39,371 nt of DNA from a virus. Below are positions 1 to 39,371 of the stretch, piece after piece. How positions within the stretch are numbered: position 1 is the first letter of the stretch; each line of letters starts with the position of its first letter. Under the pieces are notes generated by a model. That model worked only from the letters and a program-made list of their open reading frames with translations, had not been told where the DNA came from and ran no database searches. The position numbers and the translations under genes are program-made. The stretch covers positions 1 through 39,371 of the IMG/VR virus record IMGVR_UViG_3300011126_000085; one strand, 5' to 3'.

Positions 1-150
1 GCCCTCAAAGTCGTATGACCAGTAAAATTCAGTGCCAGCTTCGAAGCTAGTCTGCTGAGAGTCAACCGATACACGACGGACGCCAAGCCTTTCGCTAGTG
101 AGAAGGTCAGAAGGGCCGAATCCCTCTATATGATAACTCTTAGTCGCCAT
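1..150 (-). CDS. N-terminal part of a structural protein split by the window ends
   Basis: The frame starts at an ATG at 150-148, runs 50 codons and leaves the left edge exactly on a codon boundary. Read circularly, the next codon is 39371-39369 and the frame stays open to the stop at 38973, giving one protein of about 182 residues. This part begins MATKSYHIEGFG. No family is recognised. Its place between the coat gene and the neck (connector) genes suggests a virion protein. It overlaps the small gene at 140-292 by 11 bp, consistent with translational coupling. The frame and junction are seen; the virion role is inferred from position. Confidence 0.75.
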   Translation of the reverse strand, partial: MATKSYHIEGFGPSDLLTSERLGVRRVSVDSQQTSFEAGTEFYWSYDFEG

Positions 151-292
151 AAGTTACCGCCTTGCCCTGATAGGTTACGGCAGCACTTTGATATAGAACA
201 CCGTTCGGTTTAGGTATTACGCCATTTTCAAGCTTTCTTCGCTTCTGCTGTTGGCGTAGATAGTATTCCCGATTCTGCTTTGCTGTTGCCAT
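140..292 (-). CDS. small basic protein, 50 aa, unknown
   Basis: ATG at 292-290, beginning MATAKQNREYYLRQQKRRKL, with a basic helical N-terminal half and a short beta-like tail ending VTYGD. It overlaps the 398-228 gene by 65 bp in another frame and the next gene (start 150) by 11 bp. The ribosome site upstream is weak, so translation may be coupled to the preceding gene, or only one of the two overlapping frames may be used. Lies between coat and neck genes. Function unknown. Confidence 0.5.
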   Translation of the reverse strand: MATAKQNREYYLRQQQKRRKLENGVIPKPNGVLYQSAAVTYQGKAVTYGD

Positions 293-398
293 TTTTAACC
301 GCCTTCACTTTGGTTTTTGGCTGATCTTCTGTCTTCACTGTGCTTGCTTTTGCCTTCGCCTCTTCAGCTCGGCGCTTATTGTGAAATGCTAAACCCAT
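228..398 (-). CDS. small Lys/Ala-rich protein, 56 aa, unknown
   Basis: ATG at 398-396 follows the HNH gene stop (403-401) by two bases and is preceded by GAGG about eight bases upstream. The protein starts MGLAFHNKRRAEEAKAKAS and stays Lys/Ala/Thr-rich, probably disordered. Short lysine-rich frames of this kind are common directly after phage coat genes, but no named family is recognised. Its 3' part overlaps the 292-140 frame, so the two compete as gene calls; this one has the better ribosome site. Confidence 0.55.
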   Translation of the reverse strand: MGLAFHNKRRAEEAKAKASTVKTEDQPKTKVKAVKNGNSKAESGILSTPTAEAKKA

Positions 399-400
399 GA

Positions 401-991
401 CTAATCCTCTAATTTATCTGTTTTGTACCAGTCTTTGAATGTTTTAGAGCAAAACCTTGCGCTTGCTGTCTTTGGCTTTATACCAAAGAATTTAGCACAT
501 TCATTAACTGTTCTAAAAACCTTTTGTGGCGTAACGTATCTAGCCCTACAATGATTTTTAGGCGTCTTCAGAGCCTCTAATACATCCCAGCCGATAGATA
601 TTCTTCTAAATACCATATGGTAATCCAGACCATACCTCTCGCAATGCTCTGGTAGTGTAGCAATAATACCATCTACTTCGTACTGCTTGTTATTACTCCT
701 ATTCCTTTGCTGTGTCTTCATATCCGCCCATCTAACGTTTCCGGGTTCGTAATTCCCGTCAACATCAATTCTATCAATGGAATGGTTACTTGTTGGTGCT
801 CTACCTACATCCTTGATAAATAAATCATAGCTATTAGACCATCGCTCACAAACCCTTATTCCTCTACCGCCATAACTATCATAGAACTCATAATTAACAT
901 TGTTACACCTAGTCTTCATGTGCGACCAAGCTCTATATTCCTTTGTCTTCTTCTCTTTTAACCTTGTACCCTTCGGTGCTGGAACTATCAT
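401..991 (-). CDS. HNH homing endonuclease-like protein, 196 aa
   Basis: Contains the block typical of phage free-standing HNH endonucleases: YRAWSHMKTRCNN near residue 19, YGGRGIRVCERW near 40, then a SIDRIDVDGNYEPGNVRWAD core carrying the His/Asp/Asn-type active site. The C-terminal quarter (FRTVNECAKFFGIKPKTAS) looks like a small helix-turn-helix DNA-binding unit, as in modular homing nucleases. The gene sits alone between the coat gene and the neck genes, directly after a hairpin terminator whose 3' arm also supplies its AAGGGC ribosome site. Such enzymes cut DNA at recognition sites and spread themselves; here it is probably a selfish insertion. Family call is strong, target unknown. Confidence 0.88.
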   Translation of the reverse strand: MIVPAPKGTRLKEKKTKEYRAWSHMKTRCNNVNYEFYDSYGGRGIRVCERWSNSYDLFIKDVGRAPTSNHSIDRIDVDGNYEPGNVRWADMKTQQRNRSNNKQYEVDGIIATLPEHCERYGLDYHMVFRRISIGWDVLEALKTPKNHCRARYVTPQKVFRTVNECAKFFGIKPKTASARFCSKTFKDWYKTDKLED

Positions 992-1025
992 AAAAATGCC
1001 CTTTTTGATGTTATCTCCAAGGGCA
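992..1025 (-). terminator. hairpin terminator after the coat gene
   Basis: On the minus strand a 7-bp perfect stem TGCCCTT/AAGGGCA (1025-1019 with 1003-997), 15-nt loop, is followed at once by TTTTT (996-992). It lies about 30 bp past the coat stop and directly before the HNH start codon, so it should reduce transcription into the endonuclease and beyond. Form seen, activity inferred. Confidence 0.65.
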
Positions 1026-1056
1026 CTATATCATAGTTTTTAACTACAATGAACCA

Positions 1057-2049
1057 TTACCCATTGGTTACCAAAGAGGCAATACGGACATTGGAACGCT
1101 CATACACACGAGACCAGTTAGCAGCTAACGCACATTCAGCGTCAGTCGGGAACTGAGCAGCAACGCTAGCATCAGTCCACTTAACGCCAAGAGGGTGCAT
1201 CAAGAAGTGGTTACGAGTGATAAGAATGTCAGAACCAGCCAGAGAGTCACGATCAGTCTCAGTCGGAACTTTGGCACCGCCATCGCCAAGAGCAATAGAG
1301 CCAGCACCAAACAGGTAAGACGTGTACTTATAGCCGTTAGTACCACCAGCAACACGCGGACAGTGACGCGACACAATCACACGCTTACCCATGTAGAACG
1401 GGATTTGAGCGGGCGCATTCTGCTCTGGTAGGAAGTCAATCAACCCAAGCTTACGCATCTTGGCGTATACGACCGGGTGAACTGCAATGCCAGTCACTTC
1501 GCCGATAGCATCACCGAACGTTAGCTCGGTATCAATAAACGCATCGCCAGAGAACAGGTTAGCAGCAGTGGCAGACTCACCAGCCTCAATAGCAACATCA
1601 TTCACCATGTCACCAGAGTTGTTAGCCACGTTATCAGCGAACACACCAGTCAATGACTTAATCAAAGTCTGCTCACGGTCACGAACCCAGTAATTAGATA
1701 CCAAGTTACCAATGGCCATCAACGGATCGTCACCAGATAAAGCAGCCGCTAGGTCATTAACGCCCCAAGCTTTACCGCGTGCATGTAGACGAGCAACGTC
1801 TTTCGAAGTTCCAACACCATTAACGGTCAAAGAAGAGCTATCATTCAGCACTTCAGAAGAGCCGGTAAGGTCTTGATAGAAAGGCATATTAACGGTTGTG
1901 CCGCCCTGCGATGCCAGAACACTCAAGCGTGGATCGTTTACCATGATTCCAGATAATGACAGGTTCGCCATATCTGAGGTTGTTTCAGTTACATACTGAT
2001 TAAAGATGTCTAAGTTATTAGACAGGTCAGCAATTTTAAATTCAGCCAT
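1057..2049 (-). CDS. major capsid (coat) protein, 330 aa
   Basis: Follows a coiled-coil scaffold gene and a portal gene, the standard position for the coat. The sequence is Ala/Asn/Asp/Gly-rich, with an N-terminal helix (MAEFKIADLSNNLDIFNQYV), a stretch on Leu-Ser residues and ordered beta/alpha segments ending in a loop-rich C-terminus, consistent with an HK97-fold coat protein of the 300-350 residue class. Expected to form the icosahedral head. Ribosome site AAGGTAC lies just before the ATG. A hairpin terminator follows. Identification rests on length, composition and gene order rather than on a diagnostic motif. Confidence 0.85.
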   Translation of the reverse strand: MAEFKIADLSNNLDIFNQYVTETTSDMANLSLSGIMVNDPRLSVLASQGGTTVNMPFYQDLTGSSEVLNDSSSLTVNGVGTSKDVARLHARGKAWGVNDLAAALSGDDPLMAIGNLVSNYWVRDREQTLIKSLTGVFADNVANNSGDMVNDVAIEAGESATAANLFSGDAFIDTELTFGDAIGEVTGIAVHPVVYAKMRKLGLIDFLPEQNAPAQIPFYMGKRVIVSRHCPRVAGGTNGYKYTSYLFGAGSIALGDGGAKVPTETDRDSLAGSDILITRNHFLMHPLGVKWTDASVAAQFPTDAECALAANWSRVYERSNVRIASLVTNG

Positions 2050-2066
2050 GATTTAGTACCTTTTAG

Positions 2067-2756
2067 TTAGGCCGTAGCTTGGGCTTTTAGCTGTTCAGCT
2101 AGTGCAGGATTATCCCGCGTAATTTGCCCTTGCTTCGTTAAGTTTAATGTTTCTTTCTTCCACGGATTATCACCCGTATTGACGGCCTTACCGTTGGCAC
2201 CGGGAGCCTGACCCCCGCTTGCGCCTGATCCTGCGCATAGAAACGGATATTCGCTAAGCATTTTAGCCTTAACTGTTTCCGTATCTACTTTAAAACCACC
2301 CAATTCAAAATATGGGCCTTCATCAGAATTCTTTACGAATTGACGTAACTCTTTCTTCATCAATTCAACTTGTTTTGCACCAAGCTTGCCAGATAGCTCT
2401 TGAGCCAACCCGCCAGCAAACTCGTTTGTATCTCGTTCAATACGGGCGCTTCGCTCTTTCGCTGTTTCTTCTTCAGCAGTGCGCATCTTTTCTTGCATGT
2501 CGCGGTATAGCTTTTCGAACTCACCGTTTTTTTCTGCATGAAGACGTTCGGCTTCAGCCTGCGCATTCTTCAGGTCTTCTAACTGCTTTTTATCTTCAGC
2601 TAGCTTGCCGAGTAATTCAGCGTTCTTGTTCTTCAACCCTGTGACGTCTTCAACGCCATCAACTTTCAGTGTGTATTTACCATCACTAGCCAGCTCGTAG
2701 AAAGCTTTTGTGGCTTCAGCCACACCATCTAACGAATCTAATTTATACTTCAACAT
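2067..2756 (-). CDS. capsid scaffolding protein, 229 aa
   Basis: Charged helical protein with a long coiled coil (about residues 45-120, many Lys/Glu/Gln) and a Gly/Ala-rich disordered linker near 175-195 (SGASGGQAPGANGK), then a short basic/hydrophobic tail. This is the usual make-up of phage scaffold proteins that guide coat assembly and are then lost. It lies between portal and coat with 17 bp to the coat start. No protease domain is visible. Family type is clear from composition and position; details of coat binding are inferred. Confidence 0.85.
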   Translation of the reverse strand: MLKYKLDSLDGVAEATKAFYELASDGKYTLKVDGVEDVTGLKNKNAELLGKLAEDKKQLEDLKNAQAEAERLHAEKNGEFEKLYRDMQEKMRTAEEETAKERSARIERDTNEFAGGLAQELSGKLGAKQVELMKKELRQFVKNSDEGPYFELGGFKVDTETVKAKMLSEYPFLCAGSGASGGQAPGANGKAVNTGDNPWKKETLNLTKQGQITRDNPALAEQLKAQATA

Positions 2757-2804
2757 TGCTTGTCACCTTATGACATTAACCGGCCTAACCGGATTGACGT
2801 TATG

Positions 2805-4190
2805 TTATAACTGCTGTCGCGGAATGTCTACACTCTCATCCAGTATTGAGCTTGCAATATCTTCCTGAATCTGATCGTTTGTTCGCTCTGCGTCAATGCC
2901 AATCTTGCCGTTACGTATCATGTCAATAGCATCAGCTTGTGCGTAGAGCTTGTTAGTGAATCCCTGTACTACTGCCATAAACGCCTGAGGCGATAGGCCG
3001 TTTTCCCAGAAGTCAGTATTCAGACTGTACTCAACAGTATTAACATCAGCACCAACAAACCTAGCGGCGTCTTCAAATGCGGCTTCCATGTCTTCCGACA
3101 GATCGTTAACGATCCCATCTAATACGGAAGCTTCAGCACTCGCATTCAACCGGACACTTTCCGCCGTTTCAGCTTGACCGCCACGCGTGATTAACTGAGC
3201 ACCTAGCATGATCATTTCAAGTTCTTTGTCCTGCTTGATAGTCCGAATCAGATTGTTCTCCGAGGCTTGAACTAGATCCAGTGAGCCACCTTTCGTGACA
3301 ACGCCCTTCCGGCTTCCGAACTTAACGCCTTCGGGGTTAGCTTCTGTAAACTCTTGAGCGCTTGTCTCGCCAGTATTCAAATGGGCCATGGGTTGCCCAA
3401 CGATATAAGCCGAATCCTCAAGGTCTGCAATATTGCGATAGTGAGCAATGTTTACTTTGGCAATATCCAACAAGGGCGGATTCTCAAGCTCACGAACACC
3501 ATGCAGCGGGATGTGATCAAACGGAACGCCGCCTGCCATCTTTGGTGAGTATTCGTCAGTGATTGGACGATACTGATTATCATACGTCTGCTGCGTGTAA
3601 ACGCCATCAGTCAGTCTTAGAACACGGTAAACGGTCTTATAGTCGTGATCAAACTCATCATTGGCTTTATTCTCTGACTCTTGAAGAACTGCAAGCACAA
3701 GCATTCGTTTGCCTTTGACACCCTCAAAACGCCAGTTTATTAGGTTCTCTGCGGCATACGTGGCAATTGTTGGACGTAATCCAGCTGCTGCTTCTTGAGC
3801 TGCCGTCATACCCTCTTCTGCCGTTGGGTAGTCAACTAACAACAACTGACGACGAGTCTCAAGTAATCCTGATAGCGCCTCTTTTGCCACTTGCTCAGCA
3901 GAGTTGCCGCCACCGTCAAAATCTTCCAGTAGGTATTCAATTTCACTAGGAAGCTCAAACGTCGCTTCTTTGCGGAACACCATACCCGACATTGCTTTTT
4001 CAGTACGACCAGTTACGCCAAGGAAGTAAGCGCGGGCGTGATAGATTGAATATCGGTCTTTATCAGTTAGCTTAAATTCAGCAGGCAAGAAGTCGGCATT
4101 ATCTTCTACTAGGCTCTTTGCTGCTGCTCGTGTCATTCGCCACTTGGGAGCGAACAAGTCATATTCTGGATGTGTGCTATTAACTGGCAT
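2805..4190 (-). CDS. portal protein, DUF4055-like, 461 aa
   Basis: N-terminal THPEYDLFAPKWRMTRAAA and the following charged segment, then RRQLLLVDYPTAEEG and YAAENLINWRFE, match the pattern of DUF4055 proteins, which are phage portals. The dodecameric portal forms the DNA entry channel at one head vertex and docks the terminase. Length fits the family. It lies 35 bp after terL and ahead of scaffold and coat, with AAGGGGC before the ATG. A late helical segment around residues 300-350 (GAQLITRGGQAETAESVRL) would fit the stem/crown. Confidence is high from combined sequence pattern and order. Confidence 0.87.
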   Translation of the reverse strand: MPVNSTHPEYDLFAPKWRMTRAAAKSLVEDNADFLPAEFKLTDKDRYSIYHARAYFLGVTGRTEKAMSGMVFRKEATFELPSEIEYLLEDFDGGGNSAEQVAKEALSGLLETRRQLLLVDYPTAEEGMTAAQEAAAGLRPTIATYAAENLINWRFEGVKGKRMLVLAVLQESENKANDEFDHDYKTVYRVLRLTDGVYTQQTYDNQYRPITDEYSPKMAGGVPFDHIPLHGVRELENPPLLDIAKVNIAHYRNIADLEDSAYIVGQPMAHLNTGETSAQEFTEANPEGVKFGSRKGVVTKGGSLDLVQASENNLIRTIKQDKELEMIMLGAQLITRGGQAETAESVRLNASAEASVLDGIVNDLSEDMEAAFEDAARFVGADVNTVEYSLNTDFWENGLSPQAFMAVVQGFTNKLYAQADAIDMIRNGKIGIDAERTNDQIQEDIASSILDESVDIPRQQL

Positions 4191-4225
4191 GATTAGCCCC
4201 TTGCAACTTTGCGTATATCATAAAC

Positions 4226-5623
4226 TTAAAACAACTTGAAGGCCACGTCTGGAAGTTCACCGGCTTTCTGTATTAGCGGATTAATAGCGTATCTTATAGC
4301 GTCAATGTAGTGATTGAACGCATCAACAATCGTGGGCTGAACCTCTTCTGTCAGCTTATCGACTTTGTACGAGTAGGCGCGAGACTCTTTTATGGTTTCT
4401 TTGCAGCGCGGATGAATGACTATCTCTTTGTAAGACCTCAAATGAGTAATGCCGTCCTCAACACTTCCGGGCCACTTCTTCACTCCTTCCATTCTGTGTA
4501 GACCATTACGTTTCAGATAGCTAATTGATTCAGGTCTTGCTGAATCAGCGCGGCTTACATGAGTATCAATGCCGGGACACTTCTTAGATAGAAACTCAGC
4601 TGTATCATCAAGTTCTAACCCTACTTTTCCACCCTCGTGCTCAACGTATAGATTATTATCGAACACCCAGCACTTAACGCCTGTCGTAGGATCTTGCGCA
4701 AAACCGAAGTCAACACCAAAGTATGGGCCATTCCAATCCTTGCCGGGTTCAAACTCTCTAACTTTAACTTTGCCGTGAAGAACCTGAGAATTGGAGTTTT
4801 CAAGATAAGCTCCCTCCCAAATCCATGAGTAAGTATTGTCATCCAGAAGTTCTTGATCTTCTAACCGCTGCTGCTCTAACTCATCAGTGAACCAAGGGTT
4901 ATCAGAATGGTTTATCTCTACAATCTTTGCTGATTTAGACGGCTTAAGACGGTATCTGGTATCGGTTGGGCTTTCCTTACGCTCCGGGTTCCATGTTACC
5001 CAGTTCTCTGACCCTTTAGCCCGGATAGTAGGTATGAGCTTCCTGTATGCTATCTCAGAAACGCTATCAGCCTCGTCTGTCCAGTTGATTAGAATCTTTG
5101 CTTTAGACTTAACTGAATCTAGGTTGGTACGAAGACCTGCAAACACATATGAGATTAATCGGTTTTTAGTACGAACATACTTCTCACCAACTTCAAAGTA
5201 GTTAGCTAGAAATTCATTCGACTTAATCGCTTGCTTTACTTCTTCAAGACTTGATTCATCCAGCGAGTTTAAATGCTCACGAGAACAAAGAATTACCCCC
5301 GACTGCTTAGCCTCCGCAAACATATACGACCTTACAGCCGTCATCAGTGCAAAGCTGTGCGTCTTTCCAGACCCCCTTCCGCCGTACGCCCCCCGGTGCC
5401 TTGCCTTTCCAATAAAAACAGGGACAAGCACTGCCGGAAGTTGCACATGAAGACACTCTTCTGGCTTTTCTGCTAATTCATGTACCCACTCATCGCCAAC
5501 TAACGTGAATACATGAATATCTTCAGAGTCTGGGCTTGTTATGCAGACAGGAACCGTTCTATTACCTAATAGCGCTTCAGCCTCAAGCCTTAAAGAATGA
5601 ATTGTCTTTAGTGCGACATTCAA
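4226..5623 (-). CDS. terL: terminase large subunit, 465 aa
   Basis: Packaging motor ATPase plus nuclease. Walker A is GGRGSGKT at residues 81-88; the Walker B/catalytic carboxylate region is KILINWTDEAD near 175-185. The C-terminal RNase H-like nuclease has acidic motifs in VDFGFAQDPT, RADSARPES and VDAFNHYIDAIRYA. The layout fits the Terminase_3/PBSX type. An extra 75-80 residue N-terminal part precedes the P-loop. The start is a TTG overlapping the terS stop (TTGA), with GAGAGAAAAGG upstream; no ATG is available before the P-loop, so TTG is the likely start. Headful or cos packaging cannot be told from the sequence alone. Confidence 0.93.
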   Translation of the reverse strand: MNVALKTIHSLRLEAEALLGNRTVPVCITSPDSEDIHVFTLVGDEWVHELAEKPEECLHVQLPAVLVPVFIGKARHRGAYGGRGSGKTHSFALMTAVRSYMFAEAKQSGVILCSREHLNSLDESSLEEVKQAIKSNEFLANYFEVGEKYVRTKNRLISYVFAGLRTNLDSVKSKAKILINWTDEADSVSEIAYRKLIPTIRAKGSENWVTWNPERKESPTDTRYRLKPSKSAKIVEINHSDNPWFTDELEQQRLEDQELLDDNTYSWIWEGAYLENSNSQVLHGKVKVREFEPGKDWNGPYFGVDFGFAQDPTTGVKCWVFDNNLYVEHEGGKVGLELDDTAEFLSKKCPGIDTHVSRADSARPESISYLKRNGLHRMEGVKKWPGSVEDGITHLRSYKEIVIHPRCKETIKESRAYSYKVDKLTEEVQPTIVDAFNHYIDAIRYAINPLIQKAGELPDVAFKLF

Positions 5624-6102
5624 GCCTTTTCTCTCAACTGCTCAACGATTTCTTGAAGCTGTGCTAACTGCTCTTTGATTTCTGTTACTTCTTCGGTCTT
5701 TGCAATGTGAGCAAGTGCAGACAATAAAGAAACTCCAATGTCTGGCGGTATGATTGCCTCAGCTATGCCAAGCTCGATAGCTCTAGCTCTATCCATCAAT
5801 GTACCATCAGCTGGGTATTCAAAATTAATGACCGGAGCCACTGGTTTAGGTACGGGGTGAAACCTCTTCCATAACTCTTGAAACGCAACATGGTTTACCT
5901 TGCGCTCTCTATTGTCATCAGAGTCATCACCAATACCACCAACATCACCAAGCGCCTCTAGCACAAGTCGATCATAAAAACCCTCTTCGGTTACACCTAG
6001 CCGCTCAAGAGACTCAAGAATCAAGGTGCGCTTATCCTTGCCTCTGGGCTTCCTAACCTTAGGTTGCTTCTCGCTTGTAAATTGACCTTCTTCTTTTGGC
6101 AT
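5620..6102 (-). CDS. terS: terminase small subunit, 160 aa
   Basis: Start set at the ATG (6102-6100) beginning MPKEEGQFTSEKQPK, with GAGAGACGG upstream; the longer frame to 6138 has no better site. A basic N-terminal stretch (KVRKPRGKDKRTLILESLERLG) gives a DNA-binding helical region and the C-terminus is a coiled coil (EIKEQLAQLQEIVEQLREKA), as in small terminases that recognise the packaging site and oligomerise. It overlaps terL by four bases. Identification rests on architecture and position. Confidence 0.8.
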   Translation of the reverse strand: MPKEEGQFTSEKQPKVRKPRGKDKRTLILESLERLGVTEEGFYDRLVLEALGDVGGIGDDSDDNRERKVNHVAFQELWKRFHPVPKPVAPVINFEYPADGTLMDRARAIELGIAEAIIPPDIGVSLLSALAHIAKTEEVTEIKEQLAQLQEIVEQLREKA

Positions 6103-6140
6103 ACCGTCTCTCTTCCGTCTTTTATAAATACAAGACAAAT

Positions 6141-6162
6141 AAAAAGCCCGCTTAGTGCGAGC
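6141..6162 (-). terminator. Rho-independent terminator between holin candidate and terS
   Basis: Minus strand: stem GCTCGC/GCGGGC (6162-6157 with 6151-6146, one G-U pair), loop of five, then TTTTT (6145-6141). It lies eight bases beyond the stop of the 6394-6170 gene. Confidence 0.75.
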
Positions 6163-6169
6163 CTGCTAA

Positions 6170-6394
6170 TTAGTTTTCGCTACTGCTTAGCGCTTCTTCG
6201 TTCTTTAACTTCTCTCGAAGTAGTTTATTCTGAAGTATGCGCGTTGCCTTTTTGTCATAGTACGACTTAATGACAAATATAATATTAATAATTACACCGG
6301 TCGCGCCAATGATTTCAAACAAGTTATCGCTTATCAGAGTCAGACCTGCGAACGCTATTGATTGAACTAGATGATTTACGTCTGAGATATTCAC
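6170..6394 (-). CDS. putative holin, 74 aa
   Basis: Two hydrophobic segments (about residues 9-22, VQSIAFAGLTLI; and 27-44, EIIGATGVIINIIFVIKSY) are followed by a strongly charged tail (DKKATRILQNKLLREKLKNEE). This resembles class II holins/pinholins such as lambdoid S21, which open the inner membrane for lysis. GTG start overlaps the upstream stop (GTGTGA), so it is coupled to the 151-aa membrane protein. A terminator follows. The endolysin lies far away at 23273-23698. The holin call is inferred from topology, size and position in the late unit. Confidence 0.55.
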   Translation of the reverse strand: MNISDVNHLVQSIAFAGLTLISDNLFEIIGATGVIINIIFVIKSYYDKKATRILQNKLLREKLKNEEALSSSEN

Positions 6395-6846
6395 ACGTCA
6401 CCGTTACTGTTGCGGATACGGCGATACACCCGAACCCAAGAATTACGAGCGTTACTAACACTGCGTAAAACGTCATTAACAATTCCCGTCCGGCCGGGTA
6501 TAAAAACTATGCTTAGTAACAACGCCCATGTTAGATACTCGCTTATTTTTACTGTTAACTGCGTATATTCAATAACTTGCGCTAGATTGTTAAATACTGC
6601 CAGAGTTGATATTAAGCACACGACTGCGGGTAGTGGATTGTGAGAGTCTGCTCTATGCAACGCGGCCAATACCGCTAATCCACAATTTACTCCAGCAAAA
6701 ACTACTAAAGTGTGCTCTAAGTACCAATCTGTCTGATAGTACGCTGCAAGGCCTAATAATGACGCAATAGTGGCCATGTACGCCATGTCCTTACGCGTCA
6801 GTGCGGTAACTATGCAGAATAAGACGAAAAACCCGATGGCGGTCAC
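6391..6846 (-). CDS. four-helix membrane protein, 151 aa
   Basis: Mostly hydrophobic, with about four transmembrane segments (AIGFFVLFCIVTAL, ATIASLLGLAAYY, LVVFAGVNCGLAVLAAL, LTWALLLSIVFIPG) and a basic cytosolic tail ending RRIRNSNGDV. The start is GTG overlapping the upstream TAG (TAGTG). It overlaps the holin candidate by four bases. It could be a second holin, an antiholin or a superinfection-exclusion protein; nothing in the sequence decides. Not a recognised family. Confidence 0.75.
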   Translation of the reverse strand: MTAIGFFVLFCIVTALTRKDMAYMATIASLLGLAAYYQTDWYLEHTLVVFAGVNCGLAVLAALHRADSHNPLPAVVCLISTLAVFNNLAQVIEYTQLTVKISEYLTWALLLSIVFIPGRTGIVNDVLRSVSNARNSWVRVYRRIRNSNGDV

Positions 6847-6953
6847 TATGAGTACCGTTTGCGCTTACTTAGATCTGAGCCGCCGCCTGCTGTGGCAATT
6901 TTGCGCTTCTTAGGCTTGGACTTCTTCGGTGTGAGTGATTTTTTCTTTGGCAT
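6846..6953 (-). CDS. very basic 35-aa peptide, unknown
   Basis: ATG at 6953-6951 overlaps the previous stop (TAATG) and the frame ends at TAG 6848-6846, overlapping the next GTG. Sequence starts MPKKKSLTPKKSKPKKRK, is about 40% Lys/Arg and has a Gly3 linker. Tight coupling on both sides supports it as a real gene. It may bind nucleic acid or ride in the virion; function unknown. Confidence 0.6.
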   Translation of the reverse strand: MPKKKSLTPKKSKPKKRKIATAGGGSDLSKRKRYS

Positions 6954-7168
6954 TACATGCGCCCCTTAATGATAGCTATAAGATCTTCTTTGTCTGCCTT
7001 AATAGCCTTTATAGCATTGTCGTCTGTTTCTGTGTCAGTGCGTTTAGCTAGTTTCTCTAGCCATTCAATAGCCAGATCAAACACGACGCTTGCTGCGTAC
7101 TTCTTAATCACATAAACAAGCACTGCCTTGGCTGCAACTTTTGATCCTGCTTTTACTATTGATAGCAT
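6953..7168 (-). CDS. small protein with hydrophobic N-terminal half, 71 aa
   Basis: Starts MLSIVKAGSKVAAKAVLVYV after GAGGTGT. Residues 10-38 are hydrophobic or amphipathic (possible membrane association), and the C-terminal half is charged (KRTDTETDDNAIKAIKADKED). It is the first of a chain of overlapping genes leading to the holin candidate, so a lysis or membrane role is possible. No family recognised. Confidence 0.65.
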   Translation of the reverse strand: MLSIVKAGSKVAAKAVLVYVIKKYAASVVFDLAIEWLEKLAKRTDTETDDNAIKAIKADKEDLIAIIKGRM

Positions 7169-7194
7169 ACAAACACCTCGCTGTTTTCTTAATA

Positions 7195-7299
7195 CTATAA
7201 CAGAGAGGTGGTATGTTCAAATGCTGCCCTGAGGGACGCCGGATTATATCGATATGAAGTGCTTCTAAACCTTCCGTCTTCGCGTTCGTAGAATTTCAT
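7195..7299 (-). CDS. 34-aa peptide starting MKFYERED, unknown
   Basis: ATG at 7299-7297 lies two bases after the stop of the upstream gene, with GAGAAG as a moderate ribosome site. It starts MKFYEREDGRF, resembling the start of the 38-aa product at 7583-7699 (MKFYSNKNGTF), so the two may be distant copies. Too short for any functional statement. Confidence 0.45.
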   Translation of the reverse strand: MKFYEREDGRFRSTSYRYNPASLRAAFEHTTSLL

Positions 7300-7301
7300 T
7301 A

Positions 7302-7583
7302 CTATGACTTCTCATTGATATAATCAGACCATTGTTCTCTTGAGTAAAACCTATTGCGATAAATATGCGCTTTGCATGATGCGCAGTAAAAGTGCTGAAT
7401 ACCACCGTACGGAAAGCTTGATATTTTTAATGAATCGCAACACGTGAATTCATCAACGCTACTTAGTCTTAAGTTGTTTAGCGTTCCGTAGGTTCTTCCA
7501 TCCGATAGCGAATAGCGTTCACTTGGATGGCATACATACCGCTCCAAGCCATTACTGAAATTCTGAACATAAAAATTAGACAT
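7302..7583 (-). CDS. Cys/His-containing 93-aa protein, possible zinc ribbon
   Basis: The start MSNFYVQNF at 7583-7581 overlaps the stop of the upstream 38-aa gene (TGATG), preferred over the ATG six bases further up. Cysteines occur as CC near residue 48 and as FYCASCKAH (CxxC with His) near 66-74, suggesting a metal-binding fold. No family recognised. It lies in a cluster of small late genes. Confidence 0.6.
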   Translation of the reverse strand: MSNFYVQNFSNGLERYVCHPSERYSLSDGRTYGTLNNLRLSSVDEFTCCDSLKISSFPYGGIQHFYCASCKAHIYRNRFYSREQWSDYINEKS

Positions 7584-7699
7584 CACCATACGATCTCAAT
7601 ATAGCCAAATATCTTTCTAAGCATCATCACTTGATCGTTCGAGTAAATAGCTCCGGAAAGCCCGGTAAAAGTACCATTTTTATTTGAATAAAATTTCAT
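7583..7699 (-). CDS. 38-aa peptide starting MKFYSNKN, unknown
   Basis: Good ribosome site GAGGGTGA before ATG 7699-7697; its stop overlaps the next start (TGATG). Sequence MKFYSNKNGTFTGLSGA and onward. The start resembles the 34-aa peptide two genes downstream. Coupling and ribosome site make it credible; function unknown. Confidence 0.55.
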   Translation of the reverse strand: MKFYSNKNGTFTGLSGAIYSNDQVMMLRKIFGYIEIVW

Positions 7700-7729
7700 A
7701 AGTCACCCTCATTGGAAATTCTGTATTTA

Positions 7730-7912
7730 TTAAGCAAAGTAACCTTCGCCCCAATTAGTAGGAAGCTGCACCGGGTTTGCTTCGGAGTAAGCTGCGCGCA
7801 TATCTGAAAGAATATCAAATTGAATTTCAAACGCTTTAAAATCAGCTTTGTGGTCGATTGTGTTAACTACTAATTGCTGTTCTTTAATCATTTCTTGAGT
7901 AATTGTTTTCAT
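7730..7912 (-). CDS. 60-aa acidic protein, unknown
   Basis: First gene after the apparent late promoter at 7960-7987. Starts MKTITQEMIKEQQLVVN and ends NWGEGYFA; helical and acidic, no Cys, no membrane segment. AAAGATT precedes the ATG as a weak ribosome site. No family recognised. Confidence 0.6.
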   Translation of the reverse strand: MKTITQEMIKEQQLVVNTIDHKADFKAFEIQFDILSDMRAAYSEANPVQLPTNWGEGYFA

Positions 7913-7959
7913 AATCTTTTCTATCTTTGTTTACCGCTTCGGGTCATTCCCTTAGCTGA

Positions 7960-7993
7960 TGTAATCATTATATATTATGAGCGCTCATAGTAA
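7960..7993 (-). promoter_or_regulatory. likely late leftward promoter with palindromic operator
   Basis: Minus strand TTTACT, 16 bp, TATAAT: a near-consensus sigma70 promoter. The spacer is largely the palindrome TATGAGCGCTCATA (7989-7976). It lies upstream of all late genes, which then read leftward with only internal terminators. The same palindrome core occurs at 10099-10110 and 21093-21102, each inside a leftward promoter. Sequence form seen; regulation inferred. Confidence 0.6.
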
Positions 7994-8013
7994 ATAGGGT
8001 AAACAACTAAATA

Positions 8014-8400
8014 TCACACTTGGCTCGTTTTGATACTTTTGCGCCGAGTCCTTCCTAGGTATTTAAGCTTAACCCCTTTGCACTCGCTGCCATCAACCGC
8101 ATATCGCCATCCGTCGCTTATGATCTGCTCTGGCGTCAATCCGAACTTTCTAAGCGCAAAAACTCTGGCTTTCCCGGTTCCGGCTTTCTTTGCGAACTGC
8201 TCTAGCGTGTAATTTTCCCCCTTATACACCAGCACCGTTTTTAGCTTCCTGCTTATGATCTCTTCTGGCGTCTTTGTTGCTAGATACTGCTTAACGCTTG
8301 ACGGTTTAAGTCCCGTCTTCTTTGCGATGTCGAGAACCTCTTTCGAGTAATTGCCTACATCCATGCCCGCGAGCTTTCTGTCATTAGCTGTTATTTTCAT
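8014..8400 (-). CDS. putative helix-turn-helix DNA-binding protein, 128 aa
   Basis: Two similar HTH-like units are visible: residues about 23-50 (EVLDIAKKTGLKPSSVKQYL followed by TPEEII) and about 68-98 (EQFAKKAGTGKARVFALRKF followed by LTPEQII). The tail is basic (GRTRRKSIK). Such small modular HTH proteins occur in phages as regulators or as the DNA-binding part of homing-type nucleases; no nuclease motif is seen here. It overlaps the upstream gene by four bases and is the last gene before the late promoter, so it is a candidate regulator of it. That role is inference. Confidence 0.55.
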   Translation of the reverse strand: MKITANDRKLAGMDVGNYSKEVLDIAKKTGLKPSSVKQYLATKTPEEIISRKLKTVLVYKGENYTLEQFAKKAGTGKARVFALRKFGLTPEQIISDGWRYAVDGSECKGVKLKYLGRTRRKSIKTSQV

Positions 8401-8609
8401 CTATCAGCCCACTGTGTGGCGGCTTGCCACAGCATCCATGCATCCTGAGTTGCGCTTCTCGCGTATTGCCCGTTGCCCTTTCTTGAGAAATAAGCGTTTT
8501 CTACTCGCACCGCCTGTTCTCCCTCCATAGTACTGAGTCCCGTTAATAAAGCCCTGTACTTATACTCAAACGCCTCTCGGCTTGTCTGCTCGCGTTGTTT
8601 GTTGGTCAT
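8397..8609 (-). CDS. 70-aa phage protein, unknown
   Basis: Starts MTNKQREQTSREAFEYKYRA and ends AWMLWQAATQWADR, a Trp-rich C-terminal pattern (W..W.AA..W) frequent in small phage early proteins of unknown role. Four-base overlaps on both sides place it in a translationally coupled run 9276-8014. No catalytic motif. Confidence 0.7.
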   Translation of the reverse strand: MTNKQREQTSREAFEYKYRALLTGLSTMEGEQAVRVENAYFSRKGNGQYARSATQDAWMLWQAATQWADR

Positions 8610-9112
8610 TTCACCACCCCGCTAGATGCGCCGTTTAAATGATCTATCATTTTTGCGTATACAGTTTCATTCGAGTCCGGATCAAGGCCAAGCTCCCTGC
8701 AATAATCACGGCCGGTTCCACATCCAAGCCCGAAAACATCAGAACATAGACGACCGTTCGATGTGGATTTATGAGCCTTAATCATACCTCTAGCTCTGGC
8801 CATGATTAGAGCGTCTCGCTTTTTTTGCTCAATCTTCCACTCCAGCTTAACCGCCTCTAACGACTGCGCCGGGGTTTCTGCTAGTACTGAACAAACTTGA
8901 TTCTCAATGAGAAGATGAGAGCCGTAAGTTCTTAGGCTTTTGTCTTGAATTACAACAGTTTCTCGAAGACGCTCATTCTGCGCTAGGAGTTCTTTACGCT
9001 CCCTAGTTAGTTCTGACACAACGCTGTCAACCCCCTCCTTGTCGTAAGCAATTACGAATCCATTAGAATTATTGTGACGGTACCGCCGTATAGTGTTGAT
9101 TAACTCTTTCAT
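8606..9112 (-). CDS. 168-aa coiled-coil protein, unknown
   Basis: Helical N-terminal two thirds with a coiled coil (about residues 30-60, ELTRERKELLAQNERLRETV) and a C-terminal part with several Cys (FGLGCGTGRDYCRELGL) and a final helix. Start overlaps the previous stop (ATGA). The mixture of a coiled coil and a Cys-containing end does not match a family I can name. Confidence 0.7.
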   Translation of the reverse strand: MKELINTIRRYRHNNSNGFVIAYDKEGVDSVVSELTRERKELLAQNERLRETVVIQDKSLRTYGSHLLIENQVCSVLAETPAQSLEAVKLEWKIEQKKRDALIMARARGMIKAHKSTSNGRLCSDVFGLGCGTGRDYCRELGLDPDSNETVYAKMIDHLNGASSGVVK

Positions 9113-9276
9113 AACCCGCCCTCCGCTTTTGCGATGGCCTTATAGTACTCTTTAGGTACATGAATGCTTCTAACGTGCATTCCACTTACAGCATCTTTCA
9201 ACGCTTTCAGCAACTCAGCGTTCTGCTCTGTTAACTCATCTACGCGCTTAGCGCACATCTTTAGCTCTATGCTCAT
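9109..9276 (-). CDS. 55-aa coiled-coil protein, unknown
   Basis: ATG 9276-9274 after AAGGGGAA; starts MSIELKMCAKRVDELTEQNA, a short coiled coil, and ends with PKEYYKAIAKAEGGL. ATGA overlap with the next gene. First gene of the coupled run 9276-8014. Its C-terminal PKEYY motif is common in small phage proteins but carries no assigned function. Confidence 0.65.
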   Translation of the reverse strand: MSIELKMCAKRVDELTEQNAELLKALKDAVSGMHVRSIHVPKEYYKAIAKAEGGL

Positions 9277-9316
9277 TTTGATTCCCCTTGTGTTTTGCTA
9301 ATTATACCATTCTGTC

Positions 9317-9520
9317 TCATTCGGTATCGGACGAACTGGGCCATTCTTCGGTGGTCACTTCGTAAATTGCCGCATCGTTTTCTGACTCAGCTTCCAGATT
9401 CAAAAGCCGTGCAACTTCGTCCAGCTCTTCACGCTTAGTATGATGAATCCATTTTGAGACTCTTACATACCCAGCCGCTTTGCGTTTCTTGCTGTAAGTC
9501 TTTGTCGCTTCGGTTGTCAT
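9317..9520 (-). CDS. 67-aa protein, unknown
   Basis: Begins MTTEATKTYSKKRKAAGYVR with the run KAAGYVRVSKWIHHTKREELDEVARLL, a pattern like short ribbon-helix-helix proteins (basic strand then helix), and an acidic disordered end. Start overlaps the previous stop by four bases; GAGAGGTAC upstream. A small DNA-binding regulator is possible but unproven. Confidence 0.65.
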   Translation of the reverse strand: MTTEATKTYSKKRKAAGYVRVSKWIHHTKREELDEVARLLNLEAESENDAAIYEVTTEEWPSSSDTE

Positions 9521-9714
9521 CGTACCTCTCTCGCCATTCCTGACATAATCAATTTGTGGTGCTCGTTCTGAGTTATCTCTTGCAGGCCTGTGTAGCCGTC
9601 TAAGCCTGCTTGCATCTTTAGTTTTGCCATTGCCGCGCTTTTATCTAAAGCAGCAACAGACAGACGCTCGCTTGATCCATTCGTGTTTGCTACTGCTGTT
9701 GTGTAGTGTTTCAT
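9517..9714 (-). CDS. 65-aa protein, unknown
   Basis: ATG overlaps the upstream stop (TAATG), with GGGGGATAT upstream. Sequence starts MKHYTTAVANTNGSSERLSV and has an alpha/beta pattern with the central AALDKSAAMAKLKMQAGLDG. No Cys, no membrane segment, no known family. Confidence 0.65.
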   Translation of the reverse strand: MKHYTTAVANTNGSSERLSVAALDKSAAMAKLKMQAGLDGYTGLQEITQNEHHKLIMSGMAREVR

Positions 9715-9890
9715 TATATCCCCCTAGCCTTATTAAATGCTGCTTTACTAACTCTATGAGACGCATACCTTAACCACCATCCTGAAGCCTCGGCATGACT
9801 AGAAAATGATGAGATCATTCTAATCATGTCCTTTCTCTTCATGCTATCAGGATGGATCACGCCAGCCGCAATGTGTATTCGCGTACTCAT
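9714..9890 (-). CDS. 58-aa basic protein, unknown
   Basis: ATG 9890-9888 overlaps the stop of the upstream gene (ATGA), and its own TAA overlaps the next ATG. Starts MSTRIHIAAGVIHPDSMKRK; helical and basic, with two adjacent Trp (SGWWLRYASHRV). Coupling supports it. Function unknown. Confidence 0.6.
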   Translation of the reverse strand: MSTRIHIAAGVIHPDSMKRKDMIRMISSFSSHAEASGWWLRYASHRVSKAAFNKARGI

Positions 9891-10048
9891 AAAGAGTACG
9901 CATCACAGAAAGAGTCAAACGCTTCATCACCAAGGCGAGAATGCAGCTCATCAAAAACCATTTGATAAGCTCTAAAGCTTGCATCATCTTTTAATGAGCA
10001 AAGGCTGATCATTGCTTCTTTTAGCTGCTTAGTGGTGAATTTATCCAT
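9887..10048 (-). CDS. 53-aa acidic helical protein, unknown
   Basis: Start set at MDKFTTKQLKEAM (10048-10046) after AGGGGAAG; the frame extends upstream to 10132 but crosses the promoter region, so the longer form is unlikely. Two or three helices, acidic, Asp/Phe-rich end (GDEAFDSFCDAYSL). First gene after a promoter carrying the shared palindrome. No family recognised. Confidence 0.65.
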   Translation of the reverse strand: MDKFTTKQLKEAMISLCSLKDDASFRAYQMVFDELHSRLGDEAFDSFCDAYSL

Positions 10049-10082
10049 TTTGCTTCCCCTGATTCGTTGTTTGCTTTCGATG

Positions 10083-10117
10083 TAGTAATAATAGCAGGAT
10101 GAGCGCTCATAGCAAGG
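10083..10117 (-). promoter_or_regulatory. leftward promoter with palindromic operator
   Basis: Minus strand TTGCTA, 16 bp, TATTAT, with palindrome ATGAGCGCTCAT (10110-10099) overlapping the -35 end and spacer. Sits upstream of 10048-8014. Same operator core as at 7976-7989 and 21093-21102. Confidence 0.5.
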
Positions 10118-10132
10118 CAAAATAAAAGCCAT

Positions 10133-10290
10133 TCTGATAATGGCCTAAATTGGTACATTGGTAGCCTCAGCGCTTCCCAGCGAGTCGGCTTTCTGCCTTT
10201 ATCGAGTGCAATCTCTATCCGGTCGCAACGTCGGATATTGCGTAGATCACCTCCTTGCCGGGTAGTGATCGTTCGCCGGGTGCTGCGGCG
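10133..10290 (-). other. 158-bp stretch with structured motifs and a perfect Shine-Dalgarno, no clear gene
   Basis: The preceding gene ends at TAA inside ATAACGCCGCAG, the same start as the cassette palindromes at 15770-15820 and 18169-18219, but no matching GTTAT end follows. Further on the minus strand AAGGAGGTGATC (10257-10246) is a 12-base perfect complement of the 16S rRNA 3' end, yet no ATG, GTG or TTG with a useful frame follows at normal spacing. Hairpins GATCACT/GGTGATC and ATCCG/CGGAT surround it. Confidence 0.45.
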
Positions 10291-10557
10291 TTATCCTTCG
10301 TCAATACTTCTCAATAATTTATCAATCAGCAACTCATCATTACTGCTAACATTTATTGGCCAATTACTGTTCGAGCCAGCCAAGACGCCAACCGCTCGCT
10401 CAAGCTCTTGCACCCGCAAAATCGCGTTATTACGCTCGGTTTTCAACTGTGCTACTGCTGTTAAAGTAGCCGACCAAGTTTGATTGCGCGGTACAAGCCC
10501 GTTTGGAAGTCTATTAATAACGTCTTTAATCCAGAAGTGTTGGTCTTGCTCGTCCAT
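10291..10557 (-). CDS. 88-aa protein, unknown
   Basis: Starts MDEQDQHFWIKDVINRLPNG, continues with a helical region (LTAVAQLKTERNNAILRVQE, coiled-coil like) and an acidic C-terminus. Ribosome site GGGGAATG, seven bases before the ATG. It lies directly behind the long gene-less leader 10558-10930, whose last hairpin ends 25 bp upstream, so its expression may depend on that RNA. No known family. Confidence 0.65.
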   Translation of the reverse strand: MDEQDQHFWIKDVINRLPNGLVPRNQTWSATLTAVAQLKTERNNAILRVQELERAVGVLAGSNSNWPINVSSNDELLIDKLLRSIDEG

Positions 10558-10930
10558 CTTTCATTCCCCTCTAATTAAAAATACGCACCGGGTTAGTGTG
10601 ATCGACTAAAACCGACTAACGCCTGATTCGACTAAATCAAGATTGGTGCGTATTCGGCTGGTGACTGTAGCGACTGGTAAGGTCGCGTACCATAATGACT
10701 CAATCACCATGCGAATAAACACTATCTACTAATAGGCCCTTGTTTTGTCCAGACAAGGAACTGGTTCACTCTGTCGCCATGTGCGTGACTACACAATATG
10801 ATGGGAAAACCTCAAACCCATGACTTACACATTACTGGGCAAGAAAAGAAGGAGCCTAATCTTTAGCCACTGATGGCGTCAGCTTTTCTGTCCGCATTTC
10901 AGCGGCGGCATGTGTCAGACCTGTTTGTTC
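10558..10930 (-). ncRNA. about 370-bp gene-less transcribed region, candidate noncoding or leader RNA
   Basis: No credible coding frame on either strand. A promoter module at 10935-10976 points into it. The minus-strand RNA can form several hairpins: CCGC/GCGG near 10906, CCTTGT/ACAAGG near 10745, and a 10-bp stem AATACGCACC/GGTGCGTATT enclosing about 55 nt and followed by TTTTT near 10587. Inside that loop TTAGTCG occurs three times (CGACTAA on the plus strand, 10605-10638). It could be a regulatory leader, a small RNA or a protein-binding decoy. Not tRNA-like, and I see no group I intron core. Confidence 0.4.
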
Positions 10931-10934
10931 TTTA

Positions 10935-10976
10935 ATACTACCAACCTATCCAAGTATTACTAGGACACTTTGCGCC
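10935..10976 (-). promoter_or_regulatory. promoter module, copy near 10.95 kb
   Basis: Minus strand box GGCGCAAAGTGTCCTA (10976-10961), 20 bp, TAGTAT (10940-10935). Reads into the gene-less region 10930-10558. Confidence 0.65.
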
Positions 10977-10978
10977 AA

Positions 10979-11251
10979 TCAATATCCCATATCCGCATCG
11001 TTAAACCCTGCTAGCCAGTATGACCGACTCACCAAATCAGAGTACGGGCAGCGCTTAGACGTTAAGCCTTGGCGTTTTGCTTTGTACCCTTCGTCAATTA
11101 TCTGACTAAAGTCTATATGACATTCTGAAGGAGCAACGCCGCTTTGCTGTCTCAGCCACTTAGCCCTAACAAGCGTTGTCTTATTTTCTATTGCAAACTC
11201 AATATCAGACATAATCTCAACCTGCTTTCTCTGCACTGTATTAAGCGCCAC
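10979..11251 (-). CDS. Rmf-like (ribosome modulation factor) domain protein, 90 aa
   Basis: The C-terminal half EGYKAKRQGLTSKRCPYSDL followed by RSYWLAGFNDA has the pattern of RMF/CrpP-type domains: a Gly-x-x-A-x-x-x-G stretch, CPY, then Arg-x-x-Trp-Leu-x-Gly. RMF binds bacterial ribosomes and dimerises them; phage copies are frequent and mostly uncharacterised. Start chosen at GTG 11251-11249 (VALNTVQRK) because GGAGG lies five bases upstream; an ATG at 11263 lacks a site. It overlaps the upstream stop. Ribosome binding is an inference from the motif. Confidence 0.6.
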   Translation of the reverse strand: MALNTVQRKQVEIMSDIEFAIENKTTLVRAKWLRQQSGVAPSECHIDFSQIIDEGYKAKRQGLTSKRCPYSDLVSRSYWLAGFNDADMGY

Positions 11252-11462
11252 GAGAACCTCCATTTATTTTTATTAATCTGTGAATTTCTGCCGCTACTGA
11301 CTCAGCCTCGGTTTTACTCGTTGTTACAAACCCACCCGGCAACGCCCACGCCTGAACTCGAACGCTCTGACCTTTAACCATTTTTGCAACCTGAGTGGAT
11401 GGCACAAATCCCATTCCAACACATACACCGCTTGGCTTTACTATATCTAACAATTTACTCAT
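11241..11462 (-). CDS. 73-aa protein, unknown
   Basis: Starts MSKLLDIVKPSGVCVGMGFV after GAGGGGGAT; beta-rich central part (VRVQAWALPGGFVTTSKTEA) and a C-terminal helix. It is the first gene after a promoter module (11488-11529) and is followed with overlap by the Rmf-like gene. No family recognised. Confidence 0.7.
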   Translation of the reverse strand: MSKLLDIVKPSGVCVGMGFVPSTQVAKMVKGQSVRVQAWALPGGFVTTSKTEAESVAAEIHRLIKINGGSRGA

Positions 11463-11487
11463 CTTATCCCCCTCGTTTGTTTTGTTT

Positions 11488-11529
11488 ATTATCCAGATTT
11501 CTTTCCTATCTAATAGGACATTTTGCGAC
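11488..11529 (-). promoter_or_regulatory. promoter module, copy near 11.5 kb
   Basis: Minus strand box GTCGCAAAATGTCCTA (11529-11514), 20 bp, GATAAT (11493-11488). Abuts the palindrome 11530-11587 and drives 11462-10979. Confidence 0.7.
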
Positions 11530-11587
11530 TAAATAACACTTCGTAGCGCGCGACTCGTGCCTCGCGCCGCGTACTCTTTATTATAGC
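11530..11587 (-). repeat. cassette downstream palindrome, divergent copy
   Basis: Bounded on the minus strand by CTATAA (overlapping the stop of the 84-aa gene) and GTGTTAT (11539-11533). The GC-rich interior (GCGGCGCGAGGC and GAGTCGCGCGC) can fold imperfectly. Placed like the 47-bp copies at 15770, 18169 and 21463 but longer and less similar. Confidence 0.45.
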
Positions 11588-11835
11588 GAGTCTAAATACT
11601 TCTTTAATGCGCTGGCTGCGTGACCAAACTCAGCAAAACGGCATGTGTGCAGGAACCGCGCGTCTCGATTTGACGGTAGCGGCTCTGGAACCATTTGTAG
11701 AGACTTATTCAAACATTCACCAAATGGGCTTCTGACGGCAAATATCAATGCTCCGTCATTTCCAGAGGTCATAGCCTCTATCCAGTGAAGGCTTTTTGTA
11801 TCGACCCATTTTGTAGAAATTAGATTTAAAGACAT
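11581..11835 (-). CDS. 84-aa protein in cassette 4, unknown
   Basis: Starts MSLNLISTKWVDTKSLHWIE; alpha/beta pattern, with a Cys/His-containing end (FLHTCRFAEFGHAASALKKYL). No recognised family. The gene stands alone between a promoter module plus upstream palindrome (11846-11907) and a downstream palindrome that overlaps its stop codon, the same arrangement as three other small genes here. The ribosome site is poor (GCGAG), so the leader hairpin may influence translation. Confidence 0.65.
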   Translation of the reverse strand: MSLNLISTKWVDTKSLHWIEAMTSGNDGALIFAVRSPFGECLNKSLQMVPEPLPSNRDARFLHTCRFAEFGHAASALKKYLDSL

Positions 11836-11845
11836 GTAAGACTCG

Positions 11846-11907
11846 CTATAACAATGCGTTTAATTGGTGATGTTCGCAGGCTCTCGCCCATTAACTCCGG
11901 GTTATTT
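11846..11907 (-). repeat. cassette upstream palindrome (leader), copy 4
   Basis: Minus strand runs from ATAACCCGG (11905) to GCATTGTTAT (11848), 58 bp between ATAAC and GTTAT. Inner arms GTTAATGG and CCAATTAAAC pair imperfectly. Shares ATAACCC at one end and ATTGTTAT at the other with the copy at 18393-18452. Confidence 0.55.
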
Positions 11908-11911
11908 ATCA

Positions 11912-11953
11912 ATCATACACGCACAAAAACTATCCGCCAGGACGCTTTGCGAC
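11912..11953 (-). promoter_or_regulatory. promoter module, copy near 11.9 kb
   Basis: Minus strand box GTCGCAAAGCGTCCTG (11953-11938), 20 bp, TATGAT (11917-11912). The expected start point lies at the edge of the leader palindrome. Drives the 84-aa gene. Confidence 0.65.
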
Positions 11954-11955
11954 AT

Positions 11956-11975
11956 AAAAAACCCGCCGTGGCGGG
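11956..11975 (-). terminator. Rho-independent terminator
   Basis: Minus strand CCCGC-CACG-GCGGG (11975-11962) followed by TTTTTT (11961-11956). It ends the 13019-12007 transcript directly before the promoter module at 11912-11953. Confidence 0.85.
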
Positions 11976-12006
11976 AAAGGTCTTACTAGAGGGATGGTTT
12001 AATCTA

Positions 12007-12507
12007 TCACTCGCTTGAATTTATATCAAGCCAGCGTGTTAGCGTATCTCTAGCCTCGCGTATGTCGTCTAGCTTCGATTTTCCACCCGTCCTTACGCCT
12101 GACAGTAATAGCTTCTTGCTTGCGTGCTGTAAGCATCCTGAAGCGTCCTGAATGTCAAATAGATTATGTACTTGATAAACGTCGATTTCATTCAGCCCGG
12201 CAACATCTTTGTAATACTTCGGATACTTGTCTTTCATTGCAACAGTATCGCTTTTTCCTAAATCGCGATAGCCGCCGGTCATGCGCTCTGGTTCGTTAAG
12301 CGGGCTGAAGTCGATTTTTTCATTAACCCAACCGCCATTGTCGTTACCGTTTGGGTCAGTATAGTATGCATGAACTTCCCATTTTTCGTTTATTAAAAAT
12401 GCCGCTCCACCATTAATTCCTGATTTTACATAGGCATCTTTAAAATAATGAGTAGCGCCAATCTCACGCGCCTTCTTTAGCTGCTCTATTGTTAGATTCT
12501 GTTTCAT
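12007..12507 (-). CDS. DUF3310 (SaV)-like phage protein, 166 aa
   Basis: The C-terminal half (PKYYKDVAGLNEIDVYQVHN, then LQHASKKLLLSGVRTGGKSK, then LDDIREARDTLTRWLD) has the layout of DUF3310/SaV-like proteins: a tyrosine-containing start, a Glu-Ile-Asp motif, a central Lys-Lys-Leu helix, Gly-rich turn and an Asp-Asp-Ile-x-x-Ala helix. A nucleotide-related role has been suggested for that family but is unproven. The N-terminal 85 residues are beta-rich and unassigned. It overlaps the upstream gene by four bases and is followed by a terminator. Confidence 0.55.
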   Translation of the reverse strand: MKQNLTIEQLKKAREIGATHYFKDAYVKSGINGGAAFLINEKWEVHAYYTDPNGNDNGGWVNEKIDFSPLNEPERMTGGYRDLGKSDTVAMKDKYPKYYKDVAGLNEIDVYQVHNLFDIQDASGCLQHASKKLLLSGVRTGGKSKLDDIREARDTLTRWLDINSSE

Positions 12508-13019
12508 TCTGACACCTCCGGTGCTTTAAAGCCTGCGTCGAATAGTGCGCCAGCGGCTCTCTCACAAGCCGATGCTGACTGCTCAAATTCAATCAGCACT
12601 TCTTTTGCAGCCTCAGTAAACCGCTCTCGCTCTGTGCGGAGTGGGCGAAACTTCCAATGGCTTAGCGGAAGCACATCATAACCACCGTTATTGAATTTAG
12701 CCCATTTTACGACGGCGTCTTTTTCGTCTGATTCTAAAAACCTGCACTCTTCAGGATCAACATCATCAGAATATGCCTCGCACATCTCCCCAACTTTCGG
12801 CATATACTGATAAACCGCACCGTCGTTGCCGTTTTGCTCAATGGCCTGTTGTCGTGGATCATCTTCATCTGGCCACTGCTGCTGCGCTACTAGCTCGCGT
12901 AGTTTCTGCAACTCAACCATATACTCGCCAATCTTTTCAATGGAGCACTGACGCCACTCACCGCTCGGCGTGGTTCGGCACATTAGCACGCCGTTAATTA
13001 TTTTTTCTTCGTAGTACAT
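12504..13019 (-). CDS. 171-aa phage protein with C-terminal RTERE/AAGxLFDAGFK motif
   Basis: Start taken at ATG 13019-13017 after AGGGGATTAAG (a GTG lies one codon upstream). N-terminal coiled part, then a middle beta-rich domain (VYQYMPKVGEMCEAY, WAKFNNGGYDVLPL) and the C-terminal segment RTERERFTEAAKEVLIEFEQ through RAAGALFDAGFK. That last segment recurs at the end of many unrelated phage accessory proteins of unknown function and probably is a small swapped domain. Role unknown. Confidence 0.7.
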   Translation of the reverse strand: MYYEEKIINGVLMCRTTPSGEWRQCSIEKIGEYMVELQKLRELVAQQQWPDEDDPRQQAIEQNGNDGAVYQYMPKVGEMCEAYSDDVDPEECRFLESDEKDAVVKWAKFNNGGYDVLPLSHWKFRPLRTERERFTEAAKEVLIEFEQSASACERAAGALFDAGFKAPEVSE

Positions 13020-13034
13020 CACTTAATCCCCTGT

Positions 13035-13235
13035 TTATTTACTGACATTATCCAATTTAGCTATGCTGTTTTCTGCTTCCACAATCAATATACGAGTCGT
13101 AAAAAAGCTCAATTCATTAAGTATTGATTGAATACTCTCTTGCTGCTCTATACTTGCGTAACCATCAACGACCTCGCTTATTACCTCTTGATATTCCTTG
13201 ATTAATGAATTTATTTTTTGTCTCGATCTGCTCAT
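13035..13235 (-). CDS. 66-aa helical protein, unknown
   Basis: Start at MSRSRQKINSLIKEYQEVI (13235-13233), seven bases after GGGGGG. Entirely helical and charged, coiled-coil like. It follows the promoter module at 13285-13326. A 31-aa frame beginning at 13260 overlaps its start in another phase and also has a GGGGAT site, so the first translated frame here is not certain. Confidence 0.6.
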   Translation of the reverse strand: MSRSRQKINSLIKEYQEVISEVVDGYASIEQQESIQSILNELSFFTTRILIVEAENSIAKLDNVSK

Positions 13236-13284
13236 TCTCACGCCCCCCTATCAAGTTCATTGGCTTATCCCCAGTTTATTTAGC

Positions 13285-13326
13285 ATTATCCACTGATTGT
13301 GGTTTGTGCATAGGACAGTTTGCGCC
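13285..13326 (-). promoter_or_regulatory. promoter module, copy near 13.3 kb
   Basis: Minus strand box GGCGCAAACTGTCCTA (13326-13311), 20 bp, GATAAT (13290-13285). Drives 13235-12007. Confidence 0.7.
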
Positions 13327-13351
13327 TATGTGGCTGTGGTCGGTGTGGCGC

Positions 13352-13567
13352 TCAATAACATCCGCTAGAATCTGTAAAAGTGGAATTTATATGGTGATAA
13401 TGCTTCATATGCTCTGATTTTAAGCAGTAGAAACAATCAACTGCATCACCATCTGTCGTCACTTCTTTTCTTACATATCCGCACGCAGCTTGATGACTAA
13501 ACTCATATTCGGTCTGACCCAATGCGCGGGCGTCTACCCCGTCAATTTTAAAGTGTGTCTTTGCCAT
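13352..13567 (-). CDS. Cys/His zinc-binding-like protein, 71 aa
   Basis: Strong ribosome site GGGAGGATTT before the ATG. Residues HQAACGYVRKEVTTDGDAVD are followed by CFYCLKSEHMKHYHH: one Cys, a CxxC pair and several His suggest a single small zinc site. Short CxxC/His proteins of this form are frequent in phage early regions without known role. Confidence 0.7.
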   Translation of the reverse strand: MAKTHFKIDGVDARALGQTEYEFSHQAACGYVRKEVTTDGDAVDCFYCLKSEHMKHYHHINSTFTDSSGCY

Positions 13568-13594
13568 AAATCCTCCCGCGCCAAAAACGCTTAA

Positions 13595-13831
13595 TTAGTT
13601 GTTCGCTAAAGTCTTCTTATAACTCTCAGACCAGTCCCGCTTCTCCTGCGCTGTCGGCTCGTACATAACCGGCGCGCAATGGTAGCTAATACCGGCGTAT
13701 TCAAACCGTCCCGTAGTCTGACACTGAGCCGCTACGTCTGCGTTATCAACATACTGATCAATCATCTTTACTGAGAACGCAGCAGATAGCACACAAGCTG
13801 TTGCTACCGTTATTAATAGTAGTGTTTTCAT
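13595..13831 (-). CDS. secreted or membrane-anchored small protein, 78 aa
   Basis: N-terminal hydrophobic segment MKTLLLITVATACVLSAAFS looks like a signal anchor or signal peptide with possible cleavage after AAFS. The mature part has two Cys (QCQTTGRFEYAGISYHCAP) that may form a disulfide in the periplasm, supporting export. ATGA overlap with the previous gene and GGGGGAT upstream. A superinfection-exclusion or envelope role is possible but not shown. Confidence 0.7.
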   Translation of the reverse strand: MKTLLLITVATACVLSAAFSVKMIDQYVDNADVAAQCQTTGRFEYAGISYHCAPVMYEPTAQEKRDWSESYKKTLANN

Positions 13832-14028
13832 ATATCCCCCTGTTTTTCTTTATTATCGCTAGCAATTATATGAATTGGTAGGACATTACGCGCCTCGCGC
13901 AATAGTCGCTTTATTTGTTCGTGCTCCTCTGGTGTGGCGTAATACTCCCTGCGCTTCCAGCCTTTACTTTTTGCCTCGGTGCGCAATTTAACCACTCGGC
14001 TCGTGCTTTTTTCAGATGATTTATTCAT
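13828..14028 (-). CDS. ribbon-helix-helix-like DNA-binding protein, 66 aa
   Basis: A basic start (SSEKSTSRVVKLRTEAKSKG) is followed by WKRREYYATPEEHEQIKRLL, a strand-helix-helix pattern as in Arc/MetJ-type (RHH) regulators and phage antitoxin-like proteins. It is a candidate transcription factor, possibly for the repeated promoter boxes or the shared palindrome; that link is speculative. A promoter module (13852-13894) lies inside its 3' end. Confidence 0.55.
   Translation of the reverse strand: MNKSSEKSTSRVVKLRTEAKSKGWKRREYYATPEEHEQIKRLLREARNVLPIHIIASDNKEKQGDI
13852..13894 (-). promoter_or_regulatory. promoter module, copy near 13.9 kb
   Basis: Minus strand box GGCGCGTAATGTCCTA (13894-13879), 21 bp, GATAAT (13857-13852). 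Drives the exported 78-aa gene and lies within the coding end of the RHH-like gene. Confidence 0.65.
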
Positions 14029-14227
14029 TAGAGCCTACTACTGGCGCGTTCGACCATTCACCGTTTCTCAAACACCTTACATGGCCGTAACCGCAATTTA
14101 TCCAATCAACAGATGATTTAAGTTTGTATTGCTGCTTATAGACAAGATCTATCTTTTCCCCGCACCTTTCGCACCCACCGAAAAAGTCGGCCCCTTTGCC
14201 AGTGCTTTTAATTCTGTAGTCATTCAT
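14021..14227 (-). CDS. zinc-ribbon-like protein, 68 aa
   Basis: Start at MNDYRIKSTGKGADFFGG (14227-14225), just after the upstream stop. CERCGEK gives one CxxC and NCGYGHVRCLRNGEW a second Cys pair with His, consistent with a four-ligand zinc ribbon. Overlaps the RHH-like gene by eight bases. Function unknown. Confidence 0.65.
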   Translation of the reverse strand: MNDYRIKSTGKGADFFGGCERCGEKIDLVYKQQYKLKSSVDWINCGYGHVRCLRNGEWSNAPVVGSNE

Positions 14228-14231
14228 TCTA

Positions 14232-14408
14232 TTAGTCCAAGCCGTATATAATTGCATTTCCTTGCGCTAGCTCTAAATCCCTAGCGGCTCTCAAATCTTT
14301 GGTTTCTTCCCTGTGCTGCTCGAACAGCTCGTCAATTTTAGCTTGTACAGATGAGTCGCCTAAATCTCTTTGCTTTATTAAAAGATTCATTTTATCAATT
14401 GTAGTCAT
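14232..14408 (-). CDS. 58-aa helical protein, unknown
   Basis: Start MTTIDKMNLLIKQRDLGDSS at 14408-14406 after GGAGC. The frame upstream of it crosses a promoter and is not expected to be translated. Two charged helices, no Cys. Follows two candidate promoters (14507-14548 and TTGCGT-17-TATAGT at 14442-14470). Confidence 0.6.
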   Translation of the reverse strand: MTTIDKMNLLIKQRDLGDSSVQAKIDELFEQHREETKDLRAARDLELAQGNAIIYGLD

Positions 14409-14441
14409 TTTGTTTTGCTCCGTTGTTGTCTTAGTAAGGTA

Positions 14442-14470
14442 ACTATAGCCAAGTGTTTCCGGTAACGCAA
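14442..14470 (-). promoter_or_regulatory. sigma70-like promoter
   Basis: Minus strand TTGCGT, 17 bp, TATAGT, upstream of the 58-aa gene. It lacks the repeated 16-bp box. Confidence 0.45.
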
Positions 14471-14506
14471 GCAACAAATCATAAAATGTAAAAATAATTT
14501 AACCAA

Positions 14507-14548
14507 ACCATAAGTCCGGCATAGTTTCCATCTGTGACATTACGCGCC
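14507..14548 (-). promoter_or_regulatory. promoter module, divergent copy near 14.5 kb
   Basis: Minus strand box GGCGCGTAATGTCACA (14548-14533), 20 bp, TATGGT (14512-14507). Begins at the stop codon of the NinG gene. Confidence 0.5.
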
Positions 14549-15198
14549 TAGTTTAACTTTGACTCTATCGCCCTATTTCTAGCACTAAGCCACTTTCTGC
14601 ATCGCTTGTAGTCGTCGTCTGAATATCTAACGATTCGAACGCGCTCTAAGCGACTGATAATTGTATCGAAATTATCACCATGCTTTAGCTTGAGGCCTTC
14701 TGTATAGCCTCTGGTGTTCATTGCGCCGTGAATGTTACCTGACAGCTCTTTATTGCATCTTTTGTTGTCCTGAAGGTTTACGTTAAGCGTGTTCAATACC
14801 AAATCAGAACGAGCGCCGCGCGTATAGTAGTGACCAGCGGCAAAGTCTGAGTTATTCGATTCTGACCACTTTTTACCGCAGCTTATACACTCCGGGGTTA
14901 TTCCGGCCCGGCTGCACCGCAGTATCTCTTCCAGCTTTATCCAGCGATTAAAAGCATTCTGAGTCAGATTTTTCTGTGACTTACCCTTACTTACACCCCA
15001 CTGACTAGCTAGCTGCTTTGTTCGCTTCTTGTACTCTCTGCGTGCGGTTTTGCGAACCTTTTCAGCGTTAGTCTTGCCGTCCTTAGTTCTAACCCACGCC
15101 GTCGCGTGCTCGATTGTACAGAACGTGCCAGCCCGGACGGTTATCCACTCTGTAGAATACTCCTTGCAGTGCTTGCACTTGCGCTTACTTACTGCCAT
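14548..15198 (-). CDS. ninG: NinG/Rap recombination endonuclease, 216 aa
   Basis: Start placed at MAVSKRKCKHCKEYSTEW (15198-15196); the longer frame would run through the upstream gene. CKHCKEY with a later Cys forms an N-terminal zinc knuckle; a basic helix follows (AEKVRKTARREYKKRTKQLA); ECISCGKKW, AAGHYYTRGARSDLVLNTLN and NVNLQDNKRCNKELSGN are the conserved NinG/Rap blocks. Lambda Rap is a Holliday-junction/D-loop endonuclease aiding RecA- or Red-type recombination. Together with the annealing protein, Gp157 and SSB it forms the recombination set. Family call is firm. Confidence 0.9.
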   Translation of the reverse strand: MAVSKRKCKHCKEYSTEWITVRAGTFCTIEHATAWVRTKDGKTNAEKVRKTARREYKKRTKQLASQWGVSKGKSQKNLTQNAFNRWIKLEEILRCSRAGITPECISCGKKWSESNNSDFAAGHYYTRGARSDLVLNTLNVNLQDNKRCNKELSGNIHGAMNTRGYTEGLKLKHGDNFDTIISRLERVRIVRYSDDDYKRCRKWLSARNRAIESKLN

Positions 15199-15380
15199 AC
15201 AGAAACAAGAAAACCGATCGGGATTGCAAAAAACGAAGCGCCAGCAATCGCCGCAAAAAGCCACATACCGAAATTGCCAAGCCTAGCAATAATGCCAGCC
15301 AAACAGATGACTATGAGCAGTACAATTGCTCCAGTTCCAGCTATTTGCTGCCCTAAATCTAAAATATCACACCCGTTCAT
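15189..15380 (-). CDS. small two-helix membrane protein, 63 aa
   Basis: Start MNGCDILDLGQQ at 15380-15378 after GAGGTG. Two hydrophobic helices (GAIVLLIVICLAGIIARL and MWLFAAIAGASFFAIPIGFL) joined by a short turn; no charged tail. Overlaps the NinG start by ten bases. An inner-membrane protein, perhaps superinfection exclusion; role unknown. Confidence 0.65.
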   Translation of the reverse strand: MNGCDILDLGQQIAGTGAIVLLIVICLAGIIARLGNFGMWLFAAIAGASFFAIPIGFLVSVWQ

Positions 15381-15411
15381 ACACACCTCAAAAGAAGCTC
15401 ATTAGCTCCTG

Positions 15412-15759
15412 TTACGTTATATACCCATTTCTAGGCTGTTGAGCCTTCTGCCAACTTAACTCAGAGCGCCATGCTTCAAATTTCCACTCACGCTGTTTAA
15501 GATTCCACCGGCACTTCTCTTCAGCCGCTACAGCCTCACGCAACCCCTCAAGAACTGCAATATAATCATTATGCCGCCTAGCGTACTCTTCTCGACTAGC
15601 CGCGCTCTTGTATCGCTCCGGGTTTTCTATCTCGGCCTCAGCCGCCAATAGTGCCAGCTTGCTCTGCCTAAAGTGCTCAAGATACGTTCTTTGCGCCTTG
15701 GCGTTGCTAAATGCCTCAACTAACCGTTCTATGTCGGCTAACCATTCGTATTGTTCCAT
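15412..15759 (-). CDS. 115-aa charged helical protein, unknown
   Basis: All-helical with long charged heptads (YLEHFRQSKLALLAAEAEIE; YIAVLEGLREAVAAEEKCRW; REWKFEAWRSELSWQKAQQ). The layout resembles a small protein often seen next to recombination genes in phages but with no assigned function. Ribosome site is a run of eight G on the minus strand, beginning right after a cassette palindrome, so its mRNA must pass through that palindrome. Confidence 0.7.
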   Translation of the reverse strand: MEQYEWLADIERLVEAFSNAKAQRTYLEHFRQSKLALLAAEAEIENPERYKSAASREEYARRHNDYIAVLEGLREAVAAEEKCRWNLKQREWKFEAWRSELSWQKAQQPRNGYIT

Positions 15760-15769
15760 CTACCCCCCC

Positions 15770-15820
15770 CAATAACACACGCCAGCACGAGACCTTCGGC
15801 TCGCGTGTGCGGCGTTATGT
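15770..15820 (-). repeat. cassette downstream palindrome, copy 3
   Basis: 51 bp on the minus strand from ACATAACGCCGC to GTGTGTTATTG; 47 bp between ATAAC and GTTAT. Shares GCGAGCCGAAGGTCTC core positions with copies at 18169 and 21463. Can fold as ATAAC/GTTAT, GCC/GGC, GCAC/GTGC and GAG/CTC with unpaired bases on each side. Overlaps the stop of the 58-aa gene. Confidence 0.7.
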
Positions 15821-15991
15821 GTTTTTAGCTGCCTCTAGTAGATAGGCTTTAGCCATTTTGAGGTCATCAACAAAATCTAAGTTTTTAGTATCTTCTTGGT
15901 CGCCACAAGTAGCACATGGCACAAACCCCGTTTCTATTTCTTCAAGCGCTCTATCTAAAAGTATTAGAGCGTTGTTTATATTTCCGTTCAT
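15815..15991 (-). CDS. 58-aa protein in cassette 3, unknown
   Basis: Start chosen at MNGNINNALILLDRALEEIE (15991-15989; an ATG also precedes it) after AGGAATTGG. A helical first half and CATCGDQ near residue 26 (CxxC). The stop TAA lies in ACATAACG, the start of the downstream palindrome. Promoter module, leader palindrome, gene and downstream palindrome form a compact unit of about 360 bp. No family recognised. Confidence 0.6.
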   Translation of the reverse strand: MNGNINNALILLDRALEEIETGFVPCATCGDQEDTKNLDFVDDLKMAKAYLLEAAKNT

Positions 15992-16017
15992 CATTCCAAT
16001 TCCTAAATAATTAAAAC

Positions 16018-16079
16018 CACATAACAATTCACTTTGTCAAATACTCGCTGCGGCTCGCACAGCAAAGCTCTTGGTTATC
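16018..16079 (-). repeat. cassette upstream palindrome (leader), copy 3
   Basis: Minus strand GATAACCAAGAGC to AATTGTTATGTGG; 58 bp between ATAAC and GTTAT. Inner arms CTTTG/CAAAG pair. Same boundaries as the copies at 11846 and 18393. Confidence 0.55.
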
Positions 16080-16085
16080 ATTCAA

Positions 16086-16128
16086 ACTATACCAGCAACG
16101 CCGGTTGTTGATATGACGCTTTACGCCA
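16086..16128 (-). promoter_or_regulatory. promoter module, copy near 16.1 kb
   Basis: Minus strand box GGCGTAAAGCGTCATA (16128-16112), 20 bp, TATAGT (16091-16086). Start point expected at the edge of the leader palindrome. Confidence 0.65.
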
Positions 16129-16157
16129 ATATTCCAGATTTCTTTGCACGTCGTTTC

Positions 16158-16196
16158 AACATGTATAGATAATTGTTTTTTCTATACATGTTGATT
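16158..16196. repeat. 13-bp perfect inverted repeat
   Basis: TCAACATGTATAG (16158-16170) and CTATACATGTTGA (16184-16196) around a 13-bp AT-rich loop. No T-run follows on either strand, so it is not a standard terminator. It lies between the stop of the 55-aa gene and a promoter box 30 bp away; a protein-binding or cruciform site is likely. Confidence 0.7.
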
Positions 16197-16201
16197 TACT
16201 G

Positions 16202-16369
16202 CTAAATAATCTGCTTGCGTATCAACTGCCAGCCGTGGCAATTTGCACAATATAGCAGCCCTACGCTCTGATAAAATATTGCGCCCGTGCCAATAAGCTG
16301 GTGGTCGCAAGCGCACTCTCTTGGATTAATCGCGCCGAATCTCTCAGCGCGGTTTAGTAGGTCAGTCAT
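16202..16369 (-). CDS. 55-aa zinc-finger-like protein, unknown
   Basis: ATG overlaps the ssb stop (TAATG). Starts MTDLLNRAERFGAINPRE; contains CACDH near residue 19 and CANCHGW near 41, a possible Cys/His metal site. Small proteins with this pattern frequently follow phage ssb or recombination genes; role unknown. Confidence 0.6.
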   Translation of the reverse strand: MTDLLNRAERFGAINPRECACDHQLIGTGAIFYQSVGLLYCANCHGWQLIRKQII

Positions 16370-16848
16370 TAACGACGCTGGCCGGGTGGCACTGGTTGCT
16401 GCTGATTGTAACCGCCGTGCTGAATTGGCTGCTGTGGCGCGTAGCCTTGCGGTGGCTGGTACTGCGGTTGCTGTGCTTGCTGAGGCGCTTGCTGGTAATT
16501 CTGCTGCGGCGCTGCCATTTGGCCGTTAGGAATCGGCGAATGTGTATAGCCAAGGTCACAATCAATCATTTCTAAACTGAAAGACGGCCCGTTTTGCCCA
16601 TCAAACTGCTTAATTTTCAACTGCTTACAACTTATCTCAATAACCGAACCCTCAGTTAGAACGTCACGATAGTATTGAATTTGTTGCGGTGCCTTGGCAA
16701 AAATAACACCTTCGTAATTTGTCCAAGCCTTTTGCTTCGTCTCCCGGTCGTAATACTGCTCACCAAGACGAATACCAAAGCCGATAGATTCACCCGCTTG
16801 AAACTCGCTAGCCGGTTTGTTTAATTTTCCTGTGATTGAATGTGCCAT
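16369..16848 (-). CDS. ssb: single-stranded DNA-binding protein, 159 aa
   Basis: Residues 1-105 form an OB-fold-type domain (ITGKLNKPASEFQAGESIGF, YEGVIFAKAPQQIQYYRDVL, SVIEISCKQLKIKQFDGQNG) as in phage SSB-like proteins. The tail (about 105-159) is Gln/Pro/Gly/Tyr-rich and disordered. It ends PVPPGQRR: the acidic DDDIPF-type tip that host SSB uses to recruit partners is absent. Ribosome site AGGAGTT. Lies with Gp157 and the annealing protein, consistent with replication/recombination. SSB assignment is good but not based on an exact motif. Confidence 0.72.
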   Translation of the reverse strand: MAHSITGKLNKPASEFQAGESIGFGIRLGEQYYDRETKQKAWTNYEGVIFAKAPQQIQYYRDVLTEGSVIEISCKQLKIKQFDGQNGPSFSLEMIDCDLGYTHSPIPNGQMAAPQQNYQQAPQQAQQPQYQPPQGYAPQQPIQHGGYNQQQPVPPGQRR

Positions 16849-16856
16849 TATAACTC

Positions 16857-17345
16857 CTACTTAATTGTGATAGACGGCTTTGATTCGCCAACGCTAGCGC
16901 CTTCGACTTGCTCGCCATTTTTTAAATCAGATAACAATGCTTTCTTGTCAACTGAGCTGCTTACTTTTATAGATAAATACTTCTCGGGAATACATGACTC
17001 ATCACTAATGACAAGCAGAGGCTTTGGCTTTCCATAGGATACAGATATAACACCATCGTCCGCTTTTGTTATCTCTGAACTCTTCATTCCTTCGCTTAAA
17101 TACTGCTTAAGCCTATCAATGTGAGCCTCGTACTGTTTTCTTTTTGCTGAAAGTCTGGCTTCTTCAGCTTTAACAGAATCAATAAATCCGGATAGGTTTC
17201 GCATAAAGTAGGCGATATTCACGGCTTTTTGCTTAAAGTCCAACTCAATCGCCGCAATAGCTTCCGCAACCTCCTCAGGAGTAGCGCCGTCATTTAGAGC
17301 GTCTTCAGCCTGCTTCATACAATCGCTTAACTGATAAAGATTCAT
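16857..17345 (-). CDS. Gp157-family protein, 162 aa
   Basis: Matches the siphovirus Gp157 pattern: MNLYQLSDCMKQAEDALNDG, a coiled-coil centre (DFKQKAVNIAYFMRNL, EEARLSAKRKQYEAHIDRLK), YLSEGMKSSEI, then ISVSYGKPKPLLVISDESCI with PEKYLSIKVSSSVDKKALLS and a C-terminal GEQVEGA. Gp157 proteins accompany phage SSB and annealing genes; a resistance or recombination role has been proposed but is not settled. ATGA overlap with the annealing gene. Confidence 0.88.
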   Translation of the reverse strand: MNLYQLSDCMKQAEDALNDGATPEEVAEAIAAIELDFKQKAVNIAYFMRNLSGFIDSVKAEEARLSAKRKQYEAHIDRLKQYLSEGMKSSEITKADDGVISVSYGKPKPLLVISDESCIPEKYLSIKVSSSVDKKALLSDLKNGEQVEGASVGESKPSITIK

Positions 17346-18103
17346 TCTGACACCTCAAATTCTTCTTTTTTCTTGAAGTACATCTTGTTTAGCGGATCTT
17401 TTTCTAATTCAGAGTCAAGACCAAGTACAGGAGCCTTTCTGTCTATCATTGCTGCCTTTAGTCCATAAACCCTTGAGACCGCTTCAAAATTTGGCGACAT
17501 ATCCATTGCCTTAACCCCATCATCTACATCACTACGGAAGACTAGCAGCTGCTTCTCGTACTCGGCGTCATTATCATCCGCCTTCTTTAAGCTGTTTTCC
17601 GTCTCTGCCGCACTAACATAGTGAGCATCATCAAAAAGACCCATGTAAACATCAGCGCAAACCCCTAAAAGCGAAAGGCATTTTTTTAGAGCGTCGGTGA
17701 CAGATTTCTTTGGAGCTTCATTGTCTATGATCATTTTTGATCCATCAGACTTCATATAGCGAAACTTTGTATGACCGTACTGCTGAATAGTGTTACTTCT
17801 GTCTCCGTGCCACAAAGTCAACAGTAGCGTATGGTTTTGCTCCCACACGATAGAATCACCATCTTTTAGAATTTCTTTTTTTCCGTCATTAACAATCATT
17901 ACCGGCTTGGTATTATCGTAGCGCTCAGAATCAATGGCGTAACCCCAAGCCTCACCGATTGGCCCTAATGCCTCAGTTGCTAGCTTTACCATATACAAAC
18001 CATTAACCGAAGTTTGCTTATTGCCGTCAACGTTTGCGTTCTGAGTGTAGCTTCTATCTGTTTTTGGTATTGAAGACCAAATGCGTAAATTTTCTTTTTT
18101 CAT
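17342..18103 (-). CDS. single-strand annealing protein, Rad52-like, 253 aa
   Basis: N-terminal region KKENLRIWSSIPKTDRSYTQ, TSVNGLYMVKLATEALGPIG and EAWGYAIDSERYD fits Rad52/DUF1071-like phage annealing proteins, and DNEAPKKSVTDALKKCLSLL is the Asp-x-x-Lys-x-x-x-Asp-Ala-Leu/Lys motif seen in such proteins. These pair complementary DNA strands for recombination-linked replication. The C-terminal 80 residues are charged and variable. Expressed from its own promoter module and followed by Gp157 and ssb. Family is likely; the exact clade is not certain. Confidence 0.65.
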   Translation of the reverse strand: MKKENLRIWSSIPKTDRSYTQNANVDGNKQTSVNGLYMVKLATEALGPIGEAWGYAIDSERYDNTKPVMIVNDGKKEILKDGDSIVWEQNHTLLLTLWHGDRSNTIQQYGHTKFRYMKSDGSKMIIDNEAPKKSVTDALKKCLSLLGVCADVYMGLFDDAHYVSAAETENSLKKADDNDAEYEKQLLVFRSDVDDGVKAMDMSPNFEAVSRVYGLKAAMIDRKAPVLGLDSELEKDPLNKMYFKKKEEFEVSE

Positions 18104-18124
18104 ATCATCCCCCTGTTTTTCTTT

Positions 18125-18167
18125 ATTCTATCAACTGACAACGTATATAGTTAGGACATTTCAGGCC
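18125..18167 (-). promoter_or_regulatory. promoter module, copy near 18.15 kb
   Basis: Minus strand box GGCCTGAAATGTCCTA (18167-18152), 21 bp, TAGAAT (18130-18125). Abuts the downstream palindrome of cassette 2 and drives the annealing protein operon. Confidence 0.65.
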
Positions 18168-18168
18168 T

Positions 18169-18219
18169 ATATAACACACGAGTGCATGAGACCTTCAGCT
18201 CACGACTCCGGCGTTATGT
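18169..18219 (-). repeat. cassette downstream palindrome, copy 2
   Basis: 51 bp on the minus strand from ACATAACGCCGG to GTGTGTTATAT; 47 bp between ATAAC and GTTAT. Inner stems GAGT/ACTC and TGAG/CTCA with the same AAGGTCTC core as copy 3. Overlaps the stop of the 54-aa gene. Confidence 0.7.
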
Positions 18220-18378
18220 TCTTTTGAATAATCCAGCACCCCAAAATACAATTGCCGTCACCGTAGCCCAGTACAGCATTTGAAACGTCTCAATATAGTT
18301 AGCCTGTTCCGCAAGCCATGTCTGATGCGCCCAGCTTCCTATGCCCATCATCAGTATCAGAAATATTGCCCTCAGCAT
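18214..18378 (-). CDS. 54-aa membrane protein in cassette 2, unknown
   Basis: ATG 18378-18376 after a strong AAGGGGCGAT. Two hydrophobic helices (MLRAIFLILMMGIGSW and MLYWATVTAIVFWGAGLF) and a short basic end FKRT. The stop TAA is part of ACATAACG, start of the downstream palindrome. Alone between promoter module plus leader palindrome and the downstream palindrome. Possible envelope or exclusion role; no family. Confidence 0.65.
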   Translation of the reverse strand: MLRAIFLILMMGIGSWAHQTWLAEQANYIETFQMLYWATVTAIVFWGAGLFKRT

Positions 18379-18392
18379 CTATCGCCCCTTCG

Positions 18393-18452
18393 CACATAAC
18401 AATGCGCTGTAAGTTTATTTCGCTGACGCTTAAAAATAAGCGCCGGGTTATC
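18393..18452 (-). repeat. cassette upstream palindrome (leader), copy 2
   Basis: Minus strand GATAACCCGGCGC to GCGCATTGTTATGTG; 56 bp between ATAAC and GTTAT. Contains the inner hairpin CGCTTATTTTTAAGCG. The predicted transcript would start at its first bases. Confidence 0.6.
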
Positions 18453-18454
18453 TA

Positions 18455-18496
18455 ACTATACCCGCCCTACCTGCCTTGGCTAGGACGGTTTGCGCC
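18455..18496 (-). promoter_or_regulatory. promoter module, copy near 18.5 kb
   Basis: Minus strand box GGCGCAAACCGTCCTA (18496-18481), 20 bp, TATAGT (18460-18455), directly after the P-like gene. Drives the 54-aa cassette gene. Confidence 0.7.
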
Positions 18497-18501
18497 AATG
18501 T

Positions 18502-19179
18502 TTATTCGTCCAGTTGCGCTAAAATGCCTTTCATCTTCTGTTGTCTTTCGATTTTGTACTTAGACTTGTACTCCTCCGAATAAGCTGACTCATATTCCTT
18601 CGGGAGCGCTTTAGGAATCGCTTGGTAAAGATCTTCGCCTGAAAACACCCTACGACATACAATGTCATAGTTTCGCTCGTACAGAGCGTTATAGTCCCTC
18701 TCGTTCATCTTCATAAAGTCAAAACTTGGTATTTCTTGACCAGCAACATAAACGGCGGGATGTGACCAGTTCACAACCTCGCCAGATTTCAGCCTGTGTC
18801 GATTTACCGCGTACTGTCGCGCGGCTGTTGCTGCGTCAGGGAGTCCGTATGCTTCTAGCGATGGCTTGCACCAGCTAAGGAACTTACCCACCGATGGCAT
18901 AAAGTCACAATTTTCAAGCCGTGCTCTAGCCATGCCCATTTTGATCATTGACGTGTTTGTCACGCCCTGTTCAATCATTCCTCGAGTCATTTGCTGCTTG
19001 TAGCTGTCAATCTCCTTCTGGTTTTTAAGATTATGCTGCCAGCCCGGAAAGATTGACTTCAATGACTCAAATGCGCTATCAACGACACGTTTTGCGTTTT
19101 CGTTAACTTCGATACTTTCTTGATTCGATTGTCGTGCTTGATCCATCGCACCGGTTATCAGTTTTCTAACGTGATTCAT
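18502..19179 (-). CDS. replication protein P-like helicase loader, 225 aa
   Basis: The central part FPGWQHNLKNQKEIDSYKQQ, IKMGMARARLENCDFMPSVG and KFLSWCKPS fits the lambda P family, which loads host DnaB helicase at the phage origin. It lies right after an initiator-like gene, as O and P do in lambda. N-terminal helix and C-terminal region are variable (a charged end, KYKIERQQKMKGILAQ). Length near lambda P (233). ATGA-type overlap with the upstream small gene; GGAGAAAA before the ATG. Confidence 0.75.
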   Translation of the reverse strand: MNHVRKLITGAMDQARQSNQESIEVNENAKRVVDSAFESLKSIFPGWQHNLKNQKEIDSYKQQMTRGMIEQGVTNTSMIKMGMARARLENCDFMPSVGKFLSWCKPSLEAYGLPDAATAARQYAVNRHRLKSGEVVNWSHPAVYVAGQEIPSFDFMKMNERDYNALYERNYDIVCRRVFSGEDLYQAIPKALPKEYESAYSEEYKSKYKIERQQKMKGILAQLDE

Positions 19180-19382
19180 TTTAATTTTCTCCGCTGTCGT
19201 CCCTGTTTTACTAATTCGTCCGCTGTCTGTTTTTTTAGTCTAAGTCTAACGCCGTCGGCCGACATACCCACTAACGCGCTAATCTGTTTTACAGTTAGTG
19301 ATTTACCGCCAACTGTGAACGTCTGGATATTCCGTCGTGACTTTCTGGAAATAGGTTTTAGATCGTATGTTGTGAATATCAT
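19176..19382 (-). CDS. 68-aa helix-turn-helix-like protein
   Basis: Contains SLTVKQISALVGMSADGVRL followed by RLKKQTADELVKQG, an HTH unit of the modular homing-nuclease type, flanked by very basic ends (SRKSRRN, GRQRRKLK). No nuclease motif. Located between initiator and loader genes with overlaps on both sides. Likely DNA-binding; could regulate replication or be a remnant of an endonuclease. Confidence 0.6.
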   Translation of the reverse strand: MIFTTYDLKPISRKSRRNIQTFTVGGKSLTVKQISALVGMSADGVRLRLKKQTADELVKQGRQRRKLK

Positions 19383-20185
19383 CAGAACGTATCCCCTATG
19401 TTTTTTGTCCAGTCTGAGTCAGGGTTGTAGTTGCCGTTATTTGCAGAAACACCAGTCTTAACACAGTCGTACCATTCTGATTTTAGTCCAGCCCAGCCCC
19501 GCGACACCTGCTCTGTAAAAGACTGGTCAACAGTAAGACCATGGTCTATCAGTATCTGCAAATGCTTCTCGATATCTCTGTGTGCCAAGTCAGAGTCAGA
19601 AGCCCCCTTCTTCACTCTGTGCTTGCACCACTCTTTCAGGATTTCATCAGAGGCTTGGTTAATCAGATTGAAATCAGATTTACGGATCTTGTCGAATAAT
19701 GACTCAGCTTTCGTCTTTCGTTTAGGCTTTGCCGGTGCGGTAGCAACGCCTGTATTTATATCTGTAGTAGTCTCTGTTGTAATCTCTGTAGATGATTGTC
19801 GTATTCCTGCACTCTTGTATGCTGGTTTACTAACATCTAGTTTGCTGGTTTCCCGCATACTGGATTCGGCAAATCCACACAACTGTAAAAGTGCTTTAAA
19901 ATCAACGCGATAGTACAACTTACAAGGAACTCCCTGCTTCTTTTCTTGGAGTACGCCGATATTATTTAGCCTTGCCCTTGCCGTTTCTTGTTCGCAACGA
20001 GTTAGGCCGGTTTCCTCCTCCCATTCCTTCGCTGTTTTATAAAACCATCCGTCCGGGTCACTGGTTCGCTTTGACCAGTAAACAGCCTGAGAAAGCATTA
20101 GAGCGCCAGTTATCCCGCAACCGAGAGAAACAAAGCCACGCTGAAATGCGATAGGTCGGTCAAATACCGAAGTTGGGTCAATCAT
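19382..20185 (-). CDS. replication initiator-like protein (O-like), 267 aa
   Basis: N-terminal winged-helix region (FVSLGCGITGALMLSQAVYW, WFYKTAKEWEEETGLTRCEQ, ARARLNNIGVLQEKKQGVPC) of the type found in phage replication proteins and in lambda O-like initiators. A Thr-rich linker (EITTETTTDI) and basic stretch (KPKRKTKAES) lead to a helical C-terminal domain ending WTKNIGDTF, possibly the loader-binding part. By analogy with lambda the origin may lie within this gene; the low-complexity linker DNA (about 19745-19795) and paired GCTGGTTT repeats near 19825-19850 are candidates, weakly. Confidence 0.7.
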   Translation of the reverse strand: MIDPTSVFDRPIAFQRGFVSLGCGITGALMLSQAVYWSKRTSDPDGWFYKTAKEWEEETGLTRCEQETARARLNNIGVLQEKKQGVPCKLYYRVDFKALLQLCGFAESSMRETSKLDVSKPAYKSAGIRQSSTEITTETTTDINTGVATAPAKPKRKTKAESLFDKIRKSDFNLINQASDEILKEWCKHRVKKGASDSDLAHRDIEKHLQILIDHGLTVDQSFTEQVSRGWAGLKSEWYDCVKTGVSANNGNYNPDSDWTKNIGDTF

Positions 20186-20224
20186 TTTGTAACCTCTAAA
20201 ATTGTTCTCTTAGTCATTCTCGTC

Positions 20225-20277
20225 AAAGAATTGCCCCGGCAGTTGACGCTACCGGGGCGTGACGCAAGAGGAACGTC
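20225..20277. repeat. double-hairpin element, copy 1
   Basis: Plus strand GCCCCGG/CCGGGGC (20233-20239 with 20252-20258), then GACG-CAAGAGGAA-CGTC (20261-20277). Similar tandem hairpins occur at 21138-21182. On the minus strand the first hairpin is followed by AATTCTTT, a poor T-run, so weak termination upstream of the initiator gene is possible. Confidence 0.5.
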
Positions 20278-20319
20278 GTGGGGATTTTGATTATAACGTA
20301 TCAGCTATCAGTATGCCAT

Positions 20320-20709
20320 TTACTCATAGGGATTCTCACCGCGTAGAGCTTTGGCGTTTGCGATAGCGTCGTCGTAGTTTAGCCAAAGGCCGTTACGGAG
20401 GGCGCTTATATCTGAGGAGTCATTATTCCAGCATTCTAAGGTAATGCCAGATTCGTCAAACGGATCGGGTACATAATACTTACTACCCATACTAGGCTCT
20501 TTAACCTCCGGAGCCGGAACCTCAAAGCCGCAAATGTTGCGAGTGCGGGGTTTGAATCGGAATTCAAGACTGCCAAACAGGCAGCATGAAACTTCGTTAG
20601 TAAAGAGTTGTTTCCACTCGCTGTTATTTTTTACTTGCAACCCTTCCGTTATATTCTCTTCAGCCCGCACATTCTCAAGCATTTTTTCAAGTAGTTGTTC
20701 TGTGTTCAT
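20320..20709 (-). CDS. 129-aa phage protein, unknown
   Basis: Contains CGFEVPAPEVKEPSMGSKYY and VPDPFDESGITLECWNNDSS, then a C-terminal helix NYDDAIANAKALRGENPYE. The PAP...G..YYVP...W pattern is shared by many small phage early proteins with no known role. ATGA overlap with the 39-aa gene. The second gene downstream is the initiator. Confidence 0.7.
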   Translation of the reverse strand: MNTEQLLEKMLENVRAEENITEGLQVKNNSEWKQLFTNEVSCCLFGSLEFRFKPRTRNICGFEVPAPEVKEPSMGSKYYVPDPFDESGITLECWNNDSSDISALRNGLWLNYDDAIANAKALRGENPYE

Positions 20710-20825
20710 GCTACTTTCCCTCGTGTCTTTGGCTTCTTCTTGCCTTTTTCAATCTCAGCTATAACTCGCTTAGCTTCTGCAATATCTTGCGGATTGTCTG
20801 TGTCTATGTGTATTGATATTTTCAT
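20706..20825 (-). CDS. 39-aa Lys-rich peptide, unknown
   Basis: ATG 20825-20823 after AAGGGGGAT; starts MKISIHIDTDNPQDIAEAKR and ends in a basic tail (KGKKKPKTRGKVA). A beta strand plus helix plus basic tail. Coupled to the next gene by a four-base overlap. Short but well supported by its ribosome site. Confidence 0.6.
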   Translation of the reverse strand: MKISIHIDTDNPQDIAEAKRVIAEIEKGKKKPKTRGKVA

Positions 20826-20840
20826 TTTTATCCCCCTTGG

Positions 20841-21053
20841 TTACTTAACAGTTAAACAAAAAGTCTGAAGCGCATCCGTCGCGCCTACTCTAGTTAGGTA
20901 CTTGTTTTGTATTGATTCAATCTTTTTACCGATAGCTTCCATATATGCCATTGCCAATTCTTCAGTAAACTGCTCTGGCGTTACGCCGTCAGCCGCCATC
21001 ATATCCGCAGCCCATTGTGCTTTTATTTTTAGATCGTTAGTTAGTTCATCCAT
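20841..21053 (-). CDS. 70-aa helical protein, unknown
   Basis: First gene of the leftward early operon, after a promoter module that contains the shared palindrome. Starts MDELTNDLKIKAQWAADMMA; all-helical, acidic, with one Cys. GAGGGACG before the ATG. No recognised family. Confidence 0.65.
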   Translation of the reverse strand: MDELTNDLKIKAQWAADMMAADGVTPEQFTEELAMAYMEAIGKKIESIQNKYLTRVGATDALQTFCLTVK

Positions 21054-21082
21054 CTTACGTCCCTCGGTTAGTTTGTGAGTTA

Positions 21083-21125
21083 ACTATAACCGTGAGCGCT
21101 CATACTTGATAGGACATTACGGGAC
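21083..21125 (-). promoter_or_regulatory. early leftward promoter module with palindromic operator
   Basis: Minus strand box GTCCCGTAATGTCCTA (21125-21110), 21 bp, TATAGT (21088-21083). Palindrome TGAGCGCTCA (21102-21093) fills the spacer. Drives 21053-19.4 kb and the replication genes. Confidence 0.65.
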
Positions 21126-21137
21126 AACTTTAGGAGT

Positions 21138-21182
21138 GCCCCACTGGCCGAAACCAGCGGGGCGACGGCGCAGGGGAACGCC
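21138..21182. repeat. double-hairpin element, copy 2, between divergent early promoters
   Basis: Plus strand GCCCCaCTGG/CCAGcGGGGC (21138-21147 with 21154-21163), then GGCG-CAGGGGAA-CGCC (21167-21182). Same layout and shared bases as 20225-20277. It separates the leftward promoter at 21083-21125 from the rightward one at 21215-21256. Confidence 0.5.
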
Positions 21183-21214
21183 GGTAGGAGTTACATCATA
21201 GCACGCTGTAAGTT

Positions 21215-21256
21215 GGCGTAAAGTGTCCTAGCTGTTTTTTGCGCGGCTGGTATATT
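21215..21256 (+). promoter_or_regulatory. rightward promoter module 1
   Basis: GGCGTAAAGTGTCCTA (21215-21230), 20 bp, TGG-TATATT (21251-21256; extended -10). Same module as on the minus strand, with identical spacing. Confidence 0.7.
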
Positions 21257-21259
21257 TGA

Positions 21260-21293
21260 ATAATACCCCTTCGGCACTTTATGCCGTTGTTAT
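21260..21293 (+). repeat. cassette upstream palindrome (leader), short copy 1
   Basis: Runs from ATAATACCCC to GTTGTTAT, 34 bp, with inner hairpin CGGCA-CTTTA-TGCCG (21272-21286). Shorter than the 56-58 bp copies but placed the same way between promoter and cassette gene. Confidence 0.45.
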
Positions 21294-21321
21294 ACGGCTA
21301 CTAACTACGGAGTAATTTATA

Positions 21322-21468
21322 ATGACTGAGTTTTACATAAGATACGAGAGGATGAGTGGAGAATACTATTACATGATTTACAAAAGGGTTTTTGTATTTC
21401 ACTATTTTTATGAAAGATATAACACTCCAGAATCAGCGGCTACTAGATTGGCAGAACTTGCCGTATAG
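21322..21468 (+). CDS. 48-aa Tyr-rich protein in cassette 1, unknown
   Basis: ATG 21322 after GGAG nine bases upstream. Starts MTEFYIRYERMSGEYYYMIY; nine Tyr and five Phe in 48 residues, beta-rich, then a short helix ending AATRLAELAV. The stop TAG lies in the first bases of the downstream palindrome. Same cassette arrangement as the three leftward cassettes, but on the opposite strand. Function unknown. Confidence 0.65.
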   Translation: MTEFYIRYERMSGEYYYMIYKRVFVFHYFYERYNTPESAATRLAELAV

Positions 21469-21513
21469 CGCGCAGTACGCGAGCCGAGGGTCTCACGATA
21501 CGCTGTGTTATTG
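21463..21513 (+). repeat. cassette downstream palindrome, copy 1
   Basis: 51 bp from GTATAGCGCGCAG to CTGTGTTATTG; 47 bp between ATAGC and GTTAT, the same as copies at 15770 and 18169. Shares CGCGAGCCGA and GGTCTC positions with copy 3. Overlaps the stop of the 48-aa gene and touches the next promoter box. Confidence 0.7.
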
Positions 21514-21554
21514 ACGTGGAATGTCCTAGCGCTTGTCTGAGCTGGTGGTATATT
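21513..21554 (+). promoter_or_regulatory. rightward promoter module 2
   Basis: GACGTGGAATGTCCTA (21513-21528), 20 bp, TATATT (21549-21554). Drives 21577-23698. Confidence 0.7.
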
Positions 21555-21576
21555 GAGGTTAACTGAGGGGGATGAT

Positions 21577-21774
21577 ATGTGGACACATAAATATAAATAC
21601 TTATTAAAATCAGAATCATACACTCAGAGAGTTGGATTTGATCACTCCGGAGAAATTCAGGTTGACTGTGCAATGACTGACAAGCAGGCCGAGAGCTTCG
21701 TAAGGTCTATGGATGACACCACGCCTAGCGATGCGGTTATGATCAAATGTGAGCTAATTGAGGAGAGGGCATAA
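21577..21774 (+). CDS. 65-aa protein, unknown
   Basis: Start at MWTHKYKYLLKSESYTQRVG (21577), five bases after GAGGGGGAT; an in-frame TTG further up is unlikely. Beta-rich first half and acidic C-terminal end (VMIKCELIEERA). First gene of the rightward operon. No family. Confidence 0.65.
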   Translation: MWTHKYKYLLKSESYTQRVGFDHSGEIQVDCAMTDKQAESFVRSMDDTTPSDAVMIKCELIEERA

Positions 21775-21775
21775 C

Positions 21776-22279
21776 ATGGCCGTATGTTGGTTGAATTTTA
21801 TCGCAGAAGGAAAAACCCCAGCAAAGCTTCGCGCACTTGGTGATTTTAGTGGAATCAACAAGGGTGAATTTTACCAGTGCTGGGAAGAGCTAGAAGAATA
21901 CTATCGAATTTGGAACTCAAAATGCAACAACGTAAGAGTTCCTAAGTCTATATTTGAAATAATTGACGATGGCGATGTACTTAATCAGGAGAATAACATG
22001 CGCGACGAAAAACAACGCTTAGACGCTATCGACAAGCGCGAAGCAGAAGAAAAAGCGCTAAACAAACGTGCTGACGAGACTTACGAGTCGAGAGAGCGTA
22101 CTAGCGACATCCTGGAATCGATATATGGCGACGAAGCTGACGCGCACTGGTTTGACTGTATGTTTTTTAAGCTAATGAACAGCAAATCAAACATCGGAGA
22201 AGCAGCCGAGGCGGTTGAAGAGCTGCGGACATTGGCAGACAAACATGCGTACCAACTAGGGGAGAAAGAAGATGAATAA
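21776..22279 (+). CDS. 167-aa protein with internal start signal, unknown
   Basis: Start at MAVCWLNFIAEGKTPAKLRA (21776), directly after the previous stop and with GAGGAGAGG upstream. Residues 1-74 form one small domain. At 21998 an in-frame ATG (MRDEKQRLDAIDKREAEEKA) is preceded by CAGGAG at ideal distance, so a shorter 93-aa product is likely too. The second part is a charged coiled coil, then a helical region (EAAEAVEELRTLADKHA). No recognised family. Confidence 0.65.
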   Translation: MAVCWLNFIAEGKTPAKLRALGDFSGINKGEFYQCWEELEEYYRIWNSKCNNVRVPKSIFEIIDDGDVLNQENNMRDEKQRLDAIDKREAEEKALNKRADETYESRERTSDILESIYGDEADAHWFDCMFFKLMNSKSNIGEAAEAVEELRTLADKHAYQLGEKEDE

Positions 22280-22727
22280 GTACAATATCGGTGATGTCGT
22301 TATTCTTAACAATGACGAGAAGTACACGATAAGTGGTCTGCTGGGTTGTTCTGAGCAGTTCAATTACTGTTACCGTGGCGTGGATTCAAACGGGCACGAA
22401 GGCCTACTCCCAGAATCTGAAATTAAAGGATACGCCCAGTGGACACCAGCGGTTGGTGATCCGATTACTGTACACGTTGATGGCCATTGGTCTGGTGTTA
22501 TCGTTGCAATAGACGGCGAGTCTTACGTGTGTAGGATGGAGCATGAGTATCCGCACGACCACTATCAAGGGTTTAGCATATACAACATCACCAAAGGCAA
22601 GTCGGAGCGGGATGAATGGATCGATAGGGCAATAGAGGTGATTGGAGGGCGTAGTGATAATGTGAGTACTGAATATATTCTCGGAAAAACATATGACGCC
22701 GGGCTAGTAAAGGATACTCAAGAATGA
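22272..22727 (+). CDS. 151-aa protein, beta-rich, unknown
   Basis: Starts MNKYNIGDVVILNNDEKYTI, an SH3-like or KOW-like beta pattern repeated around residues 55-95 (WTPAVGDPITVHVDGHWSGV). The C-terminal helix region (ERDEWIDRAIEVIGGRSDNV) resembles the end segment of other phage accessory proteins. Overlaps the previous gene by eight bases and the next by four. Confidence 0.65.
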   Translation: MNKYNIGDVVILNNDEKYTISGLLGCSEQFNYCYRGVDSNGHEGLLPESEIKGYAQWTPAVGDPITVHVDGHWSGVIVAIDGESYVCRMEHEYPHDHYQGFSIYNITKGKSERDEWIDRAIEVIGGRSDNVSTEYILGKTYDAGLVKDTQE

Positions 22728-22960
22728 GCGTTACTGACATTAAGAAAGCCCCCGAGGCGATTGTTCGTGAAAGCATGGGTGATGTGCATACGTTTAACAA
22801 ACTACTCACAGAGGCCATGTCTGGGCCGGTAGAGGACTGTATATTGCTGGATTACGACATAATGAAAGCGGTGTCAGGTATGGATAACCGAGAAGGCACT
22901 ACGATCTATAAAAGCTTGGTAAGTGCTGCGCATTCGCTGAGATTACAGGGTGAGCTATGA
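22724..22960 (+). CDS. 78-aa helical protein, unknown
   Basis: ATGA overlap with the previous gene. Starts MSVTDIKKAPEAIVRESMGD; helical and acidic, ends HSLRLQGEL. No motif or family recognised. Confidence 0.6.
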   Translation: MSVTDIKKAPEAIVRESMGDVHTFNKLLTEAMSGPVEDCILLDYDIMKAVSGMDNREGTTIYKSLVSAAHSLRLQGEL

Positions 22961-23271
22961 ACGACTTTAAATCATTTGAGCAGTGGTGGGAGTTCGTAGG
23001 GGCTGAGATTTACCAGTACCCCGGTGAGCCTACTGAGCATCACGTTAGATTCGTTGCTCAGCTAGCGTTTGAGGACTCGCGAGGCTATCAAAAGCCGTTG
23101 GCGTGGCAGCCGCAAGTTCTAGTTTATACACCAACTTCGTTTGATATTGAAATCGCAAACGAGGAACGACGAAAAAACACTGGCCAGCCGCTTCGCAATA
23201 ACGACATAACCAGCGCTCTTGCTATCTGTCAGTCAGTGAATAATCAGATAACTCAAATGATGAGGGCTTAA
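22957..23271 (+). CDS. 104-aa phage protein, unknown
   Basis: Starts MNDFKSFEQWWEFVGAEIYQ, continues HHVRFVAQLAFEDSRGYQKP, helical. Small proteins opening with FE.WW are common in phage early regions. Four-base overlap with the upstream gene, one base before the lysozyme start. Function unknown. Confidence 0.65.
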   Translation: MNDFKSFEQWWEFVGAEIYQYPGEPTEHHVRFVAQLAFEDSRGYQKPLAWQPQVLVYTPTSFDIEIANEERRKNTGQPLRNNDITSALAICQSVNNQITQMMRA

Positions 23272-23272
23272 T

Positions 23273-23698
23273 ATGAATGTAGTTGAATTTACCGCAGGGA
23301 AAGAAGGCTATCGCTTGCGCCCATACTACTGTAGCGAGAAGTACCCGACAGCCGGGTACGGTAAAAAACTAGGGCCGAAAAACTCAAGTCTATCTAATTA
23401 CGAATTTGAACTTCCCGAACCTGTCGCGTTTGCTTGGCTACAGTATGATATATCAGTAGTTAGAATGCAGATTAAAGAGATTTTAACTGGTGATGAAGTA
23501 CGGGATGCAGCTTTGATATCAATGGCTTATCAACTCGGTGTTTCTGGGCTATTTAAATTTAAGCGTATGATTGCAGCTATAAAGACTCAGGACTGGAAAG
23601 AAGCAGAGAAGCAAGCGCTTGATAGCCGGTGGGCCAAGCAAACGCCTGAGCGCGCCATAGAGACGGCTAGAATGCTACGGCTTAACGAATGGCGGTGA
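23273..23698 (+). CDS. endolysin, T4-type lysozyme (GH24), 141 aa
   Basis: Catalytic motif at the canonical positions: Glu11 (GKEGYRLRPYY), Cys20 in place of Asp, and Thr26 (YPTAGYG). The E-8-C-5-T form is known from P1/P21-type lysozymes. It cleaves the MurNAc-GlcNAc bond in peptidoglycan. No signal or SAR segment at the N-terminus, so it needs a holin; the best candidate is at 6170-6394. Helical C-terminus includes SMAYQLGVSGLFKFKRMIAA and RWAKQTPERAIETARML as in the family. Last gene of the rightward operon, expressed apart from the late unit. Confidence 0.9.
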   Translation: MNVVEFTAGKEGYRLRPYYCSEKYPTAGYGKKLGPKNSSLSNYEFELPEPVAFAWLQYDISVVRMQIKEILTGDEVRDAALISMAYQLGVSGLFKFKRMIAAIKTQDWKEAEKQALDSRWAKQTPERAIETARMLRLNEWR

Positions 23699-23707
23699 GG
23701 CTCGCGG

Positions 23708-24034
23708 CTAAAACTCAATTGAATACGATAGAGATAACGACTCAGACATTGCTGTAAGCCTGAATTGCCCGACTTCATAGTAAGGCGCAAGTATTGGGAT
23801 TATTGGCCAATAGTGCTCATTATAGCCAGTGGCCAGTCCAACATATAGCCCATAGCTCGGGCTATACTCAATGCGTTTAGCTACAACGAATGATCTTGAT
23901 TTATAACTATTTATCATCGTAGCAATATTCCAGCGCTCATACTCCAGTGAAAATAGACGATTGTTAATAAACCAGCCGTCGTTACACGTTGTGCAGATTG
24001 CATGTGCTGTGAATACCGCTACCGATAGAATCAT
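23708..24034 (-). CDS. exported small beta-barrel-like protein, 108 aa
   Basis: Short signal-like start (MILSVAVFTAHA), then CTTCND and alternating aromatic/polar strands (SLEYERWNIATMINSYKSRS, SPSYGLYVGLATGYNEHYWP, ILAPYYEVGQFRLTAM, LSLSYSIEF) ending in Phe, as in outer-membrane beta barrels. A similar class of short barrel-like proteins occurs in many phages of Gram-negative bacteria, usually near lysis or tail genes, with no settled role. ATGA overlap with the tail fibre gene; convergent with the endolysin, nine bases apart. Confidence 0.6.
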   Translation of the reverse strand: MILSVAVFTAHAICTTCNDGWFINNRLFSLEYERWNIATMINSYKSRSFVVAKRIEYSPSYGLYVGLATGYNEHYWPIIPILAPYYEVGQFRLTAMSESLSLSYSIEF

Positions 24035-25182
24035 AAAAAAGGTCTTAATGTTGTAAGTGAGAATTCCAATATTTCTCCACTGATATTCATAGGTGAGTAA
24101 CCATAACTACCATCTCTGGATACTGAGAAGTTACTATCAACATCAACTAATCTACTAGTAAAACTTACCGGCTGATGAAATAGACTTTCAGTAAGCGATT
24201 CAGGTATTAATCCTGTAAGTTGAGATTCTATAGCCAACAAATTCAGTCTAGTATTAGATGCGTTATAGGTAGATAGGAAAATACGCCCACCACTAAAGTC
24301 CAGATAGAAGTTTCTCCTATTCGCTGAACTTACTCCGAATGCAGCTTGATAATCCAAGCTATCTACAAGTGACATTGTGCTTATGTCGTATGCTGTTGAT
24401 AAGTCATATCTATGCAAGCTGGATGACAGAGAGTAAAGTTTTGTTCCGTCGCTATTAAATTCAATCCTACCGATAAATGAACCGGCATTAAAAAACACGC
24501 CGTCATAGCTTGCAGTGGTTACATCAAACGGAGTAGTTAAAGTGTATTGATAGATTCCAAGGTTTCCGCTTTGAACTGAGGCTGCAAACATCTTTAGTCC
24601 GCTATCTGAAAACTTTATATCGCTAGGGTTGCCTGTTTGGCCCGATAAGCTAAACTTTGATCCCGAATAAACTGCGGTATCTAAATCAAAAGGTGTGGAT
24701 AGTGAGTACTGATATATATCATCATCACTATCATTAACAACGTGAAAAAACTCACCGTTTGGGCTTATGCACTGGTAGTTAATATTAGAAACAGGAAAAC
24801 CTAGGTCAGCCACAACAGAAATAGATTTACCTGTTTTCGTTGCATTATTAAACATAAACCTAGACTCTGTAATCAGTCCTGATTTATCTAGAAACGCCAA
24901 ATCTCCCAAGCTGCTAGCATCAGAGAAAGCGAGAGTTCCAAGCGGTGTAGTTGTTCCAGTGCCACCACCCGCCGCACTCAATACCTGATCGTCAAACGTA
25001 GTTCCGTTAAAGCGTTGCAGCTTCTTTGCCGTCGAGTCGAACTTTATAGCACCAGTCGGAATATTAGAGACTCCGGTTAAGTCATCTAACAGCGTTTGCG
25101 CAGTAGAAATATTGTCACGCAATGTTTCTAGTATATCTGCGTAGTCATCAGTAGTTACTGGTTTGTTAAAATCTGTAGCCAT
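24031..25182 (-). CDS. tail fibre with beta-propeller-like repeats, 383 aa
   Basis: N-terminal helix (DDYADILETLRDNISTAQTL) and collagen-poor linker with a Gly-rich AAGGGTGTTTPLG segment, then three repeats: IYQYSLSTPFDLDTAVYSG (156-174), IYQYTLTTPFDVTTASYDG (210-228) and LHRYDLSTAYDISTMSLVD (256-274), each preceded by a SPNGEFF/SDSGLKM/NSDGTKL strand. The pattern is that of a beta-propeller seen in phage fibre tips, a probable receptor-binding part. It follows the J-like gene with a one-base overlap, the usual place of a fibre attached to the tail tip. Confidence 0.75.
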   Translation of the reverse strand: MATDFNKPVTTDDYADILETLRDNISTAQTLLDDLTGVSNIPTGAIKFDSTAKKLQRFNGTTFDDQVLSAAGGGTGTTTPLGTLAFSDASSLGDLAFLDKSGLITESRFMFNNATKTGKSISVVADLGFPVSNINYQCISPNGEFFHVVNDSDDDIYQYSLSTPFDLDTAVYSGSKFSLSGQTGNPSDIKFSDSGLKMFAASVQSGNLGIYQYTLTTPFDVTTASYDGVFFNAGSFIGRIEFNSDGTKLYSLSSSLHRYDLSTAYDISTMSLVDSLDYQAAFGVSSANRRNFYLDFSGGRIFLSTYNASNTRLNLLAIESQLTGLIPESLTESLFHQPVSFTSRLVDVDSNFSVSRDGSYGYSPMNISGEILEFSLTTLRPFL

Positions 25183-28100
25183 TACACACCTCTCGCCGTC
25201 CAGCTAAAGTCGCCAGACAATCTAGTTCCTGAATTATCATACAAGTATACGTCAAAGCTCGTTGGGCTTGGAGTGTCCACAAAATCATAAACTGCTGTTA
25301 CTGCTGTTGTAGAAAGCGGCGTAACAACAATTGAACGAATATCGGCAAACGTTCGATTGAATGTAACCGTGGTTCCACCAACATCGCCAGAAGCTGCGGT
25401 CGCCCTACCCTCATCGGTCTTTAGCTTTACGTCAACCTGAATTGCCGCCTCAACGACTTGAAGTAGATCAAGTCCGCTTGCACTCGTTACATCAACCCTG
25501 ACCTTGATATAGCGGAAGTCAGAAGCGAATACCTCAAATGCCACGGCGTCTGTGTATGTAATATTGTCTTCAGAGTAACCAAGCGTCCACGAGTCAGTAG
25601 GAGTCCCTGATAAAATATCAGTTATGACAGTTAACTTGATCTTTCCGGTGCTAAGCACTGACAAAAGATCAATTATAACCTCCGCGCTACCACTAGCTGG
25701 CGTCGGCTGAATGTAGATAGGATAACCGGCGTCTATCTGATCTTGTGGTGTTGTCCATCCGTTATTAATGAAGTGGTCAGCATAGGTCTCAGTAGTGTTC
25801 ACAGGGCCAACCACGCCGCCATTTTCGAGAACCATGTTAACTAATGTTCCGGTGCTGAAATCAACAAACTGATTAGTTAGTAGAGTGAAGTCAGGCGGCT
25901 GATCAACAATAGCTTCAATAGCAACCGGGGCCGATTCGTTGCCAGCGATGTCAACTGCTTTAATCCAGTATTTATATGTTCCAGCTTGCGTTTCAAATAT
26001 TGCAGCAAACGTCGATGTGACCGTCCCTATCGACTCAGAACCTGCGTAATTAGTGCCGCGCCTGACTTCATACCATTTTAATGCAAACGAGGTTGTGGAG
26101 TCCGACCAACGCAGTAGGACGTTGTTATCAATAACCTGAGCACTAACCACCGGGTTCGTAGGATTGCTGATAACTAAATAGGCAGAGGTTGCAACGTCGG
26201 AATAGTTGCCAGAGGTATCCACCGCTTTAATTAAAATATTCTCTGGCCCAGTTGGTCTAATTTCCCACGACCAACGGGTAGCATATATTTCTTGTAGCGG
26301 AATAGCTGTTTCCCACGTTGAGCCTAGTCGGATTTCGTAGTAATCAACATCAATATCTGCGACGGCATCCCATGAGAATTCGATAGCGAAAGGTTTGACC
26401 GTTCCGATAAAACTAGCAACGTTGGCTGGCGGTGCCGTCTTTCCAAGAGTTATTATTGCGGTGCTCGTGTAGCTGGATTTAACACCGATTCCATTTACAG
26501 CTCTAATTCGGAAAGACCAGCTCCCAAGCTCAATATCTTGATATTCAAAGTAAGGAGTAGTCAGATATTCAGATAACGGAACGTATGAGCCTCCATTCAA
26601 CGAGCCGAAAAGCTCCCAATTTTTAACCGTTGCGCTGCCATCCCAAGAGATAGCAACGCGGTTCTTAATCGTCTTTTTATCAGCAGCGTAGAATAATGAT
26701 TCCACTGCCGAAATACCTGTTGGTGTTGAGACAGATAAAGGGTTTGGTAGGTTTAAGGCTGGTGGTGCATCAATAACTAGAGCGTCCCCCTCTTCCCACG
26801 CCCACACGTCAGCATCGTCTTCAGTCAGATTTACATTGCAACCCTGCAACCCAAATTCCATTGACTCAATTCTGAATATTTTATCAGTCCAGCCCAGCCC
26901 ATCGATAGAAAGCTTAATTCTGTCACCAGTACTGTACTCTAATGCTCGCCAGCCAAGAGTTAAAGAGCAGCGAACACCGAAGCGAGAGCGCTCTAAGAAT
27001 ATTTTCGCCAGTCTTCTGGCAGTTGTTCCTGATGTCGTTAGTGGGAACTTAGAATCCTGAAAAAGCTCCTGTTTGTCGTCCGTAACATACTGAGCTACAG
27101 AGATAGGTACGAAATCGACAACTTCATATTCTTGATTTGGGTCAATATAAGTTCCACGAATAGAGTTAAATCGGTCTTTTGCGTTGGTTAGCGGGCTAAA
27201 TTGAATACCGCCAATTAAGTCACTGTCATTGAATGACGCCGATACAGCTGGGGCGACGTACTCGCCAGCGATATATTTGACTTGACCTTGTGTGTATTGA
27301 ATGTCAGCAGCACCTGCCGCAAGTAAAGCTGTAAGCGCGTTTTTTGGTGAGTCTATTACTGAAATAGAACCATTAATCCTATATCTAGGTTCGGTACCGC
27401 TACCACCCGTAGTTACCAATTCATTACATACGTTTTTTCCATTAATGAAAGAGTCTTCATCAAAGTTTGTTATGTTATAACCGTAATCGCTAGCCAGATA
27501 ATCTCTAACTACTAGGGCGTGGTTTCTGCTATAGCCAGTTGCGCCAGTTGCAGGATCGTAAATATCATCCTTGCCGATTATTAGCGCATCAATATTCGGA
27601 AGGCCACGAAATACGTCAGTATCGTACGTCAGCTTAAAGTACGCGTACGTCTGCCCTAATAGCTTGTGGCTGCTAGTCCATCCGGCAGGTGTATCGGCAA
27701 CAATTGACGCATTGGCTGTTGTTTGTTTTCCGGTCTCTGCAATCATTGTAGCTTTGCCGACAAATTTACCCTGCGGAGTCGTACCGATAAACGCCAGCTC
27801 ATCATCAAAATAAATGCGGTCAATTGAATAGCATGAGTGCGCGGCGAATATCACAATAATGTGCATAAATTCGGAATCAGTACCGGAAGACTCAAAGTAG
27901 CGAACAACACCGCCAACGCGGCATTTACCGTAGACTATTCGGCGCGGAGCACTGGAGTCGCGCGACATCACTTTTCTGTCTTGGTAGTCAATGGGAGGAA
28001 CTTCAGGTACTAGCGCTTCTTTAATATAATCAGCAGTGATATTTAAGACGCCGAATGAGATTATGTTTAGCGACTCCCAGCCGATCGACATTAAATCATT

Positions 28101-28241
28101 AAACGCCCCACCGATATCGCCACGACCCACGGCGCGTATGAAATCCCCACCAGCGTCGGCAATCGTATCAAAAGAGTCTCTAGTACTGTCGTCAACGTCA
28201 GACCATAAGTTGTCTGAACTAGTCGGATCTAATTTACTCAT
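25182..28241 (-). CDS. tail tip attachment protein, lambda J-like, 1019 aa
   Basis: Central tail-tip hub that contacts the receptor and fibre. Regions: N-terminal membrane-facing helical segment (about 45-75), J-type core with VMSRDSSAPRRIVYGKCRVG near 95-115 and a domain to about 480 with a FLERSRFGVRCSLTLGWRAL segment, then three fibronectin type III repeats (about 505-780, e.g. AISWDGSATVKNWELFGSLN, EFSWDAVADIDVDYYEIRLG, LLRWSDSTTSFALKWYEVRR), and a beta-sandwich C-terminus. Length and layout fit J-like proteins. Overlaps the GNAT-like gene by eight bases. Confidence 0.87.
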   Translation of the reverse strand: MSKLDPTSSDNLWSDVDDSTRDSFDTIADAGGDFIRAVGRGDIGGAFNDLMSIGWESLNIISFGVLNITADYIKEALVPEVPPIDYQDRKVMSRDSSAPRRIVYGKCRVGGVVRYFESSGTDSEFMHIIVIFAAHSCYSIDRIYFDDELAFIGTTPQGKFVGKATMIAETGKQTTANASIVADTPAGWTSSHKLLGQTYAYFKLTYDTDVFRGLPNIDALIIGKDDIYDPATGATGYSRNHALVVRDYLASDYGYNITNFDEDSFINGKNVCNELVTTGGSGTEPRYRINGSISVIDSPKNALTALLAAGAADIQYTQGQVKYIAGEYVAPAVSASFNDSDLIGGIQFSPLTNAKDRFNSIRGTYIDPNQEYEVVDFVPISVAQYVTDDKQELFQDSKFPLTTSGTTARRLAKIFLERSRFGVRCSLTLGWRALEYSTGDRIKLSIDGLGWTDKIFRIESMEFGLQGCNVNLTEDDADVWAWEEGDALVIDAPPALNLPNPLSVSTPTGISAVESLFYAADKKTIKNRVAISWDGSATVKNWELFGSLNGGSYVPLSEYLTTPYFEYQDIELGSWSFRIRAVNGIGVKSSYTSTAIITLGKTAPPANVASFIGTVKPFAIEFSWDAVADIDVDYYEIRLGSTWETAIPLQEIYATRWSWEIRPTGPENILIKAVDTSGNYSDVATSAYLVISNPTNPVVSAQVIDNNVLLRWSDSTTSFALKWYEVRRGTNYAGSESIGTVTSTFAAIFETQAGTYKYWIKAVDIAGNESAPVAIEAIVDQPPDFTLLTNQFVDFSTGTLVNMVLENGGVVGPVNTTETYADHFINNGWTTPQDQIDAGYPIYIQPTPASGSAEVIIDLLSVLSTGKIKLTVITDILSGTPTDSWTLGYSEDNITYTDAVAFEVFASDFRYIKVRVDVTSASGLDLLQVVEAAIQVDVKLKTDEGRATAASGDVGGTTVTFNRTFADIRSIVVTPLSTTAVTAVYDFVDTPSPTSFDVYLYDNSGTRLSGDFSWTARGV

Positions 28242-28677
28242 AAAATTCCTCTCGCGTCATACCGAGTATAACACGACCAATAATCTTGCCATCTTTAATG
28301 ACTGAGCCTCGCTCGAAGCCTTCTTCGGTAAAACCAAAAGCTAAGGCGAATTTAATTAATCTGATTTCAGTTTCAGGTATTCTTACATTAACTTTTATCG
28401 ATCGCTTAAATAGTAGATCCAAACAAGCCGTCATTGCGGCTCTAGCGTATTTTCTATGTTCTGGAAGGATAACTGGGTGAAAGTTGACGGCGTATGGCGT
28501 GTCTGGTCTTGCAGTAGCTACGCCAATTAACACATCGTTGCAGTAGATACCAATGTCACCAACTTCCTTTCGTATATCTTTTTTGCTGCTACAGTCATAT
28601 CTAACCGTGCTAAAAATATCGTCACGACTGTATATTTCGATCAAGTCTGATTCGCTAATTTCGGCTAGCCTAATCAT
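28234..28677 (-). CDS. GNAT-like (DUF2824-type) protein, 147 aa
   Basis: Start ATG 28677-28675 (MIRLAEISESDLIEI). Pattern of a small acetyltransferase fold: GDIGIYCNDVLIGVATARPD, AVNFHPVILPEHRKYARAAM (the P-beta-bulge-like region and helix), LLFKRSIKVNVRIPETEIRL, FGFTEEGFERGSVIKDGK. Phage proteins of this type occur among tail or head genes and are annotated as DUF2824; whether they acetylate anything is unclear. It sits between the tip hub and J, which is unusual but seen in relatives. Confidence 0.65.
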   Translation of the reverse strand: MIRLAEISESDLIEIYSRDDIFSTVRYDCSSKKDIRKEVGDIGIYCNDVLIGVATARPDTPYAVNFHPVILPEHRKYARAAMTACLDLLFKRSIKVNVRIPETEIRLIKFALAFGFTEEGFERGSVIKDGKIIGRVILGMTREEFYE

Positions 28678-29239
28678 CAAAAAAGCTCGAAGCTGGCCAG
28701 ACTACATCTTTGTTGGCAACGTTTGCAGCGTACTGCAATCCAAGGTCGCCGGGGTGTTTCCTCTGTTGCTCTGCGTCTGAATATCTCTCAGAGCGCGGTC
28801 TGTTTAGAGCGTCGAATTTGCCCATGCACTGAATAGAAACCTCTGAGCTATTGCCGTAACTGATAGATGGAGCACTTGAAGTGTAGCCGTCGAACAATTC
28901 AATTCCCGTTCCGATCGGCTGCCAATCTTCATCATGTAAAAGTATCGTTATCGTTACTGGACAGTTAAGAAAATCCTGACGCGAAGAAAGAGCAAGCGTA
29001 GAAAGATCAACTCCGGAAAAAGTTAAGCTTATGCCGCTATCTGACATTCCCGCCTCGTTGACTGGCGATATATTACCCAGAGTCCCATATTGATAAGTCT
29101 CTCCACCGAATGCAGTGTCTTGGTTATCGCTACTCATTCTTAAAGTGAATGTAGGGGTAACGATCTTAACGAGCACTATCGGACGGATAATCCCGGTCTG
29201 AAGTGCTGCTATTGTCGCTGCGTCAAGTGTCCTAGACAT
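28670..29239 (-). CDS. tail hub protein (DUF2163-like), 189 aa
   Basis: Beta-rich baseplate/tip hub pattern: VLVKIVTPTFTLRMSSDNQD, YQYGTLGNISPVNEAGMSDS, LTFSGVDLSTLALSSRQDFL and a C-terminal RPRSERYSDAEQQRKHPGDL through LQYAANVANKDVVW. The last motif is typical of small-tail-tip proteins of phage and GTA-like particles. It probably links the distal tail ring to J. Starts on the stop of the previous gene. Confidence 0.7.
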   Translation of the reverse strand: MSRTLDAATIAALQTGIIRPIVLVKIVTPTFTLRMSSDNQDTAFGGETYQYGTLGNISPVNEAGMSDSGISLTFSGVDLSTLALSSRQDFLNCPVTITILLHDEDWQPIGTGIELFDGYTSSAPSISYGNSSEVSIQCMGKFDALNRPRSERYSDAEQQRKHPGDLGLQYAANVANKDVVWPASSFFDD

Positions 29240-29820
29240 TAGTCTATTTCAATCCCAGTGAGTGAAATTGCATAAACCTGATTTGCTCCTACATTAATCG
29301 GCATTTCCGATTTTGACGATCTCATATAAAACGAAGGTGTTGCGACAACTGGGGTATTATTTGCCGGGCTACGACGAATAGACGGTGATATTTTCAGCGT
29401 CGCATTTCCACTGGCGTCACTCGAAGTATCCTCTGTTATTTTAAAAACTTGCTGATCGACCTCGATCCAGTCACCAGCCGCAAAAAGTAGAGTCTGACTA
29501 ACATCCCAGCCATCAGTTAGAAGCTCCGTGCCTGTCTGACTTGCACCGTTCACAACGCCAGCGCCCAATGCTGTTCCGAATGGTTCAGAGTCTGGGATTG
29601 GTATTTTAAAAACACCTATTCGACCGTTCAATGACGCAAGCTGGCCTGTAAGTTGTCTAGCCTCCGCGCCTTTCCGGTTAGTCCAAGTGAACGATGCAGC
29701 CCAACGCGAACCGGGAAGCTCAGAAAACTGCGTAAATCCGTTTAAGTTTGACTGGAATGAGTTGTTGTTTGAAATCAAACTAGGTACGAACGAATCAGGC
29801 TCGAGTGTAATGGTAATCAT
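29239..29820 (-). CDS. distal tail protein-like, 193 aa
   Basis: Beta-rich structural protein (NGFTQFSELPGSRWAASFTW, ARQLTGQLASLNGRIGVFKI, GDWIEVDQQVFKITEDTSSD), matching the pattern of distal tail/minor tail proteins found between tape measure and hub genes. Function by position: ring at the tail end on which the hub sits. Four-base overlap with the tape measure gene. Confidence 0.65.
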   Translation of the reverse strand: MITITLEPDSFVPSLISNNNSFQSNLNGFTQFSELPGSRWAASFTWTNRKGAEARQLTGQLASLNGRIGVFKIPIPDSEPFGTALGAGVVNGASQTGTELLTDGWDVSQTLLFAAGDWIEVDQQVFKITEDTSSDASGNATLKISPSIRRSPANNTPVVATPSFYMRSSKSEMPINVGANQVYAISLTGIEID

Positions 29821-31556
29821 CGTCTAACCCCTTTTGCCACTTGTTGCGCTGTTTTAACTATCATAGGCATCATGCTAGTAAGCTCAGCTCTAACTGTTGA
29901 TTGTACGCCGGTTGACACTTGCAATACTACAGTTGTGTTATCGCCAGATAGTTTACTGTTCGGAGTTACGTTGCCGGACTGATTACCCATTGTGATAACC
30001 TCGGGCCCGCGCTCACCGACTAAGTATGAAGTACCGGGCTGAACTTGACCACCAAACTCTCGAGAGCCTGAGTATTCCATTTGATCAATCTTAGCTATTT
30101 GTACGGCAGCCAGAGCACCAAAACTACCCATTAGGAGAGGCTTTAAAGGTGCTGGAATAGTTGGGTCGCCAAGAACAGAAAGAACAGCCATTGCAGCACT
30201 TACGCCAGCCTGCGCTTGAGCTAGTCTTTTCCATGTTTTAAATTGATCTTCACCGCCTGCTTGAGCTATATCAGTGAGGTTTCCAATAAACTGACCAACC
30301 GCACCCAGTGTTGCTTGATTGAATTCTAACTTAGTTGCAAACGAGTCTTCTTCTAGTTGTGCAATTCTTGCGTAATATCTCTCCTCGGCAAGCTCTTTGG
30401 CGCTAAGAAACTGCTCGTGACTGATTCGATCTTTATCACGAAACTGTTGATATTTTTGCATTGTCTGGCCAAGCATCTGGGCAGCTTGCTCTTCTGGTGA
30501 CATTGCGGCCATGGCGTCACGGGACATCATTTGTGCTAGCTGATTTTGAGCTGTGTCGATTAGCTTTTGTCTTTCTTCTAAGGCCTTGGTTATCTTTTCG
30601 TTCTTTTCTTCGAACCATTCAGCCAAACCATATGACGTCTTAGGTATTGCGGTTTGCAGTGACTCTAAATCCTTTGTTGAACGGTCTAGCATGTCATCGA
30701 AGTTGTCACCAGCACCGCTAAGTCGATTAAATACTGTTGCCGCTTCAGAGCCAGCTTCGACAAGCTCAAGCATACCTTCAGACAACTTTCTAACAGAGCC
30801 GTAATTCCCGTTGTATTTTTCAAGCAGGTTTGTAAGTGTGTTTGCTAGGTTGTTGTAATCGTCTGGGTTTGTACTCTGAGCAGCTCCACTCATTGCTGCG
30901 GTTAGGTTTTTGGCCTCTTCCGCTGTTACCCCTAGCTCTTTTGCTATCTTGTCAGATATTGTTATCCCTTCAAGCTTATCAAGGGCACCTAAAAACTGAT
31001 CGCCTGTAAGCTCGTTAAACGTTTCTCGAATTTCATCCCCAAGATTTATAACATTCTTTCTTGCTTGTTCGGTGTTTATTGTTACTTTTAGCCGCGCTAT
31101 CTCTTCAGAAAGCCTAGCAAGCCTGACAAGCTCTTGCGAGAATTTATAGGAACCATCAGCAGCCTCGTCAAATGAGCCGTTAAGCTCATCAACAATAGCT
31201 ATCAAGTCAGCAACTTTAGTTGTTGATCCGGACAGAGCGTTAATCAAAGGCCCTGCAAGAGAGCCAGCAACAGCACCGGCAATAATGCCGATAGGGCCGA
31301 GAGCTAACGCCAAATCCGGAAGCTGAATTGCGAGTGCTTGCAGGTAGTTTCCAGTAACCGCGCCCTGTGATGCAACTTGCGAGAGCTGCATAGCGGTTTG
31401 ACGCATCTGGAAATTGCTTTTCTTACTAGCGGCTGCTAGATCGTCAGATGATTTTCCAGCCTTTGACGCTGAAACGCCCATCTTGTCAAGGTTCTTGGTC
31501 GTTGCTGTAACTTGACTGGAATCAACTTCGATCGCTAATTTTGCTACGTCTACCAT
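29817..31556 (-). CDS. tape measure protein, 579 aa
   Basis: Start at MVDVAKLAIEVDSSQVTATT (31556-31554), in ATGA overlap with the chaperone frame and with CCGGAG upstream. Long helical/coiled-coil stretches, a hydrophobic segment (ALGPIGIIAGAVAGSLAGPL, about residues 85-108) and a Gly-rich C-terminus (SGSREFGGQVQPGTSYLVGE and GPEVITMG), which is the common end of phage tape measures. It sets tail length; 579 residues would give a short tail by the usual 0.15 nm per residue rule, roughly 85-90 nm. Clear by composition and position. Confidence 0.9.
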   Translation of the reverse strand: MVDVAKLAIEVDSSQVTATTKNLDKMGVSASKAGKSSDDLAAASKKSNFQMRQTAMQLSQVASQGAVTGNYLQALAIQLPDLALALGPIGIIAGAVAGSLAGPLINALSGSTTKVADLIAIVDELNGSFDEAADGSYKFSQELVRLARLSEEIARLKVTINTEQARKNVINLGDEIRETFNELTGDQFLGALDKLEGITISDKIAKELGVTAEEAKNLTAAMSGAAQSTNPDDYNNLANTLTNLLEKYNGNYGSVRKLSEGMLELVEAGSEAATVFNRLSGAGDNFDDMLDRSTKDLESLQTAIPKTSYGLAEWFEEKNEKITKALEERQKLIDTAQNQLAQMMSRDAMAAMSPEEQAAQMLGQTMQKYQQFRDKDRISHEQFLSAKELAEERYYARIAQLEEDSFATKLEFNQATLGAVGQFIGNLTDIAQAGGEDQFKTWKRLAQAQAGVSAAMAVLSVLGDPTIPAPLKPLLMGSFGALAAVQIAKIDQMEYSGSREFGGQVQPGTSYLVGERGPEVITMGNQSGNVTPNSKLSGDNTTVVLQVSTGVQSTVRAELTSMMPMIVKTAQQVAKGVRR

Positions 31557-32232
31557 CAGAACTCCGGCATCCACGGTGGGAGCGCGTTTTTGTCAGTACC
31601 GCGCCTAAATTCAGTGAGCCATATGCGGCTAAGCTGGACTAATGCTTGAGCTTCGTCCGGGGAAGGATTAGAGCCGGTCAAGTCCGCCCATGCTTTAACT
31701 TCTTGCCAGCTTATATCATGCCCCAAACCTAATTCGCGCAACCAATCCCACAAGTGAGAGAAGTTACCCTTATCAGGTAGCGAAGTTGTCCAGCTCTTAA
31801 AGCGTTGAGTCTTGCCGCCATCGCATGACGATGACAAAAACCCATCTACTTTGACAAATGTGCAAACCTGTTGGAAATTGTCTGCAAATAGCCCTTTTTT
31901 TTTGCGATATGCTCAAGAACTTGAGAGACCATCCAGTGATAGCGCTCATCACGAAATAGCTTAGAACACTCTTCTTTGCTGAATTCGAGAGGCTTATCGT
32001 CTTCGTCTTCGAGACCAGTCCAGCCGACCATCACTGATTCAGCTTGAAAGATTTCCCAGTTACGAGTCTTATCGCCATCGCCAGAAAGAAGTTCAGGCGC
32101 AAGCCGTGAGGTTGAGGCGTTATGCTCACGACTGAATGGACTACAGACAACGAAAGTCACACCAACCTCACCCATTTCAGGATGAAGCGGAATGATTGTC
32201 TCGTTATCCGTACCCAGAGCGCTTAGCTTCAT
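31556..32232 (-). CDS. tail assembly chaperone G-T fusion made by -1 frameshift, about 225 aa
   Basis: Frame G (32232-31846) and frame T (to 31556) overlap. At 31900-31894 the minus strand reads A AAA AAG, followed by GGG; a -1 slip there joins residue 113 of G to GLFADNFQQVCTFVKVDGFL and then the T part (ISWQEVKAWADLTGSNPSPD, LVQLSRIWLTEFRR). No ATG with a ribosome site starts frame T, and the frame is open all the way from the slip site. Gene order tube, G, GT, tape measure is the classical one. The fusion product is expected to bind the tape measure during tail assembly. Confidence 0.85.
31846..32232 (-). CDS. tail assembly chaperone G, 128 aa
   Basis: Short acidic protein between tail tube and tape measure, starting MKLSALGTDNETIIPLHPEM and ending IAKKKGYLQTISNRFAHLSK. 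Start overlaps the tube stop by four bases. Both G and the frameshifted G-T form are normally needed in an uneven ratio for tail assembly. Identified by position, size and the slippery site near its 3' end. Confidence 0.85.
   Translation of the reverse strand: MKLSALGTDNETIIPLHPEMGEVGVTFVVCSPFSREHNASTSRLAPELLSGDGDKTRNWEIFQAESVMVGWTGLEDEDDKPLEFSKEECSKLFRDERYHWMVSQVLEHIAKKKGYLQTISNRFAHLSK
31894..31903 (-). other. programmed -1 ribosomal frameshift site A AAA AAG
   Basis: A nine-A run on the minus strand (31903-31895) then G. Codons are GCA AAA AAA AAG GGC; the heptamer A AAA AAG at 31900-31894 is the type used in E. coli dnaX. The -1 frame continues into GGG CTA TTT and the T part with no stop. 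Confidence 0.88.
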
Positions 32233-32681
32233 AAGCCGGTAACGTCTTCAACGATTGCGGAAGTTGCTTGAAGATCCGCAGAGCGCATATAGGTATTGCC
32301 GCTGTTCGCTTCACTGGTTCGGTTAGATAAAACCAAGCCTTTGAAATATTCAATCAATCCAGTTGCTCGAACGATTTTGATTGAAACGTAGTCCTGAGCA
32401 GCCATAGCAGATTTAAAGATACCCTGCCCAGCGTCAGCTTCGATAATGCGGTAAGAAACAGAGCCGCCGCCGTAATCGACGCCACCGTGCGCTTTCTGCG
32501 TCACGCCATCTTTCACATCGTTAGCCGTTACCATTTCGTACACTGGGCCGAATTCTGGAACAGTTGCAACGCCTAAAACCTCAGTAAAAGTCAGGGCTTC
32601 ATAGCCAGCAACGTTATCAGTGGCTGGCAAAGCAGCAGAAACGTGTAATTCCGTGCCAATATTTGTAAGCTTATCAGTCAT
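32229..32681 (-). CDS. major tail tube protein, 150 aa
   Basis: Small beta-rich Gly/Ala/Val protein (TNIGTELHVSAALPATDNVA, GYEALTFTEVLGVATVPEFG, YGGGSVSYRIIEADAGQGIF, YMRSADLQATSAIVEDVTGL). Fits tail tube proteins that stack in hexameric rings around the tape measure. Directly upstream of the chaperone frames. AGGAGGT region before the ATG. Identification by fold pattern and position. Confidence 0.82.
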   Translation of the reverse strand: MTDKLTNIGTELHVSAALPATDNVAGYEALTFTEVLGVATVPEFGPVYEMVTANDVKDGVTQKAHGGVDYGGGSVSYRIIEADAGQGIFKSAMAAQDYVSIKIVRATGLIEYFKGLVLSNRTSEANSGNTYMRSADLQATSAIVEDVTGL

Positions 32682-32715
32682 TTTGCGACCTCCTATTTAG
32701 TCTGTCCCGATTGTA

Positions 32716-33102
32716 TCACTCTGAGTAAGTTATTGTCACAGGTAAAATAACGCGGTCGTCAAGCTCTATTAGTGAGCTAACAACAGGGTTGTTGGTAATG
32801 GTAAAACCGGCATCATTTGGGCCTTTCGGTATAGTTGCCGCAATGGTGTCAGCGTGCCCATATAGTACAAGCGGGTTTTTATCAGGACGTCCGCATACGT
32901 TGATTTGCCAAATGCCACGACGAAATACAGAGCTTCCGCCAATATCAGGCTGTAAGTCGTTCGCTGTCGTTGATAGCTCTAACCATTCGCCAGTGTCCGG
33001 AGGTGTGAACCTCTTTCCCGGATAAGCTACAGGCAACGTAAGAGCCTCAGCAACTTCGCTAGTCAAGCCGAGTATTGATTCAAACAATTCACTATTAGTC
33101 AT
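32716..33102 (-). CDS. tail terminator-like protein (gpU/DUF4128 type), 128 aa
   Basis: Pattern of tail terminators: an N-terminal helix (MTNSELFESILGLTSEVAEA), YPGKRFTPPDTGEWLELSTT, FRRGIWQINVCGRPDKNPLV, ADTIAATIPKG and a C-terminal strand VILPVTITYSE. The ring caps the finished tail tube and binds the head. Located between the gp10-like gene and the tail tube gene with a four-base overlap upstream. Confidence 0.75.
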   Translation of the reverse strand: MTNSELFESILGLTSEVAEALTLPVAYPGKRFTPPDTGEWLELSTTANDLQPDIGGSSVFRRGIWQINVCGRPDKNPLVLYGHADTIAATIPKGPNDAGFTITNNPVVSSLIELDDRVILPVTITYSE

Positions 33103-33503
33103 TTAAACCTCTGTCTCATCTTTGACACTGAGTCATTAACTATCTCCGGCCACTTCTGAGTAGCTGAACGCGCGAACATATAGCGGTTTTCCATGTATTG
33201 AGCATAGCTAGCAGTCCATCCAATATAAAGCTTATCGCCAATTTCCATACCGTTGATAGTCAAAGCAACATTCCCGGAGTCCCACTCTAGCTGTGAGTAG
33301 TTATCTGGAGCGACGCTGGTTCCTGACGGCAAAGAGCCAATACTAGCCTTGGTTGAATTGGTCAAAAAACCAGTGTCGATAGGCATTCGACCACCCTTGA
33401 ATCGGGATTTATTCGCTTCAATAGCAAGCTCTAACGAAGCGTCCTTGATAACCGCTTCGGTTAGCTGCTTTGACTGTTTTATCCAGTCAGGAATAGTTAC
33501 CAT
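33099..33503 (-). CDS. HK97 gp10-like neck/tail completion protein, 134 aa
   Basis: Helical N-terminus (DWIKQSKQLTEAVIKDASLE), MPIDTGFLTNSTKASIG and YIGWTASYAQYMENRY match the gp10-like pattern (PVDTG...; YA..VE.G). These proteins form part of the head-tail joining region. Good ribosome site AAGGAGT. Preceded by a CGTGGC/GCCACG hairpin. Confidence 0.75.
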   Translation of the reverse strand: MVTIPDWIKQSKQLTEAVIKDASLELAIEANKSRFKGGRMPIDTGFLTNSTKASIGSLPSGTSVAPDNYSQLEWDSGNVALTINGMEIGDKLYIGWTASYAQYMENRYMFARSATQKWPEIVNDSVSKMRQRFK

Positions 33504-33518
33504 TCTTACTCCTTACCC

Positions 33519-33535
33519 CGTGGCACTAGGCCACG
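33519..33535 (-). other. hairpin upstream of the gp10-like gene
   Basis: Perfect 6-bp stem CGTGGC/GCCACG (33535-33530 with 33524-33519), five-base loop, no T-run. Between tailspike-like and gp10-like genes; may protect or process the mRNA. Confidence 0.45.
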
Positions 33536-33564
33536 AGGCTGCATGGGAGGCGTTTGTGGGGTGG

Positions 33565-35610
33565 CTAGATATTACCAGTCGTAACGTCTTTAGTGGTAGC
33601 GGATGAACTATCAATAATAGTGCCGGTACATAAATTAACACGCAGGGTATCTGTAACTGAGCTGACATTAACCGCATTCGTCACCCCCGCCGCCGCCACC
33701 GCGCCAATTATTGAAACATCGCCTGATACACCGTTTGATCTCACGGAGTTTGTGCAAGTTGCAGTGTCTACACATTTTGTAGTAATAGACCCAACTTTGA
33801 TATTATCACCGGTTGACGCCACCCTTATTCCATCTGTAGGTGATATTGTACCACTGTACTGAATGGTTCCATCCCCAATAGATACATTCGACGACGATCC
33901 AGCGACAAATACTAAACGATCTAAGTTTGTATTCAACCCCTCCTCACCTGATACCTTTCCAATTGACAGATAATTCATACTGTTGAATTTGAATATCTGG
34001 AACCCGTCAATATTGTCCTTAGAATTGATTTTACTGACAGATAATGCAGCAGAGTCAATGTTAAAAAACGATTCACAGCCGTTCACGCCAATAGAATCAG
34101 CCGACAAATTGACACCATCGAAAAACGCACAACCATTTGCAGAGCCTGTATCTACGTCGTTCAATTCAATACTTCTGGCGATAAACTCCTCGCCATTCGT
34201 TGCATATATCGCACCGCTAGAATTTGCAGTCCTCGCTGAGCCACCGACATTATGTCCGTTTATTGTTATATCTCCAGCGCGAATAACATCCCATCCTGCA
34301 TCAGCAAAAAATGATTTGTAAGCGTTTTTACTACTGATGTTGCCAATAATGAAATCATCTGAATTATCTTTAATTGACGCTATCCAATTACCGTTCTCAA
34401 CAGTTAAATCTCCGTGAATATTACTTGACGACAGCAAATCAGATTGACATAAAGGATTGAGTGTTGACGGGATTGACCCCGGATACGCGACAGACTGATA
34501 AGACATTACAGGCGCTCCGATTGATGTGATATCTCCTATGATCATATCGTGGCAACCTTTTTCAACATGAGTGCTAAAGTATGGATTTTCTGCATATAGG
34601 CCCCCGAAAACACCACCTTTAGACCCCTGAATTGATCTGCCGTAAAACGATGAATCAATAGAAACTACGTCGCCACAGTTTGAATTACTACAGAAAACAT
34701 ATACAAGATTGCAATTTTTGGTGTTTAGCTTTCCGTGTGACGCTGCATTGCAATTGCTAAATCTTATATCTCTCGAAAACTGTCTGGTCGTTGATATTGT
34801 TGGACTTTCAATTGTCGTAGCGCCACCACCGAAAATTACCTCACCCGTCCACCTGTCAGACTTTAGTATATAGATTGTCTCTCCGCCAGATAGATCCGAA
34901 AAATCACCATCAATTACATTGTCGCTTACAGTCAACGTATTTGACGCAACAGAGTCAACACTACCAACCCAAATGACGCGACGAAAAACGTCAGTAGAAA
35001 AAACAATAACTTCATCATTTGCGGTAAAGTCCGTACCATCATCTACAGTTATTTCACCTGCTGTCGTACTGACGATTGCGGCTGATTTAATTTCGTTACC
35101 ATGGATCGGTATTCCTAAGTTTGGATTATTTCCTAACATCCTAAAATCAGCACCAGAACCCGACACGGCAGTTAGTGAGCCGTTACCTTTGAGTATTACG
35201 CCGTCAGTTGTAATATTTATGTCAGTCGAGTAGATGTAATCGTAGTCAACTATAATCGTAGGGTTAATGCTAGCCATCGCAGGGAGCGCGGAAGACACAT
35301 CCGCACCAGTAGATAATCCAAACATTTCCGGCGTCACGTATCCGTTCAGTTCGCGCACAATACGAACGCCACCGCCCGTGACAGCCGTCACACCGTTGTC
35401 ATCCGGATCTGTGTTTGACGTATCAACACGGAACATCCCGCCGCCTACGCCTGATGTAGTGTGGCCTTTGAGGTAGATTAGATCGCAATCATTAAGCCCA
35501 GTCAGGGTGCGCAGATCTGCAAACGTGTCAACAGTGCGCCCGTCTCTAATTGCGTTGCCAATCTCATCAGGAGTTAGCCCGCCGGTTTTGTCGTATAAAT
35601 CAAAGCTCAT
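33565..35610 (-). CDS. tailspike-like parallel beta-helix protein, 681 aa
   Basis: N-terminal module starts MSFDLYDKTGG with LTPDEIGNAI at 12-21, then VDTFADLRTLTGLNDCDLIY, GMFRVDTSNTDPDDNGVTAV and RELNGYVTPEMFG, the common entry to phage tailspike/depolymerase proteins. The following 550 residues are rich in Ser/Asn/Asp/Gly with repeated short Ile/Val strands (e.g. SNSNCGDVVSIDSSF, GGSARTANSSGAIYATNGEE), as in right-handed beta-helices. It probably binds or cuts a surface polysaccharide. No catalytic residues can be named. It lies in the neck region rather than after J. Confidence 0.75.
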   Translation of the reverse strand: MSFDLYDKTGGLTPDEIGNAIRDGRTVDTFADLRTLTGLNDCDLIYLKGHTTSGVGGGMFRVDTSNTDPDDNGVTAVTGGGVRIVRELNGYVTPEMFGLSTGADVSSALPAMASINPTIIVDYDYIYSTDINITTDGVILKGNGSLTAVSGSGADFRMLGNNPNLGIPIHGNEIKSAAIVSTTAGEITVDDGTDFTANDEVIVFSTDVFRRVIWVGSVDSVASNTLTVSDNVIDGDFSDLSGGETIYILKSDRWTGEVIFGGGATTIESPTISTTRQFSRDIRFSNCNAASHGKLNTKNCNLVYVFCSNSNCGDVVSIDSSFYGRSIQGSKGGVFGGLYAENPYFSTHVEKGCHDMIIGDITSIGAPVMSYQSVAYPGSIPSTLNPLCQSDLLSSSNIHGDLTVENGNWIASIKDNSDDFIIGNISSKNAYKSFFADAGWDVIRAGDITINGHNVGGSARTANSSGAIYATNGEEFIARSIELNDVDTGSANGCAFFDGVNLSADSIGVNGCESFFNIDSAALSVSKINSKDNIDGFQIFKFNSMNYLSIGKVSGEEGLNTNLDRLVFVAGSSSNVSIGDGTIQYSGTISPTDGIRVASTGDNIKVGSITTKCVDTATCTNSVRSNGVSGDVSIIGAVAAAGVTNAVNVSSVTDTLRVNLCTGTIIDSSSATTKDVTTGNI

Positions 35611-35611
35611 C

Positions 35612-36634
35612 TTAGAAACCTTCTACGCGACGTGCGCGTCCTATAAAATCAATTCGGTAGTTTACTTTACATCTGCATTGTATCAGTTGTTCAGCGGGTG
35701 CGCCTAGACTGTCATCGCTAGGGTATTGGGCTTGAGAGCCGTCTATAAAAGTGAATGATTCGAGTATGTTTCGCGTCTGGCCTTCCATCAATAGATGGTC
35801 TTCTCTCGTTCTAGCGTCGCCCGTGGCATCCCACTCTTTAGTTACGTCAGTTGGATCAACGCCACCCTTTTGCGCGGCTTGAAGCATCGCCAAGTACTGG
35901 CCAGCTCTTAGGGCCTTAATCGACTCGTGACGCGCTATTACGTCGCCTCGGTATTTCTGTGTTCTGTTTTGCAGCGATGTGATTGCAGCGTCAATCTGTT
36001 TATTCGAGAGAGGCTTGCCGTCTTTGATAGCTTTTCTTACTGTAGCGTCAAAACGTTTATCCCTAAGGCCGCGGTTTAGATAATTCACATTAAGGCTCTC
36101 AAGCTCTTCACGCGCATTCTGAACCCAGCCAGCTTGCTGAATTGTCAATCCAACGAACCCGCCTTTACGCTGCCCGGTCTGACTGTCAATGCGTCCGATA
36201 AGGTCTAACGCTGCTGTTCTTGGGTTAATGCCTTGTCCAACTGAATAAGCCAAGCGTTCACGAATCATCTGTCGCTGCTCTTCCATTATCTCGACAACGA
36301 GACCGGAAGAGTTAGTTAGCAACCACGCCGTTGCCGCGCCATCTGACATATCAAAGCTAAACATAGCAGAGCCTAAGCCCTGCACTGGGATAGGGGAAAG
36401 AATATCAGCAGCATGAACGCCACCAGTACGATAGGAATCACGAATAGCAGCCTCTAGCGGCTCGAACGTCGCACGATCAAGACCGAGCAATCTAATCACT
36501 CCGTCTATGTCGTTAGTCGCTATGAGCCGCTCAAGGTCAGCGATACGAACAGAGTCACGAACGGACGCTAAGGCCCGCTCGAACTCTGAGCGCATTTTGC
36601 GGATTTGCGCTGCTGTTATTTGATTGTTATTCAT
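35612..36634 (-). CDS. MuF/SPP1 gp7-like head morphogenesis protein, 340 aa
   Basis: C-terminal region KYRGDVIARHESIKALRAGQ, EWDATGDARTREDHLLMEGQ and APAEQLIQCRCKVNYRIDF is the characteristic MuF/phage_Mu_F end (Arg-x-Glu...Cys-x-Cys). The N-terminal 200 residues are helical. These minor head proteins bind the portal and may be ejected. In most phages the gene follows the portal; here it lies nearly 8 kb further along in transcription order, between two surface-carbohydrate type genes. Confidence 0.88.
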   Translation of the reverse strand: MNNNQITAAQIRKMRSEFERALASVRDSVRIADLERLIATNDIDGVIRLLGLDRATFEPLEAAIRDSYRTGGVHAADILSPIPVQGLGSAMFSFDMSDGAATAWLLTNSSGLVVEIMEEQRQMIRERLAYSVGQGINPRTAALDLIGRIDSQTGQRKGGFVGLTIQQAGWVQNAREELESLNVNYLNRGLRDKRFDATVRKAIKDGKPLSNKQIDAAITSLQNRTQKYRGDVIARHESIKALRAGQYLAMLQAAQKGGVDPTDVTKEWDATGDARTREDHLLMEGQTRNILESFTFIDGSQAQYPSDDSLGAPAEQLIQCRCKVNYRIDFIGRARRVEGF

Positions 36635-36638
36635 TTAT

Positions 36639-38180
36639 CTACAGTATATCGCTCGGCAGTCTTCCCCTGCACAATATCGCACGGTCTACGAGCATGTTTG
36701 CGCTAGACTCTGAGCCTGTATCTAAATATATTCGCGCAAATAAATAAGAATCCGAAAGCTTAAAGTGCAAGCTAACCATTCGCCAGTGCCAGCCGTCGCG
36801 CGAGTCTGTTACGAGAGGGTAAGAGTTCGATGTCTTGGAGTTTGTTGTTAATGCAACTCTGCCTACCGATGAAGCTTGACCGTCTGGGATGTAACAACGA
36901 ACAGCAAAAGTTAAATACTGTCCGCGAAGCGACTCTTTTTGCTGTGTTGATAGGTTTTGAGTTATGTAGGACTGACTCCCGCCAGAAGTTTTTGACATAT
37001 CTACAGAATAACCTTCTGACGACTCGTAAATACTAGTATTTTTAATTGTCGTACAGTTAACTTCTGTAAAATCATCAGGCGTAGCACCAGAGAACGCTAC
37101 AAAATCACCATTAGACAAAAGGTTTTTATTTGATCTCAGGGGGTTGATTGCAGCTTTGTGATTTGTCGAGCTATGTAGACGTTTGATTGCCTGTAGGTAC
37201 AATTCAGTGCCAGCATCACTTGGGTGTATATTATCAATATATAAATCCTCACTTTTATCTGATTGTACAAATAACTTATATGAGTCTGCTAAGTCAGCAT
37301 TTATCATTCCGGCAACTTGATTGTTTGCTATATATTGAGGTGAGTAGTCATCTGTATCACGATGTGGATTCTGAGACACAACAATTACCCCAGCACCGTC
37401 ATGCCGAACAAGTATCTGAGCAAACGCTTCAAGCATCAATGGTACACGACCTGTTGCTATGTTTTCCTCGTTAGTACCTAGGTAGTCCAGCATGTTGTGC
37501 CCGTGATTGCATATTACCAAATCCGCATCAGGGATATTTATCACGGCAGATGGATACTTTGAACCCATTAAATGAGCAGGGCGACTACCCGCAACAGCTC
37601 CGTTGTAAATTGACAGAGTGTTGACACCTGTTCCAGCCTGAATCTCAACAGGAGCAAGATAAGTGTCATTATCATCATCCCAAAGGTAGTACTCTACAGT
37701 GTAGTTTTTGTATTTTGACGCTATCCATTCGCTATATTTATAAACCCACTCGCTCTGTGAGTTGCCTGTAGAGTCGGAGAATACAAAAACTGTGCAGTCG
37801 TATAGATCCTGATCAAGCTTTGACAGTAGCAGGCCAGCCGAGGAAGCTGCACTATTAATAGCACCGCCAACCTCATCCGGCGTCATACCGCCAGTAGCAG
37901 CCATAATTTCGTTAAACTCACCTTCGCCGTCAGGGGTAACAGAGAACGCGTAATTGCGAACATCCATTTCATCAGCGGTCGCAGTGAATCGAATCACGGT
38001 CGGCTTGTAATAAGGTCCGTATTTAACCGTGCCGTCAGTGCGGTCTACAGTAGTAGTTACCGAATCGTCAGAGACGTTGTTTGGAATAACAGTTACCGAA
38101 GCGGAATCGCTAGTGTAGATCCACAGCGAGTCCCCACCTTCAACTATTTTTTCTAGCGTTGTACCTTGTGCGTATTTCAT
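36639..38180 (-). CDS. SGNH/GDSL-type hydrolase virion protein, 513 aa
   Basis: SGNH blocks: FSDSTGN (Ser137 in the GDS-like position), Gly194 in IYNGAVAGS, GHN at 227-229, and DNIHP with Asp316/His319. The N-terminal ~95 residues are a beta domain, with GGMTPDEVGGAI (98-109) also seen in the tailspike. The C-terminal ~160 residues (SNGDFVAFSGATPDDFTEVN, VALTTNSKTSNSYPLV, HFKLSDSYLFARIYLDTGS) look like a carbohydrate-binding jelly roll. A likely esterase/deacetylase acting on host surface polysaccharide, by family knowledge; substrate unknown. Confidence 0.78.
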   Translation of the reverse strand: MKYAQGTTLEKIVEGGDSLWIYTSDSASVTVIPNNVSDDSVTTTVDRTDGTVKYGPYYKPTVIRFTATADEMDVRNYAFSVTPDGEGEFNEIMAATGGMTPDEVGGAINSAASSAGLLLSKLDQDLYDCTVFVFSDSTGNSQSEWVYKYSEWIASKYKNYTVEYYLWDDDNDTYLAPVEIQAGTGVNTLSIYNGAVAGSRPAHLMGSKYPSAVINIPDADLVICNHGHNMLDYLGTNEENIATGRVPLMLEAFAQILVRHDGAGVIVVSQNPHRDTDDYSPQYIANNQVAGMINADLADSYKLFVQSDKSEDLYIDNIHPSDAGTELYLQAIKRLHSSTNHKAAINPLRSNKNLLSNGDFVAFSGATPDDFTEVNCTTIKNTSIYESSEGYSVDMSKTSGGSQSYITQNLSTQQKESLRGQYLTFAVRCYIPDGQASSVGRVALTTNSKTSNSYPLVTDSRDGWHWRMVSLHFKLSDSYLFARIYLDTGSESSANMLVDRAILCRGRLPSDIL

Positions 38181-38189
38181 TTTATTACC

Positions 38190-38537
38190 TCAGCCTTTAA
38201 CCCAGATTTTCCAGCAAACCGGCGTTCCGGCAGCAGGTATTTGTTTAATTGCAATGATTTGCTTGTTCACGCCATCTATTGAGATTTTACCGCTCATGTT
38301 TGGTGATTGTCCAAAAACTGAGGCGGTTATCTCAATGTCGGAAGTAGTGATTAAATCATTAAGATATTTGTGTGACGGGCCTTTAGCTACAGCGTCAAGA
38401 GTAACCGGGGTGACGTCAGTGGGGTCTTCCCAGCCACTGCCAGCTGGTGTTGTCGGAGTGTAGACAATCGAGCCTTGCTTGAACTCACTAAGTAGCTCAC
38501 TTGCCACACTCTGCATATCATCATAGAAATCAGCCAC
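38190..38537 (-). CDS. neck protein, 115 aa
   Basis: GTG at 38537-38535 (protein begins MADFYDDMQSVASELL) is preferred over a GTG nine codons upstream, since it overlaps the previous stop by eight bases. Beta-rich (GSIVYTPTTPAGSGWEDPTD, LDAVAKGPSHKYL, GKISIDGVNKQIIAIKQIPA). Proteins of this form follow the DnaT-like connector in related phages and are thought to form the head-tail interface. Function inferred from position. Confidence 0.65.
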   Translation of the reverse strand: MADFYDDMQSVASELLSEFKQGSIVYTPTTPAGSGWEDPTDVTPVTLDAVAKGPSHKYLNDLITTSDIEITASVFGQSPNMSGKISIDGVNKQIIAIKQIPAAGTPVCWKIWVKG

Positions 38538-38976
38538 GGGACACCACAAACTGAAAGCCGCCACCAGAGCTAATCAGCTTTGATAGCAGGGCGGTTGATT
38601 GACGTGACGCGCTAGCAGTGCTTGAGCCGTCCATGTATTCGATGGAGACCGCACCATCAACCGACTTAGACTTAACGCCTTGAGAACGCACCGAGAGCGG
38701 GTCGACGCCAGAATCAATGTCAATGGCAACACGGTACTGCAATTCTTGAACCTGAGACGGTACGGTTGCGCTATCAACTAAGATACCGTCGATATAAACG
38801 CCAGTACGGGGCCATGACAAAGCCTGATCATCTTCCGTGCGTGTTCCCTTGTAGTTTTGCAGTTCAAGGTAATCCAGTGCCTTAGTGAGCAATACAGAGC
38901 TTGTGCCTGTTAGTGTTACACCCCGAGCAGCCGCCCAATCCTCAAAGGCCGTATCTTCAACGTATCCGATAATCAT
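38530..38976 (-). CDS. connector (DnaT-like, head-tail adaptor) protein, 148 aa
   Basis: Start at MIIGYVEDTAFEDWAAARGV (38976-38974), ATGA overlap. Pattern of the phage DnaT-like ssDNA-binding/adaptor family: ALDYLELQNYKGTRTEDDQA, LSWPRTGVYIDGILVDSATV, PSQVQELQYRVAIDIDSGVD, VKSKSVDGAVSIEYMDG. The family name is historical; these act as head completion/adaptor proteins. Lies after the split gene and before other neck genes. Confidence 0.75.
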   Translation of the reverse strand: MIIGYVEDTAFEDWAAARGVTLTGTSSVLLTKALDYLELQNYKGTRTEDDQALSWPRTGVYIDGILVDSATVPSQVQELQYRVAIDIDSGVDPLSVRSQGVKSKSVDGAVSIEYMDGSSTASASRQSTALLSKLISSGGGFQFVVSRG

Positions 38977-39371
38977 ACAAGACGCTCCCAAGCCATGAAG
39001 AATTCTAAATCTGTTTGAGCGTTCCCCTCGTAGTTCGAGAACACTATGTAAAATTGAGCGCCTGCCGGGTAACCTAACTTTAGTGAGCTGCCAGAATACT
39101 GACCCTGCGAGTTACTACCTGTTCCGCCTGCTGATATAGAACCGGGCGCGCCAACATGCGGGGCCGCTCCGGCAGTAAACACTCCACCTGTGTTTACTTC
39201 CCAAGTACCGCCAGAGTCAGGGTTTACATCAACGTTATAGTTTGTCGGCCGAATTCGTGCGCTCTCATCTGTGAACGTACCAGTGAACGTCTCGCCATAT
39301 CCAGCCGGATAAGCCCTATATAACCGACTACCAGACAATATGTTAAATATTCGATTAAACAAAATGACAGG
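38973..39371 (-). CDS. C-terminal part of the structural protein split by the window ends
   Basis: Frame open from the right edge (39371) to the stop at 38973, 132 codons, and in phase with 150-1 at the left edge; the fused protein reads ...YDFEGPVILFNRIF across the junction. A TTG at 39362-39360 is not a likely start. Gly/Ser/Thr-rich, beta-type (GETFTGTFTDESARIRPTNY, GGTGSNSQGQYSGSSLKLGY), ends FFMAWERLV. Possible minor capsid or decoration protein, by position. Confidence 0.75.
   Translation of the reverse strand, partial: PVILFNRIFNILSGSRLYRAYPAGYGETFTGTFTDESARIRPTNYNVDVNPDSGGTWEVNTGGVFTAGAAPHVGAPGSISAGGTGSNSQGQYSGSSLKLGYPAGAQFYIVFSNYEGNAQTDLEFFMAWERLV

Follow-up and report, generated by a model that had tools for sequence, protein, structure and literature searches.

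Attachment-site-like palindromes around single small genes in a tailed phage: probable integron-type cassette platforms read backwards

The virus contig IMGVR_UViG_3300011126_000085, which at its full 39,371 bases is called the window here, comes from a tailed phage and carries genes for an exonuclease/ERF-like protein, an SSB, and P-like and O-like replication genes. A reading made from the letters alone (the sequence-only reading) had described in it four small genes, each set behind a promoter box and between two palindromes, and had recognised palindromes of 47 nt with a shared core and others of 56-58 nt; the genes and palindromes were all confirmed at the positions given below. Along the direction of the gene, the order is the same in 4/4 units: a promoter-like box, palindrome B, the gene, and palindrome A. 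The features are as follows, with scores and P values from the attC tests described further on.

21215..21256, plus strand: unit 1, promoter-like box GGCGTAAAGTGTCCTA (21215-21230) with a -10-like TATATT (21251-21256); a motif match and putative promoter
21260..21293, minus strand (attC orientation): unit 1, site B1, a short degenerate attC-like relative with a poor attC score
21322..21468, plus strand: unit 1, cassette gene, 48 aa
21463..21513, minus strand: unit 1, terminal site A1 with a mutated R' box (GCTATAC), conditional P 0.0026
18455..18496, minus strand: unit 2, promoter-like box (18481-18496) with a -10-like hexamer (18455-18460), predicted to be active
18394..18453, plus strand: unit 2, site B2, attC-like, score 25.9
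18214..18378, minus strand: unit 2, cassette gene, 54 aa
18169..18219, plus strand: unit 2, terminal site A2, score 24.7, the sole window site found by the covariance model
16086..16127, minus strand: unit 3, promoter-like box with one mismatch (16112-16127) and a -10-like hexamer (16086-16091), presumably active
16019..16080, plus strand: unit 3, site B3, weak attC score, conditional P 0.023, no orientation preferred by the model
15815..15991, minus strand: unit 3, cassette gene, 58 aa
15770..15820, plus strand: unit 3, terminal site A3, score 11.1, conditional P 8e-4
11912..11953, minus strand: unit 4, promoter-like box with one mismatch (11938-11953) and a -10-like hexamer (11912-11917), a candidate promoter
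11846..11907, plus strand: unit 4, site B4, attC-like, score 22.7
11581..11835, minus strand: unit 4, cassette gene, 84 aa
11533..11584, plus strand: unit 4, terminal site placed in the A' family by alignment with A' sites elsewhere, with a mutated R' box (ATTAT)

The common architecture claimed for the four units held overall, except that the upstream palindrome of the plus-strand cassette (21260-21293) is short and degenerate; the description of the terminal palindromes likewise fitted units 1 to 3, and the site of the 11581-11835 gene (11533-11584) ends in ATTAT, not GTTAT, and belongs to a second family. Palindromes running from ATAAC to GTTAT lie at 11848-11905 (58 nt), 15772-15818 (47 nt), 16021-16078 (58 nt), 18171-18217 (47 nt) and 18396-18451 (56 nt), and the palindrome at 21465-21511 (47 nt) runs from ATAGC to GTTAT. 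The window has three copies of the core GAGCYGARGGTCTC, precisely in the three 47-nt sites (chance expectation, a mean of 0.49 at up to two mismatches). AAC and GTT are intact, with R boxes RYYYAAC and GTTRRRY or near to these, in five of the eight window sites; the R boxes are altered in A1, in B1 and in the A' site of unit 4. Rfam gave no match on the window, no T-run was seen after the hairpins, and the 48-aa product of unit 1 matched no PHROGs or Pfam family.

The promoter-like box GKCGYAAAVYGTCCTA had 11 matches with up to two mismatches, against 0.25 expected, and some 20 nt beyond it comes a -10-like hexamer. The box is present ahead of most operons here and is not exclusive to the four units. 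Judged by its sequence, the box is a putative promoter, and transcription would start from such boxes; the B sites begin near the expected transcription start.

The palindromes had been likened to integron attC sites, and a covariance search had been proposed as a check. Integron integrase loci with their adjoining stretches served as training material, from which attC sites were taken with fixed geometry, and a model of boxes and pairs was trained on 216 sites adjoining real integron integrases. Its three top matches in the window were 18394-18453 (25.9), 18169-18219 (24.7) and 11846-11907 (22.7), and the fourth, 15770-15820 (11.1), was another of the palindromes. Shuffled windows gave 0.03 matches of at least 18 per window, with a maximum of 21.5 among 30 shuffles, and 819 kb of other viral DNA gave a single match of at least 18. 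The aadA1 site scored 19.7 and the lower decile of the training sites was 30.9, which places the window sites at the weak end of the attC range. When the R boxes were held and the interior was randomised, six of the eight sites gave conditional P values of 1e-4, 8e-4, 1e-4, 1e-4, 0.0026 and 0.023 (combined, 8e-14); the orientation was opposite to the gene in five of these six and equal both ways for B3. L-box pairing, the extrahelical base and the unpaired spacer were good at 11846, 18169 and 18394, and partial at the other sites. An Infernal covariance model built from 60 trimmed sites, which recovers the site of aadA1 and, from the array of a Shewanella prophage, many sites, detected 18169-18219 alone among the window palindromes (14.2 bits, E 0.34), ranked second behind a local match without the inner helix. 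In single-strand fold prediction, most window sites were weak beside aadA1, and 18169-18219 took the expected fold. The attC check came out well by the boxes-and-pairs model and weakly by the Infernal model, and from the good scores, the weak Infernal result and the weak folds together, we conclude that the window palindromes are attC-like in sequence, some of them degraded. A CALIN is defined as at least two close attC sites without an integrase (IntegronFinder 2.0, PMC9024848); 18169 and 18394 form one by the boxes-and-pairs model and not by the Infernal model.

Viral contigs were scanned with the promoter box, which yielded contigs where an attC-like site directly follows the box, and with part of the terminal site, which yielded ten contigs; the exact terminal-core pattern, which was too strict, was found in none of the viral contigs. 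Relatives reached through the ERF, O-like and P-like proteins were too distant for slot comparison. The comparison set comprised twelve uncultured phage contigs (G398 to G409), with G400 and G402 nearly identical over 17 kb. All twelve carry such sites, many of these in the same layout, namely promoter, attC, gene (at times repeated) and then a conserved terminal site, with multi-gene arrays in, for example, G400/G402, G401 and G407, and their strongest sites scored up to 34.0 by the attC model. The terminal sites fall into family A, ATAACACA...GCGTTA, in which window units 1 to 3 terminate, and family A', AACACTTC or AACACCTC...TTGTTA, in which unit 4 terminates. Both families start with AACAC, compared with AACAA in the cassette-borne sites, and are conserved as far as GTT, with free sequence beyond. 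Within a unit the palindromes have two roles: the promoter-side one is an attC carried by the cassette, and the opposite one is a terminal site that stays fixed.

Individual window sites have counterparts in these contigs. A1 belongs to a family common with sites of G405 and G407, the B1 area (21278-21329) is 88% identical to G407 8150-8201, and the B4 area (11848-11918) is 89% identical to G400 5931-6001. A3 is 85-90% identical to sites of G398, G399, G403 and G404, and B3 is 90% identical to G399 36710-36768, a counterpart that scores in one orientation. In 37 phage sites, all eight L-helix pairs were changed on both sides, with a covariation score of 0.375 against a shuffled mean of 0.131 (0/500 shuffles as high; slid controls at most 0.121), a case that is overstated because most sites were picked by a model that rewards pairing. 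The proposed likeness to attC is hence supported by the attC model, by covariation and by matching sites in other phages. No relatives of cassette gene 4 were found in phage records or viral contigs, nor of cassette gene 3 in phage records; the terminal site, the B2 site and the G401 array were not found in named phages. In samples of 395 and 369 bacterial genomes no site-A pattern was found, and phage sites gave short matches only to bacterial integron loci, at best 79% over 58 bp.

The direction of the genes relative to their attC sites had been missed in the sequence-only reading. In bacterial control arrays, the gene ran along the attC in 139 cases, against it in 12 and unclearly in 9, whereas in the phage contigs, including the window, it ran against the attC in 13 cases, along it in 1 (with a doubtful bounding site) and unclearly in 2. 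The contrast, 13/14 callable cassettes reversed versus 12/151 in the controls, gave a Fisher P of 1e-11 for a count that covers few contigs, includes two near-copies within G401 and consists mostly of model-chosen sites. The phage arrays thus lack the usual trait of a gene oriented with its attC, a trait that is customary and no absolute requirement. Usual polarity was reported for two phage arrays (Qi et al. 2023, PMC9892861). The cassette genes could still be expressed, since the promoter-like box lies at the end opposite the terminal site. The inversion of cassette 1, which had been read as a sign of shuffling, is by itself no evidence, because the promoter box is inverted along with the cassette.

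The idea that the units move is supported by cassettes with matches in other phages and by a single clean gain or loss, located at the predicted crossover box. In G401 and G403, which come from different metagenomes, the flanks of a terminal site are 97-98% identical, and G403 has an extra 290-bp piece, a gene plus an attC, between GCGGC and GTTATTG, with GTTAT at either end. The difference falls at the GTTRRRY (R') box of the terminal site, which suggests, as far as the sequences go, integration at GTTRRRY, and loss from G401 would look alike; this was the only clean insertion/deletion pair found. Cassette 2 of the window, taken from R' box to R' box (18213-18453), is 77% identical to G404 404-643, and the adjoining terminal site is of family A in the window but of family A' in G404. 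A whole R'-bounded cassette is thus gained or lost between G401 and G403, and another is shared between the window and G404. B2 is 92% identical to G398 19750-19813, where the site accompanies a different gene. Three contigs with 97-98% identical DnaB carry different genes in the slots around dnaB, and related phages do not retain the same genes. Of 199 homology-block ends, which are not independent of one another, 7 were no more than 8 nt from an R' box in each of the two contigs, where about 0.8 would be expected. The differing gene content of equivalent slots in related phages, together with the one clean gain or loss, suggests a gene-swapping system.

We consider it probable that the units are integron-type cassette platforms read backwards. 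The attC features, the shared layout, the reversed polarity, one cassette gain or loss and one shared unit are read directly from the sequences. In the proposed mechanism, a conserved hairpin site (A or A') would be fixed just ahead of the next phage gene or promoter, and cassettes, made up of a single gene and its attC-like site, would enter at the GTTRRRY box of this terminal site, inserted at site A by an integron-type recombinase. The gene opposes the attC within its cassette; a phage promoter by the R' box of the last attC would therefore drive the array towards site A, and would stay next to that box. Cassettes would be gained, lost and exchanged at R' boxes, which would explain the different small genes in equivalent slots of related phages. 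The recombination may be active and may benefit the phage. The sequence-only reading is thus supported in its comparison with attC sites and its idea of mobile units, and missed the direction of the sites against the genes and the two palindrome roles.

A possible, though less probable, reading is that the units are dead remnants, old attC-flanked genes from bacterial integrons whose exchange has ceased in this phage. The mutated R' boxes at 11533-11584 and 21463-21513, the degenerate B1, the weak folds and the single cassette per unit all fit it. The R boxes of units 2 and 3 are intact, however, cassette 2 stands beside a different terminal site in G404, other contigs hold strong arrays, and the reversed polarity is left unexplained. 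On the preferred cassette-platform reading, some window cassettes may now be fixed, because several window sites are mutated.

The enzyme would most likely be a host integron integrase acting in trans. As had been claimed, the window has no integron integrase (no TIGR02249 match), and in thirteen records, related or taken for comparison and mostly fragments, none of the tyrosine recombinases was an IntI; they were generic phage integrases, in G399 and G401 only. Those inside the G399 and G401 arrays were considered as cognate enzymes and rejected, not being IntI. IntI1 recombines several phage-borne attC sites in an assay (PMC9892861). The main alternative is a separate recombinase, and we think it unlikely that the system is integron-like and phage-adapted with its own enzyme, lying in unsequenced parts or of an unrecognised type, in place of host IntI: the AACAC spacer sets the terminal hairpins apart from attI and from cassette attC, polarity is reversed and site A was not seen in the sampled bacteria, but the sites fit the bacterial attC model well and only generic phage integrases were seen, in two contigs. 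Slightly less doubtful is an integron lineage adapted to phages, in which a hairpin insertion site of its own replaces attI, with possibly its own recombinase, reversed arrays, several promoter-docked platforms per genome and one-cassette exchange.

The separate-recombinase reading is about matched in improbability by one in which the hairpins are transcriptional or RNA elements round units of one gene (morons), with shuffling through homologous recombination, ordinary or of the ERF type, between the repeats. In its favour, each B site begins near the point where transcription should start, the units have the promoter box in common, hairpins are repeated inside and across phages and ERF-type proteins are present. 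Against it, the G401/G403 junction shares only GTTAT (5 bp), too little common sequence for homologous recombination, the hairpins have no following T-run, and the match to attC in spacer, L box and extrahelical base has one fixed orientation, which would be superfluous in an RNA insulator. RNA roles of the hairpins as a second function, for example as insulators, may be compatible with the cassette model.

Phage morons are additional single genes that have a promoter and a hairpin of their own; the present units are likewise single small genes with a promoter-like box and a hairpin, and differ in having site-like hairpins at both ends, which to our knowledge morons lack. In the PeSL (promoter early stem-loop) cassettes of T4-like phages, as cited in PMC4503421, units of promoter and stem-loop accompany gene shuffling between phages, and to that extent the present promoter and hairpin units are alike. 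PeSL cassettes, for which shuffling between repeats has been proposed, act by homology and are not known to have attC features. Repeats are shared here as well, but the sole clean junction shares only 5 bp. Phage CALINs, integrase-less attC clusters in virulent and temperate phages with orphan and methyltransferase cargo (Qi et al. 2023, PMC9892861), resemble the present attC-like clusters without an integrase; unlike these, the present platforms are promoter-docked and shared and have a conserved terminal site, a combination that is not described there. Like the cassettes of class 1 and chromosomal integrons, the phage units have R and L boxes, spacers and an extrahelical base, with one gene and one site per unit and insertion at the GTTRRRY box; unlike those, their gene opposes the attC and the promoter is at the far end of the array. 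No attI with an adjoining Pc was found: the box lies on the attC side, and where attI would be, at the insertion end, there is a hairpin unlike any known attI; an integrase gene was not found either. The phage platforms would work like an integron cassette array but are not a complete integron; their gene polarity is reversed and the integrase is missing. A literature search, thin on subscription papers, found no account of arrays that are reversed and end in a conserved hairpin.

In phages, attC sites were formerly known as occasional clusters. With several platforms in each genome, a promoter box in common, terminal sites that are conserved and polarity that is reversed, uncultured phages would possess a standing system of exchange. 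The orientation of cassettes towards the integron promoter is considered to be set by strand choice at attC (PMC8946536), a rule that natural reversed arrays make testable. The platforms would also offer a route to asking how phages swap small, fast-changing genes, whether a host integron integrase is borrowed for this, and whether cassettes travel between phages and bacterial integrons.

The promoter-like box GKCGYAAAVYGTCCTA precedes, by motif match, most operons of the early region of the window (10961-21230), and it was also found in other phages (viral contigs L204, L220, L237, L264 and L275), in which a hairpin after the box is sometimes present and sometimes absent. Between the promoter-like box of unit 3, one of the four cassette units, and the gene at 16202-16369 lies an inverted repeat (16156-16194), the 17-nt arms of which are 94% complementary. 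Elsewhere in the window, positions 28234-28680 matched GNAT acetyltransferases weakly, under the Pfam cut-off. A lone attC-like match, with a score of 19.0, was observed at 428-514 of L202, an otherwise distant viral contig.

In two uncultured phage contigs that carry such sites, G401 (L338) and G399, DNA methyltransferase-like genes adjoin attC-like or terminal sites: the gene in G401 (9248-9751) matches Pfam Dam, and that in G399 (33040-34242) appears DNA methyltransferase-like from a reading of its sequence. G401 also encodes two near-identical phage-type integrases of 375 aa each (7482-8609 and 10333-11460), both located within the region of attC-like arrays, and this gene pair may itself be carried as cassettes.
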